From Clostridia bacterium (GTDB lineage Bacteria > Bacillota > Clostridia > Oscillospirales > Acutalibacteraceae), in contig JAFVSK010000006.1 in NCBI GenBank assembly GCA_017503785.1, positions 62,001-126,000 of the forward strand: DNA of 64,000 bases. The letters are read 5' to 3'. Numbering within the stretch: position 1 is the first letter of the stretch; each line of letters begins with the position of its first letter. Positions 1-64,000 of the stretch are shown here, piece by piece. The notes below the pieces were generated by a model, which made no database searches, was not told where the DNA came from, and saw only the letters and a program-made list of their open reading frames with translations. A program made the translations under genes and the position numbers.

Positions 1-1046
1 CCCGCGCCGGTGGACACACCGTTGCTCATCAAGTAAAGTGAACCGCCGCTGCCCTTGTATTTCAGCGTAACACGGTAGGTCTTACCCGCTTCGACAGGTG
101 CACCCAGATAAATGCGATAGTACACACTGCCGGTTGACGGGAGCTTTAGGCAGTTGTTACCGCTTTCTTCTGTATGTACGGACATGGGGCTGGCGTTGTT
201 GATAATACCGTAGCTCGCATTCTCCCACGTCCAGCCGCTTGAAAGCGTACCTTCAAAATCACCGAGCAGCATCGGTGCATAGCGATCCACCGTGACGGTG
301 CAGGAGGTGGTAAAGCCGTCTGCCGTGGCATAAACGTGCGCAACACCGGGCGAAACCGCGGTGACAACACCGTTCGCATCCACCGTTACGGCGGCAGTAT
401 TATCGCTTTGATACGTAACTGCGCCCGAGATGATGGCCCCGTCGGGTTTGGCGACAAGGGTCAGCGGCTTTTTCTCACCCTTCGCGAGCGTAAGCGACGA
501 GCCCTCCGCAAAGTCGATACCTTCGGTCTCCACGACCTCTGTCAGGTAAACATCGTCGATACACACGTCGCTACCGCCCGTTTTGTTCCAGAAAATAAGC
601 TGATAGCTGGCACCGACAGTAATCGGATCAGCCATCGTAAAAACGTGCTGATAGGCGGTCCATTCCGTGGTAGCGGGAAGCCAGTGGAGACCGCCACCCA
701 CCGTGCAAGACTGGTACGCAAGGCCAAGCCCGTTTCCTTTGTACCGCAGACGCAGGCAGTACGTCTTTCCCGCTTCAACGGGAGAGTTATAATAATAGCG
801 GGCATAGTTTTTATCGCCCGTCGGCATCAACAGATAATGGTTGCCGTTTTCTTCCTCCACCGAAGCCGGCGTGCCGGTGTTGCCCAGCATACCGTAGGTG
901 GCGTTTTCCCACCAAAAGCCGTTGTAGACCTCATTTTCAAAATTGCTGAGCAAGCCTGTGCCTTCCGCTTTCAGCATAACCGTTCCTGTTAAACACAGCG
1001 AAATAAGCAACGCCAAGCACAGCACACCCGCTAACATGCGTTTCAT
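1..1046 (-). CDS. Secreted carbohydrate-binding / Ig-like repeat protein, C-terminus cut by window edge
   Basis: Begins MKRMLAGVLCLALLISLCL, a clear signal peptide, after a GGAG ribosome-binding site; the reading frame runs off the left edge, so only about 348 residues are visible. After the signal come a jelly-roll carbohydrate-binding-like module (about 30-165, with AGKTYCLRLRYKG and CIDDVYLTEV), a bacterial Ig-like Big_2 domain (about 170-245, ending GVVTAVSPGVAHVYATADG) and a second copy of the first module (AGKTYRVTLKYKG). The repeats resemble CBM4/9-type beta-sandwiches of extracellular glycan-active proteins. Any catalytic domain would lie beyond the edge. It is divergent from the AraC-type gene at 1191, which carries a related module. 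The exact ligand cannot be told. Confidence 0.75.
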   Translation of the reverse strand, partial: MKRMLAGVLCLALLISLCLTGTVMLKAEGTGLLSNFENEVYNGFWWENATYGMLGNTGTPASVEEENGNHYLLMPTGDKNYARYYYNSPVEAGKTYCLRLRYKGNGLGLAYQSCTVGGGLHWLPATTEWTAYQHVFTMADPITVGASYQLIFWNKTGGSDVCIDDVYLTEVVETEGIDFAEGSSLTLAKGEKKPLTLVAKPDGAIISGAVTYQSDNTAAVTVDANGVVTAVSPGVAHVYATADGFTTSCTVTVDRYAPMLLGDFEGTLSSGWTWENASYGIINNASPMSVHTEESGNNCLKLPSTGSVYYRIYLGAPVEAGKTYRVTLKYKGSGGSLYLMSNGVSTGA

Positions 1047-1143
1047 AGAAATCTCTCCTTTCTATATAAGCTTATCTTACCAAATCGTCGCCGTTGGGTA
1101 CAGAACTCTAAAAACAAAAACGTGGACAAAAATACAATTTTCG

Positions 1144-1172
1144 TTGACGGCGATCCTCTGGTTTGATATACT
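1144..1172 (+). promoter_or_regulatory. Sigma-A-type promoter of the AraC-family gene
   Basis: TTGACG (1144-1149), 17 bp spacer, TATACT (1167-1172), 19 bp before the likely ATG at 1191. Close to the sigma-A consensus. Confidence 0.7.
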
Positions 1173-1190
1173 CGTTTCGGAGGGATGCGT

Positions 1191-2507
1191 ATGTTTCAAT
1201 ACTACAGCAGTACGCGCAATCGGCGAACATTTTATTTCAAGGGACTCACACTGAAGCCGCAACGCACCTACCGCTTTTCCATGCTGGTGTTGGGCGGCGC
1301 CGTTAAAGTCTATATCAGCGCCCGCGGTATCCCGCAGGGAAATCGACTGTACATTGCCGGCCCTTATGCGGAATGGACACCGTTTTCTTTCGAATTTACC
1401 ACCGGCGACAGCCCCGAGCTGGCCGAGTTTGCCAAATGGGGTATTTCTTTCATTAAAGACAATCGCCCGCCTTGCGACAGCTCCACCGAGGACACCTATG
1501 TGGATAACGTCACCTTAACAGCGGTGGATGAGCCGACGGAATCGATCATCGTAGGCGGTGATTTTGAGGAGTCACGGCGCAGTGCTGTGTATGAAAAAAA
1601 TTGGAACGACGAATTTTTCAGCACCGCCGGGCGCACGGCCGTCTGCGATATCGTGACCGATCCGCTGTGCCCTACCAACCGCTGCTTACTGCTGACTCGT
1701 GTTAACCCGGAGTTTAGCACCCATCATGCACCTGTGCGCGTGTGGAACTTCAGTCGCTTCACCGACAGCGACACCGCTATTCCTTGTCGCCATCTTGCTA
1801 ACGAGAACATGTGCTTTTTCCTCATGGTGAAACGCGGATGCGTACACCTAACGGCCGACAACGCTCACTTGACAGCCGGAACAGGCGACTTGCTGTACTG
1901 TCCGCCGAGCATAACCGTTTCCTACATGCTGGACGGCGGAGAAAATACCGCGTATTACCGTTTGATCATAACCGGCGAGGAGTCGGAACAACTTTGTAAA
2001 AAGCTGCAGTTGTCAACATTGCAGGTAATTCCCGTGCAAAACATTGCCGCGCTGACCGAATACGTCGATACCATGGCAAGCGTTTCGCCGCGTTTGCACT
2101 TGCACACTGTTGCCGTGGACGGATTATTGATGCAATGGTTCGCCGCGTTGGAGGCACAGTTGTTTTCGGAAGCGATATCGACCAAACACGTTGATGCCTT
2201 AGAAAACGCCGCAGCACAGTTGCGCGAGCATCCGGAGCTTGCCCTCAGTAACGACGAATTGGCCGCCATGTGCGGGATCAGCAAAACACATTTTATTAAT
2301 TTGTTTAAGCAGCACACCGGCGCAAGCCCCAATCAATACCGACTGCGGTATTTAATTCGTAAGGCCTGCAGCCTGCTGACGGAAACCGAAATGACCGTAC
2401 AGGAGATCGCCTACTCGCTGAACGTAGACGACCCGCAATATTTCAGCCGCCTGTTCCGATCACTACAGGGTATCTCGCCGCGCGACTACCGCAACCGCCA
2501 TCGATAA
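1191..2507 (+). CDS. AraC-family regulator with N-terminal carbohydrate-binding-like module
   Basis: The 438-residue protein has three parts. Residues about 15-130 look like a CBM4/9-type beta-sandwich (EWTPFSFEFTTGD, YVDNVTLTAVDEPTE), followed by the start of a second such unit (VGGDFEES). Residues about 190-275 form a cupin-like AraC ligand pocket (LTAGTGDLLYCPPS). The last 100 residues are a double helix-turn-helix AraC DNA-binding domain (ISKTHFINLFKQHTGASP, DPQYFSRLFRSLQGISPRDYR). No signal peptide is visible, so it should be cytoplasmic. An ATG at 1185 touches the GGAGGG ribosome-binding site; the ATG at 1191, six bases from it, is the better start. The neighbouring divergent gene encodes related modules, so it is the likely target (inference). 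Confidence 0.85.
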   Translation: MFQYYSSTRNRRTFYFKGLTLKPQRTYRFSMLVLGGAVKVYISARGIPQGNRLYIAGPYAEWTPFSFEFTTGDSPELAEFAKWGISFIKDNRPPCDSSTEDTYVDNVTLTAVDEPTESIIVGGDFEESRRSAVYEKNWNDEFFSTAGRTAVCDIVTDPLCPTNRCLLLTRVNPEFSTHHAPVRVWNFSRFTDSDTAIPCRHLANENMCFFLMVKRGCVHLTADNAHLTAGTGDLLYCPPSITVSYMLDGGENTAYYRLIITGEESEQLCKKLQLSTLQVIPVQNIAALTEYVDTMASVSPRLHLHTVAVDGLLMQWFAALEAQLFSEAISTKHVDALENAAAQLREHPELALSNDELAAMCGISKTHFINLFKQHTGASPNQYRLRYLIRKACSLLTETEMTVQEIAYSLNVDDPQYFSRLFRSLQGISPRDYRNRHR

Positions 2508-2514
2508 AAAAAGC

Positions 2515-2541
2515 CCCTCCGCATAGCGGAGGGATTTTTTT
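2515..2541. terminator. Bidirectional intrinsic terminator
   Basis: CCCTCCGC / GCGGAGGG stem with a 3-nt loop, A-tract on one side and T7 on the other. It sits between the convergent AraC-type gene and sigE and can serve both. Confidence 0.9.
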
Positions 2542-3241
2542 ATTCTGCTCGCTCGATCTCCTGGCGCAGACGCTTGATGATCTTTTTCTCCAGCCGTGAG
2601 ATATACGACTGTGAAATACCCAGCATATCGGCTACCTCCTTTTGTGTGTGCTCCTGCTCACCGCCGATGCCGAAGCGCAGACGCATGATGGTTTGCTCGC
2701 GCTTGGGAAGATGGGACACACACTCCAGCAGCAGGTCACGCTCGGCCTCCTGCTCCACACCGCGGTGGACAATGTCGGGATCGCTGCCGAGCACGTCGGA
2801 CAGCAGCAGCTCGTTGCCATCCCAATCCACGTTGAGCGGCTCGTCGATGGACACCTCGTACCGTTGGCCGGTGATCTTGCGCAGATGCATCAAGATCTCG
2901 TTTTCAATGCAGCGAGAGGAATATGTGGCTAATTTGATATTCTTATCGGCGCGAAACGTGTTGATGGCTTTGATAAGGCCGATGGTGCCGATGGAGATGA
3001 GATCTTCGATCCCCACGCCCGAATTTTCAAATTTGCGGGCGATATACACCACCAACCGCAGATTGTGCGCGATCAGCTCGTCGCGTGATTCACGGCTGCC
3101 GTTGGCGGCGCGCTCCAGCAAAGCGGCCTCCTGCTCGGCCGACAGCGGCGGCGGCAACGTGTCGGTGCCGTGTATGTAATACACACCCTCCCCGCTTCGT
3201 TTCCAAAACAAACGCCGTAAAAAGGCAAGTAAGGCTTTCAT
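2540..3241 (-). CDS. sigE: Sporulation sigma factor pro-sigma-E
   Basis: RNA polymerase sigma factor of the mother cell in early sporulation, 233 residues against about 239 in Bacillus subtilis. The N-terminal pro-sequence ends in [16 protein letters not shown], matching the conserved processing region of SigE. Region 2 has [20 protein letters not shown] and [14 protein letters not shown]; region 4 has the helix-turn-helix [19 protein letters not shown]. The ATG at 3241 is chosen because a GGAG site lies just upstream; a longer frame to 3304 would run into spoIIGA. It follows spoIIGA by 16 nt, the classical spoIIG operon. sigG, often next in other genomes, is absent here. Confidence 0.96.
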
Positions 3242-3257
3242 ACGGTTCTCCTTTCCG

Positions 3258-4067
3258 TTAGAGCTCCAGCACGTCGCTGCCGATGAGTGCGGTGTATTCG
3301 CCACGAGGCGGGTCGTCGGACAGGGCCACGTACACGCCCGAAATATCCCGTGCCGCTTCGCCGCGGCGCTTCACGGTGACCGAGTGCGGTACAAACGCTT
3401 CCAGCAGGCCGCTGCCGCCCACCGTGCGGTACGGTACCATGCGCATCCGCGCTGCCGTTTGCATGCACGGCTGCAGTGCCTCGCGGTTGACAACGATAAC
3501 GGGAGCTCCCGAAAACGGTTCACGCAGGTGTAAGCCGGTGTCGTACAAGGCGCGACACTCCACGGCGCGCTGTCCGTCGCCCACGGTGACGGTGTATTCC
3601 AGCGCTTCGGGAGCACGCTTGCGGGTGAGGCGCTCATAGAGTCGAATGATCCCATAGCTGACGGCTGACAGCACCGCCACCGTCAGCGGCGAGATATCGC
3701 AATAGATCACGCCGTTGCGTGTGACCACCGCCTCGCTGCCGCTGATATGCCACAGGGCGGTAACCAGGCCCGACAGCAGCGCCGATACGCAAAAAAACGT
3801 GACCAGTTGACGCAGATAGCTTTTAAAGCCGCGCCACGCAAAGGCAATGCGAATAATGAGGGCGGCACCGATACCGTGCAGCAACAGCGATAACGGAGCC
3901 GGAATGGTGAGCAGCAGCTGACACGCCGCCACACCGCCCACCGCTGCGCCCAGCACCACGCGGCCGCGACGTGTCGGCAAATGCAGCAACTGTGCCGTGA
4001 GCAGCAGCAACAGCCAGTCGATAAACCAGTTCAGTACGATCAAAATATCCACGTAGATCACCGGCAT
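3258..4067 (-). CDS. spoIIGA: Sigma-E processing peptidase SpoIIGA
   Basis: Membrane-bound aspartic protease that removes the pro-sequence of sigma-E at the sporulation septum, 269 residues. The first half has five or so hydrophobic segments (for example [20 protein letters not shown]). The second half is the soluble protease domain with the D-T-G motif at Asp176 ([15 protein letters not shown]). A GTG nine bases further upstream overlaps the GAGGTG ribosome-binding site, so the ATG at 4067 is the likelier start. Its partner sigE lies immediately downstream. A TATAAT box at 4091-4086 lies just before the gene; I could not assign Spo0A boxes with confidence. Confidence 0.93.
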
Positions 4068-4161
4068 TCCGCTCACCTCACGTTCATTATATGCGCCGAA
4101 AAGCGAAAATTCTGCCGATTTCGGGGAGTGTGAAAAATTTTTGAATAATCTTCCTATCGTC

Positions 4162-4190
4162 TTGTGCCGAAAAAAGTTTTATGATATGAT
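4162..4190 (+). promoter_or_regulatory. Candidate promoter of lemA
   Basis: TTGTGC (4162-4167), 17 bp, TATGAT (4185-4190), upstream of an AAGGAGGT ribosome-binding site at 4201. Moderate match to the sigma-A consensus. Confidence 0.45.
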
Positions 4191-4215
4191 AATACTAAAC
4201 AAGGAGGTATGTACC

Positions 4216-4782
4216 ATGAAAAAAGGTTGGATCATTGTAATCGCTGTTGCCGCGGTTATCATTTTGGCGGTGGTTGCCGTATCCGGTGCCTACAACGGCT
4301 TGGTGGATGCCGAGCTTGAAGTGGATGCCAAGGAAGCCACTATCGACACCATGCTCACACGGCGTGCGGATCTTATTCCCAATTTGGTGAACACCGTTAA
4401 AGGCTACGCCGCACACGAGAGCGAGGTCTACACGGCCATTTCCGATGCCCGCGCCAAACTGGCCGGCAGTAACACCACCGAAGAAAAAATGGAAGCAAAC
4501 GACGAACTGAGCTCCGCTCTCAGCCGCTTGCTGGTGGTTGTGGAGAATTATCCCGAGCTGAAGGCTGATACGCAGTTTATTGCGCTGCAGGATCAGCTGG
4601 AGGGTGCGGAAAATCGCATTTCCACGGCGCGTGTGGATTACAACGAGGCGGTTAAGGACTACAACAAAAAGCTGCGCCGCTTCCCCACCAGCATCATTGC
4701 GGGTATGTTTGGGTTTGAGGCGCGCGACATGTATGACGCTCCTGCCGGCGACAGCGAAACGCCTGTGGTGGATTTTAATTAA
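4216..4782 (+). CDS. lemA: LemA family protein
   Basis: 188 residues: a short N-terminus, one transmembrane helix (about 5-24) with the soluble part probably outside, then a helical LemA domain with the family signature RRADLIPNLVNTVKGYAAHE and the C-terminal RVDYNEAVKDYNKKLRRFP. The biochemical role of LemA proteins is unsettled. They are very often paired with TPM-domain proteins, and here the stop codon directly abuts the ATG of such a gene. The start is set by a strong AAGGAGGT at 4201; an upstream extension of the frame has no ribosome-binding site. Confidence 0.92.
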   Translation: MKKGWIIVIAVAAVIILAVVAVSGAYNGLVDAELEVDAKEATIDTMLTRRADLIPNLVNTVKGYAAHESEVYTAISDARAKLAGSNTTEEKMEANDELSSALSRLLVVVENYPELKADTQFIALQDQLEGAENRISTARVDYNEAVKDYNKKLRRFPTSIIAGMFGFEARDMYDAPAGDSETPVVDFN

Positions 4783-5553
4783 ATGCGTATGAAGAGGTGT
4801 GTAAAAGCCGTCCTGACGTTGCTGCTTGCGCTGTGTTTCACGCTTCCGGCGGCAGCGGCAGCGTTCCCCGAGCCGACGAGTCGCTTCTTTGTGAACGATT
4901 TCGCCGACGTTATGAGCGCTGCGGCCGAGGATGCCGTGTACGCTGCCGGCGTGCAGCTGTATGAGAAAACGGGCGCGCAGGCGGTGGTGGTTACCATCGA
5001 CTCACTGGACGGACGGGATATTGAAAGCTACGGCTTGAATTTGGGCCGTGAATGGGGTATCGGCGATGCGGAAGCCAACACCGGCGTATTGCTGCTGCTG
5101 GCCGTGGAGGACCGTGAGGTGCGCATTGAGGTGGGCTACGGCTTGGAGGGTGCCATTACGGATGCTCAGTCGGGCTTGCTGCTGGACACCTATGCGATCC
5201 CCCATTTCTCGCACGATGATTTTGAAACCGGCTTACAGGAAACCTATGCTGCGATCGTGAACGAGGTGTATCTGGAGTTTGGCCTGGAGGCCGACCCGGA
5301 TTACGTGCCTGCCGAACAACTGGAGGATGAGATGGCTACGCCCCTGTGGGACGTTATCTATTTCGTGTTTCTCATTATTCTTATTGTGCTCGGCGTGCTC
5401 TCGCGTGTGCGGCGCGGTGTGTTCTTTGTTGGACACTCGCGCCATCACCATCACGGCGGTTTCCACGGTGGTGGCGGTTCTTTCGGCGGCGGAGGCGGTT
5501 TCCGCGGTGGCGGAGGCTCCTTTGGCGGCGGCGGTTCTTCCCGCGGATTTTAA
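4783..5553 (+). CDS. TPM-domain protein (YgcG-like), Gly-rich C-terminus
   Basis: 256 residues. A signal peptide (CVKAVLTLLLALCFTLPAAA) is followed by a TPM domain (about 30-180; FVNDFADVMSAAAEDAVY, VEDREVRIEVGYGLEGAI), a transmembrane helix (LWDVIYFVFLIILIVLGVL), then a His- and Gly-rich tail (GGGGSFGGGGGFRGGGGSF). TPM proteins are proposed membrane-associated phosphatases or quality-control factors; the tail is typical of the family. The ATG at 4783 follows the lemA stop without a gap; ATG 4789 is an alternative. Translational coupling with lemA is likely. Its stop codon lies inside the first copy of a 14-bp repeat flanking an inserted element (see 5541-5682). Confidence 0.88.
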   Translation: MRMKRCVKAVLTLLLALCFTLPAAAAAFPEPTSRFFVNDFADVMSAAAEDAVYAAGVQLYEKTGAQAVVVTIDSLDGRDIESYGLNLGREWGIGDAEANTGVLLLLAVEDREVRIEVGYGLEGAITDAQSGLLLDTYAIPHFSHDDFETGLQETYAAIVNEVYLEFGLEADPDYVPAEQLEDEMATPLWDVIYFVFLIILIVLGVLSRVRRGVFFVGHSRHHHHGGFHGGGGSFGGGGGFRGGGGSFGGGGSSRGF

Positions 5554-5682
5554 AGATAGGTAACTCTTGGCGGGACGGTGTGGGCACCGTCCCCTACGGT
5601 CTCAAATCAAGGAGGTAGGGGTCGATGCCTACATCGACCCGTCTAAAAAGTCGCATATTCTGGACCGACCGCGGATTTTAAA
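5541..5682. mobile_element. Small non-coding insertion with 14-bp flanking duplication
   Basis: CCGCGGATTTTAAA occurs at 5541-5554, spanning the end of the TPM gene and its stop codon, and again at 5669-5682, directly before the terminator. The 114 bp between are non-coding and contain two hairpins: GGGACGGTG/CACCGTCCC (5572-5593) and GGGTCGATG/CATCGACCC (5619-5640). Removing one repeat plus the insert restores a stop codon placed next to its terminator. This looks like a MITE-like insertion with target duplication; no transposase is present. Confidence 0.6.
5567..5599 (+). repeat. 33-bp dispersed palindromic repeat, copy 1
   Basis: Matches 31076-31108 at 31 of 33 positions; the two differences are a compensating G-C to A-T change in the stem. 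The second copy is intergenic, 25 kb away. Confidence 0.75.
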
Positions 5683-5690
5683 AAGAAAAA

Positions 5691-5724
5691 GCAGTCAGCC
5701 GCAATTGTGGCTGACTGCTTTTTT
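5691..5724. terminator. Bidirectional intrinsic terminator
   Basis: GCAGTCAGCC / GGCTGACTGC stem with an 8-nt loop, flanked by an A-rich run and T6. It separates the convergent TPM-domain gene and AraC-type gene. Confidence 0.9.
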
Positions 5725-6556
5725 ATACACTGTGCTTATGCTGATAGACCGAGGGAGCCATGCCCTTGACCTCGCGGAACACGCGAGAGAAATAGAGCGG
5801 ATCGGTGAAGCCCACCTCGGCGGCGGCCTCGCCCACCGTGAATTCGGGGCGACGTAACAAGGAGCACGCTTCGCTGATGCGATAATTTTTTAAGTACGTG
5901 TGCGGTGATACACCGTACTTTTGCACAAACGCACGGTACAGCTGGCTGCGGCTGACCCCCACGTGTGAGGCGATCTCATCGACCCGAAGGGGCTGCGTGT
6001 AATGATCGTGAATATATTCTAATGCCTGCGCCAAATAGTCCTGCGTACCGACACGCTCACGCGCGGTGTAGGTGATGCGCATCAGCTCACTCAAAAAAAT
6101 ATGCAAATGCCCCGTCATAGCAGCATCGGCCGCCGGCGTGTTGCCGCTGGCACGGTAAATGTTCAACAGGTACTCACGCAGCTCATCGGTGTTTTCCAAA
6201 TGCAGCACCGGACATTCCGAAGAAAAGCCCGTGTGCCCCAGCATGCGGCGCGCTTCGGTGCCGTTGAACGCAACCCAATAATAGTCCCACGGATCGTCGA
6301 TATCAGCCTTGTAAGAAACAATGTCGTTGGGAAAAATGAAGAACATATCCCCTGCTGACAAGTGGTATTCGCGGTCATTAATATAAAAAACGCCTTTCCC
6401 TGCCACAACGTAATGCACCAAATAGAAGCCGCGCTTGCCACGCCCCGTGCAATGACCGGGCTGGCATTTTTGGTAGCCGGCATTGTACACCGACAAGGAC
6501 ATATTCTCTTTTAAGGTATCCTCAAATATGTACAGCTCGCCTTTTCTCGGTACCAC
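5723..6556 (-). CDS. AraC-family transcriptional regulator, cupin type
   Basis: 277 residues from a GTG start: N-terminal cupin ligand-binding domain (SLSVYNAGYQKCQPG, HYVVAGKGVFYINDREYHL, SAGDMFFIFPNDIVSY) and C-terminal double helix-turn-helix (VDEIASHVGVSRSQLYRAF, DPLYFSRVFREVKGMAPS). This is the layout of sugar-responsive regulators of the MsmR/RafR kind. The frame is open to an ATG at 6646, but a good promoter (TGGACA-17-TATACT, 6606-6578) lies inside that extension, so translation must start later; GTG 6556 has AAGGTGGTG upstream and gives the usual family length. It is divergent from galactokinase, so control of galactose use is plausible (inference). Confidence 0.85.
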   Translation of the reverse strand: MVPRKGELYIFEDTLKENMSLSVYNAGYQKCQPGHCTGRGKRGFYLVHYVVAGKGVFYINDREYHLSAGDMFFIFPNDIVSYKADIDDPWDYYWVAFNGTEARRMLGHTGFSSECPVLHLENTDELREYLLNIYRASGNTPAADAAMTGHLHIFLSELMRITYTARERVGTQDYLAQALEYIHDHYTQPLRVDEIASHVGVSRSQLYRAFVQKYGVSPHTYLKNYRISEACSLLRRPEFTVGEAAAEVGFTDPLYFSRVFREVKGMAPSVYQHKHSV

Positions 6557-6577
6557 GCTACTCACCACCTTGCTGTC

Positions 6578-6606
6578 AGTATAGCACGTTTCGCAACATT
6601 TGTCCA
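6578..6606 (-). promoter_or_regulatory. Promoter of the AraC-type regulator
   Basis: TGGACA (6606-6601), 17 bp, TATACT (6583-6578) on the minus strand. The start point would fall roughly 15 nt before GTG 6556, giving a very short leader. Confidence 0.65.
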
Positions 6607-6650
6607 TATACATGCCGAAAATTTTTGTAGCATTTTTTGGGAACATACAG

Positions 6651-6656
6651 TATAAT
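6651..6656 (+). promoter_or_regulatory. -10 element upstream of galactokinase
   Basis: Perfect TATAAT at 6651-6656, but no good -35 box at 16-18 bp. A weak -35 would fit a promoter activated by the divergent AraC-type protein (inference). Confidence 0.5.
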
Positions 6657-6685
6657 AAAGATATTGCGCAAAGGAGGGCTTACTC

Positions 6686-7972
6686 ATGAGCAACGTAACA
6701 ACGATTTTAGAAGCCATCAATCGCGGCAAGTACGACGTTACTTTGGCGCGCTTGTACGGTGCCGATGCCGTGTTTTCGCAACGCGAGCGGTATCGCAGGG
6801 CTGTGAACAGTTTTGTGGAGATCTACGGCGAGGAGCACGACATATCCCTGTTCTCGGCGCCCGGACGCACCGAGATCGGCGGTAATCACACCGACCATAA
6901 CCACGGCTGCGTACTGGCAGCGGGCGTGAATTTGGATATCATCGGCGTGGCAGCCAAAACCGACGAAGCGATGATCCGTATTCAATCGGCCGGTTATCGT
7001 CCCGATTGCATTGAGCTGAACGATCTTTCGGTACATAGCAAGGAAACCAATCGGTCGGCTTCGCTGGTGCGCGGTGTGGCGGCGCGTTTTGAGCAGCTGG
7101 GCTACGCTGTGGGCGGCTTGTGCGCCTACACCACCTCCGATGTGCTCAAGGGCTCCGGTCTTTCCTCCTCGGCCGCGTTTGAGGTACTCATCGGCACTAT
7201 GCTCAATCACTTATATAACAACGGCGCGGTTAACGCCGTGGAGATCGCCAAGGTTTCGCAATACGCCGAAAATGTGTATTTCGGCAAGCCCAGCGGCTTG
7301 ATGGATCAGATGGCATCATCGGTGGGTGGTATCATTACCATTGATTTTGCCGACGTGGAAAATCCGCAGATCCGTGAGGTGGAGTACGATTTCCGCAAAA
7401 GCGGTCACAAGCTGTGCATTGTGGATACGGGCGGTAATCACGCGGCACTCACCCACGAATACGCAGCGGTAACGAACGAGATGAAGAGCGTTTCCAATCT
7501 GCTGGGAGTGAACTATCTGCGCGAGACCACCTACGAGGCATTTTTGGAGAAGCTGCCCCAGATCCGTGAGTCGTGCGGCGACCGTGCTGCGCTGCGCGCG
7601 ATGCATTTCTTTGGTGATAACGAGCGCGTGGCCAAAGAAGTAGCGGCCTTGGAAAACGACGATTTTACCGCGTTCTGCCGCTTGGTGATCGATTCGGGAC
7701 ATTCCTCGTTTGAGTATCTGCAAAACATTTATTCCAACGCCGACGTGCGGTTTCAGGGCTTGTCGCTGGCGTTGGCACTGGCCCAACGCGTGCTCGGCGG
7801 CGAAGGCGCCTGCCGCGTACACGGCGGCGGCTTTGGCGGTACCACGCAAAACTTCGTGCCCACGCACAAGGTTCCCGAGTTTGTAAAAACCATGGAAGCT
7901 GTGTTCGGCGAGGGCAGCTGCCACATTTTGTCTATCCGTCCGTGCGGCGGTGTGCAGATCACAGCCGAATAA
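6686..7972 (+). CDS. galK: Galactokinase
   Basis: GHMP-family kinase that phosphorylates galactose to galactose-1-phosphate with ATP, the entry to the Leloir pathway. 428 residues, about 35 longer than typical because of an N-terminal extension. The galactokinase signature GRTEIGGNHTDHNHG is near residue 59, the ATP-binding GHMP motif KGSGLSSSAAFE near 155, and the C-terminal motif RVHGGGFGGTTQNFVP near 378. Start fixed by AAAGGAGGG at 6670. The gene is alone between a divergent regulator and a strong terminator; galT and galE are not in the window. Confidence 0.95.
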   Translation: MSNVTTILEAINRGKYDVTLARLYGADAVFSQRERYRRAVNSFVEIYGEEHDISLFSAPGRTEIGGNHTDHNHGCVLAAGVNLDIIGVAAKTDEAMIRIQSAGYRPDCIELNDLSVHSKETNRSASLVRGVAARFEQLGYAVGGLCAYTTSDVLKGSGLSSSAAFEVLIGTMLNHLYNNGAVNAVEIAKVSQYAENVYFGKPSGLMDQMASSVGGIITIDFADVENPQIREVEYDFRKSGHKLCIVDTGGNHAALTHEYAAVTNEMKSVSNLLGVNYLRETTYEAFLEKLPQIRESCGDRAALRAMHFFGDNERVAKEVAALENDDFTAFCRLVIDSGHSSFEYLQNIYSNADVRFQGLSLALALAQRVLGGEGACRVHGGGFGGTTQNFVPTHKVPEFVKTMEAVFGEGSCHILSIRPCGGVQITAE

Positions 7973-7990
7973 CCATCAGCAAAACAAAAA

Positions 7991-8020
7991 GCGGTGTGTC
8001 ACGTGACACACCGCTTTTTT
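7991..8020. terminator. Intrinsic terminator after galK
   Basis: A perfect 24-nt palindrome (GCGGTGTGTCAC/GTGACACACCGC) preceded by A5 and followed by T6; usable from both strands. Confidence 0.9.
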
Positions 8021-8028
8021 GCAATGAG

Positions 8029-8056
8029 AAAACCGCCCCCGAATGGGAGCGGTTTT
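8029..8056 (-). terminator. Terminator of the zinc-ribbon gene
   Basis: AAAACCGC and CCC pair with GGG and GCGGTTTT around a GAAT loop with one mismatch; on the minus strand it ends in TTTT, just after the stop codon at 8068. Confidence 0.65.
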
Positions 8057-8067
8057 GGAAAACTGAA

Positions 8068-8346
8068 TTAGTTTTCGCCTCTCATGCTGGCGAAGCACTC
8101 GCTGCAGTATACAGGACGATCCTCGCGCGGCTTGAAGGGCACCTTCGCCTCTTTGCCACAGTTGGCACAGGTGGCTACGTGCATCTCGCGCTCGGGTCTC
8201 GCAGCGTTCTTGCGAGCATCGCGGCAAGCCTTGCAGCGCTGGGGCTCGTTTACAAAGCCTTTCTCAGCATAGAACTCCTGCTCACCGGCGGTGAACACGA
8301 ATTCGGCGCCACATTCCTTGCATACCAGGGTCTTGTCTTCGTACAT
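8068..8346 (-). CDS. Double zinc-ribbon protein
   Basis: 92 residues with two CxxC...CxxC units. The first (KTLVCKECGAEFVFTAGEQE, then RCKACRDARK) matches the small Clostridial 'probable zinc-binding domain' family; the second is ATCANCGKEAKVPF with VYCSECF. No catalytic domain. Such proteins are small, presumed nucleic-acid-binding, and of unknown function; regions rich in Arg and Lys between the ribbons fit this. GAGGT precedes the ATG. It lies about 117 nt downstream of the SigH-like gene on the same strand. Confidence 0.8.
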   Translation of the reverse strand: MYEDKTLVCKECGAEFVFTAGEQEFYAEKGFVNEPQRCKACRDARKNAARPEREMHVATCANCGKEAKVPFKPREDRPVYCSECFASMRGEN

Positions 8347-8463
8347 ACCTATTTACCTCGCTTTGATTTTTGTTTGCCCTGCGACGTACTACAGACCGAC
8401 ACCTTTGCAAGCAGCGCTCTTGTTCGGCTACTCGGGCAACTATTTGCGAAACGGCTTTGCCGT

Positions 8464-9033
8464 TTACAGCCTTGATAAAAACGGGGCAGACGCCAGCTTG
8501 CGGCGCAGACGCGCAAGCGCATTATCCACCGTTTTGCGACCGACTGACAGCTCGGCCGCGATCTCCTCATACGAATAGGAGCCTAAATACCGCATGAGCA
8601 CGTTGTATTCCAGTTCGGTGAGAACCGATCGCAGATGCGTGCGCAGGGACTCCAATTCCTCGATACGCACCAGCACGGCGGCAGGATCTTCGCTGACAGC
8701 CGAGGGCGTTTGCGGCTCGTTTTCCAAAAGGAGCACGGGCTCGCCGCGCGAAGCACGGATGGCGGAGATCATGCGATTGCGCATGCAGGTGTGCGCATAC
8801 GTGGAAAACGAAGCGCTACCGCCGCTTTGGTACGACCGTACGGCCGACAGCAGACCCAGCAAGCCTTCCTGGGCAAGATCGTCTTCTTCGGAAGCACCGC
8901 CAAGCTTTACAGACAGGCGATGCAACGATTCCGAAAAGCGCGATACCAAAAGTGCAAACGCTTCGTCGTTTCCGGTGCGTGCCAAGGCGGCTAACTGTTC
9001 GTCGCTGATTTGTGTTTCACAAGCGGAAAGCAA
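8464..9033 (-). CDS. Sigma-70 family sigma factor, SigH-like
   Basis: 189 residues. Region 2 holds EEDDLAQEGLLGLLSAVRSY and FSTYAHTCMRNRMISAIR; region 4 holds the helix-turn-helix YEEIAAELSVGRKTVDNALARL. The arrangement resembles the sporulation/stationary-phase factor SigH, though it is shorter than the Bacillus protein (about 218), so the exact orthology is not certain. It starts with TTG at 9033, six bases after AGGTG; ATGs nearby are out of frame. A near-perfect promoter (9109-9081) lies upstream. In this window its role would be early sporulation, upstream of sigE, if it is SigH (inference). Confidence 0.8.
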   Translation of the reverse strand: MLSACETQISDEQLAALARTGNDEAFALLVSRFSESLHRLSVKLGGASEEDDLAQEGLLGLLSAVRSYQSGGSASFSTYAHTCMRNRMISAIRASRGEPVLLLENEPQTPSAVSEDPAAVLVRIEELESLRTHLRSVLTELEYNVLMRYLGSYSYEEIAAELSVGRKTVDNALARLRRKLASAPFLSRL

Positions 9034-9080
9034 TCATTTCACCTCGCGCAACAGAACCGAAAACTGTTCGTATATCCACA

Positions 9081-9109
9081 AGTATATCGTGACCCTTTTA
9101 AAAAGTCAA
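9081..9109 (-). promoter_or_regulatory. Promoter of the SigH-like gene
   Basis: TTGACT (9109-9104), 17 bp, TATACT (9086-9081) on the minus strand. Confidence 0.7.
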
Positions 9110-9199
9110 CACTTTTTTTGAAAAATTTATTCAATGTGTAGAAAAACTACCACAAAATGTCAAATATTTTTTCTACATTTCATAAATCGACGAAAAAAC

Positions 9200-10594
9200 T
9201 TATTTTTCGCTTAGGAATTCGTGGATGGAAGCGGCCGCCTTCTTCCCTGCTCCCATGGCCAAGATCACCGTAGCGGCACCGGTAACGGCATCGCCGCCGG
9301 CATACACGCCCTCGCGGGTGGTGCGCAGGGTATCTTCGTCCACCACCAAGCAACCGCGGCGGTTGCTTTCCAAGCCGGGCGTGGTGGTGCGAATGAGCGG
9401 ATTGGGCGAATTGCCGATGGCCGCGATGACCAGATCGACCTCCAGCTTGTGGTTGCTGCCGGCGATCTCCTGCGGACGGCGGCGACCCGACGCATCGGGC
9501 TCGCCCAGCTCCATCGACACACATTCCAGCGCCGTTACAAAGCCGTTATCGTCGCCGTGAACGGCCACCGGTGCGGTGAGGAAGCAAAACTCGATGCCTT
9601 CCTCCTTGGCATGGTGGATCTCCTCCAAGCGGGCGGGCATTTCCGCCTCGCCGCGACGGTACACAATGCTCACCTGCTCGGCGCCCAAGCGCTTGGCACA
9701 GCGTGCCGCATCCATGGCCACGTTACCGCCGCCCACCACGGCCACGCGTTTGGCGCGCGGTGCGGGGGTATCGTACTCACTGCGATAGGCCTTCATTAAA
9801 TTGATGCGGGTAAGGAACTCGTTGGCCGACATAACGCCCAGCAGCCCTTCACCGGGAATACCCAAAAAGCCCGGCAGTCCGGCGCCGCTGCCGATGAACA
9901 CGGCTTCGTAGCCGTTATCGAACAGTTCATCGACCGAGAGCACCTTACCGATGACCATATTGGTTTGCACCTCGACACCGGCAGCACACAGGCTGTCGAT
10001 CTCCTGCTTAACAATGGCTTTGGGCAGGCGAAACTCGGGAATACCGTACATTAACACACCGCCTGCGGTGTGAAACGCTTCGAATACCGTGACATCGTAG
10101 CCCAAGCGATTGAGATCGCCCGCACAGGTAAGGCCGGCAGGGCCGGAGCCCACCACGGCAACGCGATGGCCGTTACGCGGCGTTTGCGCAGCGGCGGTAC
10201 CCTGACTGTGGGTACGGTGCCAATCGGCGGCAAAGCGCTCCAAACGGCCGATGGCGACCGCCTCACCCTTGATGCCGCGCACGCAACGCGACTCACATTG
10301 GTTTTCCTGCGGGCATACGCGACCGCAAACAGCCGGCAGCGCGTTGGTGCTGCTGATGACGGCGTAGGCCTCCTCAAAGCGGCCGGCAGCCATTTCGGCA
10401 ATAAATTCGGGAATCATTACGTTTACGGGACAACCTGCCACGCACGGGCGCGTTTTGCAATGCAGGCAGCGCTGCGCCTCCTGCACCGCCATTTCGGGGG
10501 TGTAGCCCAAGGCAACCTCCTCAAAGTTGGCGGCACGCAGCACGGGATCTTGCTCCGGCATGGGCGTTTTGGTTAGCTGATTATTGACCGCCAT
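9200..10594 (-). CDS. nfnB: NfnB-type subunit: NADPH-dependent ferredoxin:NAD(P) oxidoreductase / GltA-like flavoprotein
   Basis: 464 residues, related to the glutamate synthase small subunit. The N-terminal [4Fe-4S] cluster domain has CLHCKTRPCVAGCPV and CGRVCPQENQCESRC; then come an FAD-binding motif VVGSGPAGLTCAGDL (about 148) and an NADPH-binding motif VVGGGNVAMDAARCA (about 285). It overlaps the preceding gene by one base (TAATG). The pairing with an NfnA-like subunit indicates the electron-bifurcating transhydrogenase NfnAB, which couples NADH and reduced ferredoxin to NADPH formation. No large glutamate synthase subunit is present, which argues against a GltD role. Confidence 0.88.
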   Translation of the reverse strand: MAVNNQLTKTPMPEQDPVLRAANFEEVALGYTPEMAVQEAQRCLHCKTRPCVAGCPVNVMIPEFIAEMAAGRFEEAYAVISSTNALPAVCGRVCPQENQCESRCVRGIKGEAVAIGRLERFAADWHRTHSQGTAAAQTPRNGHRVAVVGSGPAGLTCAGDLNRLGYDVTVFEAFHTAGGVLMYGIPEFRLPKAIVKQEIDSLCAAGVEVQTNMVIGKVLSVDELFDNGYEAVFIGSGAGLPGFLGIPGEGLLGVMSANEFLTRINLMKAYRSEYDTPAPRAKRVAVVGGGNVAMDAARCAKRLGAEQVSIVYRRGEAEMPARLEEIHHAKEEGIEFCFLTAPVAVHGDDNGFVTALECVSMELGEPDASGRRRPQEIAGSNHKLEVDLVIAAIGNSPNPLIRTTTPGLESNRRGCLVVDEDTLRTTREGVYAGGDAVTGAATVILAMGAGKKAAASIHEFLSEK

Positions 10595-11424
10595 TACTGC
10601 TCACCCCCCAAAAACGTCATGCGACATTCGTGCTCCTGCTCATGATACTGACGCAGGCGCTTCATGGCTTCGTCCCAGTCGATTTCATGGGCATCAAATT
10701 CGGGACCGTCAACGCAGGCGAACTTGACCTCGCCGCCCACCGTTAAGCGGCAGCCGCCGCACATGCCGGTACCGTCGATCATGATGGGGTTCATGGACAC
10801 CACCGTTTTAATGCCGTAGGGCTTGGTGACGTTTGCCACGGCTCGCATCATCGGCAGCGGGCCGATGGCGATGACCAGATCGTACTGTTCACCCGCATCC
10901 AGCAGCTCCTGCAGCTTGACGGTAACAAAGCCTTTGTTACCGTTGGAGCCGTCGTCTGTCATGACAAACAAACGGTCGCTGACCTCACCGAGCTCCTGCT
11001 CCAGCATAATGATATCCCGACTGCGGAACCCCGCGATCATATCGACGTGCGCACCCAAACGGTGCAGCGCCTTAGCCTCGGGATAGGCAATGGCACAGCC
11101 CACACCGCCGCCGATGACCGCGACCTTACGGTGCCCCTCCAGTTCGGTGGCACGACCGAGCGGACCCACCACATCGAGCAGGAAATCACCGACGTTCAGC
11201 GTATCCAACAGCAGAGTCGTCTTCCCCACCTTTTGATACATAATGGTGATGGTGCCGCGCTCGGGGTCTTGATCGGCCAGGGTGAGCGGAATACGCTCGC
11301 CCGTTTCGTTGACGCGCAGAATGATGAACTGCCCTGCCTTGCCCTTAGCCGCAATGAGCGGCGCTTCGATCTCCATAAGGCTGACGAACGCGTTCAGCGC
11401 GCGTTTATTGACGATTTTATACAT
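10594..11424 (-). CDS. nfnA: NfnA-type subunit: FAD/NAD-binding, [2Fe-2S] ferredoxin-NAD(P) reductase-like
   Basis: 276 residues of the dihydroorotate dehydrogenase electron-transfer (PyrK-like) family. A flavin-binding barrel (GQFIILRVNETGERIPLTL) precedes an NAD-binding domain (VIGGGVGCAIAYPEAKALH) and a C-terminal [2Fe-2S] ligand run (GTGMCGGCRL and KFACVDGPEFDA). Together with NfnB it forms the cytoplasmic NADH-dependent reduced ferredoxin:NADP oxidoreductase. ATG 11424 follows GAGGTGG; the GTG at 11433 overlaps that site and is less likely. It lies 15 nt after trkH, so it is probably co-transcribed with the potassium-uptake genes, an unexpected pairing. Confidence 0.88.
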   Translation of the reverse strand: MYKIVNKRALNAFVSLMEIEAPLIAAKGKAGQFIILRVNETGERIPLTLADQDPERGTITIMYQKVGKTTLLLDTLNVGDFLLDVVGPLGRATELEGHRKVAVIGGGVGCAIAYPEAKALHRLGAHVDMIAGFRSRDIIMLEQELGEVSDRLFVMTDDGSNGNKGFVTVKLQELLDAGEQYDLVIAIGPLPMMRAVANVTKPYGIKTVVSMNPIMIDGTGMCGGCRLTVGGEVKFACVDGPEFDAHEIDWDEAMKRLRQYHEQEHECRMTFLGGEQ

Positions 11425-11439
11425 AACAACCACCTCGGT

Positions 11440-12894
11440 TTAGTGTTTCTTCGTTTGCCACGTGGACGGTGACAACACCACCAGCAGCGGATAGATCTCT
11501 AATCGACCCAGCAGCATGGCCAGCGACAGCACCAGCTTGGAAAGTATCGAATAGCCGCCGTAGCTGCCTGCGGGACCTACCTCACCCAAGCCGGGACCGA
11601 CGTTGTTAAAGCAGGCAATGGTGGCCGTAAGGTCGGTTTCAATGTTGGTGGGTTCAAATGACAGGAACAAAAAGGCGGCGGCAATGCACAGGATATACAG
11701 CACAAAATAGGCGCCGACACCCGAAAGCGTGCTGTCGTCCACTTTTTTGCCCTCTAAGCTGACACTGCTGACCGACCGCGGATGCACCACGCGTTGCAGG
11801 TCGCGCTTGACGCTTTTGAACAGCAGCATCACGCGGGAGACCTTTAAGCCGCCCGCTGTGGAGCCGGCGCACGCACCTATCAACATCAGCAGCATTAAAA
11901 TGGTGCGCGACATACCGGGCCACAAGTCGAAGTTGGTGGTGGCGTAGCCCGTGGTGGAAATGATAGAGGCGACCTGGAATACAGCGTAGCGTGAAGCCTC
12001 GCCGACGTTGTAGGCATATTCCGGAAGCAGGTTCACCGTGATGGCGGTGGAGGCGATCGCCACAATGGCAAGGAAACACCACATTTCGCTGCTGCGCAGT
12101 GCGGTGCGAAAACGGCGCATCAACAGCAATTGATACACATTGAAGTTGATGCCAAACACCAGCATAAAGACAGCTATCACCCACTGCGAGTAGGCGGAAT
12201 AGGCCCCGACACTGCTTGTTGTTAGGCCAAAGCCGCCCGTGCCGGCCGTGCCGAAGGTGTAGACAACGCTGTCGAACAGCGGCATACCGCCGAACAACAG
12301 CAACACCACCTGCAACGCGGAGAGCACAATGTAAATGAGATAGAGCGTTTTCGCGGTGTCACGCAGGCGGGGCACCAGCTTGCCCACGATGGGACCGGGC
12401 ATTTCGGCGCGCATAATGTGAATGGAACGGCCGGATTCCGCCGGCAGAATGGCCATCATCAGCACAATCACGCCCATGCCGCCGATCCAGTGCGTAAAGC
12501 TGCGCCAAAACAGCATGCCGCGGCTAAGCATGGCGGGATCGGACAGAATGGAGGCGCCCGTGGTGGTGAAGCCGCTGACCGTTTCGAACAGCGCATCCAC
12601 GTACGACGGGATCTCGCCGCTGATAACGAACGGCAGCGCGCCGATGACCGACAGTGCGATCCACGACAGTGCCACGCTGACCAAGCCGCCGCGAGCGAAA
12701 ATGCGGCGGTCGCCGCGTTTGTTGGTGAGGGTGAGTGCAAAGCCGATGACCAACGCCACGGCGGCGGTGACGGCAAACGCCATCACGCCCGAGGCTTCGC
12801 CGTAATATAACGACACAAGCAGCGGAAGGACCAGCAAGGCCGCTTCGATTTTAATGATCTGCCCTACGGTGTGCAGGATCACTCGACGATTCAT
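11440..12894 (-). CDS. trkH: Potassium uptake channel subunit TrkH/KtrB
   Basis: 484-residue membrane protein of the Trk/Ktr/HKT superfamily, the K+-conducting subunit. The four pore-loop filter regions are visible: GFTTTGAS, GTAGTGGFG, ISTTGYAT and NNVGPGLG. About ten hydrophobic segments surround them. It works with the cytosolic gating ring TrkA encoded 15 nt upstream. CdaA in the same window makes c-di-AMP, a known regulator of K+ uptake proteins in Firmicutes, so a link is plausible but not shown here. Confidence 0.94.
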   Translation of the reverse strand: MNRRVILHTVGQIIKIEAALLVLPLLVSLYYGEASGVMAFAVTAAVALVIGFALTLTNKRGDRRIFARGGLVSVALSWIALSVIGALPFVISGEIPSYVDALFETVSGFTTTGASILSDPAMLSRGMLFWRSFTHWIGGMGVIVLMMAILPAESGRSIHIMRAEMPGPIVGKLVPRLRDTAKTLYLIYIVLSALQVVLLLFGGMPLFDSVVYTFGTAGTGGFGLTTSSVGAYSAYSQWVIAVFMLVFGINFNVYQLLLMRRFRTALRSSEMWCFLAIVAIASTAITVNLLPEYAYNVGEASRYAVFQVASIISTTGYATTNFDLWPGMSRTILMLLMLIGACAGSTAGGLKVSRVMLLFKSVKRDLQRVVHPRSVSSVSLEGKKVDDSTLSGVGAYFVLYILCIAAAFLFLSFEPTNIETDLTATIACFNNVGPGLGEVGPAGSYGGYSILSKLVLSLAMLLGRLEIYPLLVVLSPSTWQTKKH

Positions 12895-12908
12895 ACGTTA
12901 GTTACCTC

Positions 12909-14267
12909 TTACTTTAAAATATCGGACAGATCGTGCAGACGCTGATTGGCAGCAAGCACGACCACGCGGTCACCGGAAAGGATCATATCGTTACCGGTGG
13001 GAATGAGGGTCTTACGGTCGCGCACGATACCGCCGATGAGCGTGTTGGGCTTAATGTTGAGGTCCTTCAACGGGATCCCCACCACGCCCGGTTCATCGCG
13101 CACCAAAAATTCCAGTGCCTCGGCCTTGCCGTCCATCAACTGATACAGCGTTTCCATGCTGCTGCCCATGGAGTTTTGCAGGGCGCGCGCATAGCGCACC
13201 AGCACGTCGGAAACGATCTTGCGCGGCGATACGATACTTTCCAGCCCCAGGCTTTCTGCCAGCTGTGCCAGCTCGTCGCGGTTGATCTTGGCGATCACCT
13301 TGGGCACGTTCTGCGAGGCGGCAAAGATGGACATGAGGATGTTCTCCTCGTCCATGCCCGTGAGCGCCACCAGCGCATCCTGCGCGGTGATGTCCTCCTC
13401 CAGCAGCAGCTCCTGCTGGGAACCGTCGCCGCGAATGACCACGGTTTTGGTAAGCTGTGCGCTGAGCTCCTGCGCCAGCGCAGCATCCTTTTCAATGAGA
13501 GTAACGCTGTTTCCTGCCGTTTCCAGCAGACGCGCCAGATAAAACGCCGTGCGGCTACCGCCGAGGATCATGACACGGCGCGCCTTCTTTTGCAGCACAC
13601 CCAGCTCGCGAAGCAGCTTTTGCAGTTCCGACGGCGTGGCAGTGAGAATGATCTTATCGCCGCTTTTCAGCACGAAGCTACCGTCGGGAATGTACACCTC
13701 GGTGCCGCGCTCGACACCGCATACCAGAAACTTACCCTTGTACTGCGTGCGCATTTCCGAAAGGCGCAGACCGTCCAGTGCGGAGTTTTCGCGCAGCTTA
13801 AACTCGATCATTTCAAAGTTTCGCTGCGAAAAGGTTTCCACCTTTACGGCAGACGGGAATTTGAGCAGGTCGTGCAGCTCTTGTGCCGCCATTTGCTCGG
13901 GATTGATGGCCATGGACAGACCCAGATTTTTCTTTAAGAAGCCCAGGCTTTGATCGTTATATTCAGGGTTGCGGATACGCGCGATGGTGTGACGCGCTCC
14001 CAGCCGGCGAGCCAAAAAGCAGCTGAGCATGTTGTTATCGTCGGAATCGGTGACAGCCACGAACAGGTCGGCGTTTTCCACACCGGCCTCTTTCAGTACG
14101 TCGTGATCGGCACCGTTGCCGCAAACACCCATTACGTCGTAAATATTGGTGATCTCCTCCAACACGGACGGAATACGGTCGATGGCCGTAACGTCGTGCC
14201 CTTCGGCGGACAAACTATCAATGATGGTGGTACCGATCTTACCGCAACCGACAACCAAAATTTTCAC
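12909..14267 (-). CDS. trkA: Trk potassium uptake regulatory subunit TrkA
   Basis: 452 residues with two tandem RCK units: each has a Rossmann NAD(H)-binding domain (MKILVVGCGKIGTTIIDSL at the start; RVMILGGSRTAFYLARLLE near 232) and a C-terminal RCK_C domain (EFKLRENSALDGLRL; FLVRDEPGVVGIPLKDL). The complete double-RCK form is typical of TrkA. It forms the gating ring of the TrkH channel. The start codon is GTG with GAGGA upstream; a promoter at 14339-14311 precedes it, making this the first gene of trkA-trkH-nfnA-nfnB. Confidence 0.94.
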   Translation of the reverse strand: MKILVVGCGKIGTTIIDSLSAEGHDVTAIDRIPSVLEEITNIYDVMGVCGNGADHDVLKEAGVENADLFVAVTDSDDNNMLSCFLARRLGARHTIARIRNPEYNDQSLGFLKKNLGLSMAINPEQMAAQELHDLLKFPSAVKVETFSQRNFEMIEFKLRENSALDGLRLSEMRTQYKGKFLVCGVERGTEVYIPDGSFVLKSGDKIILTATPSELQKLLRELGVLQKKARRVMILGGSRTAFYLARLLETAGNSVTLIEKDAALAQELSAQLTKTVVIRGDGSQQELLLEEDITAQDALVALTGMDEENILMSIFAASQNVPKVIAKINRDELAQLAESLGLESIVSPRKIVSDVLVRYARALQNSMGSSMETLYQLMDGKAEALEFLVRDEPGVVGIPLKDLNIKPNTLIGGIVRDRKTLIPTGNDMILSGDRVVVLAANQRLHDLSDILK

Positions 14268-14310
14268 AGAATCCTCACCCTTTGATGCAGATACTTAAAA
14301 TATTCCTTGT

Positions 14311-14339
14311 ATTTTATCACATTTTCCCGCCTTCGTCAA
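14311..14339 (-). promoter_or_regulatory. Promoter of trkA-trkH-nfnAB
   Basis: TTGACG (14339-14334), 17 bp, TAAAAT (14316-14311) on the minus strand. Confidence 0.65.
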
Positions 14340-14345
14340 TTAGGC

Positions 14346-14374
14346 TTGCAAATTCTTTTAAGATAGGGTACAAT
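14346..14374 (+). promoter_or_regulatory. Promoter of the PAP2 phosphatase gene
   Basis: TTGCAA (14346-14351), 17 bp, TACAAT (14369-14374); the divergent trkA promoter begins only seven bases away. Confidence 0.65.
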
Positions 14375-14396
14375 CTTTCAGAAAGGAAGTGACTGT

Positions 14397-15317
14397 ATGG
14401 AGTTTTTGCGCTTCTTGGAGGGCCTTCGCGCTCCGTGGCTCACCGAGGTGATGCTGGTGATCACCGCGTTCGGTGAGGAGCTTTTGTTTATGGCCGTAGC
14501 CGTAATTCTGTTTTGGTGCGTAAACAAGTACCTCGGCTATTATATGCTGTCGGTGGGGTTCATCGGTATTCAACTCAATCAACTGGGAAAGGTGCTGTTT
14601 CGGATAGATCGCCCCTGGGTGCGCGATCCGTCGTTCCACGCGGTGGAGAATGCCATTCCCGAAGCGACCGGCTACTCGTTCCCCAGCGGTCACACCCAAA
14701 ATGCGGTGGGTACCTTTGGCACCGTTGCGCGGTGGATACGCGTGCGGTGGGTGCGCATTGCCCTATGGACGTTGGCGGTGCTGGTGGCGTTTTCCCGTAT
14801 GTATTTGGGCGTGCACACGCCTGCTGACGTGGTGGTATCCTTTGCGGTGGCGGCGGTGCTGATCTTTGCGCTGTTCCCCGTGTTTAAGGACAACGAGGGG
14901 CGCGACCGCCGTATTCGCGTGCTGATGATCGCCATGCTGGTGTGGTCGGCGGCGCAGATCGCCTTTATGGAGCTGTTTCCGTTCCCTGCCACAGCCGATG
15001 CCGAGCAGCTGTATCACGGCTTGGAGAACGCCTATAAGATCGGCGGTGCGGCCGTTGGCTTCGCCGTGTCGTTCGAGTTGGATCGCCGCTACGTGCGGTT
15101 TGACACCAAGGCCGTGTGGTGGGCGCAGATCATCAAGGTAGCGCTCGGCTTGGGCCTTGCACTGGGGCTTAAAGAACTGGGCTACGCGGTGTTTGGGTTC
15201 ATTCCGTATGCGCCGGTGGTGAAAGCGCTGGCCTACCTGCTTATGGTGCTGTTCGTGGGCTGTGTGTGGCCCATGACCTTCCGCCTGTTTACAAAGCTCG
15301 GCAAGCGCGAGGCGTAA
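14397..15317 (+). CDS. PAP2-superfamily membrane phosphatase
   Basis: 306 residues, multi-pass. The three phosphatase motifs are present: KVLFRIDRPWVRD (KX6RP), PSGHTQN (PSGH) and SRMYLGVHTPADV (SRX5HX3D). These enzymes remove phosphate from lipid phosphates such as undecaprenyl pyrophosphate or phosphatidic acid, with the active site facing outward. The C-terminal 120 residues add three more hydrophobic segments beyond the basic PAP2 core. GAAAGGAAG precedes the ATG. The next gene, a tyrosine phosphatase, begins four bases after the stop, so the two are co-transcribed. The substrate is not evident. Confidence 0.85.
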   Translation: MEFLRFLEGLRAPWLTEVMLVITAFGEELLFMAVAVILFWCVNKYLGYYMLSVGFIGIQLNQLGKVLFRIDRPWVRDPSFHAVENAIPEATGYSFPSGHTQNAVGTFGTVARWIRVRWVRIALWTLAVLVAFSRMYLGVHTPADVVVSFAVAAVLIFALFPVFKDNEGRDRRIRVLMIAMLVWSAAQIAFMELFPFPATADAEQLYHGLENAYKIGGAAVGFAVSFELDRRYVRFDTKAVWWAQIIKVALGLGLALGLKELGYAVFGFIPYAPVVKALAYLLMVLFVGCVWPMTFRLFTKLGKREA

Positions 15318-15321
15318 GGCT

Positions 15322-15753
15322 ATGAAACGCATTTTATTCATCTGCCACGGCAATATTTGCCGCAGTCCGATGGCGGAGATGATTATGAAAAAGCTGGTGG
15401 CCGATCGTGGACTCACGGCGGAGTACGTGATCGAATCGTGCGCCACCAGCGCCGAGGAGCTGGGGAACGACGTGTATCCCCCGGCGCGGCGCGAGCTTTC
15501 GCGGCACGGTATCCCCTGCCCTCGCCGCGCGGCGCGGCGGCTCAAGGCAGAGGACTATGCACGGTTCGACCGACTGATCTGCATGGAAAGCTACAACCTG
15601 CGCAATGCGCTGCGGCTGCTTGGCGGCGATCCCGAGCACAAGCTGTCGCTGCTGCTGGACGACCGTGACGTGGCCGATCCTTGGTATTCCGACGATTTTG
15701 AAACCGCCTACCGCGATATTGAGGAAGGCTGTGGGCGGTTGCTCGATTTGTGA
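15322..15753 (+). CDS. Low-molecular-weight protein-tyrosine phosphatase
   Basis: 143 residues. The catalytic P-loop CHGNICRS starts at Cys8 with Arg14, and the general-acid loop DPWYSDD has Asp119. Both are required for activity, so the enzyme should be functional. Such phosphatases commonly act on bacterial tyrosine kinases of polysaccharide export, or on arginine phosphate in some Firmicutes (YwlE type); which applies cannot be read from sequence. Second gene of a pair with the PAP2 phosphatase. Confidence 0.9.
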   Translation: MKRILFICHGNICRSPMAEMIMKKLVADRGLTAEYVIESCATSAEELGNDVYPPARRELSRHGIPCPRRAARRLKAEDYARFDRLICMESYNLRNALRLLGGDPEHKLSLLLDDRDVADPWYSDDFETAYRDIEEGCGRLLDL

Positions 15754-15816
15754 TTGCGTTTTTTGTAAAAAATCAAGGTTTCCCTAGACAAAAATCACGA
15801 ATTAAAACAAGTTGAC

Positions 15817-15845
15817 TTGCGTTTTTGATCTCTCGGTAGTATACT
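15817..15845 (+). promoter_or_regulatory. Promoter of the MFS transporter
   Basis: TTGCGT (15817-15822), 17 bp, TATACT (15840-15845). Confidence 0.6.
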
Positions 15846-15879
15846 CAAGCGTATGAGTGCTATCGGGAGGTCTTTTTCT

Positions 15880-17199
15880 ATGAGCGAGTTAACCAAAAAG
15901 AAATTTGACTACACGTGGGTCATCGTAGCATGCTGCTTCTTAATGGTGGGCACCAGCTTGGGCTTCTGCAGCAGTCCCAAACAGCTGTTTGTGGAGGCTG
16001 TTACCGAAGTGCTTGATATTCCGCGCAGTGTCTACGCGCTGAACACCACGTTCCGCTACGCTGCCGTTGCTGCAATAAACCTGTTTTTCGGCAGTATTTT
16101 AATGAAGCTGGGCGTGCGCAAGATGATCGCACTCGGCTTTGCCTCGTTGGTGCTTTCCAACATTTTATACGCCGTCGCGCAGTCGGTGTGGGTCATTTAC
16201 GCCGGTGCGGTTTGCTTGGGAATCGGCATTGCGCTGGTGGGCTCCACCACGGTGAGCTACATTATTCACTCCCGCTGCAAAAACAACGTCGGCACTGTTT
16301 TGGGCTTCTGTTTGGCAGCCAACGGCTTTTGCGGTGCCATTGCCATGAAGGTGCTCGCTCCCATCATCGGCGATCATACCGTGAATCCGAACGGCTATCG
16401 CAATGCGTACTGGCTGGTAACCGCGATTTTGACGGTTGTGGGTATTTTGGTCACGATATTATACAAAAACGCTCCGGGCGGCGAGTCCGCTGCAAACGCC
16501 AAAAAGCAAAAGAAAGCGCGCGGCAACGTGTGGGAGGGCTTTGCCTTTGACGAAGCCAAGCGCAAGTCGTATTTTATCCCCACGGCGGTGTGCTTGTTCC
16601 TCATTGGGTTCGTGCTGTCGGGGATCAACGGCATCTCGCTGGTGCACATGAAAGCTAACGTGGGCGCCGCAAACCAAGATTTTATCGTGAGTGTGTGGGC
16701 GTTCCATTCGTTGGCGTTAATGTTCTCGAAGTTTATTACCGGCTTTATCTACGATAAGCGCGGCTTGCGCGTGTGCTTTCTCATTTGCCAAGGCACTGCG
16801 GTGATCGTTATGACGGCTCTGGCCTTGGTGAACGAAAGCACACTTGGCTTGGTGCTGGCGGTGGTCTACGCGATCTTCTCGTCGCTGGCGCTGCCGATGG
16901 AAACGGTGGGCGTGTCGCTGGCTGTGGGCGATATCTTCGGCAGCCACGATTATGCAAAAATTTTGGGCCTGATGACCTCGCTGGTGTCAGTCGGCTTTGC
17001 GGTGGGCGACCCCATTATGAACGCTGTGTACGATCTGATGGGCAGCTACACCGTGGCCATTTGGATCGCTGTGGCGGCGATCGCTACGGCTTCGGTGGGG
17101 TTCCAGATCATCATTACCGTGGCTCACAAGGACCGCGAAAAAACGCTGGCAGAGCGTGCAGCCGCTGCCGCCGCGGCAGAGAACACGGTGGTATCGTAA
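15880..17199 (+). CDS. MFS transporter, OxlT-like
   Basis: 439 residues with about 12 transmembrane helices in two halves separated by a basic cytoplasmic loop (KKQKKARGN). The sequence has the look of the oxalate/formate antiporter (OxlT) branch, which moves small organic anions; the substrate is unknown. The ATG at 15880 is nine bases from GGGAGG; the ATG at 15853 precedes that site and overlaps the promoter region, so it is rejected. The C-terminus ends in an Ala-rich tail. It is a single-gene unit between its own promoter and a strong terminator. Confidence 0.85.
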   Translation: MSELTKKKFDYTWVIVACCFLMVGTSLGFCSSPKQLFVEAVTEVLDIPRSVYALNTTFRYAAVAAINLFFGSILMKLGVRKMIALGFASLVLSNILYAVAQSVWVIYAGAVCLGIGIALVGSTTVSYIIHSRCKNNVGTVLGFCLAANGFCGAIAMKVLAPIIGDHTVNPNGYRNAYWLVTAILTVVGILVTILYKNAPGGESAANAKKQKKARGNVWEGFAFDEAKRKSYFIPTAVCLFLIGFVLSGINGISLVHMKANVGAANQDFIVSVWAFHSLALMFSKFITGFIYDKRGLRVCFLICQGTAVIVMTALALVNESTLGLVLAVVYAIFSSLALPMETVGVSLAVGDIFGSHDYAKILGLMTSLVSVGFAVGDPIMNAVYDLMGSYTVAIWIAVAAIATASVGFQIIITVAHKDREKTLAERAAAAAAAENTVVS

Positions 17200-17212
17200 T
17201 CCGAATAAGCAT

Positions 17213-17240
17213 AAAAAAAGAGCCGTACGGCTCTTTTTTT
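17213..17240. terminator. Bidirectional intrinsic terminator
   Basis: GAGCCG/CGGCTC stem flanked by A7 and T7, between the convergent MFS and exonuclease genes. Confidence 0.85.
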
Positions 17241-18099
17241 ATGCCTCTTCGGGCTGTTTTTCTTTTTTGGGGGCCAGGCGCCGTTTGGTGACAGGGCCGT
17301 CGTAGGTGAGACGCACCTGCACGCGGCCGTGGTACAGCGTGTTGCATACACCGCATTGCAGCGTGGAATTGAACTGATTGTGGAAAAAGCGCCACTTCCC
17401 TGTTTCCTTCAAACGCTTGCCGCAATCGGGACAGGTGAACACGAATTTTTTACGGTCGACCGCCGGGTCGTTCAGTTCTTTCACGATGGTGGGCTTAAAC
17501 GTGAGGCGGCGATAAAATTCATCGTCGAGTGAGCGCACCGCCGCTTCAAACGACGGCCGGTGGTACACGCGGCGCAGAATTGCCGCCGACAGCACGCTGT
17601 CGTCAATGGCGTGGTGCAGCGCCAGATCGTCGCTGTTCATGCCCAGCAGCTCGGCAAACTTGGCAAGGCCGATCTGCTGCTTGGTGCCCAGCTCCAGCCG
17701 CGTTTGCGCATAGGCCTGCAGGTCGAGATAACCGGTGACCGACGGAATACGTTCGTCGCCGTAATAGTAACGGCAGTTTTCCATAAGTACCAGCAGGTCG
17801 GTGGTGCTCCACGTGAGCAGCGTGGCACCGCCCTCGCCGATGAAACGCTGCAACCGCTCCATGGCGTCCAAAAAGCTGATGCCGGCTTTGACCTGTTCAT
17901 CGGTGTAGCCGGTGAGATCGGTGACCCAATGGGTGAGCTTGCGGCTCACACGAGGACGGATCACGGCATCGAATCGTTCGGCAACCGTGAGATCGTCGGC
18001 CAGGCGCACGGCGCCGATCTCGATGATCTCGTTAAAATAGCCGTTTACCTTTTTACAGTAGGCGCCGTTCCATTCCAGATCCAATACAACAATAGACAA
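17239..18099 (-). CDS. 3'-5' exonuclease domain protein with C-terminal zinc ribbon
   Basis: 286 residues. The N-terminal RNase T/DnaQ-like domain begins IVVLDLEWNG with the DxE of motif I; motif III is LHHAIDDSVLSA (HxxxD type DEDDh). The C-terminal part holds a zinc ribbon (FTCPDCGKRLKETG and LQCGVCNTLYHG) and a basic tail (KRRLAPKKEKQ), suggesting nucleic-acid binding. Substrate (DNA or RNA) is not clear. The start is TTG at 18099, with AAGGGGA twelve bases upstream inside the end of the HIT gene. Last gene of the alaS transcription unit. Confidence 0.8.
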   Translation of the reverse strand: MSIVVLDLEWNGAYCKKVNGYFNEIIEIGAVRLADDLTVAERFDAVIRPRVSRKLTHWVTDLTGYTDEQVKAGISFLDAMERLQRFIGEGGATLLTWSTTDLLVLMENCRYYYGDERIPSVTGYLDLQAYAQTRLELGTKQQIGLAKFAELLGMNSDDLALHHAIDDSVLSAAILRRVYHRPSFEAAVRSLDDEFYRRLTFKPTIVKELNDPAVDRKKFVFTCPDCGKRLKETGKWRFFHNQFNSTLQCGVCNTLYHGRVQVRLTYDGPVTKRRLAPKKEKQPEEA

Positions 18100-18103
18100 G
18101 AGC

Positions 18104-18436
18104 TTAGCACATCCCCTTCAGCGTGCGACCCGCCAGAATGTGGAAATGCAGGTGATGCACCGTTTGCCCCGCCTCGGCGCCCTGATTGGACACCACGCGG
18201 AAATCGGTGATACCCTCTTGCTTGGCAATTTGCGGAATGACCTCGAAAATGTGGGCAACCACGGCGCTGTTTTCGGCCGTGATGGCACCGCAGCCGCTGA
18301 TGTGCTGCTTCGGGATCACCAAAATGTGTACGGGGGCAGCGGGCTGAATGTCGCGGAATGCGAGCACCTGTTCGTCTTCGTACACCTTCGTGGAGGGGAT
18401 CTCCCCGGCTATGATCTTACAAAAAATGCAATCCAT
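18104..18436 (-). CDS. HIT-family nucleotide-binding protein
   Basis: 110 residues. It has the N-terminal zinc-type motif CIFCKIIAGEIPS and the catalytic histidine triad in TVHHLHFHILAG. HIT proteins of this HinT/PKCI branch hydrolyse AMP-lysine or other nucleoside phosphoramidates; a housekeeping role in clearing aminoacyl-adenylates is known for HinT and would fit its position behind alaS (inference). A GTG nine bases upstream overlaps AAGGAG, so ATG 18436 is chosen. The gap to alaS is 12 nt. Confidence 0.92.
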   Translation of the reverse strand: MDCIFCKIIAGEIPSTKVYEDEQVLAFRDIQPAAPVHILVIPKQHISGCGAITAENSAVVAHIFEVIPQIAKQEGITDFRVVSNQGAEAGQTVHHLHFHILAGRTLKGMC

Positions 18437-18448
18437 ATCACTCACTCC

Positions 18449-21088
18449 TTATTTCAACATACCGCCGACAATGGCAGCAACCTTTTCCAATGCAGCGGGA
18501 ACGGCCGAGACATCCTTGCCGCCGGCCATGGCCATATCGGGCTTACCGCCGCCCTTGCCGCCGCACAGCGCCGCGACCTCGCGCACGATGGCGCCCGCGT
18601 TGGCACCTGCGGCCACCGCCTGCTGAGTGCACCAGCAAACGAACGTGACCGAACCCTTTTCCTGCGACGTGCCTGCCAGCACCACGACGGCGCTTTCGGG
18701 AGCGCGGTCTTTGCAGCGGTCGCACAGCTCACGCAGCTCGCCGCCGTCGGTTTCGGGCAATACGGCGGTGACCAGCTTCACGGCGCCGCAATCCACGGCA
18801 TCGGCAAACAGATCGCCGGCCTTTTGCGCCGCCTGCTGGCTGCGCAGCGTTTGCACCTCGCGCTGGGCCTCCTTGCACTCGTTCACCAGCTGTGTGGCAC
18901 GGCGCACCACATCGTCGGCACCGTTGGCCTTCATGGCTTCGGAGGCACGACACAGGTCGCCGTAATAGCTGTTGAGCAGCTCCAGCACGCCCGTGCCGGT
19001 AACCGCCTCGATGCGGCGCACACCGGCCGCAACGGACGTTTCGGCCACGATGCGGAACAAGCCCAGCTTAGCGGTGTTATCGGCATGCGTACCGCCGCAC
19101 AGCTCCATGGATACGTCGCCCATGGTGACCACGCGCACGATATCGCCGTACTTTTCGCCAAACAGCGCCGTAGCCCCTTGCTTGCGGGCTTCGTCGATGG
19201 GCATTTCGCGGCTGTCGATGGCGTGACCGCCAAGGATCCAAGCGTTTACCAGCGCCTCCACCTGAGCCAATTCCTCGGCAGTGAGAGCGGAGAAATGCGT
19301 GAAGTCGAAGCGCATACGGTCGGGGCTGACAAGCTGACCTGCCTGCTCCACGTGGGTGCCCAGCACACGACGCAGAGCCGCCTGCAGCAGATGCGCTGCC
19401 GAATGGTTGCGCATGACCGCCGCACGCGCCGTGGCATCCACGGCTGCCGTCACGGCGTTGCCCACGTTCAGCGTGCCCTCTTCCAGCACGCCGCTGTGCA
19501 GCACGGCACCCGAAGCGGTTTTTTGGGTATCGGTAACCTTAAAGCGCAGGCCGTCGGCTTCGATCACACCGCAATCGCCCACCTGACCGCCGCTTTCGCC
19601 GTAGAACGGCGTGGTATCCAGCACCACGGCGGCACTGTCGCCCTCGGCAAGGCTTTCCACCAGCTCGTTGCCGCGCACGATCGCGGTAACCGCTGCCGAA
19701 GCGGTGAGCGTTTCGTAGCCCACGAACGCGGTGGTTGCCAGCTGCTCGGCAATGCCGGGATCGGCCTTCCACGCATCGGCACCCGCATCCTTACGGGCGG
19801 CGCGGGCGCGGGCGCGCTGCTCGGCCATGAGAGCGTTAAAGCCCTCTTCATCGACGGTGATACCCTTTTCTTCCAAAATATCTCGCGTGAGGTCTACCGG
19901 GAAGCCGTAGGTATCGTACAGTTTAAAGGCATCCTCGCCCGACAAAGTGTTATCCTTTACATTCTCCAGCATGGTTTCCAGCAAGGAAAGGCCGCTGTCG
20001 ATGGTTTTTTCAAAGGCTTCCTCCTCGTTGCGGATGACGCGGATGATAAAGTCTTTCTTTTCCTCCAGTTCGGGATAGGCGGTGCGGTTTTCCGCGATGA
20101 CGGTTTCGCACACCTCATACAGGAACGGACGGTGCAGGCCGAGCAAACGGCCGTGGCGAGCCGCACGGCGCAACAGGCGGCGCAGCACGTAGCCGCGACC
20201 CTCGTTGGAGGGCATCACGCTGTCGCCGATCATGAACGTGGTGGAACGGATATGGTCGGTAATGACGCGCAGCGACACGTCGGTGGCTTCGTTTTCGCCG
20301 TAGGTAACGCCTGCAATACGGCCGATATGCTTCATAATGTTCTGCACGGTATCGACCTCGAACAGGTTAGCCACGCCCTGCATGATGCAGGCCAAGCGCT
20401 CCAAGCCCATGCCGGTGTCGATGTTGGGATGCTCAAGCGGCGTGTAGTTGCCTGCGCCGTCGCTTTCAAACTGGGTGAACACGTTGTTCCAAAATTCCAC
20501 ATAGCGGTCACATTCGCAGCCGACACCGCAGGTGGGAGAGCCGCAGCCGTATTGCTCGCCGCGGTCGAAATACAGTTCGGAGCAAGGACCGCACGGACCG
20601 GAGCCGTGCTCCCAGAAGTTATCCTCCTTGCCGAGGCGCACGATGCGGTCGGGCGATACGCCCACCTCTTTCGTCCAGATCTCGAAGGCTTCGTCGTCGT
20701 TCTCGTAGATGGACACCCAAATGCGATCGGCAGGCAGTTCGAGCACCTGCGTGCAAAATTCCCACGCCCAAGCGGTGGCCTCGTGCTTGAAATAATCGCC
20801 GAAGCTGAAGTTGCCCAGCATTTCAAAATACGTGCCGTGGCGTGCCGTTTTGCCCACGCGCTCGATATCGGGCGTGCGGATGCACTTTTGGCAGGTGGTC
20901 ACGCGTTTGCGGGGCGGCGTGACCTCGCCCGTGAAATATTTCTTCATGGGAGCCATGCCCGAGTTGATGAGCAACAGCGACGCATCGTTCTTGGGAACCA
21001 GCGGGAAGCTGGGCAAGCGCAGATGCCCCTTGCTCTCAAAAAACTTGAGGTACAGCTCGCGCAGTTCGTTTAATCCTGTCCATTTCAT
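18449..21088 (-). CDS. alaS: Alanyl-tRNA synthetase
   Basis: 879 residues, the usual full length. The class II catalytic core carries LPSFPLVPKNDASLLLINSG and FEMLGNFSFGDYFK; the editing domain carries the zinc site RNHSAAHLLQAALR and CGGTHADNT; the C-terminal C-Ala domain ends in the Gly-rich CGGKGGGKPDMAMAGG. It charges tRNA-Ala and clears Ser-tRNA-Ala. The start MKWTGLNELR follows AAAGGATG; an in-frame extension to 21157 would run into the T-box terminator. Expression is controlled by the T-box leader upstream. Confidence 0.98.
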   Translation of the reverse strand: MKWTGLNELRELYLKFFESKGHLRLPSFPLVPKNDASLLLINSGMAPMKKYFTGEVTPPRKRVTTCQKCIRTPDIERVGKTARHGTYFEMLGNFSFGDYFKHEATAWAWEFCTQVLELPADRIWVSIYENDDEAFEIWTKEVGVSPDRIVRLGKEDNFWEHGSGPCGPCSELYFDRGEQYGCGSPTCGVGCECDRYVEFWNNVFTQFESDGAGNYTPLEHPNIDTGMGLERLACIMQGVANLFEVDTVQNIMKHIGRIAGVTYGENEATDVSLRVITDHIRSTTFMIGDSVMPSNEGRGYVLRRLLRRAARHGRLLGLHRPFLYEVCETVIAENRTAYPELEEKKDFIIRVIRNEEEAFEKTIDSGLSLLETMLENVKDNTLSGEDAFKLYDTYGFPVDLTRDILEEKGITVDEEGFNALMAEQRARARAARKDAGADAWKADPGIAEQLATTAFVGYETLTASAAVTAIVRGNELVESLAEGDSAAVVLDTTPFYGESGGQVGDCGVIEADGLRFKVTDTQKTASGAVLHSGVLEEGTLNVGNAVTAAVDATARAAVMRNHSAAHLLQAALRRVLGTHVEQAGQLVSPDRMRFDFTHFSALTAEELAQVEALVNAWILGGHAIDSREMPIDEARKQGATALFGEKYGDIVRVVTMGDVSMELCGGTHADNTAKLGLFRIVAETSVAAGVRRIEAVTGTGVLELLNSYYGDLCRASEAMKANGADDVVRRATQLVNECKEAQREVQTLRSQQAAQKAGDLFADAVDCGAVKLVTAVLPETDGGELRELCDRCKDRAPESAVVVLAGTSQEKGSVTFVCWCTQQAVAAGANAGAIVREVAALCGGKGGGKPDMAMAGGKDVSAVPAALEKVAAIVGGMLK

Positions 21089-21104
21089 ACCGTTAACATC
21101 CTTT

Positions 21105-21340
21105 CGAAAATAAAAATACCTCCGCCCCAAGCTTGGGACGGAGGTCCGTGGTACCACCCAAATTGCACCGCCGCAGCGATGCCGCTCAACACCTTTAACG
21201 CAGGCCTACGTGCGACTCTTCGCCGCAGGGCTCCGGGGTGGCTTCCGTGCACGGCAGGAGCGCTTTACAGCCGAGAGCGCTCTCTCTGAACAGCCGCTGA
21301 TAACGGTTTTCCCCATCACAGCCACAAGTCATATTGCCTA
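21105..21340 (-). promoter_or_regulatory. T-box riboswitch leader of alaS
   Basis: The conserved T-box TTGGGTGGTACCACGG reads on the minus strand at 21161-21146, followed by a terminator stem (ACCTCCG.../...CGGAGGT, 21145-21118) and a T-rich run. Stem I is closed by GTGGCT and AGCCAC with the purine-rich GATGGGGAAAA and AGAGAG elements inside. Binding of uncharged tRNA-Ala should favour the antiterminator. The specifier codon lies on the 3' side of stem I; GCC and GCA are both candidates and I could not decide. Confidence 0.92.
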
Positions 21341-21341
21341 T

Positions 21342-21371
21342 ATTCTACTCCATAAAGGCGGCACTTGTCAA
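21342..21371 (-). promoter_or_regulatory. Promoter of the alaS T-box transcript
   Basis: TTGACA (21371-21366), 18 bp, TAGAAT (21347-21342). The -35 box overlaps the stop codon of the penicillin-binding protein gene. Confidence 0.7.
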
Positions 21372-22984
21372 GAGGGGATTTTCACGTAGCCCATACGGTA
21401 CAAATTATCGCAGATGCGCTTGAATACCGGTGCGGTGGCTTCGCCGGTGGTTTCACTGTCCTCCGCCAGCACCGTTACCACGTATTGCGGATCCTCGGCA
21501 GGATAAAAGCCGGTGAACCAGCTGTGCACCATGGTGTCGCCCGCCGCAGTCTTCCAACCGGTTTGTGCAGTTCCCGTTTTGCCGGCGGCCGTGCCCACCG
21601 CCGTGGCGGCGGCTTTGCCCGTGCCGCTTGCCACCACCTCGCACATCATCGCACGCAGCGCGGCGGCCGTCTGTTCGCTGCACACGCGCGAGCCGGGCTC
21701 ACGCACGGCGGCGGTGAGCTGCTTTAGTTGATCCACCGTGCCGAGGTACAGATTGGGGCGATAATAGGTGCCGCCGTTGGCAACACAGGCGGTCATGGCC
21801 GCCACGTGGATCGGCGTGGCCAGCAGGTCGCCCTGACCGATCGACACGTTTGCTAACAGCACCGAGCCGTCAAAATCCTCTTGCGAGGGCAAGGTGGCGC
21901 GGTCGGTCTGCCAGCGATCCATCAGCATTATGGGGCTATCGAAACCCAAAAGCGAGGCATAGCGATGCAGCCACTCGCCGCCCATAAGCTGTGCCAATTG
22001 AATGAAATAGGGGTTACAGGACTGGGCAAAGCCGTCGCCGAGCGTGAGCAGGCCGTGACCCAAAACGTGATGACATTTGATGCGGTTCTCCCCCACGCGC
22101 AGCACACCCAAGCAGGTGAAGCTTTGCGTTTGCGGGACGCCACGCTCGATGGCAGCCATGGCGGTAACGGTTTTGAACACCGAGCCGCAGTTATACGCTG
22201 CCGTGGCGCGATCGAACAGCGGCGAGGCTTCGTCGGTCAAATAGTCTGACAAGCGGGTTGCCGTAAACCCCGGGAACGAGGCCATGGCCAGAATATCGCC
22301 GTTTTGGGCGTCCATTACCACCACGGCACCGCGGCTGATGCTTTCGCCCGCCAGCGTTTGCACCATGTGCTGCATAGCGCGGTCGAGGGTGAGCGCTGCG
22401 CCCGCATTGGCGCGTGCCAGCGTGTTTTCCACCGTGATCTCACCGCCCGGCAGCACGGTGCCGGTGCCGTCGGTTTGATAGGTGACCGAAAGGTTACCTG
22501 CGGCCGAATCGAGAATACCGTCCAAGGCGTATTCCACACCGCAAACGCCGTGTACACCGTCGTCGCCCACGTAGCCAAGCACGTGTGCGGCGAGGCCGCT
22601 GTCGTCGTAGCGCTGCGGCACGGTGAATTGTACGATCCCCTCGGCCAGCGGCAAGGGTGACGATGAGGTGATCACCGCCGGCTTTCCGCTGCTGAGGCGC
22701 CCGCTGAGGTCGGCCCACGCCTCGTCGTCGTACACCGAGGACAGCGCCGCCAGCGCCGAGGGCACGGCAATGACCGAGGCGGCGTAGCGGTCTTTTGCAT
22801 TGGTGAGTGCGGTAAGGTTGCGGTCGTAGATCGTACCGCGTGAATTGGCCAGTGTGACCGTAACGGTAGACTGCGCTTCGGCAACCTCGGCGTAGCCCTG
22901 CTCGGTGAGCGTGTATAGGCGAACGATGATACCGCTGAACAAAAACAGCAGTGCGGCAAACAGTATGATCGGGCGTTTCGACAT
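21368..22984 (-). CDS. Class B penicillin-binding protein (transpeptidase)
   Basis: 538 residues: a single N-terminal membrane helix (RPIILFAALLFLFSGIIV), a dimerisation region, and the transpeptidase domain with all active-site motifs: SVFK (nucleophile Ser268), SCN and KTGTAQTG. It cross-links peptidoglycan outside the membrane. It lacks PASTA domains; by size and motifs it could be a division or sporulation-specific PBP (SpoVD/PbpA-like), which sequence alone does not settle. ATG 22984 lies seven T residues after GAGAGGAG; this ribosome-binding site is the 3' arm of a terminator-like hairpin (22985-23031). Confidence 0.92.
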   Translation of the reverse strand: MSKRPIILFAALLFLFSGIIVRLYTLTEQGYAEVAEAQSTVTVTLANSRGTIYDRNLTALTNAKDRYAASVIAVPSALAALSSVYDDEAWADLSGRLSSGKPAVITSSSPLPLAEGIVQFTVPQRYDDSGLAAHVLGYVGDDGVHGVCGVEYALDGILDSAAGNLSVTYQTDGTGTVLPGGEITVENTLARANAGAALTLDRAMQHMVQTLAGESISRGAVVVMDAQNGDILAMASFPGFTATRLSDYLTDEASPLFDRATAAYNCGSVFKTVTAMAAIERGVPQTQSFTCLGVLRVGENRIKCHHVLGHGLLTLGDGFAQSCNPYFIQLAQLMGGEWLHRYASLLGFDSPIMLMDRWQTDRATLPSQEDFDGSVLLANVSIGQGDLLATPIHVAAMTACVANGGTYYRPNLYLGTVDQLKQLTAAVREPGSRVCSEQTAAALRAMMCEVVASGTGKAAATAVGTAAGKTGTAQTGWKTAAGDTMVHSWFTGFYPAEDPQYVVTVLAEDSETTGEATAPVFKRICDNLYRMGYVKIPS

Positions 22985-23031
22985 AAAAAAACTCCTCTCC
23001 GCTTTCAGTTTGCCCAAAGCAGAGAGGAGTT
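22985..23031 (-). terminator. Intrinsic terminator whose 3' arm contains the next gene's ribosome-binding site
   Basis: On the minus strand AACTCCTCTC-T-GCTTT pairs with AAAGC-G-GAGAGGAGTT (15 pairs and one T-G wobble or mismatch), loop of 10 nt, then seven T and directly ATG of the penicillin-binding protein. GAGAGGAG is both stem and Shine-Dalgarno sequence. It follows the U32 gene stop by ten bases. Confidence 0.8.
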
Positions 23032-23040
23032 AATCACACA

Positions 23041-24273
23041 TTAATTGTCGGCGCGGCGGCGCAGATACGTGCCGCGCGGCAGAGCGCGGGAATACGGTAC
23101 GCGCACCGTCATCATCGGATGAGGGGCACAGTCGATGGCTTCGCCCTCTTCGTTAAATACCTGTTCGGCAACGAGGGTGAACATGGGCTCGCCCGGCATG
23201 AGCACCTCCAGCGTATCGCCCGCAAAGAAGCGGTTGCGCTGGCTGAGTATCAGTTCGCCGTTTTCGTAGCCGAGAACCACGGCTGTGGCTTGATACTCGC
23301 GAATGTAGCTGTTGGTGGCGAGATTTTGCTGCGGCATTCCGAAATAGAAGCCGGTGCCGTAGGGACGGTGGCTCACCTTGCCCGGTTCCTCGCGCAGCCA
23401 TGCCGGCTGTTCGTACACGCGCGGACAACCGGCGGCAAAATAGCCGTCGACCGCTTGGCGGTAGGCGTTGGTGATGCCGGCCACGTAAAACGCGGCCTTG
23501 GCGCGCCCTTCGATCTTAAACGAGCTGACACCCGCGCGGCACAGCTCGGGAATGTGCTCCAGCATGCACAAATCGAACGCGTTGAGCAGGTGGGTCTCCC
23601 CCGCCTCCTCCACCACGGTGATGGGCTGATCGGGGCGCGTGGGCTCCACCATGTAATAGCCCCAGCGGCAGGGCTGCGCACAGTCGCCGTGGTTGCCGTC
23701 GCGGCCGGTGAGGTAGGTGGACAGCAGGCAACGACCCGAATAGGCCATGCACATGGCACCGTGAACAAACGCCTCCAGCTCCAGCTCACGCGGGGCTTTG
23801 GCGCGGATCTCGGCCACCTCCTCAATGGACAGCTCCCGCGCTAACACCACGCGAGAGGCGCCCATATCGTACAGCGTTTGCGCCGTTACGTAGTTGACCA
23901 CGCCCAATTGGGTGGACACGTGCAGTTCGCAGTGCGGTGCATACCGCTTGGCCAGCGCCATAACGCCCGGATCGGCGGCGATGATGGCATCGGTGCCGAT
24001 CTCGTCGAGCAGCTCCAGATACGGCGGCAGCAGCTCGATCTCGTCGTTACGCGGCAGCACGTTACAGGTAACGTACATTTTTTTGCCTGCGGCACGGCAG
24101 GCCTTTGCCGCCGCGCGCAGTTGATCCTCGGTGAAGTTGGCGGGGGCACGGCGCATACCGAAGCGCGTGCCCGACAAATACACCGCGTCGGCGCCGTACA
24201 GGAGGGCGGCTTCCAGCCGCTCGCTATCCCCTGCCGGTGCCAGAATTTCCGGTTTTTGCAACAACTCAGCCAT
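23041..24273 (-). CDS. Peptidase U32 family protein
   Basis: 410 residues with the U32 signature region EAFVHGAMCMAYSGRCLLST and the Cys-rich GNHGDCAQPCRWGYYMVEP, plus N-terminal PEILAPAGDSERLEAALLYGAD and the later SSFKIEGRAKAAFYVAGIT. Family members include collagenase-like proteins and the RlhA/TrhP/UbiU group in RNA or quinone hydroxylation; TrhP-like tRNA modification is likely for this form, but not proven. ATG 24273 overlaps the mltG stop by eight bases, so the gene is translationally coupled; an open extension upstream lies fully inside mltG and is rejected. Confidence 0.9.
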   Translation of the reverse strand: MAELLQKPEILAPAGDSERLEAALLYGADAVYLSGTRFGMRRAPANFTEDQLRAAAKACRAAGKKMYVTCNVLPRNDEIELLPPYLELLDEIGTDAIIAADPGVMALAKRYAPHCELHVSTQLGVVNYVTAQTLYDMGASRVVLARELSIEEVAEIRAKAPRELELEAFVHGAMCMAYSGRCLLSTYLTGRDGNHGDCAQPCRWGYYMVEPTRPDQPITVVEEAGETHLLNAFDLCMLEHIPELCRAGVSSFKIEGRAKAAFYVAGITNAYRQAVDGYFAAGCPRVYEQPAWLREEPGKVSHRPYGTGFYFGMPQQNLATNSYIREYQATAVVLGYENGELILSQRNRFFAGDTLEVLMPGEPMFTLVAEQVFNEEGEAIDCAPHPMMTVRVPYSRALPRGTYLRRRADN

Positions 24274-25576
24274 ACATACCGATCCCATATCTCTTACACA
24301 CGCTGACGTGCTGATTGTACGTTTCGGAATAATACGTTTTGCCCGTTTTATAGTCGGTGGCAAAGAAATAGCACTTGGCGACCGTTTCGTTTTCCGAGGG
24401 CGTGAGCACCGCTTTGATGGCGGCCAAGCCGGGGTTGTTGATGGGCCCTGCCGGCAAGCCTTCGCACTCGTACGTGTCGTACGCGGTGTTTACCGCCGAC
24501 AAGCCACTGTTACCGCCGGCGATCAGTTTTTCCACATAATCGCCCGTGGAGTCGCACTGCAGCTTGGGATAGGTGACCGGATCGGCCATACGGTTGGCCA
24601 GCACGCGCGACACCATGGCCATATCCTCGGTGCTGCCCGCTTCGCCCTGCACGATGGATGCCAGCACGATGAGCTGATCCATGGTGTAGCCCTTGGCGCT
24701 CATCGAGGCACGCAGCGTGGTGTTCAGACGATAGTTGAAGTTATCCAGCATTTTGCGCACCACCGTTTCGCCCGAGCAGCCCACGTAGAACTCGTAGGTA
24801 TCGGGGAACAGATAGCCCTCCAGCTTATAAATGCGGGCATCGTAATCGGCCTTATCCACGCCGGAGAAGGCGGCGATAAAGTCGTAATCCTTGCTGTAAT
24901 CCACCGAGGTGACGGCACGCAGGAACTCCTCTACCGTGCACACGCCCTTCTTTTCCAAGCGCTCCGCCATTTGCATAACGGTGTAGCCCTCCGGGAAGGT
25001 GACCTTGGCGGTATCGCGTTTACGCGCCGTTTGCAGGCTCTTGATAAGCGTTTGATAGCCCATGTTGGGGTTTAAGCTGAAGCTGCCCGGCTGCCACGTA
25101 CCGTCGGCTCCCGACAAACGCGCATACAAACGGAACACCAACGGTTGGTCGATAAGACCGTTTTCCACCAGCACCTCCGATACCGTCAGTGTGGAAGCAC
25201 CGGCAGGAATATCGACATCGACCGTTTTGTCAATGCGGGTGAGTCCGGTGAAATCGAGGCCGCCCACAATGAGAAAATAGGCCAGCAGTGCCGACAACCC
25301 AAGCACCACCACCGTGTAGATAAGACTATGTACCCAACTGCGCTTTTTCTTGGGCTTCGGGGCCGGTTTTTCTGCCTTGGGCGGTTCGGGAGCGGGTGCG
25401 GGAGGTGCTTCCTCACGCACCACGGGTGCTGTTTCCACGGCCTCGCCGTACTCGCTGTCGAGATCCAGTTCCAGCTTGAACGCCTTTTTGGCAGGAGCGG
25501 GCTCCTCTTTGGGAGCGGCGGTGCCCTGCACCTCGTTCAGAATGTCGTCAACGTCGTAGCGTTTTTCATCAGCCAT
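24266..25576 (-). CDS. mltG: Endolytic peptidoglycan transglycosylase MltG
   Basis: 436 residues. A long acidic and Pro-rich cytoplasmic N-terminus (about 1-80) precedes one membrane helix (SLIYTVVVLGLSALLAYFLIV), a LysM-like segment and the YceG/MltG catalytic domain with the active-site Glu in LASIVQGEAGS. The enzyme cuts nascent glycan strands and sets their length. The cytoplasmic extension is longer than in Escherichia coli but common in Clostridia. GGAGG precedes the ATG; the start overlaps the folate-ligase gene by eight bases. Confidence 0.93.
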   Translation of the reverse strand: MADEKRYDVDDILNEVQGTAAPKEEPAPAKKAFKLELDLDSEYGEAVETAPVVREEAPPAPAPEPPKAEKPAPKPKKKRSWVHSLIYTVVVLGLSALLAYFLIVGGLDFTGLTRIDKTVDVDIPAGASTLTVSEVLVENGLIDQPLVFRLYARLSGADGTWQPGSFSLNPNMGYQTLIKSLQTARKRDTAKVTFPEGYTVMQMAERLEKKGVCTVEEFLRAVTSVDYSKDYDFIAAFSGVDKADYDARIYKLEGYLFPDTYEFYVGCSGETVVRKMLDNFNYRLNTTLRASMSAKGYTMDQLIVLASIVQGEAGSTEDMAMVSRVLANRMADPVTYPKLQCDSTGDYVEKLIAGGNSGLSAVNTAYDTYECEGLPAGPINNPGLAAIKAVLTPSENETVAKCYFFATDYKTGKTYYSETYNQHVSVCKRYGIGMYG

Positions 25577-26189
25577 CGTTCGTTCCTCCTTTAGTAGCGA
25601 TGCCGCGATCGGTGCGGCGAAGATAATTTTCGGTTACCAGCAGCTCGGCAGGACGGTCGAACCGCCCGTGCGGCAGGTGGCGACGGACACACGAGCTGTA
25701 ACAAATACCAATGAGATTACCGCCGAAGCGCGGTAAAAAACGGTCGTAATAGCCCTTGCCGTAGCCCAGCCGATACCCGGTGTGGTCGTAGCAAAACGCG
25801 GGGATAATGCACAGCCCTTCTGACAGATCAGTCACCAGATTTTCCGGCAGAGGCTGCGGTTCATCTACGCCAAACGAGCCCGGGGAAAGCTCGTCCAGCG
25901 AGGAAATGTAATAAAATTCCATTTGGCGCGTATCGGGAATACAGCGCGGCACCGCCACACGTTTTCCGTCGGCCAACGCCTGCGCGATGATGCGGCGGGT
26001 ATCCACCTCAATGGGGGTGGACACGTACGTGAGCACCTGCCGCGCACGGCGATATTGCCACAGCCGCCGCACGCGCTCGGCAATGCGACTGTCGCAGTGC
26101 TCACGCTGCTCGGCCGTCATTTCGGTGCGAATGGCCCGATATTTGGCGCGCAGACGTGTTTTTAATTGTCGGATATCTCCTATCGGCAT
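25569..26189 (-). CDS. 5-formyltetrahydrofolate cyclo-ligase
   Basis: 206 residues. The family signature GYRLGYGKGYYDRFLPRF (ATP/folate binding) is near residue 145, and the N-terminal KTRLRAKYRAIR fits the substrate-binding helix. The enzyme converts 5-formyl-THF to 5,10-methenyl-THF with ATP, restoring folate for one-carbon reactions. It lies in the same run as thyX and tmk, which also depend on folate and thymidylate. Overlaps its upstream neighbour by ten bases. Confidence 0.94.
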   Translation of the reverse strand: MPIGDIRQLKTRLRAKYRAIRTEMTAEQREHCDSRIAERVRRLWQYRRARQVLTYVSTPIEVDTRRIIAQALADGKRVAVPRCIPDTRQMEFYYISSLDELSPGSFGVDEPQPLPENLVTDLSEGLCIIPAFCYDHTGYRLGYGKGYYDRFLPRFGGNLIGICYSSCVRRHLPHGRFDRPAELLVTENYLRRTDRGIATKGGTNDG

Positions 26190-26725
26190 TGCATTGCTTC
26201 TCCTAACTGTGCGGCCTTTTGCGGCGATACCAGCCGCGATACGATGGCGAGTGCAAACGGAATGGACACACCGGCGCCGCGAGCGGTGATGCGGTCGGCG
26301 GCGACAGCCACCGATTCATCAACACACACGGCACCGAGCAGATCCGCTTCGTACCCGGGATAACAGGTGGCTTCCCTGCCCTTCAACAAGCCCTTGCGAC
26401 CCAGCACCGACGGTGCGGCGCAAATGGCGCACAGCAGCACGCCGTCGGCGGCTTGGTCAAGACACGCGTTAACAACGGCGCTCTCGCGCAGGTTTTCGGT
26501 ACCGGGCAGGCCGCCCGGCAGCACCACGGCCTGCAGACCGTCAGCAGCGGTGGGCAGCGCATCGGCAGTGGTGCAATCGGCCGTGACGGCAATGCCGTGC
26601 GACCCACTCACCACACGGCCGCCCACGCCCACCGTTGTGACCGTGAGTCCGGCGCGGCGCAGCACGTCAACCGTGGCAAGCGCTTCAATTTCCTCGAAGC
26701 CATCGGCTAAAAATACCAGTACCAT
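26180..26725 (-). CDS. DJ-1/PfpI family protein
   Basis: 181 residues. The conserved acid is in ADGFEEIEAL and the nucleophilic-elbow cysteine in LLCAICAAPSVLG; the motif GSHGIAVTAD is also typical of the DJ-1/YajL branch. Such proteins act as glyoxalases/deglycases or redox-sensing chaperones; the exact activity is debated and unknown here. AGGAGGT seven bases before the ATG. Within the thyX-to-PBP run. Confidence 0.92.
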   Translation of the reverse strand: MVLVFLADGFEEIEALATVDVLRRAGLTVTTVGVGGRVVSGSHGIAVTADCTTADALPTAADGLQAVVLPGGLPGTENLRESAVVNACLDQAADGVLLCAICAAPSVLGRKGLLKGREATCYPGYEADLLGAVCVDESVAVAADRITARGAGVSIPFALAIVSRLVSPQKAAQLGEAMQCR

Positions 26726-26734
26726 AGTAACCTC

Positions 26735-27490
26735 CTAATCAAACACCGGCCCGATATACGGCGGCGGCAATTTGTCATTCGTGAACGGCAGCAGCATGGT
26801 GTAGACCTCGCCCGCTGCCGCGGGGCGCACCCATTCGTACTCGGCAAGGCGCAACGCACCGCACAACGACGACGGTTCTCCCTCGCCCAGCCATTCCTTT
26901 ACCAGCAGGGTGTTTCCCACCGTTTCGCACAGCGCCCACGCTTCGGGTGTGGCGTAAGCGCCGCTTTGAGCGGCGTATTCCACCAAAAACGACGGCCATT
27001 CCACCGCACCGTGCGGCAACCACCGTTGCCGTTGCACGGCATACGCTTTGGGGGACTGCGCTGCGATCGGTACAACGCGACCGCAGCCGCCGTGCACCCG
27101 CTCACAATACGTCCACGGGCGGTAGCCAAAGCGTTCGTAATACCCCTGAAGCGACGGCTCTGCCGGCCGCAGAAACGACCCGACACAGCCCTCGCTTCGG
27201 GCGGTTTCCAGCGCATAGCGCAACAGCTCGCCGAACACCCCGCGACCACGGTATTCGGGCAGCGTGGCGGCGGCATAAATGTATTGCAGGGGCTTGCCCT
27301 CCACCGCGGCAGGCAGGCCGTAGACCATGGCAACGGCGCGACCGTCCTGCTCGGCAAGAAAGGCGTATTTCAGCGGCACGGCTGCCAAAAACGCGGCAAT
27401 CGTTTCCTCACTGTCCTGTGGAAAGGAGGCACGCCAAATGGCGGTAACGGACGCGGTATCCTCTGTTTGTGCTTTTCGCTTTACAAGCAT
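26735..27490 (-). CDS. GNAT-family acetyltransferase
   Basis: 251 residues. The N-terminal GNAT fold has the acetyl-CoA loop EYRGRGVFGELLRYAL and the preceding strand PLQYIYAAATLPE. The C-terminal 100 residues form a second region (sterol-carrier-like position, as in Eis-type acetyltransferases), with weak similarity by eye only. The acceptor is unknown. Starts four bases after the DUF2156 gene with GAGGTG upstream. Confidence 0.85.
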   Translation of the reverse strand: MLVKRKAQTEDTASVTAIWRASFPQDSEETIAAFLAAVPLKYAFLAEQDGRAVAMVYGLPAAVEGKPLQYIYAAATLPEYRGRGVFGELLRYALETARSEGCVGSFLRPAEPSLQGYYERFGYRPWTYCERVHGGCGRVVPIAAQSPKAYAVQRQRWLPHGAVEWPSFLVEYAAQSGAYATPEAWALCETVGNTLLVKEWLGEGEPSSLCGALRLAEYEWVRPAAAGEVYTMLLPFTNDKLPPPYIGPVFD

Positions 27491-27494
27491 GGTG

Positions 27495-28376
27495 TCAGCG
27501 CACCTCGCAATGGTATTTCTTTAAAATTTCCGCCGGACGGTAGGACAGTTTCGCACGGCGCAGACCCTCGATGCCCATATCGTTTTCGCGGTTTAAGAAC
27601 GCATACTGCGTGAGCGTGGCGGCAAATTCGCGGTTGATAACGGCATAGGCGCCCGAAAACGCCGACAGCGCTTTTTCCACGTGAATGTCGAACACCGAGT
27701 CGCTGATGGGCGAGCCCAAGGCGAACGCCACGGGCGCACCGTCCACACGCACCAAGCCGCCCGATAGCGAGAACTGCTCGGGGTGCTTCAGCACGCGGCG
27801 AATGGCGCAGGCTTCGGCGTTGAGGCTTTGACTGCAGCCGCCCTTTTCCTCGCACCAGGCTTTCGATACGGCAAGAATATCGTCGGTATTTTCGGCCGAC
27901 AGGGGTTCAAACGTCCAGTTATGGGCGCGTGTGAACGCCGAAATGTGGTTTTTCTTGCTGTGATAGGCCTTGCCCGGCAGGGTGGCCAGATCGTCGGTAC
28001 GGTAAAGATAATCAAAATCATCGGGCGATTCCTCGGCGTGAACGCGGCCGGGAAACCATGTTTTTAACGCGGTGAGCGTTGGTTCGTCAACACTGTGCAG
28101 CAGCAACGGTTGCCCCGCTGCAAGTGCTTCCTCGCGCAGCCGGCAAAGCAGCTCCTCGGCACCCTCGCCCACCGGCGGCAGGTACGAATAGCGGCCGTCG
28201 TGCTCGCTGCGCAGCAAGGGGATATTTCCCACGCGGGCCAGCTTCACGCCGTAGTGACCGCTCCACATATACGAGGTGGTAAACGAATATTCACAAATAC
28301 GATGCCCGGAGGACAGCAGCACAGGCGCAGCCCAGGCGGCATCCTCGGGCGTGATCTCACGGAAATCGAAAGACAT
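27495..28376 (-). CDS. DUF2156 / phosphatidylglycerol lysyltransferase-like domain protein
   Basis: 293 residues with the soluble GNAT-like double domain of DUF2156: FREITPEDAAWAAPVL at the start, then a region with KKNHISAFTRAH and, near the end, AYAVINREFAATLTQYAFLNRENDMGIEGLRRAK. No membrane helices, so unlike full-length MprF it is a cytosolic aminoacyl- or acyl-transferase of unknown substrate. GGAGT precedes the ATG. It sits between tmk and a GNAT gene in one run. Confidence 0.85.
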   Translation of the reverse strand: MSFDFREITPEDAAWAAPVLLSSGHRICEYSFTTSYMWSGHYGVKLARVGNIPLLRSEHDGRYSYLPPVGEGAEELLCRLREEALAAGQPLLLHSVDEPTLTALKTWFPGRVHAEESPDDFDYLYRTDDLATLPGKAYHSKKNHISAFTRAHNWTFEPLSAENTDDILAVSKAWCEEKGGCSQSLNAEACAIRRVLKHPEQFSLSGGLVRVDGAPVAFALGSPISDSVFDIHVEKALSAFSGAYAVINREFAATLTQYAFLNRENDMGIEGLRRAKLSYRPAEILKKYHCEVR

Positions 28377-28386
28377 AACGTACTCC

Positions 28387-29034
28387 TTATAAGGATTGGA
28401 TCAGGCGGGCGGTGATGGTATCCATCGGTAACGGCTCGCCGTTTTCGCCGCAGGTAATGACCACCCAGCCCAACCGCTCGGCGGCATACAGCGCGCTTTC
28501 ACGGCAGGTGGCCAAATAGCGCAGGTCGCGTTCGTGGATGTCGCGCTTGGCACTGTCGCCCTCGTAGCGGCCGACCAGCAGTTTTTGCGATACCTCCAGC
28601 GGCATGTCCAAAAACAGCACGCGGTCGGGGCGCGGCAGGCCGAGCAGCTCGTATTCGTAATGCTCCAGCCACGTAAGATACGCATCCCATTCCTCACGCG
28701 GAAGCTTGCCCATTTGGTGAATGGCGTTGGACGTGGTGTAGCGAGCAGCCAAAATGAGGGTGCCCTGCTCGTAGTCCTGCTGCCAGAATTTTTTGAAGCT
28801 GGCGTAACGGTCGACCGCGTAGAACGACGACGCCGCGTAGGCGTTCACCGCATCGGCCGAGCCGCCGAATTCGCCGCCGAGATATTGCTTTACCAGCGCC
28901 GACGAGGGCTGGGTGTAATCGGGAAAGCTGATCTGCCGATAGTGTACGCCGTTTTCACGGAAATACGCATCCAGCCGTTCCAGCTGTGTGGATTTACCGC
29001 TGCCGTCGAGGCCGTCGAGCACGATGAGGCTCAT
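28387..29034 (-). CDS. tmk: Thymidylate kinase
   Basis: 215 residues. The P-loop is LDGLDGSGKSTQLERL at the N-terminus; the DRY-like region reads AVDRYASF, and the lid contains KLLVGRYEGDSAKRDIHE. The enzyme phosphorylates dTMP to dTDP. It begins directly after the thyX stop codon (TAAATG), so both steps of dTDP formation are encoded back to back. The sequence is somewhat divergent from the Bacillus Tmk but keeps the catalytic loops. Confidence 0.92.
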   Translation of the reverse strand: MSLIVLDGLDGSGKSTQLERLDAYFRENGVHYRQISFPDYTQPSSALVKQYLGGEFGGSADAVNAYAASSFYAVDRYASFKKFWQQDYEQGTLILAARYTTSNAIHQMGKLPREEWDAYLTWLEHYEYELLGLPRPDRVLFLDMPLEVSQKLLVGRYEGDSAKRDIHERDLRYLATCRESALYAAERLGWVVITCGENGEPLPMDTITARLIQSL

Positions 29035-29805
29035 TTATTCCGCCCCCTTGATCGCACGGTATTTTTCACGCATTTCCTTGATCTTGCCGCAGGTCATTTT
29101 ACCTTCGGGGCACGCGCCGCACACGCAGGACGGACCGGCGTTTTTGAACAAATGCGGTGCCACGGCCACACATTCCTTCAGCATCAGTTCGGCCAACTCA
29201 CGAATTTCCCACTGGGCGCGGTTGCAGCAGCGATGACGGAAGAAATTGAGCAGGCTGCGGGCGTTCATCGTCATAATTAACTTGGTGGTGCAGGCGTTGG
29301 GCAGCACGAAGCGCGCATCCTCAATGGCCTTCTTTTCGGCGGCGCGGTTGGCGGCCTTTTCATCCATGCCGTTTGCCAAAAATTCCTTTACGTGCTTGGC
29401 CTTTAACAGGGCGGTGAGCGCTTCGTAGTGCTCTTGGTCCTCCTGCATGGCACGGCGATACCGCTCGGCCGCTTCGGGAATGGCGGCAATTTCGGGCGGC
29501 AGCACGTATTCAAAATGCGCTTCGGCCACGTAGCGCTGGCTTTGCACGCTGTACGAAGCCAAACGGTGGCGAGTGAGCTGGGCCAACAGCGAACGCGAAA
29601 CGCCCTCTACACCAAAAGTAAAATTGGCGTGCTCGATGGGGCTTTCGTGCCCGATCTCGGCCAGCATGTCCACAAAGGCTGCGGCTTTATCCTCAGTGAG
29701 CTTTTCACGCAGCTCGTCGATGGTGGCGGGAGAATAGCATAAGCGCGCCGCGGAAGCTACGGTGTGCTCCGGCAACGGCGTGTGAGTCAACAATGCAACT
29801 TTCAT
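29035..29805 (-). CDS. thyX: Flavin-dependent thymidylate synthase ThyX
   Basis: 256 residues with the ThyX signature [14 protein letters not shown] (RHRX7S) and conserved N-terminal helices ([15 protein letters not shown]). It methylates dUMP using methylene-THF and reduced FAD. The C-terminal tail [15 protein letters not shown] has four cysteines, beyond the core family length. ATG 29805 is nine bases from GAAGGG, whereas ATG 29814 touches it. First gene of the long minus-strand run, with its own promoter. Confidence 0.95.
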
Positions 29806-29848
29806 TTTTCTCATCCCTTCTACGGGCTGACAGCCCTATACAGAATAT

Positions 29849-29877
29849 AGTATAGCAGAGTTTGTCGACAGCTTCAA
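29849..29877 (-). promoter_or_regulatory. Promoter of the thyX operon
   Basis: TTGAAG (29877-29872), 17 bp, TATACT (29854-29849) on the minus strand. Confidence 0.65.
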
Positions 29878-29905
29878 GGCTAAACCAACTTTTTTCTGAA
29901 TTTTT

Positions 29906-29934
29906 TTGCTTTTTATCAAACGATGTGGTACACT
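29906..29934 (+). promoter_or_regulatory. Promoter of the VTT-domain gene
   Basis: TTGCTT (29906-29911), 17 bp, TACACT (29929-29934), before an AAGGAGG site. Confidence 0.55.
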
Positions 29935-29966
29935 ATATAAGAAGTAATTTGTAAGGAGGCACCGCC

Positions 29967-30668
29967 ATGAGCCGACAACCATCATCCATAACGCGACGGC
30001 GTGTGCTGGCACTGTGCTCGCTCGCGGCGGTGCTGGCGCTGTTTACGTGGCTCACGGTATTTTTGTGGAAACGCTTTGCCGCCTTTGGCGACGATCCTGC
30101 CGCCTTTAAAGCCTTCGTGGAGGGCTACGGCTGGAAGAGCCGCCTGGTGGCGTTGGGCATCCAGATGCTGCAGGTGGTGGTATCGTTCGTGCCCGGCGAG
30201 GTGGTCGAGGTGGGCATGGGCTACGCGTTTGGTGCCATTGAGGGCACGCTGCTGTGCTTGGCCGGTGTGGCGCTGGCTTCGGTGCCGATCTTTTTGCTGG
30301 TAAAGTCGGTGGGCGTGAAGGCGGTGGAGCTGTTTATCAGCCGCGATAAGATCGACAGCCTGCGCTTTATCAACAGCGAAAAACGGCTGAAGCGCTTGGT
30401 GTTTTTGCTGTATTTCATTCCCGGCACCCCCAAGGATCTGTTTACGTATTTCGTGGGTCTCACCCGCCTGCGGCTGCACGAGTTTTTAGTGATCACTCTC
30501 ATCGCCCGTATTCCGTCGGTGATCTCCTCCACTGTGGGCGGCAACCTCATTCAAAAGGAAAATTATATCGGTGCGGTGCTGTTGTTCGTGGTGACGGGAG
30601 CGGTCAGTTTGGGCGGTATGGTGCTATATAATCGCTTGAAAGAACGCAAAAGTCGTTCGAAACCGTAA
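29967..30668 (+). CDS. TVP38/TMEM64 (VTT-domain) membrane protein
   Basis: 233 residues, about five or six hydrophobic segments, with the VTT signature VPGEVVEVGMGYAFGAIEGT and the later FLLYFIPGTPKDLFTYFVGLTRL. DedA/VTT proteins act in lipid transport or membrane homeostasis; some flip undecaprenyl phosphate or phospholipids. The precise role of this branch is unknown. AAGGAGG precedes the ATG. Single-gene unit divergent from thyX. Confidence 0.9.
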   Translation: MSRQPSSITRRRVLALCSLAAVLALFTWLTVFLWKRFAAFGDDPAAFKAFVEGYGWKSRLVALGIQMLQVVVSFVPGEVVEVGMGYAFGAIEGTLLCLAGVALASVPIFLLVKSVGVKAVELFISRDKIDSLRFINSEKRLKRLVFLLYFIPGTPKDLFTYFVGLTRLRLHEFLVITLIARIPSVISSTVGGNLIQKENYIGAVLLFVVTGAVSLGGMVLYNRLKERKSRSKP

Positions 30669-31163
30669 ATTCTTTTGGCGATCCGTACAATTTTTAGGTT
30701 TTTACAACAATTTGTAACACATAATTTTTATTCACATTCTGTGAGTTTGTGAATTGTTTTGTGAAATCATGTGGAAAAATGTGAATAACTATGTTGACAA
30801 CTGTTTGCAGCAAGCGGTTGCAAATTGTGTTTCCAATCCAATCCAATCGTAATCCAATCTTATTTTGAATCCGAATCCAACTGCAAAGCGGCTGTGGAAA
30901 ACTTTTCACAGTTGGTGGAGAAATCCACCGTGTACATCGCTTATAAATATAAAAAAGCAGGAAATGGGTCATTTTGAGCGTAGGGCGAAGCTTGGAGTTG
31001 AAGAAGCTTTTCGTAGCAGCGCTGTATTTGGGTTGTGCGACCGTAGGGAAAGATACCCACACATTGGTACAAGCCTTGGCGGGACGATGTGGGCATCGTC
31101 CCCTACGGCGTTGTATTAATGCGAGAAAGATGACTGTTTGATAACTGTTTTACCTAACAAAAA
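30669..31163. other. Non-coding region with phased TGTGRA repeats, AATCCA repeats and a dispersed palindrome
   Basis: No credible gene. 30728-30788 holds five TGTGRN units at 30740, 30748, 30760, 30770 and 30780, the last three exactly 10 bp apart, including DnaA-box-like 9-mers (TTATTCACA at 30728-30736 plus and 30788-30780 minus; TTTTCCACA at 30778-30770 minus and again at 30901-30893). 30833-30880 holds several AATCCA units. 31076-31108 is a dispersed repeat. The part between is featureless. Confidence 0.6.
31076..31108 (+). repeat. 33-bp dispersed palindromic repeat, copy 2
   Basis: Hairpin GGGACGATG - TGGG - CATCGTCCC; copy 1 at 5567-5599 has GGGACGGTG and CACCGTCCC, a compensating base pair. 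CCGTAGGG at 31041-31048 is the inverse of its CCCTACGG end. Confidence 0.75.
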
Positions 31164-31197
31164 ACACCGAAAACCCGCGTGGCTTCGGTGTTTTTTT
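31164..31197. terminator. Intrinsic terminator
   Basis: ACACCGAA / TTCGGTGT stem with a 12-nt loop, A5 before and T7 after. It ends the minus-strand radical-SAM/HAD gene and shields it from the left. Confidence 0.85.
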
Positions 31198-31231
31198 ATT
31201 TGGTTGGGTGTCTTGAAGGTGACTACCTATC

Positions 31232-33547
31232 TTATGCTATAATGAGGGCACGCAATTCCTCCACCGTGGCGGCGATCGCATCGGCTCCGGAAGCGGTAAG
31301 CTCCTCCCTGCTGCCGTAGCCGTACAGCACGCCCACGGTAGCCATTCCCAAGCGACGGCCGCCCTCTACGTCGAAGCAGCGGTCACCGATCATGACGGCT
31401 TCGGTAGGATCGTGCAGGCCCTCGCGCTCCATGGCGCTGAGGATCACGGCGGTTTTGTCGGCGCGCTTCTCCCCCATGTCTGCCCCCGCAATGCAGGTAA
31501 AATGCTGTGTAAGGCCGAAATGCTGCATCAAGCGGCAGGCGTACATTTCGGGCTTGGAAGTGGCCATAATGACGTGATAGCCGGCACGGCGGGCATCGTG
31601 CAGCAGCTCGGGAATGCCTGCGTAGACCTCGTTTTCATAAATGCCGGTGACGGCGTAGTATTCGCGATAGGCGGCCAGCGCTTCGCGGGATTGCTCGGCG
31701 GTCATGCCGTAGAACTCGCAAAACGAATCCAGCAGCGGCGGGCCGATGAAGCGCTGCAGCTTGGTGAGATCGGGCTCGTCGATGCCGAAGCGACGCAGCG
31801 CAAACTGCACCGAGCGAGTGATGCCGAGCGCCGGATCGGTGAGCGTGCCGTCGAGATCGAACAGCAGATATTGCCGCTTACGTCCCAGCTGCTCCTCACG
31901 GAAATAGCGCACGGGATACAGCCTTGTTACCGGATGCGGTGCGGTGTGATCGGCATACAGCAGCGTACCGTCGGAAAGCAAGGCGGTGCCGCGGCGCACG
32001 CCCTCGGGGCGGCGCAGGCGGACATCGGTGTCCAGCAGGCGCTTTAGGCGGCGGCGCTCGTCGGCGTGTTCATCCAGACACGGCGGCAGCACCCCTGCAG
32101 GGTTGCCGGCCATACGATCGTGCAGCAGCGCATCGCGCAAAGCCGCTTTATCGGTGCGCGGCGCATACAGCTCCCACAGCAGCACCGTCAGCTCATCGAG
32201 CGAGGGCGGCGTTTCGGGAAGCTGCGCCCCCACCTCGGAAAACACCGCCACGGGGTCCAGCCCCACGGTGTCGGTGAGATAGGCCAGCGTGTGCGGAAAG
32301 CGGCCGCTGTTATACAAACGGTCCAGTGCCTCCTCCAGCACGTGCAGACGGTGCAGATCGTCCTCGGACAGCCACGGCGTTCGGCGCACCTCATACGGCG
32401 GCTGCGCGGCGAACACGCCGGGATAGCGCGCCGGGTCCTCGGCCAGGGGCGATCCGTGCAGGCGCTTTAAGAAGCCCAGCTGCAGCTGATGCGGCCGCAG
32501 TGCGTAGGCCGTGCGGAAGCTGTGCAGGCAGGTGGGCAGATCCTCCTCGGGCAGGCCGGCAATGAGATCGAGATGCACCGCCACGGTGTTGCATGCCAGC
32601 AGATGGCGAATGTTCTGCGTAAGGCGCGCGGTATCGGTGCGGCGACACACCGCCGCCAGTGTTTCGGCGTGAAAGGATTGCAGGCCGATCTCCAGCTGGA
32701 ACAGCCCTGCCGGTGCTTCGCACAGCACGGTGAGCATCTCTTCGTCCAGCAGATCGCCTGCGATCTCAAAATGGAAGCACACCCCCTTAGGGATGCGCGT
32801 GCCGTAGTTTTCCACGATAAAGCGCCAGATGCGCAGCGCGCGCTGTTTATCGGCGTTAAAGGTGCGGTCGACGAATTTCACGGTAGCCGTGCCGCTGTTT
32901 GCCAGCTGCAAAATCTCCGCAAAGGCGCGCTCCTCGGGATAGAACCGCACGGTACCGCACCGTCCCGACAGGCAAAACGCGCACGAGAACGGACACCCGC
33001 GCGAGGTTTCAAGATAGGCCATACGGCCGCCGAGGGCTTCAAAATATTCCGGCACGTAGGGACTGGGCGGGATCTCGTTGGTAACGTAGGGCTCGGCCAC
33101 GTGCTCACGCGTGCAGACACCGGGCAGCCCAACCACCGACTCCCCTGCCGCGCAGGCGGTGAGATAGGCCGCCAGCGGCCGCTCGCCCTCGCCGGCGATC
33201 ACGCAGTCCACAAACGGATACCGTGCCAGCAGCTCGGCCGCACGGTAGCTGACCTCGGGGCCGCCCAGCACGATGCGCACCATCGGTGCTGCCGCCTTCA
33301 GCCGTTCGGCCAAGCGCAGTACCGTGGTGATATTCCAAATATAACAGCTGAAGCACACCGCCTCGGCTGCTTGTGCCGTTAAGCGTGTGAACAGTGCGTC
33401 GTCGCTTTCGTTCACCGTTCCCTCCACCACGCGTGCCTCGACACCGCTGCCGTAGGTGCGAATACCGCTGAGCAGACACCACGGCGCCAGCGCTGAGTGT
33501 ATGTAGCGGGAATGAATGCCGACCAGCGACACCTGAAAAGTATGCAT
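31232..33547 (-). CDS. Fusion: B12-binding-type radical SAM protein + HAD phosphatase
   Basis: 771 residues in one open frame. Residues 1-170 are a cobalamin-binding-like Rossmann domain (VRIVLGGPEVSYRAAELL). The radical SAM core follows with Cys185, Cys189 and Cys192 (SRGCPFSCAFC), and a DUF4080-like C-terminal part to about 550. From about 560 a complete phosphoglycolate-phosphatase-like HAD domain begins: LFDLDGTLTD with nucleophile Asp564, then MATSKPEMYA and VMIGDRCFDVEGG. The radical SAM reaction of this DUF4080-type family is unknown to me. The start at 33547 has GAGGTG seven bases before; ATG 33568 precedes that site. Linker residues show no stop or frameshift. Confidence 0.88.
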   Translation of the reverse strand: MHTFQVSLVGIHSRYIHSALAPWCLLSGIRTYGSGVEARVVEGTVNESDDALFTRLTAQAAEAVCFSCYIWNITTVLRLAERLKAAAPMVRIVLGGPEVSYRAAELLARYPFVDCVIAGEGERPLAAYLTACAAGESVVGLPGVCTREHVAEPYVTNEIPPSPYVPEYFEALGGRMAYLETSRGCPFSCAFCLSGRCGTVRFYPEERAFAEILQLANSGTATVKFVDRTFNADKQRALRIWRFIVENYGTRIPKGVCFHFEIAGDLLDEEMLTVLCEAPAGLFQLEIGLQSFHAETLAAVCRRTDTARLTQNIRHLLACNTVAVHLDLIAGLPEEDLPTCLHSFRTAYALRPHQLQLGFLKRLHGSPLAEDPARYPGVFAAQPPYEVRRTPWLSEDDLHRLHVLEEALDRLYNSGRFPHTLAYLTDTVGLDPVAVFSEVGAQLPETPPSLDELTVLLWELYAPRTDKAALRDALLHDRMAGNPAGVLPPCLDEHADERRRLKRLLDTDVRLRRPEGVRRGTALLSDGTLLYADHTAPHPVTRLYPVRYFREEQLGRKRQYLLFDLDGTLTDPALGITRSVQFALRRFGIDEPDLTKLQRFIGPPLLDSFCEFYGMTAEQSREALAAYREYYAVTGIYENEVYAGIPELLHDARRAGYHVIMATSKPEMYACRLMQHFGLTQHFTCIAGADMGEKRADKTAVILSAMEREGLHDPTEAVMIGDRCFDVEGGRRLGMATVGVLYGYGSREELTASGADAIAATVEELRALIIA

Positions 33548-33568
33548 TGTATTCACCTCATATTGCAT

Positions 33569-33597
33569 ATTTTAACACGCTTTTCCGCAGGGTGCAA
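33569..33597 (-). promoter_or_regulatory. Promoter of the radical-SAM/HAD gene
   Basis: TTGCAC (33597-33592), 17 bp, TAAAAT (33574-33569). The ATG at 33568 would lie at the -10 box, supporting the later start at 33547. Confidence 0.6.
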
Positions 33598-33680
33598 CCG
33601 ATTTTCTTGTGCTTTTGTCCAGTTCGTACACACAAACGCCGCTTTGACTTGTACAGAGTGACGATTTTGCAAAAAATGTG

Positions 33681-33694
33681 TGAATATTTATAAG
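33681..33694 (+). promoter_or_regulatory. ARG-box-like site 1
   Basis: TGAATATTTATAAG, a half-good match to the TGAATWWWWATTCA arginine-repressor box, just upstream of the -35 element of argG. Confidence 0.45.
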
Positions 33695-33701
33695 CAAACG
33701 C

Positions 33702-33730
33702 TTGACAATGCTTTATATAATGTGTATAAT
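33702..33730 (+). promoter_or_regulatory. Consensus promoter of the arginine cluster
   Basis: TTGACA (33702-33707), exactly 17 bp, TATAAT (33725-33730): a perfect sigma-A promoter, consistent with strong expression held in check by a repressor. Confidence 0.88.
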
Positions 33731-33736
33731 GTGTGC

Positions 33737-33767
33737 ATATTCGATGAATACGATGAATATTTATTCT
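33737..33767 (+). promoter_or_regulatory. ARG-box-like sites 2 and 3
   Basis: ATATTCGATGAATA (33737-33750) and TGAATATTTATTCT (33754-33767) lie tandem over the predicted start point and leader of argG. The last is nearly identical to the ArgR/AhrC consensus. No argR gene is in the window. Confidence 0.6.
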
Positions 33768-33782
33768 AGGAGGATGCATACC

Positions 33783-35000
33783 ATGAACAAGGAAAATATC
33801 AAGAAAGTCGTACTCGCCTATTCGGGTGGTCTGGACACGTCCATCATCATTCCGTGGCTGAAGGAAAACTACAACAACTGCGAGGTTATCGCGGTGTCGG
33901 GCAACGTGGGTCAGGCCGACGAGCTGGAGGGCCTTGAGGAAAAGGCGCTCAAGACCGGCGCTTCCAAGCTGTACGTGCTCGACCTCACCGAGGAGTACGT
34001 TGACGAGTACATTATCCCCTGCCTGAAGGCGGGCGCCGTTTACGAGGAGTACCTGCTGGGCACCAGCCACGCACGTCCCTGCATTGCCAAGGGCTTGGTC
34101 GATATCGCCATCAAGGAAGGCGCCGACGCCATCTGCCACGGCTGTACCGGTAAGGGTAACGACCAGGTGCGTTTTGAGCTGGCTATCAAGCACTTTGCTC
34201 CCAGCATGCCCATCATTGCTCCGTGGCGTGAGTGGGATATCAAGTCCCGCGAAGAGGAGATCGAGTACGCCGAGGCGCACAACATCCCGCTGAAGATCAA
34301 CCGCGAGACCAACTACTCCAAGGATAAGAACCTGTGGCATCTGTCCCACGAGGGCATGGATCTGGAAGATACCGGCAACGAGCCGCAGTACGAAAAGGAA
34401 GGCTTCTTGGAGATGGGCGTGTCCCCCATTCAGGCTCCCGATAAGCCCACCTACATTACGCTCGACTTCGAGCAGGGCGTGCCCGTAGCGCTCGACGGCG
34501 AGAAGATGACCGCGAAGCAGATCGTGCTCAAGCTCAACGAGCTGGGCGGCGCAAACGGTATCGGTATCATCGACATTGTGGAAAACCGCTTGGTCGGTAT
34601 GAAATGCCGCGGCGTGTACGAAACTCCCGGCGGTACCATTCTGTACAAGGCGCACAGCGTGCTGGAAAGCATCTGCCTCGACAAGATGACCCTGCACGAG
34701 AAGCAGCGCATGGCCATCACCTTTGCCGAGCTGGTGTACAACGGCCAGTGGTTCACTCCCCTGCGCGAGGCGATGAGCGCGTTTGTTGACAAAACGCAGG
34801 AGCGCGTAACCGGTAAGGTGCGCCTGAAGCTGTACAAGGGCAACCTCATCAACGCCGGTGTGTGGAGCCCCTACACGCTGTACAGCGAAGAGATCGCTAC
34901 CTTCGGCGAGAGCGATTACAACCAGAAGGATGCCGAGGGCTTTATCAACCTGTACGGTCTGCCGATCACGGTTCAGGCCTTGGTTGACGGTAAGAAATAA
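33783..35000 (+). CDS. argG: Argininosuccinate synthase
   Basis: 405 residues. The ATP-pyrophosphatase P-loop [18 protein letters not shown] is at the N-terminus; [14 protein letters not shown] and NREFNYS-like [14 protein letters not shown] segments follow. It joins citrulline and aspartate using ATP. ATG 33783 is placed by AGGAGG at 33770; the frame is open further upstream but includes the promoter. First gene of the arginine cluster, separated from argH by a hairpin at 35015. Confidence 0.98.
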
Positions 35001-35014
35001 GAAGTTTTCAGTAC

Positions 35015-35046
35015 ATCCTGCACGGGTGACCGTGCAGGATTGTCTG
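35015..35046 (+). terminator. Hairpin between argG and argH (weak terminator or attenuator)
   Basis: ATCCTGCACG / CGTGCAGGAT perfect 10-bp stem with a 6-nt loop, followed by TGTCTGGTTTTT rather than a pure T run. It could cause partial termination or protect the argG message from decay. Confidence 0.5.
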
Positions 35047-35083
35047 GTTTTTACAAGCATGCCACCAGGCGAAAGGAGCAGCT

Positions 35084-36460
35084 ATGGCTAAGTTATGGGC
35101 GGGCAGAACCGACGGTGCTACCGACAAGCTCGCAGACGATTTTAATTCGTCCATTCGGTTCGATCACGTAATGTATCGGCAGGATATCACCGGCAGCATG
35201 GCACACGCCGCCATGCTGGGTGCACAGGGCATTATTACGCAAGCGGAGGCCGCACAGCTCATCGACGGACTTCAGAACATTCTGAACGATCTCGACAGCG
35301 GCGCGCTGGCGTTCGATATGTCGTGCGAGGATATCCACATGTTTGTGGAGCAGGTGCTCACCGAGCGCTTGGGCGCCGTGGGCAAAAAGCTGCACACCGC
35401 CCGCAGCCGTAACGATCAGGTGGCACTGGATCTGCGCATGTACCTGCGCGAAGAGATCGACACCGTGGTGGCGTTTGTGAACGAGCTGCTCGCAGCCGTG
35501 ACCGAACAGGCCGAGCAAAACAAGGCGGCCATTCTGCCCGGCTACACGCATTTGCAGCGTGCACAGCCCGTTACCTTCGGGCATCATCTCATGGCCTACG
35601 CCATGATGCTGCTGCGCGACCGCGAGCGGTTGCTGGATTGCCGCCGCCGCATGAATCAGTCGCCCATCGGCTGCTGTGCGCTGGCCGGCACCACCTACAA
35701 CACCGATCGTCGCTTCGAGGCGGCACAGCTGGGCTTCGACGGCATCTGCCGCAACAGCCTGGACGGCGTGTCCGACCGCGACTTCTGCGTGGAGCTGCTG
35801 AGCGCGTTGTCGATCTTGATGATGCATCTCTCCCGCTTTTCGGAGGAGGTCATTCTGTGGTCGAGCTGGGAATTTAAGTTTGTGGAGCTGTCGGATGCGT
35901 TTACCACCGGCTCCTCCATTATGCCGCAAAAGAAAAACCCCGACATGGCCGAGCTTGTGCGCGGCAAAACGGGCCGCGTGTACGGCGATCTAATGGCGGC
36001 GCTCACCATGCTCAAAGGCCTGCCGCTCGCCTACAACAAGGATATGCAAGAGGATAAAGAGGGCGTGTTCGATGCGCTGGAAACCGTGAAAATGTGCTTG
36101 CCGGTGTTTGCCGGTATGATCCGCACCATGCGCACCCTGCCCGATAACATGCGCCGCGCCGCGCAAAACGGCTTTATCAACGCCACCGACTTGGCCGACT
36201 GGATGGTGGCGCACGGCCTGCCGTTCCGCGATGCGTATAAGATCTCGGGTCAGCTGGTGGCTCGCTGCATCGCCGAGGGGCTGGTGCTGGAATCGCTGCC
36301 GCTGGAGGTCTACCGCGAGTACAGCGAGTTGTTTGACGAAACCGTGTTCGAGGCCATCGACCTCGACGCGTGTGTGGAGCGGCGTATCAGCGAGGGCGGC
36401 ACGTCCGTGCCCTCGGTGGAAGCCCAGATTGCTTATGTGAAAGAGATGTTGAGCGTATGA
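35084..36460 (+). CDS. argH: Argininosuccinate lyase
   Basis: 458 residues of the fumarase/aspartase superfamily, with the signature GSSIMPQKKNPD and conserved TARSRNDQVALDLRMYL and GYTHLQRAQPVTFGHH. It splits argininosuccinate into arginine and fumarate, the last step of the pathway. GGAG precedes the ATG. Its last bases overlap argC (ATGA). Confidence 0.98.
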   Translation: MAKLWAGRTDGATDKLADDFNSSIRFDHVMYRQDITGSMAHAAMLGAQGIITQAEAAQLIDGLQNILNDLDSGALAFDMSCEDIHMFVEQVLTERLGAVGKKLHTARSRNDQVALDLRMYLREEIDTVVAFVNELLAAVTEQAEQNKAAILPGYTHLQRAQPVTFGHHLMAYAMMLLRDRERLLDCRRRMNQSPIGCCALAGTTYNTDRRFEAAQLGFDGICRNSLDGVSDRDFCVELLSALSILMMHLSRFSEEVILWSSWEFKFVELSDAFTTGSSIMPQKKNPDMAELVRGKTGRVYGDLMAALTMLKGLPLAYNKDMQEDKEGVFDALETVKMCLPVFAGMIRTMRTLPDNMRRAAQNGFINATDLADWMVAHGLPFRDAYKISGQLVARCIAEGLVLESLPLEVYREYSELFDETVFEAIDLDACVERRISEGGTSVPSVEAQIAYVKEMLSV

Positions 36461-37377
36461 AAACAGTATTTATCGACGGCAGCGCCGGTACCACCGGTCT
36501 GCGCATCCACGAACGGTTGGCCGATCGCCGCGATTTAACGGTGCTCACCCTGCCCGATGAGCTGCGCAAAGACCCCGCCGCCCGCGCCGAGGCATTGCAC
36601 AAGGCCGACGTTGCCTTTCTGTGCCTGCCCGACGACGCGGCGCGCGAATCGGTGGCGCTGGCGGAAAACAGCAACGTGGTGATCATCGACACCTCCACCG
36701 CCCACCGCACCGCCGCAGGCTGGACCTACGGCTTCCCCGAGCTGGGCTACCGCGAAGCCATTGCCGCTTCCAAGCGCATTGCCAACCCCGGCTGCCACGC
36801 CAGCGGCTTTTTGGCACTGGTGGCACCGCTGGTAAAGGCCGGCCTGCTCGCCCCCGATACGGCGCTCACCGCGTTTTCGCTCACCGGGTATTCCGGCGGC
36901 GGCAAGAAGATGATCGCCGAATACGAAGACCCCGCCCGCGACGTGCTGTTTGAAGCGCCCCGTCAGTACGGATTAACGCAAAAGCACAAGCATCTGCCCG
37001 AAATGGCCGCCGTGGCCGGACTCACGCAGGCACCCGTGTTCTGCCCCATCGTGGCACCGTATTACGCGGGCATGGAGGTTACCGTGCCGCTGTTCGCCGC
37101 ACAGGTAAAGGGCTCTGCAGCCGACATTGCAAACGTGTATCGCGCCTGCTTTGCAAACGGCTTGGTGCGCTTTTGCGACAATAACAGCGAAGGCGGTCTG
37201 TTGTCGGCCGGTGCGTTTGCCGGACGTGACGATATGGAGGTTACGGTGCAGGGCAACGACGAACGCATCCTGCTGGTGGCCCGCTTTGATAACCTGGGTA
37301 AGGGCGCTTCGGGTGCGGCCATTCAAAACATGAACATTGTGCTCGGTGTCGACGAGGCTGCCGGGCTGTGCGTATAA
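36457..37377 (+). CDS. argC: N-acetyl-gamma-glutamyl-phosphate reductase, type 2
   Basis: 306 residues, the shorter type 2 form. The Rossmann motif IDGSAGTTGLRIHERL is at the N-terminus; the catalytic Cys113 is in ANPGCHASGFLA. It reduces acetylglutamyl phosphate with NADPH. A longer frame to 36370 lies inside argH; the ATGA overlap start is chosen by its position and the canonical MKTVFIDGSAG opening. Confidence 0.95.
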   Translation: MKTVFIDGSAGTTGLRIHERLADRRDLTVLTLPDELRKDPAARAEALHKADVAFLCLPDDAARESVALAENSNVVIIDTSTAHRTAAGWTYGFPELGYREAIAASKRIANPGCHASGFLALVAPLVKAGLLAPDTALTAFSLTGYSGGGKKMIAEYEDPARDVLFEAPRQYGLTQKHKHLPEMAAVAGLTQAPVFCPIVAPYYAGMEVTVPLFAAQVKGSAADIANVYRACFANGLVRFCDNNSEGGLLSAGAFAGRDDMEVTVQGNDERILLVARFDNLGKGASGAAIQNMNIVLGVDEAAGLCV

Positions 37378-37392
37378 AGTGAGGGACAAACT

Positions 37393-38610
37393 ATGGTAGA
37401 ACTGATCAAAGGCGGCGTGTGTGCCGCCAAGGGCTTTAAAGCCAACGGTATTCATTGCGGTATCCGCCACAATCGCTTAAAGCGCGATCTGGCGCTCATT
37501 TACAGCGAGGTGCCCGCTTCGGCAGCCGCCGTGTACACCACCAATCTGGTGAAGGGTGCACCGCTGTCGGTCACCAAAAAGCACCTGCAAAACGGCGTGG
37601 CGCAGGCGGTTATTTGCAACAGCGGCAACGCCAACACCTGCAACGCCGACGGTATTGAGGTGGCCGAGCAGATGGGTCGTATGGTGGCCGAGGTGCTGCC
37701 TGTGGCTGCCGAGGACGTGATCGTGGCTTCCACCGGCGTGATCGGTCAGCCGCTTGACCTCACTCCCATTGCAGGCGGCCTGCCCACTTTGGCAGAGGGT
37801 ATCTCCTACGAGGGCGGCGAGGCTGCCGCCGAGGCCATCATGACCACCGACACCTTCAAAAAGGAAGTGGCGGTGTCGTTCTCGGTGGGCGGCAAGACCT
37901 GCCGTTTGGGTGGTATTGCCAAGGGCAGCGGTATGATCCACCCCAACATGGCAACCATGCTGGTGTTCCTCACCACCGATGCGGCGATCGCTCCGTCGAT
38001 GCTGCAGAAGGCGCTGTCGAGCGATATTCAGAACACGTTTAACATGGTGAGCATCGACGGCGACACCTCCACCAACGATATGGTGGCCATTCTGGCCAAC
38101 GGTGTGGCGGGCAACACCCCCATTACCGAGGAGGGCGAGGATTTTGCCGAGTTCATGAAAGCGCTGAACACCGTAACGGTGGAGCTGTGCCGCCTGATCG
38201 CCGCCGACGGCGAGGGTGCTACCAAGCTGCTGGAGTGCCACGTGAGCGGCGCCCCCGACAAGGCTACCGCCAAAACCGTGGCCAAGAGCGTGATCTGCTC
38301 CAGCCTGCTCAAGGCGGCCATGTTCGGTGCCGATGCCAACTGGGGTCGCGTGCTGTGCGCCATCGGCTACAGCGGCGCGGCGGTGGACGTTTCCAAGGTT
38401 GGTGTGGCGTTCCGTTCGGCAAAGGGTATCGTTCCCGTGTGCGAAAACGGCGCGGGCATTCCCTTCTCGGAGGAAGTGGCCAAGGAAATTCTGCTGGAAA
38501 AGGAAATTGATATTCTCATCACGCTGGACAGCGGCTCGGAAAGCGCTACCGCGTGGGGCTGTGATCTCACCTACGATTACGTGAAGATCAACGGCGATTA
38601 TCGGACGTGA
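37393..38610 (+). CDS. argJ: Bifunctional ornithine acetyltransferase / N-acetylglutamate synthase
   Basis: 405 residues. The self-cleavage site is Ala-Thr188 in GMIHPNMATMLVFL, which yields alpha and beta chains with Thr188 as N-terminal nucleophile. It transfers acetyl groups from acetylornithine to glutamate, so the cluster runs the cyclic pathway; many ArgJ proteins also use acetyl-CoA. GAGG lies before the ATG. Confidence 0.97.
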   Translation: MVELIKGGVCAAKGFKANGIHCGIRHNRLKRDLALIYSEVPASAAAVYTTNLVKGAPLSVTKKHLQNGVAQAVICNSGNANTCNADGIEVAEQMGRMVAEVLPVAAEDVIVASTGVIGQPLDLTPIAGGLPTLAEGISYEGGEAAAEAIMTTDTFKKEVAVSFSVGGKTCRLGGIAKGSGMIHPNMATMLVFLTTDAAIAPSMLQKALSSDIQNTFNMVSIDGDTSTNDMVAILANGVAGNTPITEEGEDFAEFMKALNTVTVELCRLIAADGEGATKLLECHVSGAPDKATAKTVAKSVICSSLLKAAMFGADANWGRVLCAIGYSGAAVDVSKVGVAFRSAKGIVPVCENGAGIPFSEEVAKEILLEKEIDILITLDSGSESATAWGCDLTYDYVKINGDYRT

Positions 38611-38620
38611 GGTGACAAGA

Positions 38621-39490
38621 ATGGACGCTTTATTTTCAAACGCACAGCGCGCTGAGGTGCTCACTCAGGCGCTCCCCTACATTAAGCAATATAACGGCAA
38701 GATCGTCGTGGTAAAATACGGCGGCAACGCCATGATCAACGAGCAGCTTAAACAGCAGGTCATGGAAGACGTGGTGCTGCTGTGGCTTATCGGTGTCAAA
38801 GTGGTGCTGGTGCACGGCGGCGGCCCCGAGATCAGTGAGCTGATGGCAAAGCTCGGCAAAAAGCCCGAGTTTGTGGACGGCTTGCGCGTGACCGATAAGG
38901 AAACCGTGGATATCGTGCAAATGGTGCTCGCCGGTAAGGTGAACAAAACGCTGGTGAATCTGCTGGAAAAGCAGGGCGGCAAGGCCATGGGCATCTCGGG
39001 TATGGACGGCATGCTCATCGAGGCCGAAATGAAGGACGAACGCCTCGGCTACGTGGGCAAGGTCACCAAGGTGCACATTCAGCCGGTGCTCGACCTGCTG
39101 GAAAAGGGCTACATTCCCGTCATCTCCACGCTGGGCTGCGACCGCGAGGGCAACGCCTACAACATCAACGGCGACACGGCCGCCGCCTACATTGCGGGCG
39201 CGCTGAATGCCGAGCGTTTGGTGATGATGACCGATATTGCCGGTCTGCTCAAGGATAAAGACGATCCCTCCACCCTCATTCCCGAGGTGACCATCTCGGA
39301 GGCCAAGGCGCTGTGCGCTGAGGGCGTGGTGTCGGGCGGCATGATCCCCAAGGTGGACTGCTGCATCGAAGCCATCCACAAGGGCGTGGAAAACGTGGTT
39401 ATCATGGACGGTCGTGTTCCCCACTCTATCCTGATGGAAATTCTCACCAACGAGGGTGCCGGTACGCTGGTAAAGGGGGATCCCCAATGA
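38621..39490 (+). CDS. argB: N-acetylglutamate kinase
   Basis: 289 residues of the amino-acid kinase family: KIVVVKYGGNAMIN, VVLVHGGGPEISELM, and LMITDIAG-type VMMTDIAGLLKDKDDPSTLI. The N-terminal helix before the kinase fold (LFSNAQRAEVLTQALPYIKQY) is the feature of arginine-inhibited hexameric enzymes, so feedback control by arginine is likely. GAGGTG at 38609 selects ATG 38621 over the overlapping GTG at 38612. Overlaps argD by ATGA. Confidence 0.97.
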   Translation: MDALFSNAQRAEVLTQALPYIKQYNGKIVVVKYGGNAMINEQLKQQVMEDVVLLWLIGVKVVLVHGGGPEISELMAKLGKKPEFVDGLRVTDKETVDIVQMVLAGKVNKTLVNLLEKQGGKAMGISGMDGMLIEAEMKDERLGYVGKVTKVHIQPVLDLLEKGYIPVISTLGCDREGNAYNINGDTAAAYIAGALNAERLVMMTDIAGLLKDKDDPSTLIPEVTISEAKALCAEGVVSGGMIPKVDCCIEAIHKGVENVVIMDGRVPHSILMEILTNEGAGTLVKGDPQ

Positions 39491-40656
39491 GCACATTAAT
39501 GGAACGTGATCAGGCGGTGGTAGCGAACACCTACCGCCGTTTCCCCGTTGAAGTAACGCACGGCAAGGGCTCGCTGTTGTGGGATACCGACGGCAAGCGC
39601 TATATTGATATGGGCTCGGGCATTGGTGTTACGGCGTTCGGCATTGCCGACGATGCCTGGCAAGCGGCCGTAACGGCGCAGCTGGCGCAGGTGCAGCACA
39701 CCTCCAATCTGTATTACACCGAGCCGTGCGTGGCACTGGCTGAGCGCTTGTGCGCGCGCACCGGTATGAGCCGCGTGTTTTTCGGCAACTCCGGTGCCGA
39801 GGCCAACGAATGTGCCGTTAAGGTGGCCCGCAAATACGCCGCCGAGCACAAGGGCCCCGAATACAACGTGATCGTCACGCTGGAAAACAGCTTTCACGGC
39901 CGCACGCTCACCACGCTGGCGGCTACCGGGCAGGAGCATTTTCACGAGCTGTTTCAGCCGTTAACTCCCGGCTTCTGCCACACTCCCGCCAACGATATTG
40001 AGGCGTTGGAGGCGCTGGTGGCCGAGCAAAAGGTGGCCGGTATTCTGCTGGAATGTGTGCAGGGCGAGGGCGGCGTGAACTCCCTCACCAAGGCCTACGT
40101 TACCGCCGTGGCCGCCTTGTGCGAACGCGAGGATATTGTGCTGATGATCGACGAGGTGCAAACCGGCAACGGCCGCACCGGTCGGTTGTTCTCTTACGAA
40201 TACTACCGTATTCAGCCCGACGTGGTCACCACCGCCAAGGGCTTGGGCGGCGGTCTGCCGCTGGGCGCGGTGCTGCTGAGCGATAAGGTGAAGGACGTGC
40301 TCGGCTTCGGCGATCACGGCTCCACCTTTGGCGGCAATCCCGTGTGCTGTGCGGGTGCGGTGAACGTGCTCGACCGTCTTGACGATGACTTTTTGGCCGA
40401 GGTACGCCGCAAGAGCGTTTACGTTTTCAACGAGCTTATCAAGGCCGAGGGTGTGCGCTCCGTGACGGGTATGGGCCTCATGGTGGGCATTGAAACCGTG
40501 CGCCCCGCCGCCGACGTGGTGGCCGCCTGCCGCGAAAACGGCGTGCTGTGCCTCACCGCCAAGCATAAGGTGCGCTTGCTGCCTGCGCTGAATATTCCGT
40601 GGGACGTGCTGAAAGAAGCCGTTACCGTGCTAAAGAACGCCTGCAAGGAGGGCTGA
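39487..40656 (+). CDS. argD: Acetylornithine aminotransferase
   Basis: 389-residue class III PLP-dependent aminotransferase. The cofactor-binding run is VLMIDEVQTGNGRTG followed by the Schiff-base lysine in VTTAKGLGGGLPLGA; FFGNSGAEANECAVKVARKY is the PLP-phosphate region. It makes acetylornithine from acetylglutamate semialdehyde, and may also serve in lysine synthesis as succinyl-DAP aminotransferase in some bacteria. Confidence 0.96.
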   Translation: MSTLMERDQAVVANTYRRFPVEVTHGKGSLLWDTDGKRYIDMGSGIGVTAFGIADDAWQAAVTAQLAQVQHTSNLYYTEPCVALAERLCARTGMSRVFFGNSGAEANECAVKVARKYAAEHKGPEYNVIVTLENSFHGRTLTTLAATGQEHFHELFQPLTPGFCHTPANDIEALEALVAEQKVAGILLECVQGEGGVNSLTKAYVTAVAALCEREDIVLMIDEVQTGNGRTGRLFSYEYYRIQPDVVTTAKGLGGGLPLGAVLLSDKVKDVLGFGDHGSTFGGNPVCCAGAVNVLDRLDDDFLAEVRRKSVYVFNELIKAEGVRSVTGMGLMVGIETVRPAADVVAACRENGVLCLTAKHKVRLLPALNIPWDVLKEAVTVLKNACKEG

Positions 40657-40659
40657 ACC

Positions 40660-41646
40660 ATGTCGCTGAAAAACAAGCATTTTTTGAAGCTGCTCGACCT
40701 TACTTCCGAGGAGATCAACGGTCTGCTCACGCTGGCCGCCGAATTGAAAGCCAAAAAGAAGGCGGGTGTTCCCCACCGCTTATGTGAGGGTAAGAACATT
40801 GCGCTGATCTTCGAAAAAACCAGCACCCGCACCCGCTGCGCGTTTGAGGTGGCGGCGGTAGACTTGGGCATGCATCCCACCTACCTCGACCCCTCCGGCT
40901 CGCAGATCGGCAAAAAGGAAAGCATTGCCGACACCGCCCGCGTGCTGGGCCGTATGTTCGACGGTATCGAATACCGCGGCTTCGGCCAGGAGATCGTGGA
41001 GGAACTGGCCGCCTATGCCGGTGTGCCGGTGTGGAACGGTCTTACCAACGAGTTTCATCCCACCCAGATCTTGGCCGATTTTCTGACCATCCAGGAGCAT
41101 TTCGGCGAGCTGAAGGGCAAAAAGCTGGTGTACATGGGCGATGCTCGCTACAACATGGGCAATTCGCTGATGGTGGGCTGTGCCAAAATGGGCATGCACT
41201 TTGTGGCCTGCGCGCCGAAGAAATATTTCCCCGATGCCGCGCTTATTGCGCAGTGTGAGGCTGTGGCCAAGGAAACCGGCGCGGTGCTGGAATTTGAAGA
41301 GGACCCGATGAAGGCCACCAAGGGTGCCCACGTGATCTACACCGACGTGTGGGTTTCCATGGGTGAGCCCGATGCCGTGTGGCAGGAGCGCATTGAGGAG
41401 CTTTCGCCCTACCGCGTCACCAAGGCGCTGATAGACAACGCCGGCAAGCAATGCCGCTTCATGCATTGTCTGCCCGCTTTCCACGATCTTAAAACCACCG
41501 TGGGCAAGCAGATCTACGACAAATTCGGACTGACCTGCATGGAAGTCACCGACGAGGTGTTCGAAAGCGAGCAGTCCATTGTGTTCGACGAGGCCGAAAA
41601 CCGCATGCACACCATCAAAGCGGTAATGGCGGCAACGTTGGCCTAA
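40660..41646 (+). CDS. argF: Ornithine carbamoyltransferase
   Basis: 328 residues with the carbamoyl-phosphate motif [13 protein letters not shown] and the ornithine-side loop [10 protein letters not shown], plus [12 protein letters not shown]. It forms citrulline from ornithine and carbamoyl phosphate. Three bases after argD stop, with GGAGG. Carbamoyl phosphate would be supplied by the next two genes. Confidence 0.97.
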
Positions 41647-41654
41647 CTTTCGCC

Positions 41655-41678
41655 GCCCCCTCTGTGAGGGGGCTTTTT
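41655..41678 (+). terminator. Terminator between argF and carA
   Basis: GCCCCCTC / GAGGGGGC with a 3-nt loop and T5: a good intrinsic terminator. carA lies 26 nt beyond without a visible promoter, so carA-carB may depend on read-through. Confidence 0.7.
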
Positions 41679-41704
41679 ACCCGACAAAAAGGAGTGTTAA
41701 CGCT

Positions 41705-42742
41705 ATGGCCTTTTTGATATTGGAAAACGGCACCGTGTTTGAGGGACAGCGCTTCGGCGCCCTCGGTGACACCGTGGGTGAAGTGGTGTTTACCACCGGT
41801 ATGGTGGGCTACCCCGAAACGCTGACCGACCCCGCCTATGCGGGGCAGCTGGTGGTGCAAACGTTCCCCATGGTGGGCAACTACGGCATCATTCCCGAGG
41901 ATATCGCCCCCACCGCCGCCCCCTGCGGTTATATCGTGCGCGAATACTGCGAGCAGCCCTCCAACTTCCGCTGCGAACAAACGCTGGATGCGTTTTTAAA
42001 GCAGCAGGGCGTGGTGGGCCTTTGCGGCATCGACACGCGCGAGCTCACCACCGTGTTGCGTGAACACGGCACCATGAACGCCATGATCTGCGACACTGTC
42101 CCCGATGATCTCACCGTTCTGCGTGAGTACACCGTGGGCCGTCGCGTGGCCGACGTCAGCTGCACGGAAAGCCGTGTCTACCCTGCTGTGGGCGAGAAAC
42201 GCTATGCCATAACGCTGGTGGATCTCGGCACGTCGCTCACCCTCGTTCACGCCTTGTGTGAACATGGCTGCGAGGTAACGGTGGTCCCGCACGACACCTC
42301 TGCTTCCGCAATCAAGCACCAACAGCCCGACGGCGTGGTGTTCGCAGGAGGCCCCGGTGATCCGCGCGACTGCACGGAATATCTGCCGGTTATTCGTGAG
42401 CTCTTCGGCAAGCTGCCGATGCTGGGTGTCGGCTTGGGGCATCAGCTGATCGCGCTGTCGCAGGACGGTGCGGTGGAAAAGCTGCCCTACGGCCATCGCG
42501 GCGCCAATCAGCCTGTAAAAATTGCAGGCACCTCGCGCCGCACCTACATTACCAACCAAAATCACGGCTACGTGGTGTCGGAGATCCCCGAGGGCGCGCT
42601 GCCGTGGTTCCGCAACGCAAACGATAACACCTGCGAGGGGATCTACTACACCACCCACTACTGCGTGACGGTGCAGTTTGATCCAAACGATGTGGTGTTC
42701 GACCGCTTTTTCGCTTTGATGGGAGGTGCCGACCATGCCTAA
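41705..42742 (+). CDS. carA: Carbamoyl-phosphate synthase small subunit homologue with inactivated glutaminase triad
   Basis: 345 residues, against about 360-380 in the family. The N-terminal CarA domain is normal (GEVVFTTGMVGYPETLTDP, GLCGIDTRELTTVLREHG). In the class I amidotransferase domain the nucleophile elbow reads GVGLGHQ: the catalytic Cys is Gly243. The His-x-Glu pair of HPE reads DPN: Asp326 and Asn328. The usual SPGPHD stretch after it is deleted. QNHGY and GGPGDP remain. It should not hydrolyse glutamine; it may serve as a structural subunit for ammonia-dependent synthesis (inference). Codons are clean, with no frameshift. Overlaps carB by eight bases. Confidence 0.9.
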   Translation: MAFLILENGTVFEGQRFGALGDTVGEVVFTTGMVGYPETLTDPAYAGQLVVQTFPMVGNYGIIPEDIAPTAAPCGYIVREYCEQPSNFRCEQTLDAFLKQQGVVGLCGIDTRELTTVLREHGTMNAMICDTVPDDLTVLREYTVGRRVADVSCTESRVYPAVGEKRYAITLVDLGTSLTLVHALCEHGCEVTVVPHDTSASAIKHQQPDGVVFAGGPGDPRDCTEYLPVIRELFGKLPMLGVGLGHQLIALSQDGAVEKLPYGHRGANQPVKIAGTSRRTYITNQNHGYVVSEIPEGALPWFRNANDNTCEGIYYTTHYCVTVQFDPNDVVFDRFFALMGGADHA

Positions 42743-45700
42743 AGATACCACCATTCGCAAGGTGCTGATGATCGGCTCGGGCCCCATCACCATCGGTCAG
42801 GCCGCCGAGTTCGACTATGCCGGTGCTCAAGCCTGCCGCGTGCTGCGCGAGGAAGGCATTAACGTGGTGCTGGTGAACTCCAATCCTGCCACCATTATGA
42901 CAGATAAGAGCCTCGCCGATGAGATCTATCTGGAGCCGCTGAACGCCGAAACCGTGCGGCGCATCATTGAAAAAGAACGGCCCGACGGGTTGCTCGCCGG
43001 CTTGGGCGGGCAAACGGGCCTGACCATTGCCATGCAGCTCTCGCGCGACGGCACGCTGGAAAAATACGGCGTGCGCCTGCTCGGCTCCGATATTAACGCC
43101 ATTGAAAAGGCCGAAGACCGCGAACTGTTCCGTAACGCCATGAACGAGATCGGTCAGCCAATGGTACCCTCCGACATTGCCGAGGACGTGGATACCGCGC
43201 TGGCCATTGCGGCACGCATCGGTTATCCGGTTATCGTGCGCCCTGCCTTCACACTGGGCGGCTCGGGCGGCGGTATTGCCGCCACCGAAGCCGAGCTGCG
43301 CGAAATTGCGCGCGGCGGCTTGGATGCCTCCCCCATTACGCAGGTGCTGGTGGAAAAGTGCATTGCAGGCTGGAAAGAAATTGAGTTTGAAACCATGCGC
43401 GATGCCGGCGGCAACGCCATTGCGGTGTGCTCGATGGAAAACGTCGACCCGGTCGGCGTGCACACGGGCGACTCCGTGGTGGTGGCGCCCGCGCTCACGC
43501 TGTCGGTGAAAGAATACAGCATGCTGCGGCAAGCCGCGCTGGATATTGTGAACACCATCGGGATCGTGGGCGGCTGCAACTGCCAGTTTGCGCTGGATCC
43601 CAACAGCTTTGACTATGCCGTTATTGAAGTCAATCCGCGTGTGTCGCGCTCATCGGCGCTGGCCTCCAAGGCCTCGGGCTATCCCATTGCCAAGCTCACC
43701 ACGCGGTTGGCACTCGGCTATCGGTTAGACGAAATTAAAAACGATATCACCGGCAAGACCTGCGCCTGCTTCGAGCCGGCACTCGACTACGTGGTGGTAA
43801 AATTCCCCAAATGGCCGTTCGATAAATTTGCCGGCTCCAGCCGCTTGCTGGGCACGCAAATGAAGGCCACGGGCGAAGTAATGTCCATTGGCCAGAGCTT
43901 TGAAGAAGCCTTAATGAAGGCGGTGCGCGGTGCTGAGATCTCGCTGGACACGCTGAACGCTCCCCCGCTCACCGAAGCATCCGTGCGTGAACGCCTGCAC
44001 GAGCAAAACGACCGTCGGTTGTTCACGATATTTGAGGCGCTGAAAAGCGGTGTCACGGTGGACGAGATCTACGCGATCACCAAGATCGACCGCTGGTTCC
44101 TGCACAAGCTGGCCCGCATGGCGGCCTTTGAGCAGCATCTGCAGGCCGAGGGCTTGTGTGAGGGCGATTACATGGCGGCGAAACGCATGGGGTATCCCGA
44201 TGCCGCCATTCGCCGTCTGAGCGGTGCCGACACGCTGCCCGACTTTGCGCTTTCGTATAAGATGGTGGACACCTGCGCCGCCGAATACCGCGCCAAAACG
44301 CCGTATTTCTACTCCTGCGCCGATACGGTGTGCGAGTCGCGTCGCTTTGAGCGCAGCGGGCGCCCCGTGGTGATGGTGCTGGGCTCCGGCCCCATTCGTA
44401 TCGGCCAAGGCATCGAATTCGACTACAGCTCGGTGCACTGCGTGTGGACCCTGCAAAAGCTGGGCTACGACGTGGTCATCGTGAACAACAACCCCGAAAC
44501 CGTGTCCACCGACTACGACACCGCCGATCGCCTGTACTTTGAGCCGCTGTGCCCCGAGGACGTTATGAGCATCATCCGCGTGGAGCAGCCTATCGGTGTG
44601 GTGGTGGCCTTTGGCGGGCAAACCGCCATTAAGCTCACACAGTTCTTGGATAAAAACGGTATTCGCATTTTAGGCACCTCGGCCGACGGCATCGACATTG
44701 CCGAGGACCGCAGCCGCTTCGATGCGCTGCTGGAGGAGTTTGGTATTCGCCGTCCCAAGGGCTTGGGCGTGCGCACTGTAGAGGAAGCGGTGGCCGCTGC
44801 CGAAACGCTGGGCTATCCCGTGCTGCTGCGGCCGTCGTACGTGATCGGCGGCCAGAATATGACCATCTCCCGCACAAAAGAACGCACCGTGGAGTATATG
44901 AACACCATTCTGGCCGGCGGCATTGATAACCCCGTGCTGGTGGATAAGTATATGCCCGGCACCGAGCTGGAGGTAGACGTGATCTCCGACGGCGAGACCG
45001 TGCTCATCCCCGGTATTATGGAGCACATTGAACGCGCCGGCGTGCACAGCGGCGACTCCATTGCCGTGTATCCGCCGTATAACCTCAGCGATAAATTCCT
45101 GCGCAAGATCTGCGATTGCTCCGAAAAACTGGCGCTGGCGCTGGGCACCAAGGGCCTGGTGAACATTCAGTACCTCATTTACGAGGATGAATTGTACGTC
45201 ATTGAGGTCAATCCCCGCGCTTCGCGTACCATTCCGTATATCAGCAAGGTCACCAACGTTCCCATGGTGGACCTCGCCGCCCGCGTGATGCTGGGCGAAC
45301 GCTTGGCCGATCTGGGCTACGGCACGGGGCTGTATCGCACGCCGCCGTATTTCGCGGTAAAGGTGCCGGTATTCTCGTTTGAAAAGCTCACCGATGCCAA
45401 CTCCATGCTGGGCCCCGAAATGAAGTCCACAGGCGAGGTGCTGGGTCTTGGCCGCACGGTGGCCGAATCGCTGTTTAAGGGGCTGGCGGCTGCCGGACTA
45501 TCGGTGCCGTCGGTGCACGAGGGCGAAGCCGGTATGCTCATCAGCGTGGAGGAAAGCGATTATCCCGATTGCATTTCGCTGGCAAAGCACTTTTACGAGC
45601 TGGGGCTCACGCTGTACGCCACGGCCGGCACTGCCGCCGCCATTGCGGCGCTGGGCATCCCTGTAACGGCGGTGAAAAACGCCGCCGAAAGCAACGAGAT

Positions 45701-46766
45701 CACCACGCTGATGGAATCGGGCAAGCTGCACGGTATCGTGTATACCGGCGCGGTAAAGGATGCCACCGTGGGCGATTACATTGTGCTGCACCGCCGCGCG
45801 ATGCAGCTGGGTATCCCCTGCTTCACCTCGCTGGATACCGCCGATGCGCTGGCGCAAATTATGGAAAGCCGTTTCAACGGCCGCAACACCGAGCTGGTGA
45901 ACATTAACGCCATGCGCCAAACGCGCCAAACGCTGCAGTTCACCAAAATGCACTCCTGCGGCAACGATTATCTGTTTATTGAAAACTTCGACAACGGCAT
46001 CACCTGCCCCGAATCGCTGTGCGTAGATCTGTGTCGCCCGCACTACGGCGTGGGCGCCGACGGTATTGTGCTCATCGAGCGCTCCGACAAGGCGGATGCC
46101 AAAATGCGCACCTTTAACCGCGACGGCAGCGAAAGCCCCATGGCCGGCAACAATATCCGCTGTGTGGGTAAATATCTGTACGACAAGGGCTTCGTTGACC
46201 GCGAGGAGATCACCGTGGAAACTGCCAGCGGTGTGCACTGCTTGCAGCTGCTTTTGCGCGACGGCAAGGTCAGTTCGGTCACGGTGGATATGGGCACAGC
46301 CTCCCTGCGTGCCGCCGATCTGCCCGCCGCCGTGACGTGTGAGCGCATGATCGCCTATCCGCTCACCGTGGGCGACAATCGCTACACCGTTACCGGTGTG
46401 TCCATCGGCAATCCGCATTGCGTGGTGTTCTGCGATAACATCGACGCGCTGGATCTTTCCACGATCGGTCCCAAGTTTGAATACGCTGCGGTTTTCCCCG
46501 AGCGTGTGAACACCGAGTTCGTGCGCAGTGTGAATAAAACGACACTGCGTATGCGCGTGTGGGAGCGTGGCAACGGCGAAACGCTGGCCTGCGGCACGGG
46601 AGCGTGCGCAGCAGCGGTGGCGGCGGTGGAAAACGGCTTGTGCGACAAGGGCACCGATATTACCGTGAAGCTGCGCGGCGGCGATCTCACGGTGAACTAC
46701 ACCGACGAACGCGTGCTGCTCACCGGCCCTGCCGTGCTGGTGTACGAGGGTACGTGGGAATATTGA
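42735..46766 (+). CDS. carB-dapF: Fusion: carbamoyl-phosphate synthase large subunit + diaminopimelate epimerase
   Basis: 1343 residues in one frame. Residues 1-about 1065 are a full CarB: two ATP-grasp halves (VNPRVSRSSALASKASGYPIA in the first, VNPRASRTIPYISKVTNVP in the second) and the C-terminal allosteric domain (about 925-1060). From residue 1069 a complete DapF follows (275 residues) beginning FTKMHSCGNDYLF, with both active-site cysteines: Cys1143 in GNNIRC and Cys1286 in ACGTGACA. DapF makes meso-diaminopimelate for lysine and peptidoglycan. ATG 42735 follows GGGAGG and overlaps the carA stop. An internal ATG at 45912 has no good ribosome-binding site, so a separate DapF is not supported. 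Confidence 0.93.
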   Translation: MPKDTTIRKVLMIGSGPITIGQAAEFDYAGAQACRVLREEGINVVLVNSNPATIMTDKSLADEIYLEPLNAETVRRIIEKERPDGLLAGLGGQTGLTIAMQLSRDGTLEKYGVRLLGSDINAIEKAEDRELFRNAMNEIGQPMVPSDIAEDVDTALAIAARIGYPVIVRPAFTLGGSGGGIAATEAELREIARGGLDASPITQVLVEKCIAGWKEIEFETMRDAGGNAIAVCSMENVDPVGVHTGDSVVVAPALTLSVKEYSMLRQAALDIVNTIGIVGGCNCQFALDPNSFDYAVIEVNPRVSRSSALASKASGYPIAKLTTRLALGYRLDEIKNDITGKTCACFEPALDYVVVKFPKWPFDKFAGSSRLLGTQMKATGEVMSIGQSFEEALMKAVRGAEISLDTLNAPPLTEASVRERLHEQNDRRLFTIFEALKSGVTVDEIYAITKIDRWFLHKLARMAAFEQHLQAEGLCEGDYMAAKRMGYPDAAIRRLSGADTLPDFALSYKMVDTCAAEYRAKTPYFYSCADTVCESRRFERSGRPVVMVLGSGPIRIGQGIEFDYSSVHCVWTLQKLGYDVVIVNNNPETVSTDYDTADRLYFEPLCPEDVMSIIRVEQPIGVVVAFGGQTAIKLTQFLDKNGIRILGTSADGIDIAEDRSRFDALLEEFGIRRPKGLGVRTVEEAVAAAETLGYPVLLRPSYVIGGQNMTISRTKERTVEYMNTILAGGIDNPVLVDKYMPGTELEVDVISDGETVLIPGIMEHIERAGVHSGDSIAVYPPYNLSDKFLRKICDCSEKLALALGTKGLVNIQYLIYEDELYVIEVNPRASRTIPYISKVTNVPMVDLAARVMLGERLADLGYGTGLYRTPPYFAVKVPVFSFEKLTDANSMLGPEMKSTGEVLGLGRTVAESLFKGLAAAGLSVPSVHEGEAGMLISVEESDYPDCISLAKHFYELGLTLYATAGTAAAIAALGIPVTAVKNAAESNEITTLMESGKLHGIVYTGAVKDATVGDYIVLHRRAMQLGIPCFTSLDTADALAQIMESRFNGRNTELVNINAMRQTRQTLQFTKMHSCGNDYLFIENFDNGITCPESLCVDLCRPHYGVGADGIVLIERSDKADAKMRTFNRDGSESPMAGNNIRCVGKYLYDKGFVDREEITVETASGVHCLQLLLRDGKVSSVTVDMGTASLRAADLPAAVTCERMIAYPLTVGDNRYTVTGVSIGNPHCVVFCDNIDALDLSTIGPKFEYAAVFPERVNTEFVRSVNKTTLRMRVWERGNGETLACGTGACAAAVAAVENGLCDKGTDITVKLRGGDLTVNYTDERVLLTGPAVLVYEGTWEY

Positions 46767-46777
46767 TGTAAAAACGA

Positions 46778-46814
46778 AATGCAGCAGACGGTCTTACCGT
46801 CTGCTGCATTTTTT
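46778..46814. terminator. Bidirectional terminator after carB-dapF
   Basis: A 15-bp perfect stem AATGCAGCAGACGGT / ACCGTCTGCTGCATT with loop CTT, then T-rich on the plus side. The minus-strand gene's TAA (46796-46794) sits in and beside the loop. Confidence 0.9.
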
Positions 46815-47399
46815 CATTCTTCGAAAAATACCCGCACCACCGAAATATACCGCCACACCAACGGCGGTGATAATGATATCGGTCATGGTATCGCCCACGG
46901 GTGAGCCGCCGCTTGCCAGTGCTTGCGCTACGCGCTGCGCATCGCCGCCCACCACCAGATCGCTCACGTATTCAAACACCTCCCACAGGGCTGCCAGCCC
47001 CATGACGGAGAGAAATATCACAAGCAGCAGCACGCTTCGCCCCAGCACAGCCTCGTGGCGTGAAAGCAGCTCGGCGAGCATGGCGGCGGCCAGCACGCCG
47101 AACAGACCGTGCAAAAACAGATCCCACCACGGAATATGATAATAAAAGCCCAGTGCACTGCCGCAAAAACTGGCCAATACCACGTGCAACGCCACCGCGG
47201 CAAACATCGCCATCGACAACGATCGCGCGGTTATGCGTTCCAGAAGCAGCAGCACGGTAGGAATGAGCGCACACGCCGTCACCTGCAAAAAAACAAGCGG
47301 CGCGGCGGCTTCGGTCGTCAGCGCATATACAACGAGCGTAGCTGCGGCCAGCACAACGGTGATCACACTCACCCACTGCTTTTGTTTTACAACGTTCAT
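46794..47399 (-). CDS. Membrane protein, YjdF (DUF2238)-like
   Basis: 201 residues with about six hydrophobic segments. The motifs WWDLFLHGLFGVLAAAML, ALWEVFEYVSDLV and GDTMTDIIITAVGV resemble the YjdF/DUF2238 family of uncharacterised membrane proteins with conserved acidic and His residues. Function unknown. ATG 47399 is six bases from GAGGTG; GTG 47408 overlaps it. The last codons and stop lie within the terminator hairpin shared with carB-dapF. Confidence 0.7.
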   Translation of the reverse strand: MNVVKQKQWVSVITVVLAAATLVVYALTTEAAAPLVFLQVTACALIPTVLLLLERITARSLSMAMFAAVALHVVLASFCGSALGFYYHIPWWDLFLHGLFGVLAAAMLAELLSRHEAVLGRSVLLLVIFLSVMGLAALWEVFEYVSDLVVGGDAQRVAQALASGGSPVGDTMTDIIITAVGVAVYFGGAGIFRRMKKCSRR

Positions 47400-47456
47400 C
47401 GGTAACACCTCACTTCTTATTGTACACCGTCAAGAAGTGAAACATGTTACCAAAAT

Positions 47457-47489
47457 TTTAAAAAAAGAGAGGCAATGCTGCCTCTCTTT
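47457..47489 (-). terminator. Terminator of the sugar-acid-type operon
   Basis: AAAGAGAGGC / GCCTCTCTTT 10-bp stem with a 6-nt loop; on the minus strand it is followed by a T run. It starts two bases after the dehydrogenase stop codon. Confidence 0.85.
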
Positions 47490-47490
47490 G

Positions 47491-48525
47491 TTATTCATTA
47501 TCGTCCCACGGATGCAATACCACTTTAACAATATGCGGATCGCGGCTTTCCAGCAGCGCCACCGCTTCGCTTGTGCGCGACAGCGGCATCACCACCGACA
47601 CCATTTCCTTCAACGAGATCACGCCGCGGTCGACCAGCTGAATAAGCGGATCCCAGCCCCATTCGTTGCCGGTGTAGCCGCACACGCGGATCTGCCGCAA
47701 AATACACTCGGTTACCGGAAGCGGAATAACGGCCTCCTTCGACGGAATACCGTAAAGCATCACCATACCTCCGCTTACCACCGCTTGGAAGCACTGCTCA
47801 ATGGTGGCGGGAGCACCGGCGGCGTCGATGGCCAAGTCCACACCGCGACCGCCCGTTTCACGCTGAATGTACGCCACGGCATCGTCGGTGCGCAGGTCGA
47901 TCACCTCGGCACCGAATTTGCGAGCCATGGCGGCGCGCACGTCGTTTCGCGCGGTGCAGAAGATCCGCCCTGCCCCCGCCGCGCGGGCGGCTTGAATGAA
48001 CGACAGTCCTGCCACGCCAACGCCTTGAATGAGCACGGTCTGCCCCATTTGGAAGCCGCTGTTCAGCAGTGCACCAAACGGACACGCCACCGCCTCGATG
48101 ATGGCGCCTTCGTCGTAGGAGATGCTGTCGGGAATTTCGCGGATGCAGCCCACCGGCACCGTAACAAACTGGGCTTCGCCGCCTTGATACGGCGGATACC
48201 CGATCTCGCCCGCGCTGCACAGATGCTTGCGGCCGGTACGGCAAAATTCGCACGTGCCGCAGCCCACGTAGGTTTCCACCACCACGCGTTTGCCGCACAG
48301 CGACTTGTCGCAGCCGTCGCCCACGGCGACAATATCGCCGCAGATCTCGTGCCCCAACACGTGAGGCGGCTTGCCGGCATCAAATTTATCGGCAATAATA
48401 TGCACGTCGGTGGCACAAAGTCCCACCGCCATGACCTTGATTTTTACCCAACCGGGTCGACACTCCGGCTCGGGCAGGTCGGTATACTCGAGCGCATACT
48501 TGCCTTTCCACACCACAGCCTTCAC
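47491..48525 (-). CDS. Zinc-dependent medium-chain alcohol/polyol dehydrogenase
   Basis: 344 residues of the MDR superfamily. Catalytic zinc ligands are Cys37 (GLCATDVH) and the His/Glu of LGHEICGD; the structural zinc lobe is GCGTCEFCRTGRKHLC; the NAD-binding motif is IQGVGVAGLSFIQ. Likely oxidises a sugar, polyol or sugar acid hydroxyl. Start GTG 48525 (MKAVVWKGKY) is eight bases from AAGGTGGG; GTG 48534 overlaps the upstream gene. Last gene of the four-gene operon. Confidence 0.9.
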   Translation of the reverse strand: MKAVVWKGKYALEYTDLPEPECRPGWVKIKVMAVGLCATDVHIIADKFDAGKPPHVLGHEICGDIVAVGDGCDKSLCGKRVVVETYVGCGTCEFCRTGRKHLCSAGEIGYPPYQGGEAQFVTVPVGCIREIPDSISYDEGAIIEAVACPFGALLNSGFQMGQTVLIQGVGVAGLSFIQAARAAGAGRIFCTARNDVRAAMARKFGAEVIDLRTDDAVAYIQRETGGRGVDLAIDAAGAPATIEQCFQAVVSGGMVMLYGIPSKEAVIPLPVTECILRQIRVCGYTGNEWGWDPLIQLVDRGVISLKEMVSVVMPLSRTSEAVALLESRDPHIVKVVLHPWDDNE

Positions 48526-48526
48526 G

Positions 48527-49408
48527 TTACACACCCACCTTCAGCATTGCTTGAATCCGCTTGTACACGGCAATTTCCTTTTCTGCGGTAGGATCCTCAA
48601 CGCGCATGCCCTGTGCCTTGGCCAGCAGCTTGTAGCCTATGGGGAACGGCAGGCTGTCGCATTCGCGCAAGATCGGCAAAATGGCACGCTGCGCCGCCAT
48701 GGCGGCCTGCAGGTCACCCTTGTCGAACGCTTGATAAATGGCATCAATGTGCCACGGCATGCTGGCGGAAAGCGCCGTCATATTGCCGTGGCAGCCGGCG
48801 GTTAAGGCAGGCAGCAGGCAATCGTCGGTGCCGGTATACAGCACAAATTCAGGGCGCTCACGCTTGGCCAGATCGCACAAATGCGCAATGCGCTTCATCA
48901 CGGCCGAGGAATCCTTCATACCCACCAAGTTGGGGATCTCCATCAGCTTTAAGAACGTGGGGATCTCGATGCCGGTGGTAAAGAACGGCACGTGATAGGC
49001 CACAATGGGCATGCCCTCGGCGGCGGCGCATACCTCGCGGTAGAAATCCAGCACCGCCTCCTGCGTTAATCCGTAGTAAAACGGCGGGCACACCACGCAG
49101 GCATCGTAGTCGTAACGCTTGGCAGCCTCGATGCTGCGGATCACGCGCATTGCCGAAATATCACAGGTGCCGGCAATCAGCTGCTTGCGGCCGCGGTTGG
49201 CCAGCATCACGCTGCGCAGCACCTCGGCGCGCTCGGGGAGGTCTAATTTCACAAACTCGCCCGTGGAGGCACACGGTAAAATGGCCTCGGTGGGACACGT
49301 GCAAAACGCTTCGGTTTGATTTTGAATTTCGCCGTAGTCGGGATAGCCCTTTTCGTCGAACGGCGTTACGGTAACGCCCACGCTGCGGCTCAACTGTACG
49401 TGTTTCAT
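48527..49408 (-). CDS. DHDPS/N-acetylneuraminate lyase family aldolase
   Basis: 293-residue TIM-barrel enzyme of the DapA/NanA superfamily. The Schiff-base Lys is in NLVGMKDSSAVM, the Tyr in IVAYHVPFF, and the substrate loop reads CASTGEFVKL rather than the GTTGE of DapA. The context (sugar-acid dehydratase-like gene upstream, dehydrogenase downstream) favours a 2-keto-3-deoxy sugar-acid aldolase over dihydrodipicolinate synthase (inference). Overlaps the upstream gene by ATGA. Confidence 0.88.
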   Translation of the reverse strand: MKHVQLSRSVGVTVTPFDEKGYPDYGEIQNQTEAFCTCPTEAILPCASTGEFVKLDLPERAEVLRSVMLANRGRKQLIAGTCDISAMRVIRSIEAAKRYDYDACVVCPPFYYGLTQEAVLDFYREVCAAAEGMPIVAYHVPFFTTGIEIPTFLKLMEIPNLVGMKDSSAVMKRIAHLCDLAKRERPEFVLYTGTDDCLLPALTAGCHGNMTALSASMPWHIDAIYQAFDKGDLQAAMAAQRAILPILRECDSLPFPIGYKLLAKAQGMRVEDPTAEKEIAVYKRIQAMLKVGV

Positions 49409-50529
49409 ACTTCCACCTTATATCTGTCGATCACGTTCGGATTTACCTGAATACCCAAGCCCGGCTTTTGCGGAATGGTAACGTAGCCCTCATTATCCAC
49501 CGAGAAAATGGGCGTGGTAAGCTCCTTGCGCAACACGGTATCCTGCTCACAGAATTCCAAATACCACGTGTGCGGCAACGACGCAATGTATTGCAGCGAG
49601 GCCGACATTAAAATGTTGGTCTTAAACGCATGCGGAATGATGGTCACGTTGTACTGCTCGGCCAAGTCGATCAGCTTGCGGCCGATGGTCAAGCCGCCGC
49701 AACGGCTGAGATCGGGCTGCACGATATCCACACAGCCACGGCTGAGCAGGTCGCGGAATTCGTGGATGGTGCCCACCTCTTCGCCCGCGGAAATGTGCAC
49801 GTTGGTGGCTTGATTCAAACGGGTGTAGGCATCAAGATTATCGGGATGGAACGGCTCCTCCACCCAGTACACGTCGAGATCCTCAAACGCCTTGACCGTG
49901 CGCATGGCGCCCTTCACGTCGGTCCAGCGCATGGCAATGTCGATCATCAGCTTTTTATCGGGACCGATGGCACGGCGCGCCGCCTTTACCAGCGCAATAT
50001 CCTTTTCAAACGACTCACCGAGGCCGCCCCAACCGAACTTGAAGCCTTGATAGCCGCTGCCGTCGAACGACTCCACCAGCTCGTACACTTCCTTTTCTGT
50101 GTTCGGCATCAGCACACTGCAATAGGCTTGGATCTTATCGCGGTAGCTGCCGCCCAACGCCTTGGCGGTGGGAACGCCGTAGACCTGACCGATGATATCC
50201 CACAGCGCAATGTCGATGCCGCTCATCGCGTGAATGACGGCACTGCGACGGCCGTGGTAAATGCTCATATCGTACATTTTACGCCACAAGCGCTCCACGT
50301 CCAGCGGATCCTCACCGATGAGAATGTCGCGCAGGCCGCGGCACGCCATGTGCGAAGCCGGCATATCAATGATGGTTTTCACCACGTAGGGCGACGAATC
50401 CACCTCGCCCACACCGGTGATACCGGCATCGGTATCCACAAATACCACCACGGTATCCTGGCTGCCGTCGCCGATCATTTCAATGGTGCTCTGGCGCAGA
50501 ATAACGGAACGCACGTCTGTGATTTTCAT
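49405..50529 (-). CDS. Mandelate racemase/muconate lactonizing enzyme-family protein, probable sugar-acid dehydratase
   Basis: 374-residue enolase-superfamily member. Metal ligands are visible as Asp in LMIDIAM, Glu in YWVEEPF and Glu in SAGEEVG. The catalytic strand that usually reads KxK has GFKFGWGG, so only the first Lys is present. C-terminal IIPHAFKTN supplies His/Lys candidates. Such enzymes dehydrate or epimerise sugar acids; the neighbouring aldolase and dehydrogenase support the dehydratase reading. ATG 50529 follows AAGGAGAGGGAG; the longer frame upstream lies partly in the M24 gene and is rejected. Confidence 0.88.
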   Translation of the reverse strand: MKITDVRSVILRQSTIEMIGDGSQDTVVVFVDTDAGITGVGEVDSSPYVVKTIIDMPASHMACRGLRDILIGEDPLDVERLWRKMYDMSIYHGRRSAVIHAMSGIDIALWDIIGQVYGVPTAKALGGSYRDKIQAYCSVLMPNTEKEVYELVESFDGSGYQGFKFGWGGLGESFEKDIALVKAARRAIGPDKKLMIDIAMRWTDVKGAMRTVKAFEDLDVYWVEEPFHPDNLDAYTRLNQATNVHISAGEEVGTIHEFRDLLSRGCVDIVQPDLSRCGGLTIGRKLIDLAEQYNVTIIPHAFKTNILMSASLQYIASLPHTWYLEFCEQDTVLRKELTTPIFSVDNEGYVTIPQKPGLGIQVNPNVIDRYKVEV

Positions 50530-50542
50530 AAACTCCCTCTCC

Positions 50543-51217
50543 TTACACGATACAGTCTTCAATAGCCAGCGGATAACGGAACAAACATTCCGCACCGTCG
50601 GCGGTGATACGGTAATTGTTTTCGAGGCGCACGCCAAACGCGCCCTCGCAGTAGGCTCCCGGCTCCAGCGCCACGATCATGCCCTCCTGCAGCACGTCGG
50701 TGCAGTCGGGTACAAATTCGGGCGGCAGCAGTTTTTCGCAGCCTAATGCGTGGCCGGCGTGATGCGGGCACGACAGCCCAAACTCCGCCAGGCTTTGCTG
50801 CATAAGGTGGTATAGCTCGCACGCACGCACACCGGGGCGCAGTGCGGCTTCCAGTTGCCGTAGCGTGGCTTCCACCGCCGCATACACCCGCCGCTGCTCG
50901 GCACCGGCCTCACCGATAAAAAAGGTGCGTGTGGTATCGGCAAAGCAACCGTTCACACCGGGCTGAATATCCACGATAAGTGCATCGCCCGTTTGCAGCA
51001 CATAGGCCGTGGGAGCGCCCTCAATGGCTCCGCTGCGCACACCGCCGATGAGATCGCCCGAAAACGGCACCTCACACGCGGCCGCCGTATTCCACGCCGT
51101 TTGCACCAACCGCTGCACGTCCTGCTCGGTCATGCCGGCGCGCACGTTTTCTGCCACGGCGCGAAACGCCGCTGCGTTCAGCGACTCGCAAAACGCTATT
51201 GCCGCTGCCTCTACCAT
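50543..51217 (-). CDS. M24 family metallopeptidase (Xaa-Pro aminopeptidase-like)
   Basis: 224 residues, just the pita-bread catalytic domain. The five metal ligands are present: two Asp (IVDIQPGVNGCFADTTRTF), His (HHAGHALG), and two Glu (VALEPGAY, RLENNYRI). It lacks the N-terminal domain of full aminopeptidase P, and may act on a small proline-type or creatinase-like substrate. Its place as first gene of a sugar-acid-type operon is unusual. ATG 51217 is seven bases from GAGGTG. Confidence 0.88.
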   Translation of the reverse strand: MVEAAAIAFCESLNAAAFRAVAENVRAGMTEQDVQRLVQTAWNTAAACEVPFSGDLIGGVRSGAIEGAPTAYVLQTGDALIVDIQPGVNGCFADTTRTFFIGEAGAEQRRVYAAVEATLRQLEAALRPGVRACELYHLMQQSLAEFGLSCPHHAGHALGCEKLLPPEFVPDCTDVLQEGMIVALEPGAYCEGAFGVRLENNYRITADGAECLFRYPLAIEDCIV

Positions 51218-51243
51218 GCACAACACCTCGTTTCTCACCTATC

Positions 51244-51271
51244 ATTATACACCGTCTTTTTAATTTGTAAA
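51244..51271 (-). promoter_or_regulatory. Promoter of the M24-to-dehydrogenase operon
   Basis: TTTACA (51271-51266), 16 bp, TATAAT (51249-51244), divergent from the ROK promoter that begins 17 bp away. The 17-bp AT-rich gap is the likely operator region. Confidence 0.7.
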
Positions 51272-51288
51272 GACTTTTTATAAATTAC

Positions 51289-51317
51289 TTGCATTAACAT
51301 TCGTTTTTTGGTATACT
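51289..51317 (+). promoter_or_regulatory. Promoter of the ROK regulator
   Basis: TTGCAT (51289-51294), 17 bp, TATACT (51312-51317), 22 bp before the GTG start. Confidence 0.7.
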
Positions 51318-51339
51318 GACTACGTTAAGAGGTGATACC

Positions 51340-52470
51340 GTGCCAAAGCAAGGGAAAAATTTAACCGATCTGCGCGCCTCCAACCAAGGCGCACTGCTGA
51401 AGCGTTTGCTCACGGGCGGGCCTGCTGCTAAACAACGCCTGGCCGAGGAGCTGTCGCTCACCCCCATGAGCATTTCCTACATTACCGCCGATCTCCTGGA
51501 AAAGGGCTATCTGTGCGAGCTGCCCGCCGAAGCACTCCCCACCCCCGGCCGCCGCGCTGCCAAGCTGGCCTTGGTGCCCGAGCAGCTGTTGGCGGTGAGC
51601 GTATCGGTATCGCGCCGCTCGCTGCGGGCATCCTTGGTGGATCTCACCGGCCGTGTGCTGCACACGGTACGCACGGCGATCGACTCCCCCGTTACCGCTC
51701 CGCAGCTCACCGAAACCGCCATTCGTAGCATTGAAGCGGTGCTGCAAGGGCGCACTGTGCTGGGCATCGGCGTTTCCTGCGTGGGGCTTGTGGATATTCG
51801 CAGCGGCACCGTAGTATCCACCACCGATTTTCACGGCATTGCCGATTGGCCGATCGGGCAGCTGCTGAAGCAGCATTTTTCTCTGCCGGTGGTTGTGGTA
51901 GAGGATATGAAGGCCGCCGCGCTGGCGGAATCGTATTACGGCGTGGGCACCGCGCACAGCGATTTTGTGTACGTGGGAATCACCCACGGCATCGGCGCCG
52001 CGGTGATCGCCGGCGGCAAGCTGCTGGAGGGCGAACGCGGCTTTTCGGGCGAATTGGGGCACACCACCCTCTACCCGCAAGGTCCGCGCTGCGCGTGTGG
52101 CAATTTCGGCTGCACCGAGCTGTATTTAAGCGTACCGACGGTGCTGAAGCGCGCGAACGCTGCCACGTGGAGCGACTTTACCGCCAACACCGCCTCACCC
52201 GCCATGCAACAATTTTTAAGCGATCTCGGCACCGTGCTCACAGGGGTGGTAAATTTGTTCGATCCTGCTGCCGTGGTGCTCGGCCACGAGGGTGCGCTGC
52301 TGCCCTCCGCCTGCTACGAGCAGCTTCAGCAGGCCGTGAACGAGCGCACCATCACCCGCCGTTTCAAAACCGTGCCGGTGCTTCCCTCGTCGCTCGCTGC
52401 ACAGATCACCGCCCAAAGCGGCGCCGCCGTGCTGTTTTCGCATCTGTTCCAAGGCGAATTTAAGCTATAG
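51340..52470 (+). CDS. ROK-family transcriptional regulator
   Basis: 376 residues. The N-terminal winged helix (GPAAKQRLAEELSLTPMSISYIT) binds DNA. The ROK sugar-kinase-like domain has YVGITHGIGAAVIAGGKLLEG and the zinc motif CACGNFGCTELY; the ATP-site signature is degenerate, as in NagC/XylR-type repressors. Start codon GTG with AGAGGTGAT upstream. Divergent from the M24/enolase/aldolase/dehydrogenase operon, so it most likely represses it until a sugar ligand binds (inference). Confidence 0.92.
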   Translation: MPKQGKNLTDLRASNQGALLKRLLTGGPAAKQRLAEELSLTPMSISYITADLLEKGYLCELPAEALPTPGRRAAKLALVPEQLLAVSVSVSRRSLRASLVDLTGRVLHTVRTAIDSPVTAPQLTETAIRSIEAVLQGRTVLGIGVSCVGLVDIRSGTVVSTTDFHGIADWPIGQLLKQHFSLPVVVVEDMKAAALAESYYGVGTAHSDFVYVGITHGIGAAVIAGGKLLEGERGFSGELGHTTLYPQGPRCACGNFGCTELYLSVPTVLKRANAATWSDFTANTASPAMQQFLSDLGTVLTGVVNLFDPAAVVLGHEGALLPSACYEQLQQAVNERTITRRFKTVPVLPSSLAAQITAQSGAAVLFSHLFQGEFKL

Positions 52471-52516
52471 CCGAAGGGAGTCGAACTCCTAACCGCCCAT
52501 AGGGCGGCTTTTCGGC
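52470..52516 (-). other. tRNA-like remnant (acceptor ends plus T-arm), overlapping a terminator
   Basis: On the minus strand the segment starts GCCGAA and ends TTCGGC, which pair; inside are a variable-arm-like hairpin (CCGCCC/GGGCGG) and GGAGTTCGACTCC, which looks like a T-arm with TTCGA loop. D- and anticodon arms are missing, and the T stem is imperfect. The ends resemble tRNA-Leu. Not a functional tRNA. Confidence 0.35.
52493..52510 (+). terminator. Terminator of the ROK gene
   Basis: CCGCCC / GGGCGG stem with ATA loop followed by CTTTT, 22 nt after the stop codon. Confidence 0.6.
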
Positions 52517-52554
52517 ATAAAGCTTGTTTCGCCGCTTGAAATACTATAACAAAA

Positions 52555-52585
52555 GCACCGTTCGGTTAAGAACGGTGCTTTTTTT
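52555..52585. terminator. Intrinsic terminator between ROK gene and cotJC
   Basis: GCACCGTTC / GAACGGTGC stem with a 6-nt loop, AAAA before and T7 after; between convergent genes and usable from both sides. Confidence 0.85.
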
Positions 52586-52593
52586 CTGTGTGG

Positions 52594-53202
52594 TTATTTC
52601 CCGCAGTTCTTGTCAAAACCGGGGTTGCAGGCGTAGAAATTGCGACTGTCCAGCTTCTCGGTGGCGAGCTGTAAGCCCTCACCGAAGCGCTGGTAGTGCA
52701 CGATCTCGCGCTCACGCAGGAACTTCAGCGGGTCGCGCACGTCGGGATCGTCGATCAGGCGCAGCAGGTTGTCGTAGGTGACACGCGCCTTTTGCTCGGC
52801 GGCCAGATCCTCGTGCAGGTCGGCCAGCACGTCGCCCTTGGCCTGAACGTATTCCGCACGCCACGGCAGCGCCGAGGCGGCAATGGGATACACAGCCGTG
52901 GTGTGATCCACGAAATACTTATCGAAGCCGCTGCGTTTGATCTCCTCTTCCGACAGATTCTTCGTGAGCTGATACACCATCGCACAGACCATTTCCATGT
53001 GCGCGAGCTCTTCAGTACCAATGTCGGTAAGCAAGCCCTTCAATTCGTTGTACGGCATTGAATAGCGCTGTGTGAGATAGCGCATCGACGCCCCCAGTTC
53101 GCCGTCGGGACCGCCGTACTGGCTGATGATGATCTGCGCGTACTTGGGGTTCGGGTTGGCGATCTTTACCGGATACTGCAAGGTCTTTTCATATTGCCAC
53201 AT
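52594..53202 (-). CDS. cotJC: Spore coat protein CotJC, manganese-catalase-like
   Basis: 202 residues of the manganese catalase family: four-helix bundle with metal-ligand candidates in GTEELAHMEMV, DLAAEQKARVTY and REREIVHYQRFGEG. The N-terminal MWQYEKTLQYPVKI is the CotJC signature. In Bacillus the cotJABC operon is made in the mother cell under sigma-E and its products sit in the inner coat. One base separates it from cotJB. Confidence 0.95.
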   Translation of the reverse strand: MWQYEKTLQYPVKIANPNPKYAQIIISQYGGPDGELGASMRYLTQRYSMPYNELKGLLTDIGTEELAHMEMVCAMVYQLTKNLSEEEIKRSGFDKYFVDHTTAVYPIAASALPWRAEYVQAKGDVLADLHEDLAAEQKARVTYDNLLRLIDDPDVRDPLKFLREREIVHYQRFGEGLQLATEKLDSRNFYACNPGFDKNCGK

Positions 53203-53203
53203 C

Positions 53204-53464
53204 TCAATTCCCCCCTCTGCCTTCCCAAGGCCACGGACCGTCTACCCACGTCCAGCGTTCACCCTGCACGTCGTTCGAAGTCATTACCCACGGACCGTAT
53301 TGTGCCTCATACTCGGCCACCAGACGGTCCTTCATCTGCCGCAACTCATACAGCTTTGCCAACGCGCACTCGCTGCACGGATGCGTGTCGAGATACAAGG
53401 TCATCTCCCAAATGGCAAACTGATAGGCACCAATGCGGTTTTTCAGCAAGGCGCAGTTATCCAT
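53204..53464 (-). CDS. cotJB: Spore coat protein CotJB
   Basis: 86 residues with the CotJB pattern: YQFAIWEMTLYLDTHPCSECALAKLYEL, then a middle Lys/Arg stretch and a Trp-rich end (RWTWVDGPWPWEG). Here given only by positions: signature about residues 14-40, Trp cluster 69-80 approximately. Forms the coat module with CotJA and CotJC. Overlaps cotJA by eight bases. Confidence 0.9.
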   Translation of the reverse strand: MDNCALLKNRIGAYQFAIWEMTLYLDTHPCSECALAKLYELRQMKDRLVAEYEAQYGPWVMTSNDVQGERWTWVDGPWPWEGRGGN

Positions 53465-53723
53465 GGCAGTTCCCTCCTACCATCAGCGGCTTGTAGAGCT
53501 CGGGGAAAATGGTGCCGCGCGGGAACCCGTTTTCCGGCTCGTAAACGGTTTCCAGCTGTTGCCACGGCACGTAGGCCATGGCGACCACCTGCGCGGCGCA
53601 GGCCTCCTCCGCCGTGCGGCGAGGTTCGGCACAGGCACACGGCGTGGCAGCCGCGTTGCCGATATACGGCGACGGATAGCGGCGCGGCATACTGCCGTAG
53701 CGTCTTCCGTTTGTATTGCCCAA
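53457..53723 (-). CDS. cotJA: Spore coat protein CotJA
   Basis: 88 residues. The C-terminal half has the CotJA signature AMAYVPWQQLETVYEP and FPRGTIFPELYKPL. TTG 53723 is chosen as start because AAAGGAG lies eight bases upstream; a longer frame to 53801 contains the sigma-E-like -10 element, and the ATG at residue 12 (MPRRYPSPYIG) is an alternative. First gene of cotJABC. Confidence 0.85.
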   Translation of the reverse strand: MGNTNGRRYGSMPRRYPSPYIGNAAATPCACAEPRRTAEEACAAQVVAMAYVPWQQLETVYEPENGFPRGTIFPELYKPLMVGGNCHG

Positions 53724-53771
53724 TGTTATTCGCTCCTTTTCGTGATATTGGGGCTTTTCTCGCCCCTTATC

Positions 53772-53779
53772 ATTGTATG
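53772..53779 (-). promoter_or_regulatory. Sigma-E-like -10 element of cotJABC
   Basis: CATACAAT on the minus strand equals the sigma-E -10 consensus (CATACAHT), about 48 bases before the cotJA start. The matching -35 is poor, so this rests on the -10 and on known sigma-E control of cotJ. Confidence 0.45.
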
Positions 53780-53843
53780 AAGCGATAAGCAGGTGGTTCA
53801 ATAATAATCGCGAGGCCGTTCCTGCGTTGCTGATTTTACTTAT

Positions 53844-53875
53844 AAAAAAGGCTTCACACGCGTGTGAAGCCTTTT
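53844..53875. terminator. Intrinsic terminator of the GH16-type gene
   Basis: 22-nt perfect palindrome GGCTTCACACG/CGTGTGAAGCC flanked by A6 and T4; on the minus strand it ends in T6. Confidence 0.85.
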
Positions 53876-53878
53876 ACC

Positions 53879-55663
53879 TTATTGTTGCTTTTTCTTTTGA
53901 TACGCCAGCCACAGCGGCAGGCCTACGGCTACAATAACCGCCACTCCCATCGGCAGCAGTGCCACCCAGGGAAACCCGTTTTTCTTCTGTTCTTCGGGTG
54001 CCGTGGTCGTCGCCGCGATGGTGGTGTCGGTAGTCGTCACCGTACTTTCGGTCGCGGTAGTCGACAATGTGGCACTTGTATTCGTTGTCTTTTTCACGGG
54101 AGCCTTTGTGGGCTTCGCCGTCGCCTTGGTGGCTTTTGTCGTTCCTTTGGCGGTGGTGCCGCCGTTGCTGACAAACTGCTTGGCAATCGTCAACAGATGC
54201 TCGTATGTCGGCTGACCATTCTGCTTCAGCAGATCGTTGATTTCGGTACGGCGCTCCGCGCTTAGGGTGTTCCACGCGCTTTCGCCGTTTAAAATATTTT
54301 TATAATTGTCGGTAGTCACGGTGATGATCGGCTCGGCGTAATCGTCGGTGGTGTAATCGTGCACGAAATCGCTGGCCGACATTTGCATCACGATCGGTTC
54401 TTGCTTTTCCGGTTCTTTTTCGGGCGGCGTGTAGGTACCGGTGGTCTTGCCGTCCCACACACGCACGTAATCGAGCTCCAGCGGATTATCCTGCGAGCCA
54501 CCGATGATGATGGGCAGATGCTGCTCGTCCAGCTTCACAAACGCACCCAGCTCCAACTCGCCGGTGTTCACCGTTTGAACGGGCCACGCCAGCTCGCCCT
54601 TTGCCCATTTGAGGCGCATTACTTCTTTGCCGTCAAGGTAGCTGATGAACAAGCCCTCTTGCCACAACCAGCCCATCACGTGCCATTCGCCGTCGTTAAG
54701 GCCACTGAAGCTCGTATTGCTGTTTTTGGTCCACTGCGTGGTTTCGCCGCCGGCTTCACGCTTTTGCTCGTGGAGGCAGATGGTATAATAGTTATCGCCC
54801 CAGTATTCCAGCCAGTCCAGCTCCACCCAATGACTGTATTCATAAAACAACTTTTCCGAGGGCAACGCCCAAATGGCCGGGACACCCTTTTCCCCCTCGG
54901 TGTTCTTGCGCGGGCGCGGAATACGCAGCTTAACTTCTAAGTAGCCCGTGTTAAAATCGAAGCCCACGTGCGAATCCATATCGGTGGTGCCCAAGCCGTA
55001 GTTATAGGTGGGAACCTCGTTCTTCACGGTCATAACACCGTTTTCCACGCTGTAATCACCTGCGCCCAGATCGGGGGCACCGTAGGGGCGCGTGATATAC
55101 CACTTATACCCCGCTTTATGGGTGTTCTGATTGTCCACCGAATTGGGATCGTTAAAATCGTCGTTAAAGATCAGGTCGGTCATGCCTGCTTGCTTCAAAA
55201 TATCCTCCATGGAGGAATAGGCGGGCGCCACGCGATCGTTCGCCACGCGCAGATTACGCTGCCGCGTGTTGTTGCGCTCGTTGGATTCGGCTACCGTGTT
55301 CGTGGCATCAGCCTCGGCCACCAGCATATAATCGCCCATCGCGCCCTTCATCTTTGCCGAAAACAGAACGTGGAAGATAACGGTCGTTGTTTTTCCGGCG
55401 GCCAGCGACTCCACCGTCGACTGACGCACCAGGTCGATCGCCGCGGTATACAGCTGCACCGTAAACTCTTCGGCTGCCGCGTTACCGTTATTCGCAACGG
55501 TGACATGGATAGTGAGTGTCGTTTCGGGGGTGATTTGTCCGTCGCCGCCCGTAAAGGTCAGCGATTCCACCGTGAGATCCGCTTTGCCCGCAGCGGCACC
55601 CGACACAGGCAAGCAGCCGATAACCAAAATCAGCGCCAGTAAGGTTGTTATTACACGTTTCAT
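53879..55663 (-). CDS. Secreted, membrane-anchored GH16-type glycoside hydrolase with CARDB domain
   Basis: 594 residues. Signal peptide (VITTLLALILVIGCLPVSGA), then a CARDB adhesion-like beta domain (about 28-142; LTIHVTVANNGNAAAEEF), then a concanavalin-like GH16 domain (about 165-415) with the catalytic ExDxxE as Glu281, Asp283, Glu286 (VELDWLEYWG). A long linker rich in Thr, Ala and Lys (about 505-565) leads to a C-terminal membrane helix (WVALLPMGVAVIVAVGLPLWL) and basic tail. It should sit on the cell surface and attack a beta-glucan or galactan-type polysaccharide; the target is not identifiable. Confidence 0.87.
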   Translation of the reverse strand: MKRVITTLLALILVIGCLPVSGAAAGKADLTVESLTFTGGDGQITPETTLTIHVTVANNGNAAAEEFTVQLYTAAIDLVRQSTVESLAAGKTTTVIFHVLFSAKMKGAMGDYMLVAEADATNTVAESNERNNTRQRNLRVANDRVAPAYSSMEDILKQAGMTDLIFNDDFNDPNSVDNQNTHKAGYKWYITRPYGAPDLGAGDYSVENGVMTVKNEVPTYNYGLGTTDMDSHVGFDFNTGYLEVKLRIPRPRKNTEGEKGVPAIWALPSEKLFYEYSHWVELDWLEYWGDNYYTICLHEQKREAGGETTQWTKNSNTSFSGLNDGEWHVMGWLWQEGLFISYLDGKEVMRLKWAKGELAWPVQTVNTGELELGAFVKLDEQHLPIIIGGSQDNPLELDYVRVWDGKTTGTYTPPEKEPEKQEPIVMQMSASDFVHDYTTDDYAEPIITVTTDNYKNILNGESAWNTLSAERRTEINDLLKQNGQPTYEHLLTIAKQFVSNGGTTAKGTTKATKATAKPTKAPVKKTTNTSATLSTTATESTVTTTDTTIAATTTAPEEQKKNGFPWVALLPMGVAVIVAVGLPLWLAYQKKKQQ

Positions 55664-55680
55664 ACGATCCCTCTTTTTTA

Positions 55681-55710
55681 AAAAACCGCCCGCGGATATC
55701 GGGCGGTTTT
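55681..55710 (-). terminator. Terminator of cdaA-cdaR
   Basis: AAAAACCGCCCG / CGGGCGGTTTTT stem around a 7-nt loop, four bases after the cdaR stop; T6 on the minus strand. Confidence 0.85.
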
Positions 55711-55714
55711 TGGT

Positions 55715-57025
55715 TTACTCTAACGTTCCGTACAGTTGATACGGCGTGCTGTCGTCGGCTCCGTAATACACCCAAACGCCGGGGTATTTCGGCACCGTGA
55801 TGCGCACGGTATACCGCACCGAGCCGCTGCCGGTGTTGCTGGAAGCATCCAGCGTGATCTGCAGATCGTTGGCAGTGATGCGGCGCAGCGTAGCTTGCGT
55901 GCCGCACAGCACGATATCGGTAATCTTCTGCGCCTGCAGGGTAATGGTTTTCCCCTCGGGGAGCTTTGCCACCGTAACGTCGGCAAGGCCGCTCACGTCA
56001 TACGACAGCGTGCGCGTGGTCAGCTTATCAATGGCCAACGTTACCGTTACCTTGTTGCCCTCCAGCACCTTTACACCGCCGGGAATGGGCAGTTCAACCA
56101 CAAACTCCGCACCATCGGGCTTGATATGATCGAAATCAAAGGTACCGAGGTTACCCACGGTAGCCACCAGCGTATCCAGCGTATCGGCCTCGCCCACCAA
56201 CGTGATGCGGTTGTGCGAGAGCTTGACCAAGCCGTTCTGCGAAAGGCCCGACGGCACGTTGGCCAGCGTGTAGGTGAGATCCACCGTGCGCTGCACCCAT
56301 ACCGGCACCGTGATATCCACGGTGTTGCCGCTGATACCGCTGAACAGGCACTGGGAAATATCCACCTCATTGCCCTTCTCGTTCAGCGCCAGCAAGCGCG
56401 CTTCGAAATGGGTGGTTTTGTCTAACGTTTGGCTTTCCTCCACGCGGGCAACAACAGAAGCCACCTGCTGCATCACCGTGCGGGGGCCCTCCAATGTTAC
56501 GCGACCGTCGACAATGGCAGAATCCAAAATGGCATCGCCCAGTTGCTGCGTTTTTTCATCCTTGGTCGTTAAGCGCGACAGATCGGGCGTAACGGTAAAA
56601 GGAGCGCTCATCCAATAATCGCAATCCACCGTTACGGTAGCGGGCGAAATGGAGTGAATGGTGTAGTCGGTAAAGCGACCGTTTTTGTTGACCGTTAAGG
56701 ATACCTCGGATTTACCGGGGCCCTGAATATCGGTAAGCGAGGGGCGGATCTCAATATCCTCACCCGTGAGGGCGTAGATCACCGAACGGGCGCCCTCGAC
56801 CTCCACGTTGACGGTGAAGGTATCGTTCCCGATCACGCGCAGATCGTTATAGCCCACGCTGGTGTCGGTGAGGTCGATCTTCACCGTGGTGGTAAAGGTG
56901 CGCGTTTGTACGTTGCCGGGGCCAAACGACACGATGGCCCACACCGCAACGGCGATCACCAATGAGATCACCATCATCAGGCGGTCGTTATGCAACAGAC
57001 GATTTAGGGAGAATTTGTTTTTCAT
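55715..57025 (-). CDS. cdaR: CdaA regulatory protein CdaR (YbbR domains)
   Basis: 436 residues: one N-terminal membrane helix (LMMVISLVIAVAVWAIVSFG) and about four extracellular YbbR beta domains (for example VTLEGPRTVMQQVASVVARV, RITLVGEADTLDTLVATVG, DIVLCGTQATLRRITANDL). CdaR binds and tunes CdaA at the membrane. Starts within the cdaA stop (ATGA), the standard cdaA-cdaR arrangement; glmM, which often follows, is absent. Confidence 0.93.
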   Translation of the reverse strand: MKNKFSLNRLLHNDRLMMVISLVIAVAVWAIVSFGPGNVQTRTFTTTVKIDLTDTSVGYNDLRVIGNDTFTVNVEVEGARSVIYALTGEDIEIRPSLTDIQGPGKSEVSLTVNKNGRFTDYTIHSISPATVTVDCDYWMSAPFTVTPDLSRLTTKDEKTQQLGDAILDSAIVDGRVTLEGPRTVMQQVASVVARVEESQTLDKTTHFEARLLALNEKGNEVDISQCLFSGISGNTVDITVPVWVQRTVDLTYTLANVPSGLSQNGLVKLSHNRITLVGEADTLDTLVATVGNLGTFDFDHIKPDGAEFVVELPIPGGVKVLEGNKVTVTLAIDKLTTRTLSYDVSGLADVTVAKLPEGKTITLQAQKITDIVLCGTQATLRRITANDLQITLDASSNTGSGSVRYTVRITVPKYPGVWVYYGADDSTPYQLYGTLE

Positions 57026-57921
57026 TTTACAAACCACCCCCGTACACGCGCCCATAGGCTGTTATCTTTGGTTTCCTCGGTGCGCACGTTGTTCCAGATA
57101 ATTTCATTTTCCAGCGTGCTGCGCAGCGTTTCTGCCGTGAAATCGCGGGTGAGCTCGCCGCCCTTAGCCAGCGAGATGGTGCCCGTTTCCTCCGACACCA
57201 CCACACACAGGGCATCGGAATTTTCGCTCATACCCACGGCCGCGCGATGGCGCGTGCCCAAGCTGCGGCTGATGGTTACGTCTTCCGACAGCGGCAAAAT
57301 GCAGCCGGCGGCGTATACCTTACCGTCGCGCAGGATGGTGGCACCGTCGTGCAGGGGGGCTTTATTGAAGAAAATGTTACCCAGCAGCTCGGCCGTGGTA
57401 TCGGCGTTGAGTTCGGTACCCGAACGCGCAATTTCACCCAAGCGGGTGTTGCGCTCGATAACGATGAGTGCACCCATGCGCTCGCGCTGCAGCGACTCGG
57501 CCGCCGTGCACACCGCGGCAATGGCCTTTTTCCAGGTTTCGATATATTCGCGGCTTTCGGTCTCACCCGAACCCAGCACGCGCAAGCGCGAAAAGCCGGA
57601 ATGCCCCACCTGCTCCAAGGCACGGCGAAGCTCGGGCTGGAAGATCAAGGCCAAAATGATGAGCACGTTATCGAACAGCACCTGTAAAAGATATTTGATT
57701 GCCGTAAGTCCGAGCAGATGGGCGGCACCGTAGGCCAATCCCAGCAAAATAAAGCCCTTGAGCAGCTGCTCGGCACGGGAATCGCGCACCAGTTTAAAGA
57801 TGCCGTACACCGCAAAGGCTACGATCAGAATATCCAAAATATCGGTGATCCAGTTAAAACTGCGGAAGAACATCGCAATGACATCCCACACGTGTTGAAA
57901 AAATGCCGCCAGTGTACTCAC
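57022..57921 (-). CDS. cdaA: Diadenylate cyclase CdaA
   Basis: 299 residues: three N-terminal membrane helices, then the DAC domain with the catalytic DGA motif (Asp192, APLHDGATIL) and RHR motif (GTRHRAAVGMSE). It condenses two ATP into c-di-AMP, the essential regulator of potassium and osmotic balance; the Trk genes in this window are candidates for its control. The start is GTG with AGTAGGTGAG around it; no ATG nearby gives the typical N-terminus. Confidence 0.95.
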   Translation of the reverse strand: MSTLAAFFQHVWDVIAMFFRSFNWITDILDILIVAFAVYGIFKLVRDSRAEQLLKGFILLGLAYGAAHLLGLTAIKYLLQVLFDNVLIILALIFQPELRRALEQVGHSGFSRLRVLGSGETESREYIETWKKAIAAVCTAAESLQRERMGALIVIERNTRLGEIARSGTELNADTTAELLGNIFFNKAPLHDGATILRDGKVYAAGCILPLSEDVTISRSLGTRHRAAVGMSENSDALCVVVSEETGTISLAKGGELTRDFTAETLRSTLENEIIWNNVRTEETKDNSLWARVRGWFVK

Positions 57922-57939
57922 CTACTTTCTATACTTCTT

Positions 57940-59103
57940 TTATTTTAACATACTCTCCCGTGATTGCAAGGCTTTTCTTGTAATTTCACGCAAGATTTTC
58001 GCTGTGGTATCCACCGCTGCCGCGGTGGTGAAGCACGAGGGACACAACCGCACCGCGCCTTCCGCCAGCGTTCCCATGCGTCGATGCGCACTCGGCGCAC
58101 AATGCAGTCCTGCGCGCACCGCCACGCCGGCCGCTGCCAACTGTGCGGCGGTATCCTCCGACGGCAGCCCCTCGACATTGAGCGTGACCATCGGCACCGT
58201 CACCCGCAGATCGGGGTAGGCCGTATACAAGCACAAGCCCTTCACCTCGGCCAGCTGTTCGTATAAACGACGCATCAGCGCGGTTTCACGCTCGGCCAGC
58301 GCCTCGCGCCCCTGCTCACGCACAAACCGCACGCCCGCGCAAAGACCGCAAATACCCGGCACGTTCACGGTGCCGCTTTCGAAACGATCGGGCAGCTCCT
58401 CGGGCTGTTCGGCCTGCAGCGAACGACTACCGGTACCGCCCTCGGTGAGCGGTGACGGCAGCACCGCACTGCCACACAGCAACGCACCGGTGCCCATGGG
58501 GCCGTACAACGCCTTGTGACCGGGCAAGCACAAAAGATCAACGTGATCGCGCTGCATATCCAGCGGCAGCACGCCCGCGCTTTGCGCGGCATCCACCGCA
58601 AACGGAATGCCCAAGCTGTGCGCCAGCGCCCCGATCTCACGTATCGGCAAAGAGAAACCGAACACGTTGGAGGCGTGGGTACAGATGATCAGCCGCGTAT
58701 CCTCACGCACGGCACGGCGAAAGCTGTCGACCGTGCGCTGCGGCTCGCCGGGATACACCTCAGCCTCGGTGACCTCCGCCCCCAGCGCCGCCAGCGGACG
58801 CCGCACGGAGTTATGCTCGTAGCCCGAGGTTACCACGTGGTCACCTCGATGCAACAAGCCTTTGATCACCGTATTCAGTGCCCCCGTACAGTTGGCGGTG
58901 AAGCACACGCCCGACGGATCACATAAGCCGAAAAACGCCGCCAGCTCCTCGCGGCAACGAAACACCGCTTCGGCGGTACTCATGGCCATGGCGTGGCCGC
59001 CACGGCCGGGATTGGCCCCAAACCGACACAGCGCCTCGTGCACGGCCTCGCGCACGGCGCGCGGCTTGGGATAGGTGGTGGCGGCGTTGTCAAGATAGAT
59101 CAC
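57940..59103 (-). CDS. Cysteine-desulfurase-like class V aminotransferase (EF2568-type family)
   Basis: 387 residues, PLP fold type I. MIYLDNAATTYPKP opens the protein; the Schiff-base Lys is in CLPGHKALYGPMGTG; a reactive Cys is in RAGLHCAPSAH near the C-terminus, where cysteine desulfurases carry theirs. It resembles the branch (cysteine desulfurase family, EF2568-like) found with selenium-related genes. Start codon GTG overlaps the DUF3343 stop (GTGA). Its role may be to mobilise sulfur or selenium for the small partner (inference). Confidence 0.85.
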   Translation of the reverse strand: MIYLDNAATTYPKPRAVREAVHEALCRFGANPGRGGHAMAMSTAEAVFRCREELAAFFGLCDPSGVCFTANCTGALNTVIKGLLHRGDHVVTSGYEHNSVRRPLAALGAEVTEAEVYPGEPQRTVDSFRRAVREDTRLIICTHASNVFGFSLPIREIGALAHSLGIPFAVDAAQSAGVLPLDMQRDHVDLLCLPGHKALYGPMGTGALLCGSAVLPSPLTEGGTGSRSLQAEQPEELPDRFESGTVNVPGICGLCAGVRFVREQGREALAERETALMRRLYEQLAEVKGLCLYTAYPDLRVTVPMVTLNVEGLPSEDTAAQLAAAGVAVRAGLHCAPSAHRRMGTLAEGAVRLCPSCFTTAAAVDTTAKILREITRKALQSRESMLK

Positions 59104-59330
59104 CGACCGTCACCCCCGCCCGCTACGCGCAGAACACGAATACCGTTCTTTTTCAAAAGTTCCGTGGCACGGTCGGCGTTGCCGCGCACCAGCAGGCTAT
59201 AGCCACAGCCGGTATCCTCCTGCACGCGCGACGAGCGCTGCACGTGCACCGTATAGCCCTGCTTTTCCAGCAAGCGCTTGCCTTGCATGGCGTTGGTTAC
59301 CGAGCTGACGTAAATCGTTGTCCATTCCAT
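59100..59330 (-). CDS. DUF3343 small protein, putative Se/S carrier-like
   Basis: 76 residues with an N-terminal beta-alpha-beta pattern (WTTIYVSSVTNAMQGKRLL) and a single Cys in DTGCGYSLLVRG, the conserved position of the DUF3343 'putative Se/S carrier-like' family. It overlaps the cysteine-desulfurase-like gene. AGGTGAG precedes ATG 59330. Transfer of persulfide or selenide from the desulfurase is a reasonable but untested role. Confidence 0.8.
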   Translation of the reverse strand: MEWTTIYVSSVTNAMQGKRLLEKQGYTVHVQRSSRVQEDTGCGYSLLVRGNADRATELLKKNGIRVLRVAGGGDGR

Positions 59331-59361
59331 TGGTCTCACCTCAAGACCAATATATGCACAC

Positions 59362-59772
59362 TCAACGACGGCTGTCCAAATAATCCTGTAAAATAATGGT
59401 GGCCGACACGGTATCCACCACCGCCTTGCGCTTCTTGCCGCGCACGTTGGTTTGATTTAATACGCTGTGTGCCGACACGGTGGTAAGGCGTTCGTCGCGC
59501 AGCACCACCGGCAGGCCGCTGCGCTCACGCAACGCTTCGGCAAACGCCTCGGCGCGATGAGCACTTTCGCCGCAGCTGCCGTCCATGTTTCGAGGATGCC
59601 CCACCACGATCTCGCGAGCACCCTCACGCGCGGCGATCGCCGCGATCTCACCGCACAGCAGCTCCGTATCGGGCTGGGTAACCGTTCCCACAGGGGAAGC
59701 CAGCAGCTCCAGCTCGTCGCAAACGGCAACACCCGTGCGCTGAAGGCCCAGGTCGACCGCTAAAATTTTCAT
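59362..59772 (-). CDS. ruvX: Holliday junction resolvase-like RuvX (YqgF)
   Basis: 136 residues, RNase H fold: ILAVDLGLQRTGVAVCDE with the first catalytic Asp, IVVGHPRNMDGS, and LRDERLTTVSAH. The family acts in 16S rRNA 5' maturation and was predicted as a resolvase. ATG 59772 is preferred to GTG 59781, which precedes the ribosome-binding region. First gene of the run ruvX-DUF3343-desulfurase-cdaA-cdaR. Confidence 0.93.
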   Translation of the reverse strand: MKILAVDLGLQRTGVAVCDELELLASPVGTVTQPDTELLCGEIAAIAAREGAREIVVGHPRNMDGSCGESAHRAEAFAEALRERSGLPVVLRDERLTTVSAHSVLNQTNVRGKKRKAVVDTVSATIILQDYLDSRR

Positions 59773-59805
59773 AGGAAACACCGCCTCTTTGCTTTGTTCA
59801 CTTTC

Positions 59806-59834
59806 ATTTTACCACACTCTCGCCCGCCTTGCAA
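59806..59834 (-). promoter_or_regulatory. Promoter of ruvX
   Basis: TTGCAA (59834-59829), 17 bp, TAAAAT (59811-59806). Confidence 0.6.
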
Positions 59835-59941
59835 ATGCTTTTGGAAATTCGCTGACCGAATTTACAAAACCTTCATATTTTTTCGTAAAACGCGTTTTTG
59901 GAGTGAATATCAAGAAATTTTGAAGTTTTTGCGCAAACCTC

Positions 59942-59970
59942 TTGCAATCCGTCGTTTGCTTTGCTATAAT
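59942..59970 (+). promoter_or_regulatory. Promoter of gdhA
   Basis: TTGCAA (59942-59947), 17 bp, TATAAT (59965-59970), 20 bp before AAAGGAG. Confidence 0.8.
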
Positions 59971-60003
59971 AAAGTGCAATCTTTTTTAAAGGAGTAATGG
60001 TTT

Positions 60004-61344
60004 ATGTCCTACGTTGAATCCGTTATGGAATCCGTCATCAAAAACAACCCCGGCGAGCCGGAATTTCACCAGGCTGTAAAAGAAGTTCTGGAGTCTCTGG
60101 CTCCCGTCGTTGCACAGCATCCGGAGTACGAGGCTGCCGGCCTGCTGGAGCGCATTGTTGAGCCCGAGCGCGTTATTATGTTCCGCGTTTCCTGGACTGA
60201 CGATGCCGGCAAGGTGCAGGTCAACCGCGGCTACCGCGTGCAGTTTAACAGCGCCATCGGCCCCTACAAGGGCGGCCTGCGCTTCCATCCCTCGGTAAAC
60301 TTGAGCATCATCAAGTTCCTGGGCTTCGAGCAAACGTTTAAGAACTCCCTCACCGGCCTGCCCATCGGCGGCGGCAAGGGCGGCTCCGATTTCGACCCCC
60401 GCGGTAAGAGCGACGCCGAGATCATGCGTTTCTGCCAGGCCTTCATGACCGAACTGTCCCGCCACATCGGCTCGCACGTTGACGTTCCCGCCGGCGATAT
60501 CGGCGTGGGCGGCCGCGAGATCGGCTATCTGTTCGGCCAGTACAAGCGCATTAAGAACAACTTCGAAAACGCTGTCCTCACCGGTAAGGGTATCCCCTAC
60601 GGCGGCAGCCTCATCCGTCCCGAAGCCACCGGCTACGGTGCTGTGTATTTCTGCGAAGAAATGCTCAAAGACTTCGGCGAGGATATCAAGGGCAAGACTT
60701 TTGCGGTGTCCGGCTTCGGTAACGTGGCTTGGGGTGCCGTGCTGAAGATCAACCACCTGGGCGGTAAGGTGCTCACCATCTCCGGCCCCGACGGTTACGT
60801 GTACGATAAAGACGGCATCACCGAAGAAAAGGCCGCCTACATGCTCACCATGCGTTCTTCTGGTCGCGACAAGGTGCAGGATTACGCCGACAAGTTCGGT
60901 GTGGAATTCCACGCCGGCGAGAAGCCGTGGGGCGTCAAGGTCGACGTGTGCCTGCCCTGCGCTACGCAGAACGAGGTTCGCATCGAGGATGCGAAGAAGA
61001 TGGTCGCCAACGGCCTGAAGTACTACGTGGAAGTGGCCAACATGCCCACCACCGCCGATGCCGTGGAATACCTGAAAGAGAACGGCGTTATCGTGGCTCC
61101 CTCCAAGGCGGTCAACGCCGGTGGCGTGGCCGTGTCGGCTCTGGAAATGAGCCAGAACAGCCTGCGTATGTCCTGGAGCGCCGAAGAGGTCGACGAGAAG
61201 CTGCACACCATCATGGTGAACATCTACAAGAACCTGTCCGACGCCGCCAAGGCCTACGGCATGGAAGGCAACCTGATCGCCGGTGCGAACATCGCCGGCT
61301 TCCAGAAGGTCGCCGATGCCATGATGGCTCAGGGTATCGTCTAA
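60004..61344 (+). CDS. gdhA: NADP-type glutamate dehydrogenase
   Basis: 446 residues, the hexameric class I form. The glutamate/2-oxoglutarate site is KGGLRFHPSVNLSIIKFLGFEQ (position about 92) and GLPIGGGKGGSDFDP with the catalytic Lys; the nucleotide-binding motif is VSGFGNVAWGA. Strong optimal codon use and a near-consensus promoter suggest high expression. It fixes ammonia onto 2-oxoglutarate. With NfnAB supplying NADPH and an apparently ammonia-fed carbamoyl-phosphate synthase, it fits an ammonia-based nitrogen economy. Confidence 0.97.
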   Translation: MSYVESVMESVIKNNPGEPEFHQAVKEVLESLAPVVAQHPEYEAAGLLERIVEPERVIMFRVSWTDDAGKVQVNRGYRVQFNSAIGPYKGGLRFHPSVNLSIIKFLGFEQTFKNSLTGLPIGGGKGGSDFDPRGKSDAEIMRFCQAFMTELSRHIGSHVDVPAGDIGVGGREIGYLFGQYKRIKNNFENAVLTGKGIPYGGSLIRPEATGYGAVYFCEEMLKDFGEDIKGKTFAVSGFGNVAWGAVLKINHLGGKVLTISGPDGYVYDKDGITEEKAAYMLTMRSSGRDKVQDYADKFGVEFHAGEKPWGVKVDVCLPCATQNEVRIEDAKKMVANGLKYYVEVANMPTTADAVEYLKENGVIVAPSKAVNAGGVAVSALEMSQNSLRMSWSAEEVDEKLHTIMVNIYKNLSDAAKAYGMEGNLIAGANIAGFQKVADAMMAQGIV

Positions 61345-61355
61345 TCCCAAACACC

Positions 61356-61394
61356 AAAGAACCGACAAGCGGTTTGCTTGTCGGTTCTTTTTTT
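61356..61394. terminator. Bidirectional terminator between gdhA and malG
   Basis: AAAGAACCGACAAGC / GCTTGTCGGTTCTTT, a 15-bp perfect stem with loop GGTTT and T7. Confidence 0.92.
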
Positions 61395-62247
61395 ATCCCT
61401 TTACCGCACCGCCGGTAACTCCTTCCACGTAATACCGCTGCAGGCTCAAAAACAGCAGTGTTACCGGCACCGCCACCACCACGGCACCGGCGCAAAAGCG
61501 CGTGAAGTATTGGTACAGATTTTCCCGCGTGAGCATTTGATAAAGTCCCAACGCCACGGTGTAATTTTCGTAATTGTCTTTCATGATCACACTCACGAAA
61601 ATAAAATCCGCAAACGGCGCAATGAAGGAAATGAGCGCCGTATACACCACGATAGGGCCCGACATGGGCAGCGTGATCTTCCAGAAAATATCGTTGCGGG
61701 TGGCACCGTCGATGGTGGCCGCCTCGTCCAGCGCGCGGGGCAGCGTGTCGAAAAAGCCCTTGGCAATAAAGTAGCCAAGACACGAGGCCGAGGAATACAC
61801 CAACACAAGCGCAGCCAACGACTGATCCAGCCCCACCAGCTTGAGCAGATGGTACACCGCGATCATCGCCATAAACCCGGGAAACATACCGAGAATGAGG
61901 CCGACGTTCATCAGCGGCCGCCGCGCCTTAAAGCGCAGGCGGCTGAAGCAATAGCTGATCATCAAAATCATTACCGTGCTGAGCACACAGCTGCACACTG
62001 CCACCAACAGCGTGTTTAACAGCCACCGCGGATACGGAAACAACCCCGTATCGGTGAACAGCCCCACGTAGTTTTGCAGCGTGTACGACTGCGGCATCAG
62101 ATACGGCGTGTACGCCCCCGGCTCGGCACGGAAGGATTGGATAATAAGATACGCAATGGGCAGCAGCCACAGCACCGCCAGCACGGTAAGCACCGTGTAT
62201 ATGGCAGCGTTGGCCAGCCGCTTGCGTGCCGTATAACTGCGGATCAT
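61393..62247 (-). CDS. Maltose-type sugar ABC transporter permease (MalG-like)
   Basis: 284 residues, six membrane helices. The EAA loop for the ATPase reads LPRALDEAATIDGATRNDIF and KITLP. It pairs with the MalF-like permease, overlapping it by ATGA, to form the channel of a carbohydrate ABC importer. GGAGGAG before the ATG. No ATPase gene is in the window; in Firmicutes a shared MsmX-type ATPase often serves such systems. Confidence 0.93.
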   Translation of the reverse strand: MIRSYTARKRLANAAIYTVLTVLAVLWLLPIAYLIIQSFRAEPGAYTPYLMPQSYTLQNYVGLFTDTGLFPYPRWLLNTLLVAVCSCVLSTVMILMISYCFSRLRFKARRPLMNVGLILGMFPGFMAMIAVYHLLKLVGLDQSLAALVLVYSSASCLGYFIAKGFFDTLPRALDEAATIDGATRNDIFWKITLPMSGPIVVYTALISFIAPFADFIFVSVIMKDNYENYTVALGLYQMLTRENLYQYFTRFCAGAVVVAVPVTLLFLSLQRYYVEGVTGGAVKG

Positions 62248-63707
62248 TGAAACTCCTCCTCCTTTTTCGACGAAGCCGAGGAATTGTACACCAACAGTGA
62301 AGCCAGCGCCGTGATCACAAACACGATCACGCCGATCACCGCCGCCAAATTGTAGTTTTGCTCATCGACGGTCTGCTTGTACAGCCACGTTACCAACAGA
62401 TCGGTCTTGCCCGCCTTGTAATACTCCAGCGTGAGCGGGCCGCCGCGCGTGAGCAGGTAGATCACGTTGAAGTTATTGATATTGTTCACAAACTGCGTAA
62501 TGAGATACGGCGTGGTAACAAACAGCATATACGGCAGCGTAATGCGAAAGAACATACGCACCGGCCCCGCACCGTCAATGCGGGCGCTTTCGTACATATC
62601 GGCAGGGATATTCATTAAAATGCCCGAGGTAATGAGCATGGTATACGGAATACCCACCCACATATTCACCAGTATCACCGTAAATTTAGCCCACGTTCCG
62701 TTGGTGAGAAACGGGATCCGCTCGGTGATCCAACCCAGCTCCTGCAACGCCACGTTCAACGCGCCCTCGTCGGCCAAGATCTGCGACATGAGCATCAAGC
62801 TGACAAACTGCGGCACCGCAATAGTAATGATAAACACCGTTCGCCACAGCTTTTTAAAGCGGATCCCCTTTTTGTTTATCATCAGCGCCAAGATCATGCC
62901 GAACAGGTAGTTGGTAAAGGTGGCAAACACCGCCCAGATCAACGTCCACAGCAAGAGATTTAGGAAGGTGTAGCCCAACTGCGCATTGCCGCCTAAAATA
63001 TTGGCAAAATTATCAAACCCCACCCACGTGAACAGGTTGCCGGGCGGCTGGTGTGTTTTGTCAAAATTGGTAAACGCAATGAGCACCATAAAGATGAGGG
63101 GCAGCAGCGTAAACAACAGCACCAGCAGCACGGGCGGTGTGAGCAGTGTAACGTGATAGCGGCTGTCCAGGAGCGAGCGAAGATCCTCCCGAAAGGTGGG
63201 CAGCCTCTTTCCTGCCTCGGTCAACCGTTGAGCCCGCCATGCCGCGCGCAGGCTGTGAAAATACAGCGCCGTTATCAGCAAGGAAAGTATCACCGACAAC
63301 ACGCCGAACAGCAAAATCTGCATAGAGTTGTCGCCCTGCGTGTAAATATAGATCCCCTGCGCCTCGTCGAACACCTGCGTTTGCGTTACCGTGCCCAACG
63401 TGCCCAGCTTTTTCAAATACTGCCAGCCGAACAGCCACATATAGGCATGGAAGCCCACTTGGGATGCAAAATACAGCAGGCCGCGCACCCATTGTCCGCG
63501 CAGCGCCGAGCCGGCGCCCATCACCAAAAACGTCAGGCGCGTGCGGGCATCTCCTTTCACGGCAGCGCGTACCACGCCTGCCGCCTGCCGTCCAAGCCAG
63601 CGCATGGCCGCACGCACACCGTTCACGGCATTACGCCATACCGTGCGGAGGGCTGCCGCCGGTCGTCGGCGTGGCGGTTGTAAATTCGTAAGATCCTGAT
63701 ACCCCAT
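62244..63707 (-). CDS. Maltose-type sugar ABC transporter permease (MalF-like)
   Basis: 487 residues, long for the family because of an N-terminal extension with a basic region (about 1-60) and two extra hydrophobic segments before the core. The EAA loop is IPADMYESARIDGAGPVRMF with ITLPYML. Homologues with this extension are the MalF/GanP-type permeases for maltodextrins or galacto-oligosaccharides; the galactokinase elsewhere in the window makes either plausible. GGTGGGG lies before the ATG, 18 bases after the binding-protein stop. Confidence 0.93.
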   Translation of the reverse strand: MGYQDLTNLQPPRRRPAAALRTVWRNAVNGVRAAMRWLGRQAAGVVRAAVKGDARTRLTFLVMGAGSALRGQWVRGLLYFASQVGFHAYMWLFGWQYLKKLGTLGTVTQTQVFDEAQGIYIYTQGDNSMQILLFGVLSVILSLLITALYFHSLRAAWRAQRLTEAGKRLPTFREDLRSLLDSRYHVTLLTPPVLLVLLFTLLPLIFMVLIAFTNFDKTHQPPGNLFTWVGFDNFANILGGNAQLGYTFLNLLLWTLIWAVFATFTNYLFGMILALMINKKGIRFKKLWRTVFIITIAVPQFVSLMLMSQILADEGALNVALQELGWITERIPFLTNGTWAKFTVILVNMWVGIPYTMLITSGILMNIPADMYESARIDGAGPVRMFFRITLPYMLFVTTPYLITQFVNNINNFNVIYLLTRGGPLTLEYYKAGKTDLLVTWLYKQTVDEQNYNLAAVIGVIVFVITALASLLVYNSSASSKKEEEFQ

Positions 63708-63725
63708 AGCAGCCCCACCTCATCG

Positions 63726-64000
63726 TTATCCCGTGATCTGCGACACCATCGTATCCAACAGTTGCTTTACCGTTTTACTTGTATCCTTAGTTTCCATGGC
63801 CGTGCCAAACGCCTCCAGCGGATTCCACGTGGAATTCAGCACCGCAGCTTGGCTCACGCCAAATTCGTTTTGCATGGCAAGCGCCGACAGTGCCACGTTC
63901 TGTTTCACCTCGTCGCTGGCCGCCGCCTTTTTGTTTGAGGGGCCCATCGCCCGCGTTTTAAAGCGCAACAGCTGATTTTCTTCGTTGGTGAGATACTCGG
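63726..64000 (-). CDS. Sugar ABC transporter substrate-binding protein, C-terminal end only
   Basis: The last 90 or so residues of a MalE-type lipoprotein; the gene continues past the right edge. EYLTNEENQLLRFKTR and AALNS-like QAAVLNSTWNPLEAFGTAM match the C-terminal lobe of maltose-binding proteins, and TVKQLLDTMVSQITG ends it like other MalE proteins. Gene order E-F-G is the usual one. Confidence 0.82.
   Translation of the reverse strand, partial: EYLTNEENQLLRFKTRAMGPSNKKAAASDEVKQNVALSALAMQNEFGVSQAAVLNSTWNPLEAFGTAMETKDTSKTVKQLLDTMVSQITG

Follow-up and report, generated by a model that had tools for sequence, protein, structure and literature searches.

How is carbamoyl phosphate made where the CarA subunit encoded beside CarB has lost its glutaminase triad? 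This question is raised by a 64,000-nt stretch of DNA (the window) from a Clostridia bacterium of the Acutalibacteraceae (GCA_017503785.1, contig JAFVSK010000006.1, positions 62,001-126,000, forward strand). Its carA ORF (41705..42742, + strand) encodes a protein of 345 aa and runs for 371 aa from stop to stop without an internal stop. The protein contains the small-chain domain (PF00988, 165.3 bits) and the class-I GATase fold (PF00117, 115.8 bits), and its best matches among solved structures are E. coli CarA, then mitochondrial CPS1. It also passes the NCBIfam model TIGR01368 ('glutamine-hydrolyzing') with 323.5 bits against a cut-off of 307.35, and this model would name the dead CarA glutamine-hydrolyzing.

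Alignment with E. coli CarA (from NC_000913.3, used as the reference for residue numbering) showed Gly243 (codon GGC, 42431..42433, + strand) in place of the catalytic Cys269, and Asp326-Pro-Asn328 (42680..42688, + strand) where E. coli has His353-Pro-Glu355, with some 8 residues missing after this site. The Cys-His-Glu triad is thus replaced by Gly, Asp and Asn, with Asn328 standing at Glu355 in this alignment and a gap in that column for the window in the alignment of 153 ORFs described below. The spacing between the two active-site segments is 83 residues, as expected, and neither the N-terminal domain nor the greater part of the GATase fold shows anything unusual. The first-pass annotation of this DNA had described the loss of the whole triad, the deleted segment after the HPE site, the spacing, the intact frame and the normal N-terminal domain, and the alignment and the PF00988 match bear it out on each of these. 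In addition, the position of Ser47, which we take to have a role in glutamine binding in E. coli CarA, is occupied by Ala46 (41840..41842, + strand). The window CarA is therefore predicted to be without glutaminase activity. A search against Rfam gave no match at the gathering threshold within the window.

In the CarAs of five named MAGs (L039-L042, L052), position 269 is Gly and position 353 is Thr or Ala, and another 30 distinct CarA ORFs lack Cys, His or both, so that the loss of the triad cannot be put down to sequencing error or chance. Compared with its nearest relatives, the window CarA is 50-51% identical and its CarB about 80%. The loop after the HPE site is present in these relatives and deleted in the window, and a similar deletion occurs in L098.

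The window carA follows an arginine cluster with the order argG-argH-argC-argJ-argB-argD-argF, then carA, then carB-dapF. The arg ORFs, annotated on the + strand, are all intact: argG (33702..35000), argH (35084..36460), argC (36370..37377, start uncertain), argJ (37393..38610), argB (38612..39490), argD (39487..40656) and, directly upstream of carA, argF (40660..41646), encoding the ornithine carbamoyltransferase that consumes carbamoyl phosphate. The end of carA is overlapped by the start of a carB-dapF fusion ORF (42726..46766, + strand, 1346 aa), in which residues ~1-1062 are CarB and the remainder DapF. Across both ATP-grasp halves of CarB, 19 of 20 checked positions, which we take to be catalytic, are as in E. 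coli; the exception, D207E, is common to 105 of the 107 CarB rows compared. In-frame CarB-DapF fusions occur at many loci of the family, beside intact (L043, L044 and others) as well as dead CarA, and the fusion is therefore not part of the trait. Around L039-L042 and L052, carB comes after carA, fused to dapF wherever the contig extends that far, and no arg gene was found in the DNA examined (10 kb on each side for L040); the link to arginine is thus clear for the window, not for its nearest relatives.

Profile searches of the window genome recovered two CarBs (PF02787) and one CarA (PF00988), with no second carA found in the assembly. The second CarB is encoded on contig C31 of the window genome (G000) in the order pyrC-carB-pyrK-pyrD-pyrF-pyrE-pyrB, where pyrF, pyrE and pyrB were called by similarity to E. 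coli proteins and PF02729, and the pyrK match lies below the curated cut-offs. Among the catalytic positions, this CarB deviates from E. coli only by D207E, and no CarA profile match was found near its gene even at E<10. Since the one CarA is dead and the second CarB has no CarA, no CPS with a working glutaminase was found in the assembly. The first-pass annotation had proposed a search for a second, intact carAB; what the genome yielded was a second CarB, in a pyr operon, and no other carA. Such absences are not absolute in this MAG, because PF06418 (pyrG, CTP synthase) and PF00958 (guaA, GMP synthase C-terminal domain) likewise had no match in the assembly. Elsewhere in the genome, a GATase-like ORF (L006, contig C35) reads GIGRG at the usual nucleophile site, and a stretch of ~50 bases at window positions ~31056-31108 is also present on other contigs.

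Within the family, a CarA profile search gave matches in 108 of 150 genomes. The triad was read in 153 distinct CarA ORFs, comprising E. coli, the window, the named records and loci from profile and pattern searches, after candidates below 120 bits and three duplicates were dropped; 111 were intact, 36 broken and 6 were fragments too short to judge. Position 269 is Gly in 30 of the broken CarAs (one of them, L188, itself cut short by a contig end) and Ser, as in human CPS1, in 3, and the other 3 keep Cys but without His. 35 of the 36 are followed by carB, the 36th being L188 at its contig end. Broken CarAs are found with arg genes or carB-dapF, and also beside pyrD. CarA was read in 106 genomes (2 of the 108 with matches fall outside this set): 14 had broken CarA only, 12 broken and intact, 76 intact only, and 4 were unjudgeable. 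CarB was found in 128 of the 150 genomes, 26 of them without a CarA match, and 40 of the 128 (26 + 14) thus show no intact CPS glutaminase, a count in which some absences will be assembly gaps, many of these genomes being MAGs. Several relatives come from animal guts, according to database records. A GxGLGHQ DNA pattern was discarded as a means of counting: it matched 103 of 398 family genomes, but only 3 of 30 loci (L073, L090, L091) were CarA. An order-wide profile search matched 328 of 394 genomes, and of 30 loci 29 were intact and one (L302, from another family) read Gly-Tyr-Glu; this search ranks intact CarA high, and tells little about breadth outside the family.

To follow the broken state through the family, it was placed on a CarB tree of 107 rows, where it required 16 changes, 13 of them forced by starred (well-supported) branches; a plain two-state count gave 15. 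A second tree, built without L054, L060, L064 and the seven pseudo-CPS rows described below, again gave 16 changes with 13 forced. Support in these trees is SH-aLRT only, changes were counted without direction, and CarBs shorter than 700 aa were left out of the trees and residue checks, so that 31 of the 36 broken CarAs had their CarB checked. A single loss of the triad is ruled out by the at least 13 changes on well-supported branches, and the changes are mostly losses, because regain of the full triad is hardly credible. The mapping onto relatives suggested by the first-pass annotation thus reveals recurrent loss. The window groups with L039, L040, L041 and L052 (98, starred), with the intact CarA of G065 (L146) next to this group (98, starred). 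Among the CarBs beside the 31 broken CarAs, 23 deviate only by D207E, one (L100) also by R675K, and 7 are broken too.

Those seven form a pseudo-CPS clade with the order carA-carB-pyrD (L102, L105, L106, L107, L108, L109, L113). Catalytic residues are missing from both CarA and CarB, many of them in both CarB halves, while the ORFs are open and the two pairs tested gave dN/dS of 0.05-0.07. An MGS (allosteric) domain was detected in 3 of 3 CarBs scanned, and intact CarA also occurs in 5 of the 7 genomes. A regulatory role is possible.

Estimated by a simple counting method, with dS often near saturation, dN/dS was 0.08-0.26 for dead-CarA pairs (5 of 8 pairs, dS being saturated in the other 3) and 0.03-0.21 for intact-CarA pairs (6 of 9 estimable). 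Relative to CarB, dead CarA evolves faster than intact CarA, with mean ratios of 1.7-3.1 against 1.3-2.1 and the same direction in each of the four bins of CarB distance; this would also fit partial relaxation. Every intact row that has a residue at position 47 (110 rows) shows Ser, which is lost from 21 of the 29 dead rows outside the pseudo-CPS clade of 7, and position 240 is Asn in 110 of 111 intact rows versus 5 of 29 dead rows. In independent pairs, loss of Ser47 tracks loss of the triad in about 6 of 12 and never the reverse (median p 0.03). The residues at 353 and 355 in dead rows vary, with T, E, Y, N, D and others. A CarB change shared beside dead CarA was considered at I272 and Y547 and dropped, since independent pairs gave no significant result (median p 0.125 and 0.25). 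The dN/dS values, the 19 of 20 catalytic residues kept in the window CarB and the recurrence of the loss fit the earlier reading of selected loss rather than decay.

Other lineages have no CarA at all. The pyr-operon CarB of the window genome falls in a clade of 22 CarA-free CarBs (100, starred), including that of G023, a 99% complete genome of the same genus. No CarA profile match at E<10 was found at 25 CarA-free loci, namely that of the window genome and those of 24 from the 26 family genomes with CarB but without a CarA match (G074 and G122 being left out); at L247, L259 and L260, carB reaches the contig end upstream, and CarA may be cut off there. A second, lone type (L270-L274, L277, L282; L273 lies near a contig end) is, in the DNA examined, part of neither a pyr nor an arg cluster, and has no CarA nearby and catalytic residues intact except D207E. 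At L258, carB directly follows argF in an arg cluster, without CarA. Counting the pyr type, the lone type and L258, CarA is absent from at least three separate lineages of CarB. A single clade for the pyr and lone types was rejected (AU p 2.5e-71, 66 chosen rows). ZMP/ZTP riboswitches lie near pyr genes at L236 (4967-5052) and L237 (1738-1832).

These lineages share a trace on CarB. Among 241 CarB columns conserved to at least 95% in 99 CarA-bearing rows, 5 are changed in the pyr type (26 rows) and 19 in the lone type (7 rows), and four of these, 265, 459, 535 and 567, are common to both types, against 0.39 expected (p 1.3e-4, columns treated as independent). L258 has the changes at 459 and 535 in common with both types (p 0.003 and 0.05). 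Only 2 of the 99 CarA-bearing rows (E. coli and L145) carry a change at these positions, at a single one in each case, and L247 retains all four, as expected if a CarA is present there. CarA sits against the carboxyphosphate and oligomerization domains of CarB (PMC6245113, in excerpt); three of the four columns lie in these domains, and from their domain position the four may be CarA contact residues. None of the 24 CarBs beside dead CarA is altered at these columns, and so the dead CarA probably still docks; the window CarB is unchanged at them as well, an indirect sign. The recurrence in the family, the loss of whole CarAs and the CarA-free pyr CarB (the strongest evidence) had been missed by the first-pass annotation.

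We consider it very probable that the locus encodes an ammonia-dependent CPS in an arg cluster, with the dead CarA kept as a structural partner. CarB would perform the chemistry, namely phosphorylation of bicarbonate, formation of carbamate with external NH3 and phosphorylation of carbamate. CarA, no longer hydrolysing glutamine, would be maintained by purifying selection in a structural or regulatory role, keeping CarB in its active shape, and carbamoyl phosphate for pyrimidines would come from the second, CarA-free CarB of the pyr operon. Ammonia as donor and the scaffold role of CarA, both read from sequence, had been put forward in the first-pass annotation, and the CarB residues, the lack of another carA in the assembly and the CarA-free pyr CarB fit this proposal. 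The further argument from gdhA and nfnAB is weak: gdhA (60004-61344, + strand) and an nfnB-type gene (9200-10594, - strand) are in the window, but these are common genes 13 kb and 31 kb away. E. coli CarB alone reportedly makes carbamoyl phosphate from NH3 in vivo (Rubino 1987, in the references of PMC6245113). Since the ammonia levels that E. coli CPS requires are very high and likely of no physiological relevance (PMC6245113, in excerpt), the proposal has to assume either an unseen adaptation or a habitat rich in ammonia.

Glutamine could still be the real donor if a separate glutaminase or amidotransferase supplied ammonia to CarB in trans. The genome does encode other GATase-fold proteins, one of which, with GICLG and HPE, is presumably HisH, and an ORF without assigned function (46794-47408) lies just beyond carB-dapF on the other strand. 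However, all same-strand neighbours of carB in the arg cluster and the pyr operon are assigned arg or pyr genes, the docking face seems still to be taken by dead CarA, and each of the at least three CarA-free lineages would need a new partner, which makes such a supply improbable. We regard as less likely still a decaying pathway, with CarA becoming a pseudogene and carbamoyl phosphate or arginine obtained from elsewhere. The intact argG-H-C-J-B-D-F ORFs, the intact CarB residues, a CarB about 80% identical to those of relatives in which the dead CarA likewise has an open frame, and dN/dS well below 1 where estimable all speak against decay, even though dead CarA evolves faster and the window CarA is matched in 0 of 8 other genomes of the genus.

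Use of a different nucleophile by CarA, to hydrolyse glutamine or another amide donor, would have a candidate in a Cys that the window, L039-L042 and L052 have in common, six residues ahead of the lost His. This Cys appears to lie along a strand, away from the pocket, Ser47 is lost too, and residues 353 and 355 vary from row to row as expected without constraint, leaving this a very slim prospect. An assembly or binning artefact is scarcely credible, although MAG contamination is 6.07% and two stretches of the genome are off in composition (GC 0.456 and 0.448), one being the first 20 kb of the same contig: the contig is 178 kb long, window positions 12000-31900 have kilobase-scale matches, with identities of up to 81%, in 8 of 8 other genomes of the genus, the composition of five further stretches of the genome is in line with that of the window, and the same triad loss occurs in the five named MAGs.

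Beyond an ammonia-dependent CPS at this locus, we think it likely that the family has repeatedly given up CPS glutaminase by two routes, either through a dead triad with CarA still docked as a scaffold or through deletion of CarA with re-adaptation of the CarB surface. The window genome carries one enzyme of each, the dead-CarA arg CPS and the CarA-free pyr CarB. If so, ATP-grasp CPSs committed to free ammonia would be seen here for the first time in bacteria, as a counterpart to CPS1. Glutamine is the physiological donor for E. coli CPS, a statement extended to all bacterial CPSases (PMC6245113, in excerpt), against which the 40 of 128 genomes without an intact CPS glutaminase stand. We found no report of a bacterial CPS lacking glutaminase function in the open-access literature, most subscription papers being outside the search, and Table 1 of PMC3376133 (in excerpt) has no CarB without glutaminase among 600 genomes. 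The family offers many natural replicates for studying what the glutaminase subunit contributes other than hydrolysis and how efficient use of ammonia by a CPS arises.

Among known systems, E. coli CarAB shares with the window its two-gene architecture and CarB residues, but has an intact triad and uses glutamine. Mitochondrial CPS1 resembles the window in keeping a glutaminase-like domain though inactive; in human CPS1, the catalytic Cys is replaced by Ser, only ammonia is used, and ammonia may enter by another path (PMC4655335, in excerpt). Unlike the window, with its separate carA and carB ORFs, CPS1 is eukaryotic, requires N-acetylglutamate and is one fused chain, the single polypeptide characteristic of CPS I, and the broken CarAs differ from the human enzyme in having Gly (30 of 36 rows) rather than Ser. 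The short, ammonia-dependent NadE is likewise a synthetase without glutaminase, and lineages differ in whether they have the glutamine or the ammonia form, but its glutaminase-free form is thought to be ancestral (PMC3376133, in excerpt). The anabolic carbamate kinase of Thermococcales, whose in vivo role is treated as unsettled (PMC13260591, in excerpt), makes carbamoyl phosphate from ammonia without glutamine (PMC6022934, in excerpt), as proposed for the window CPS, but with an unrelated fold.
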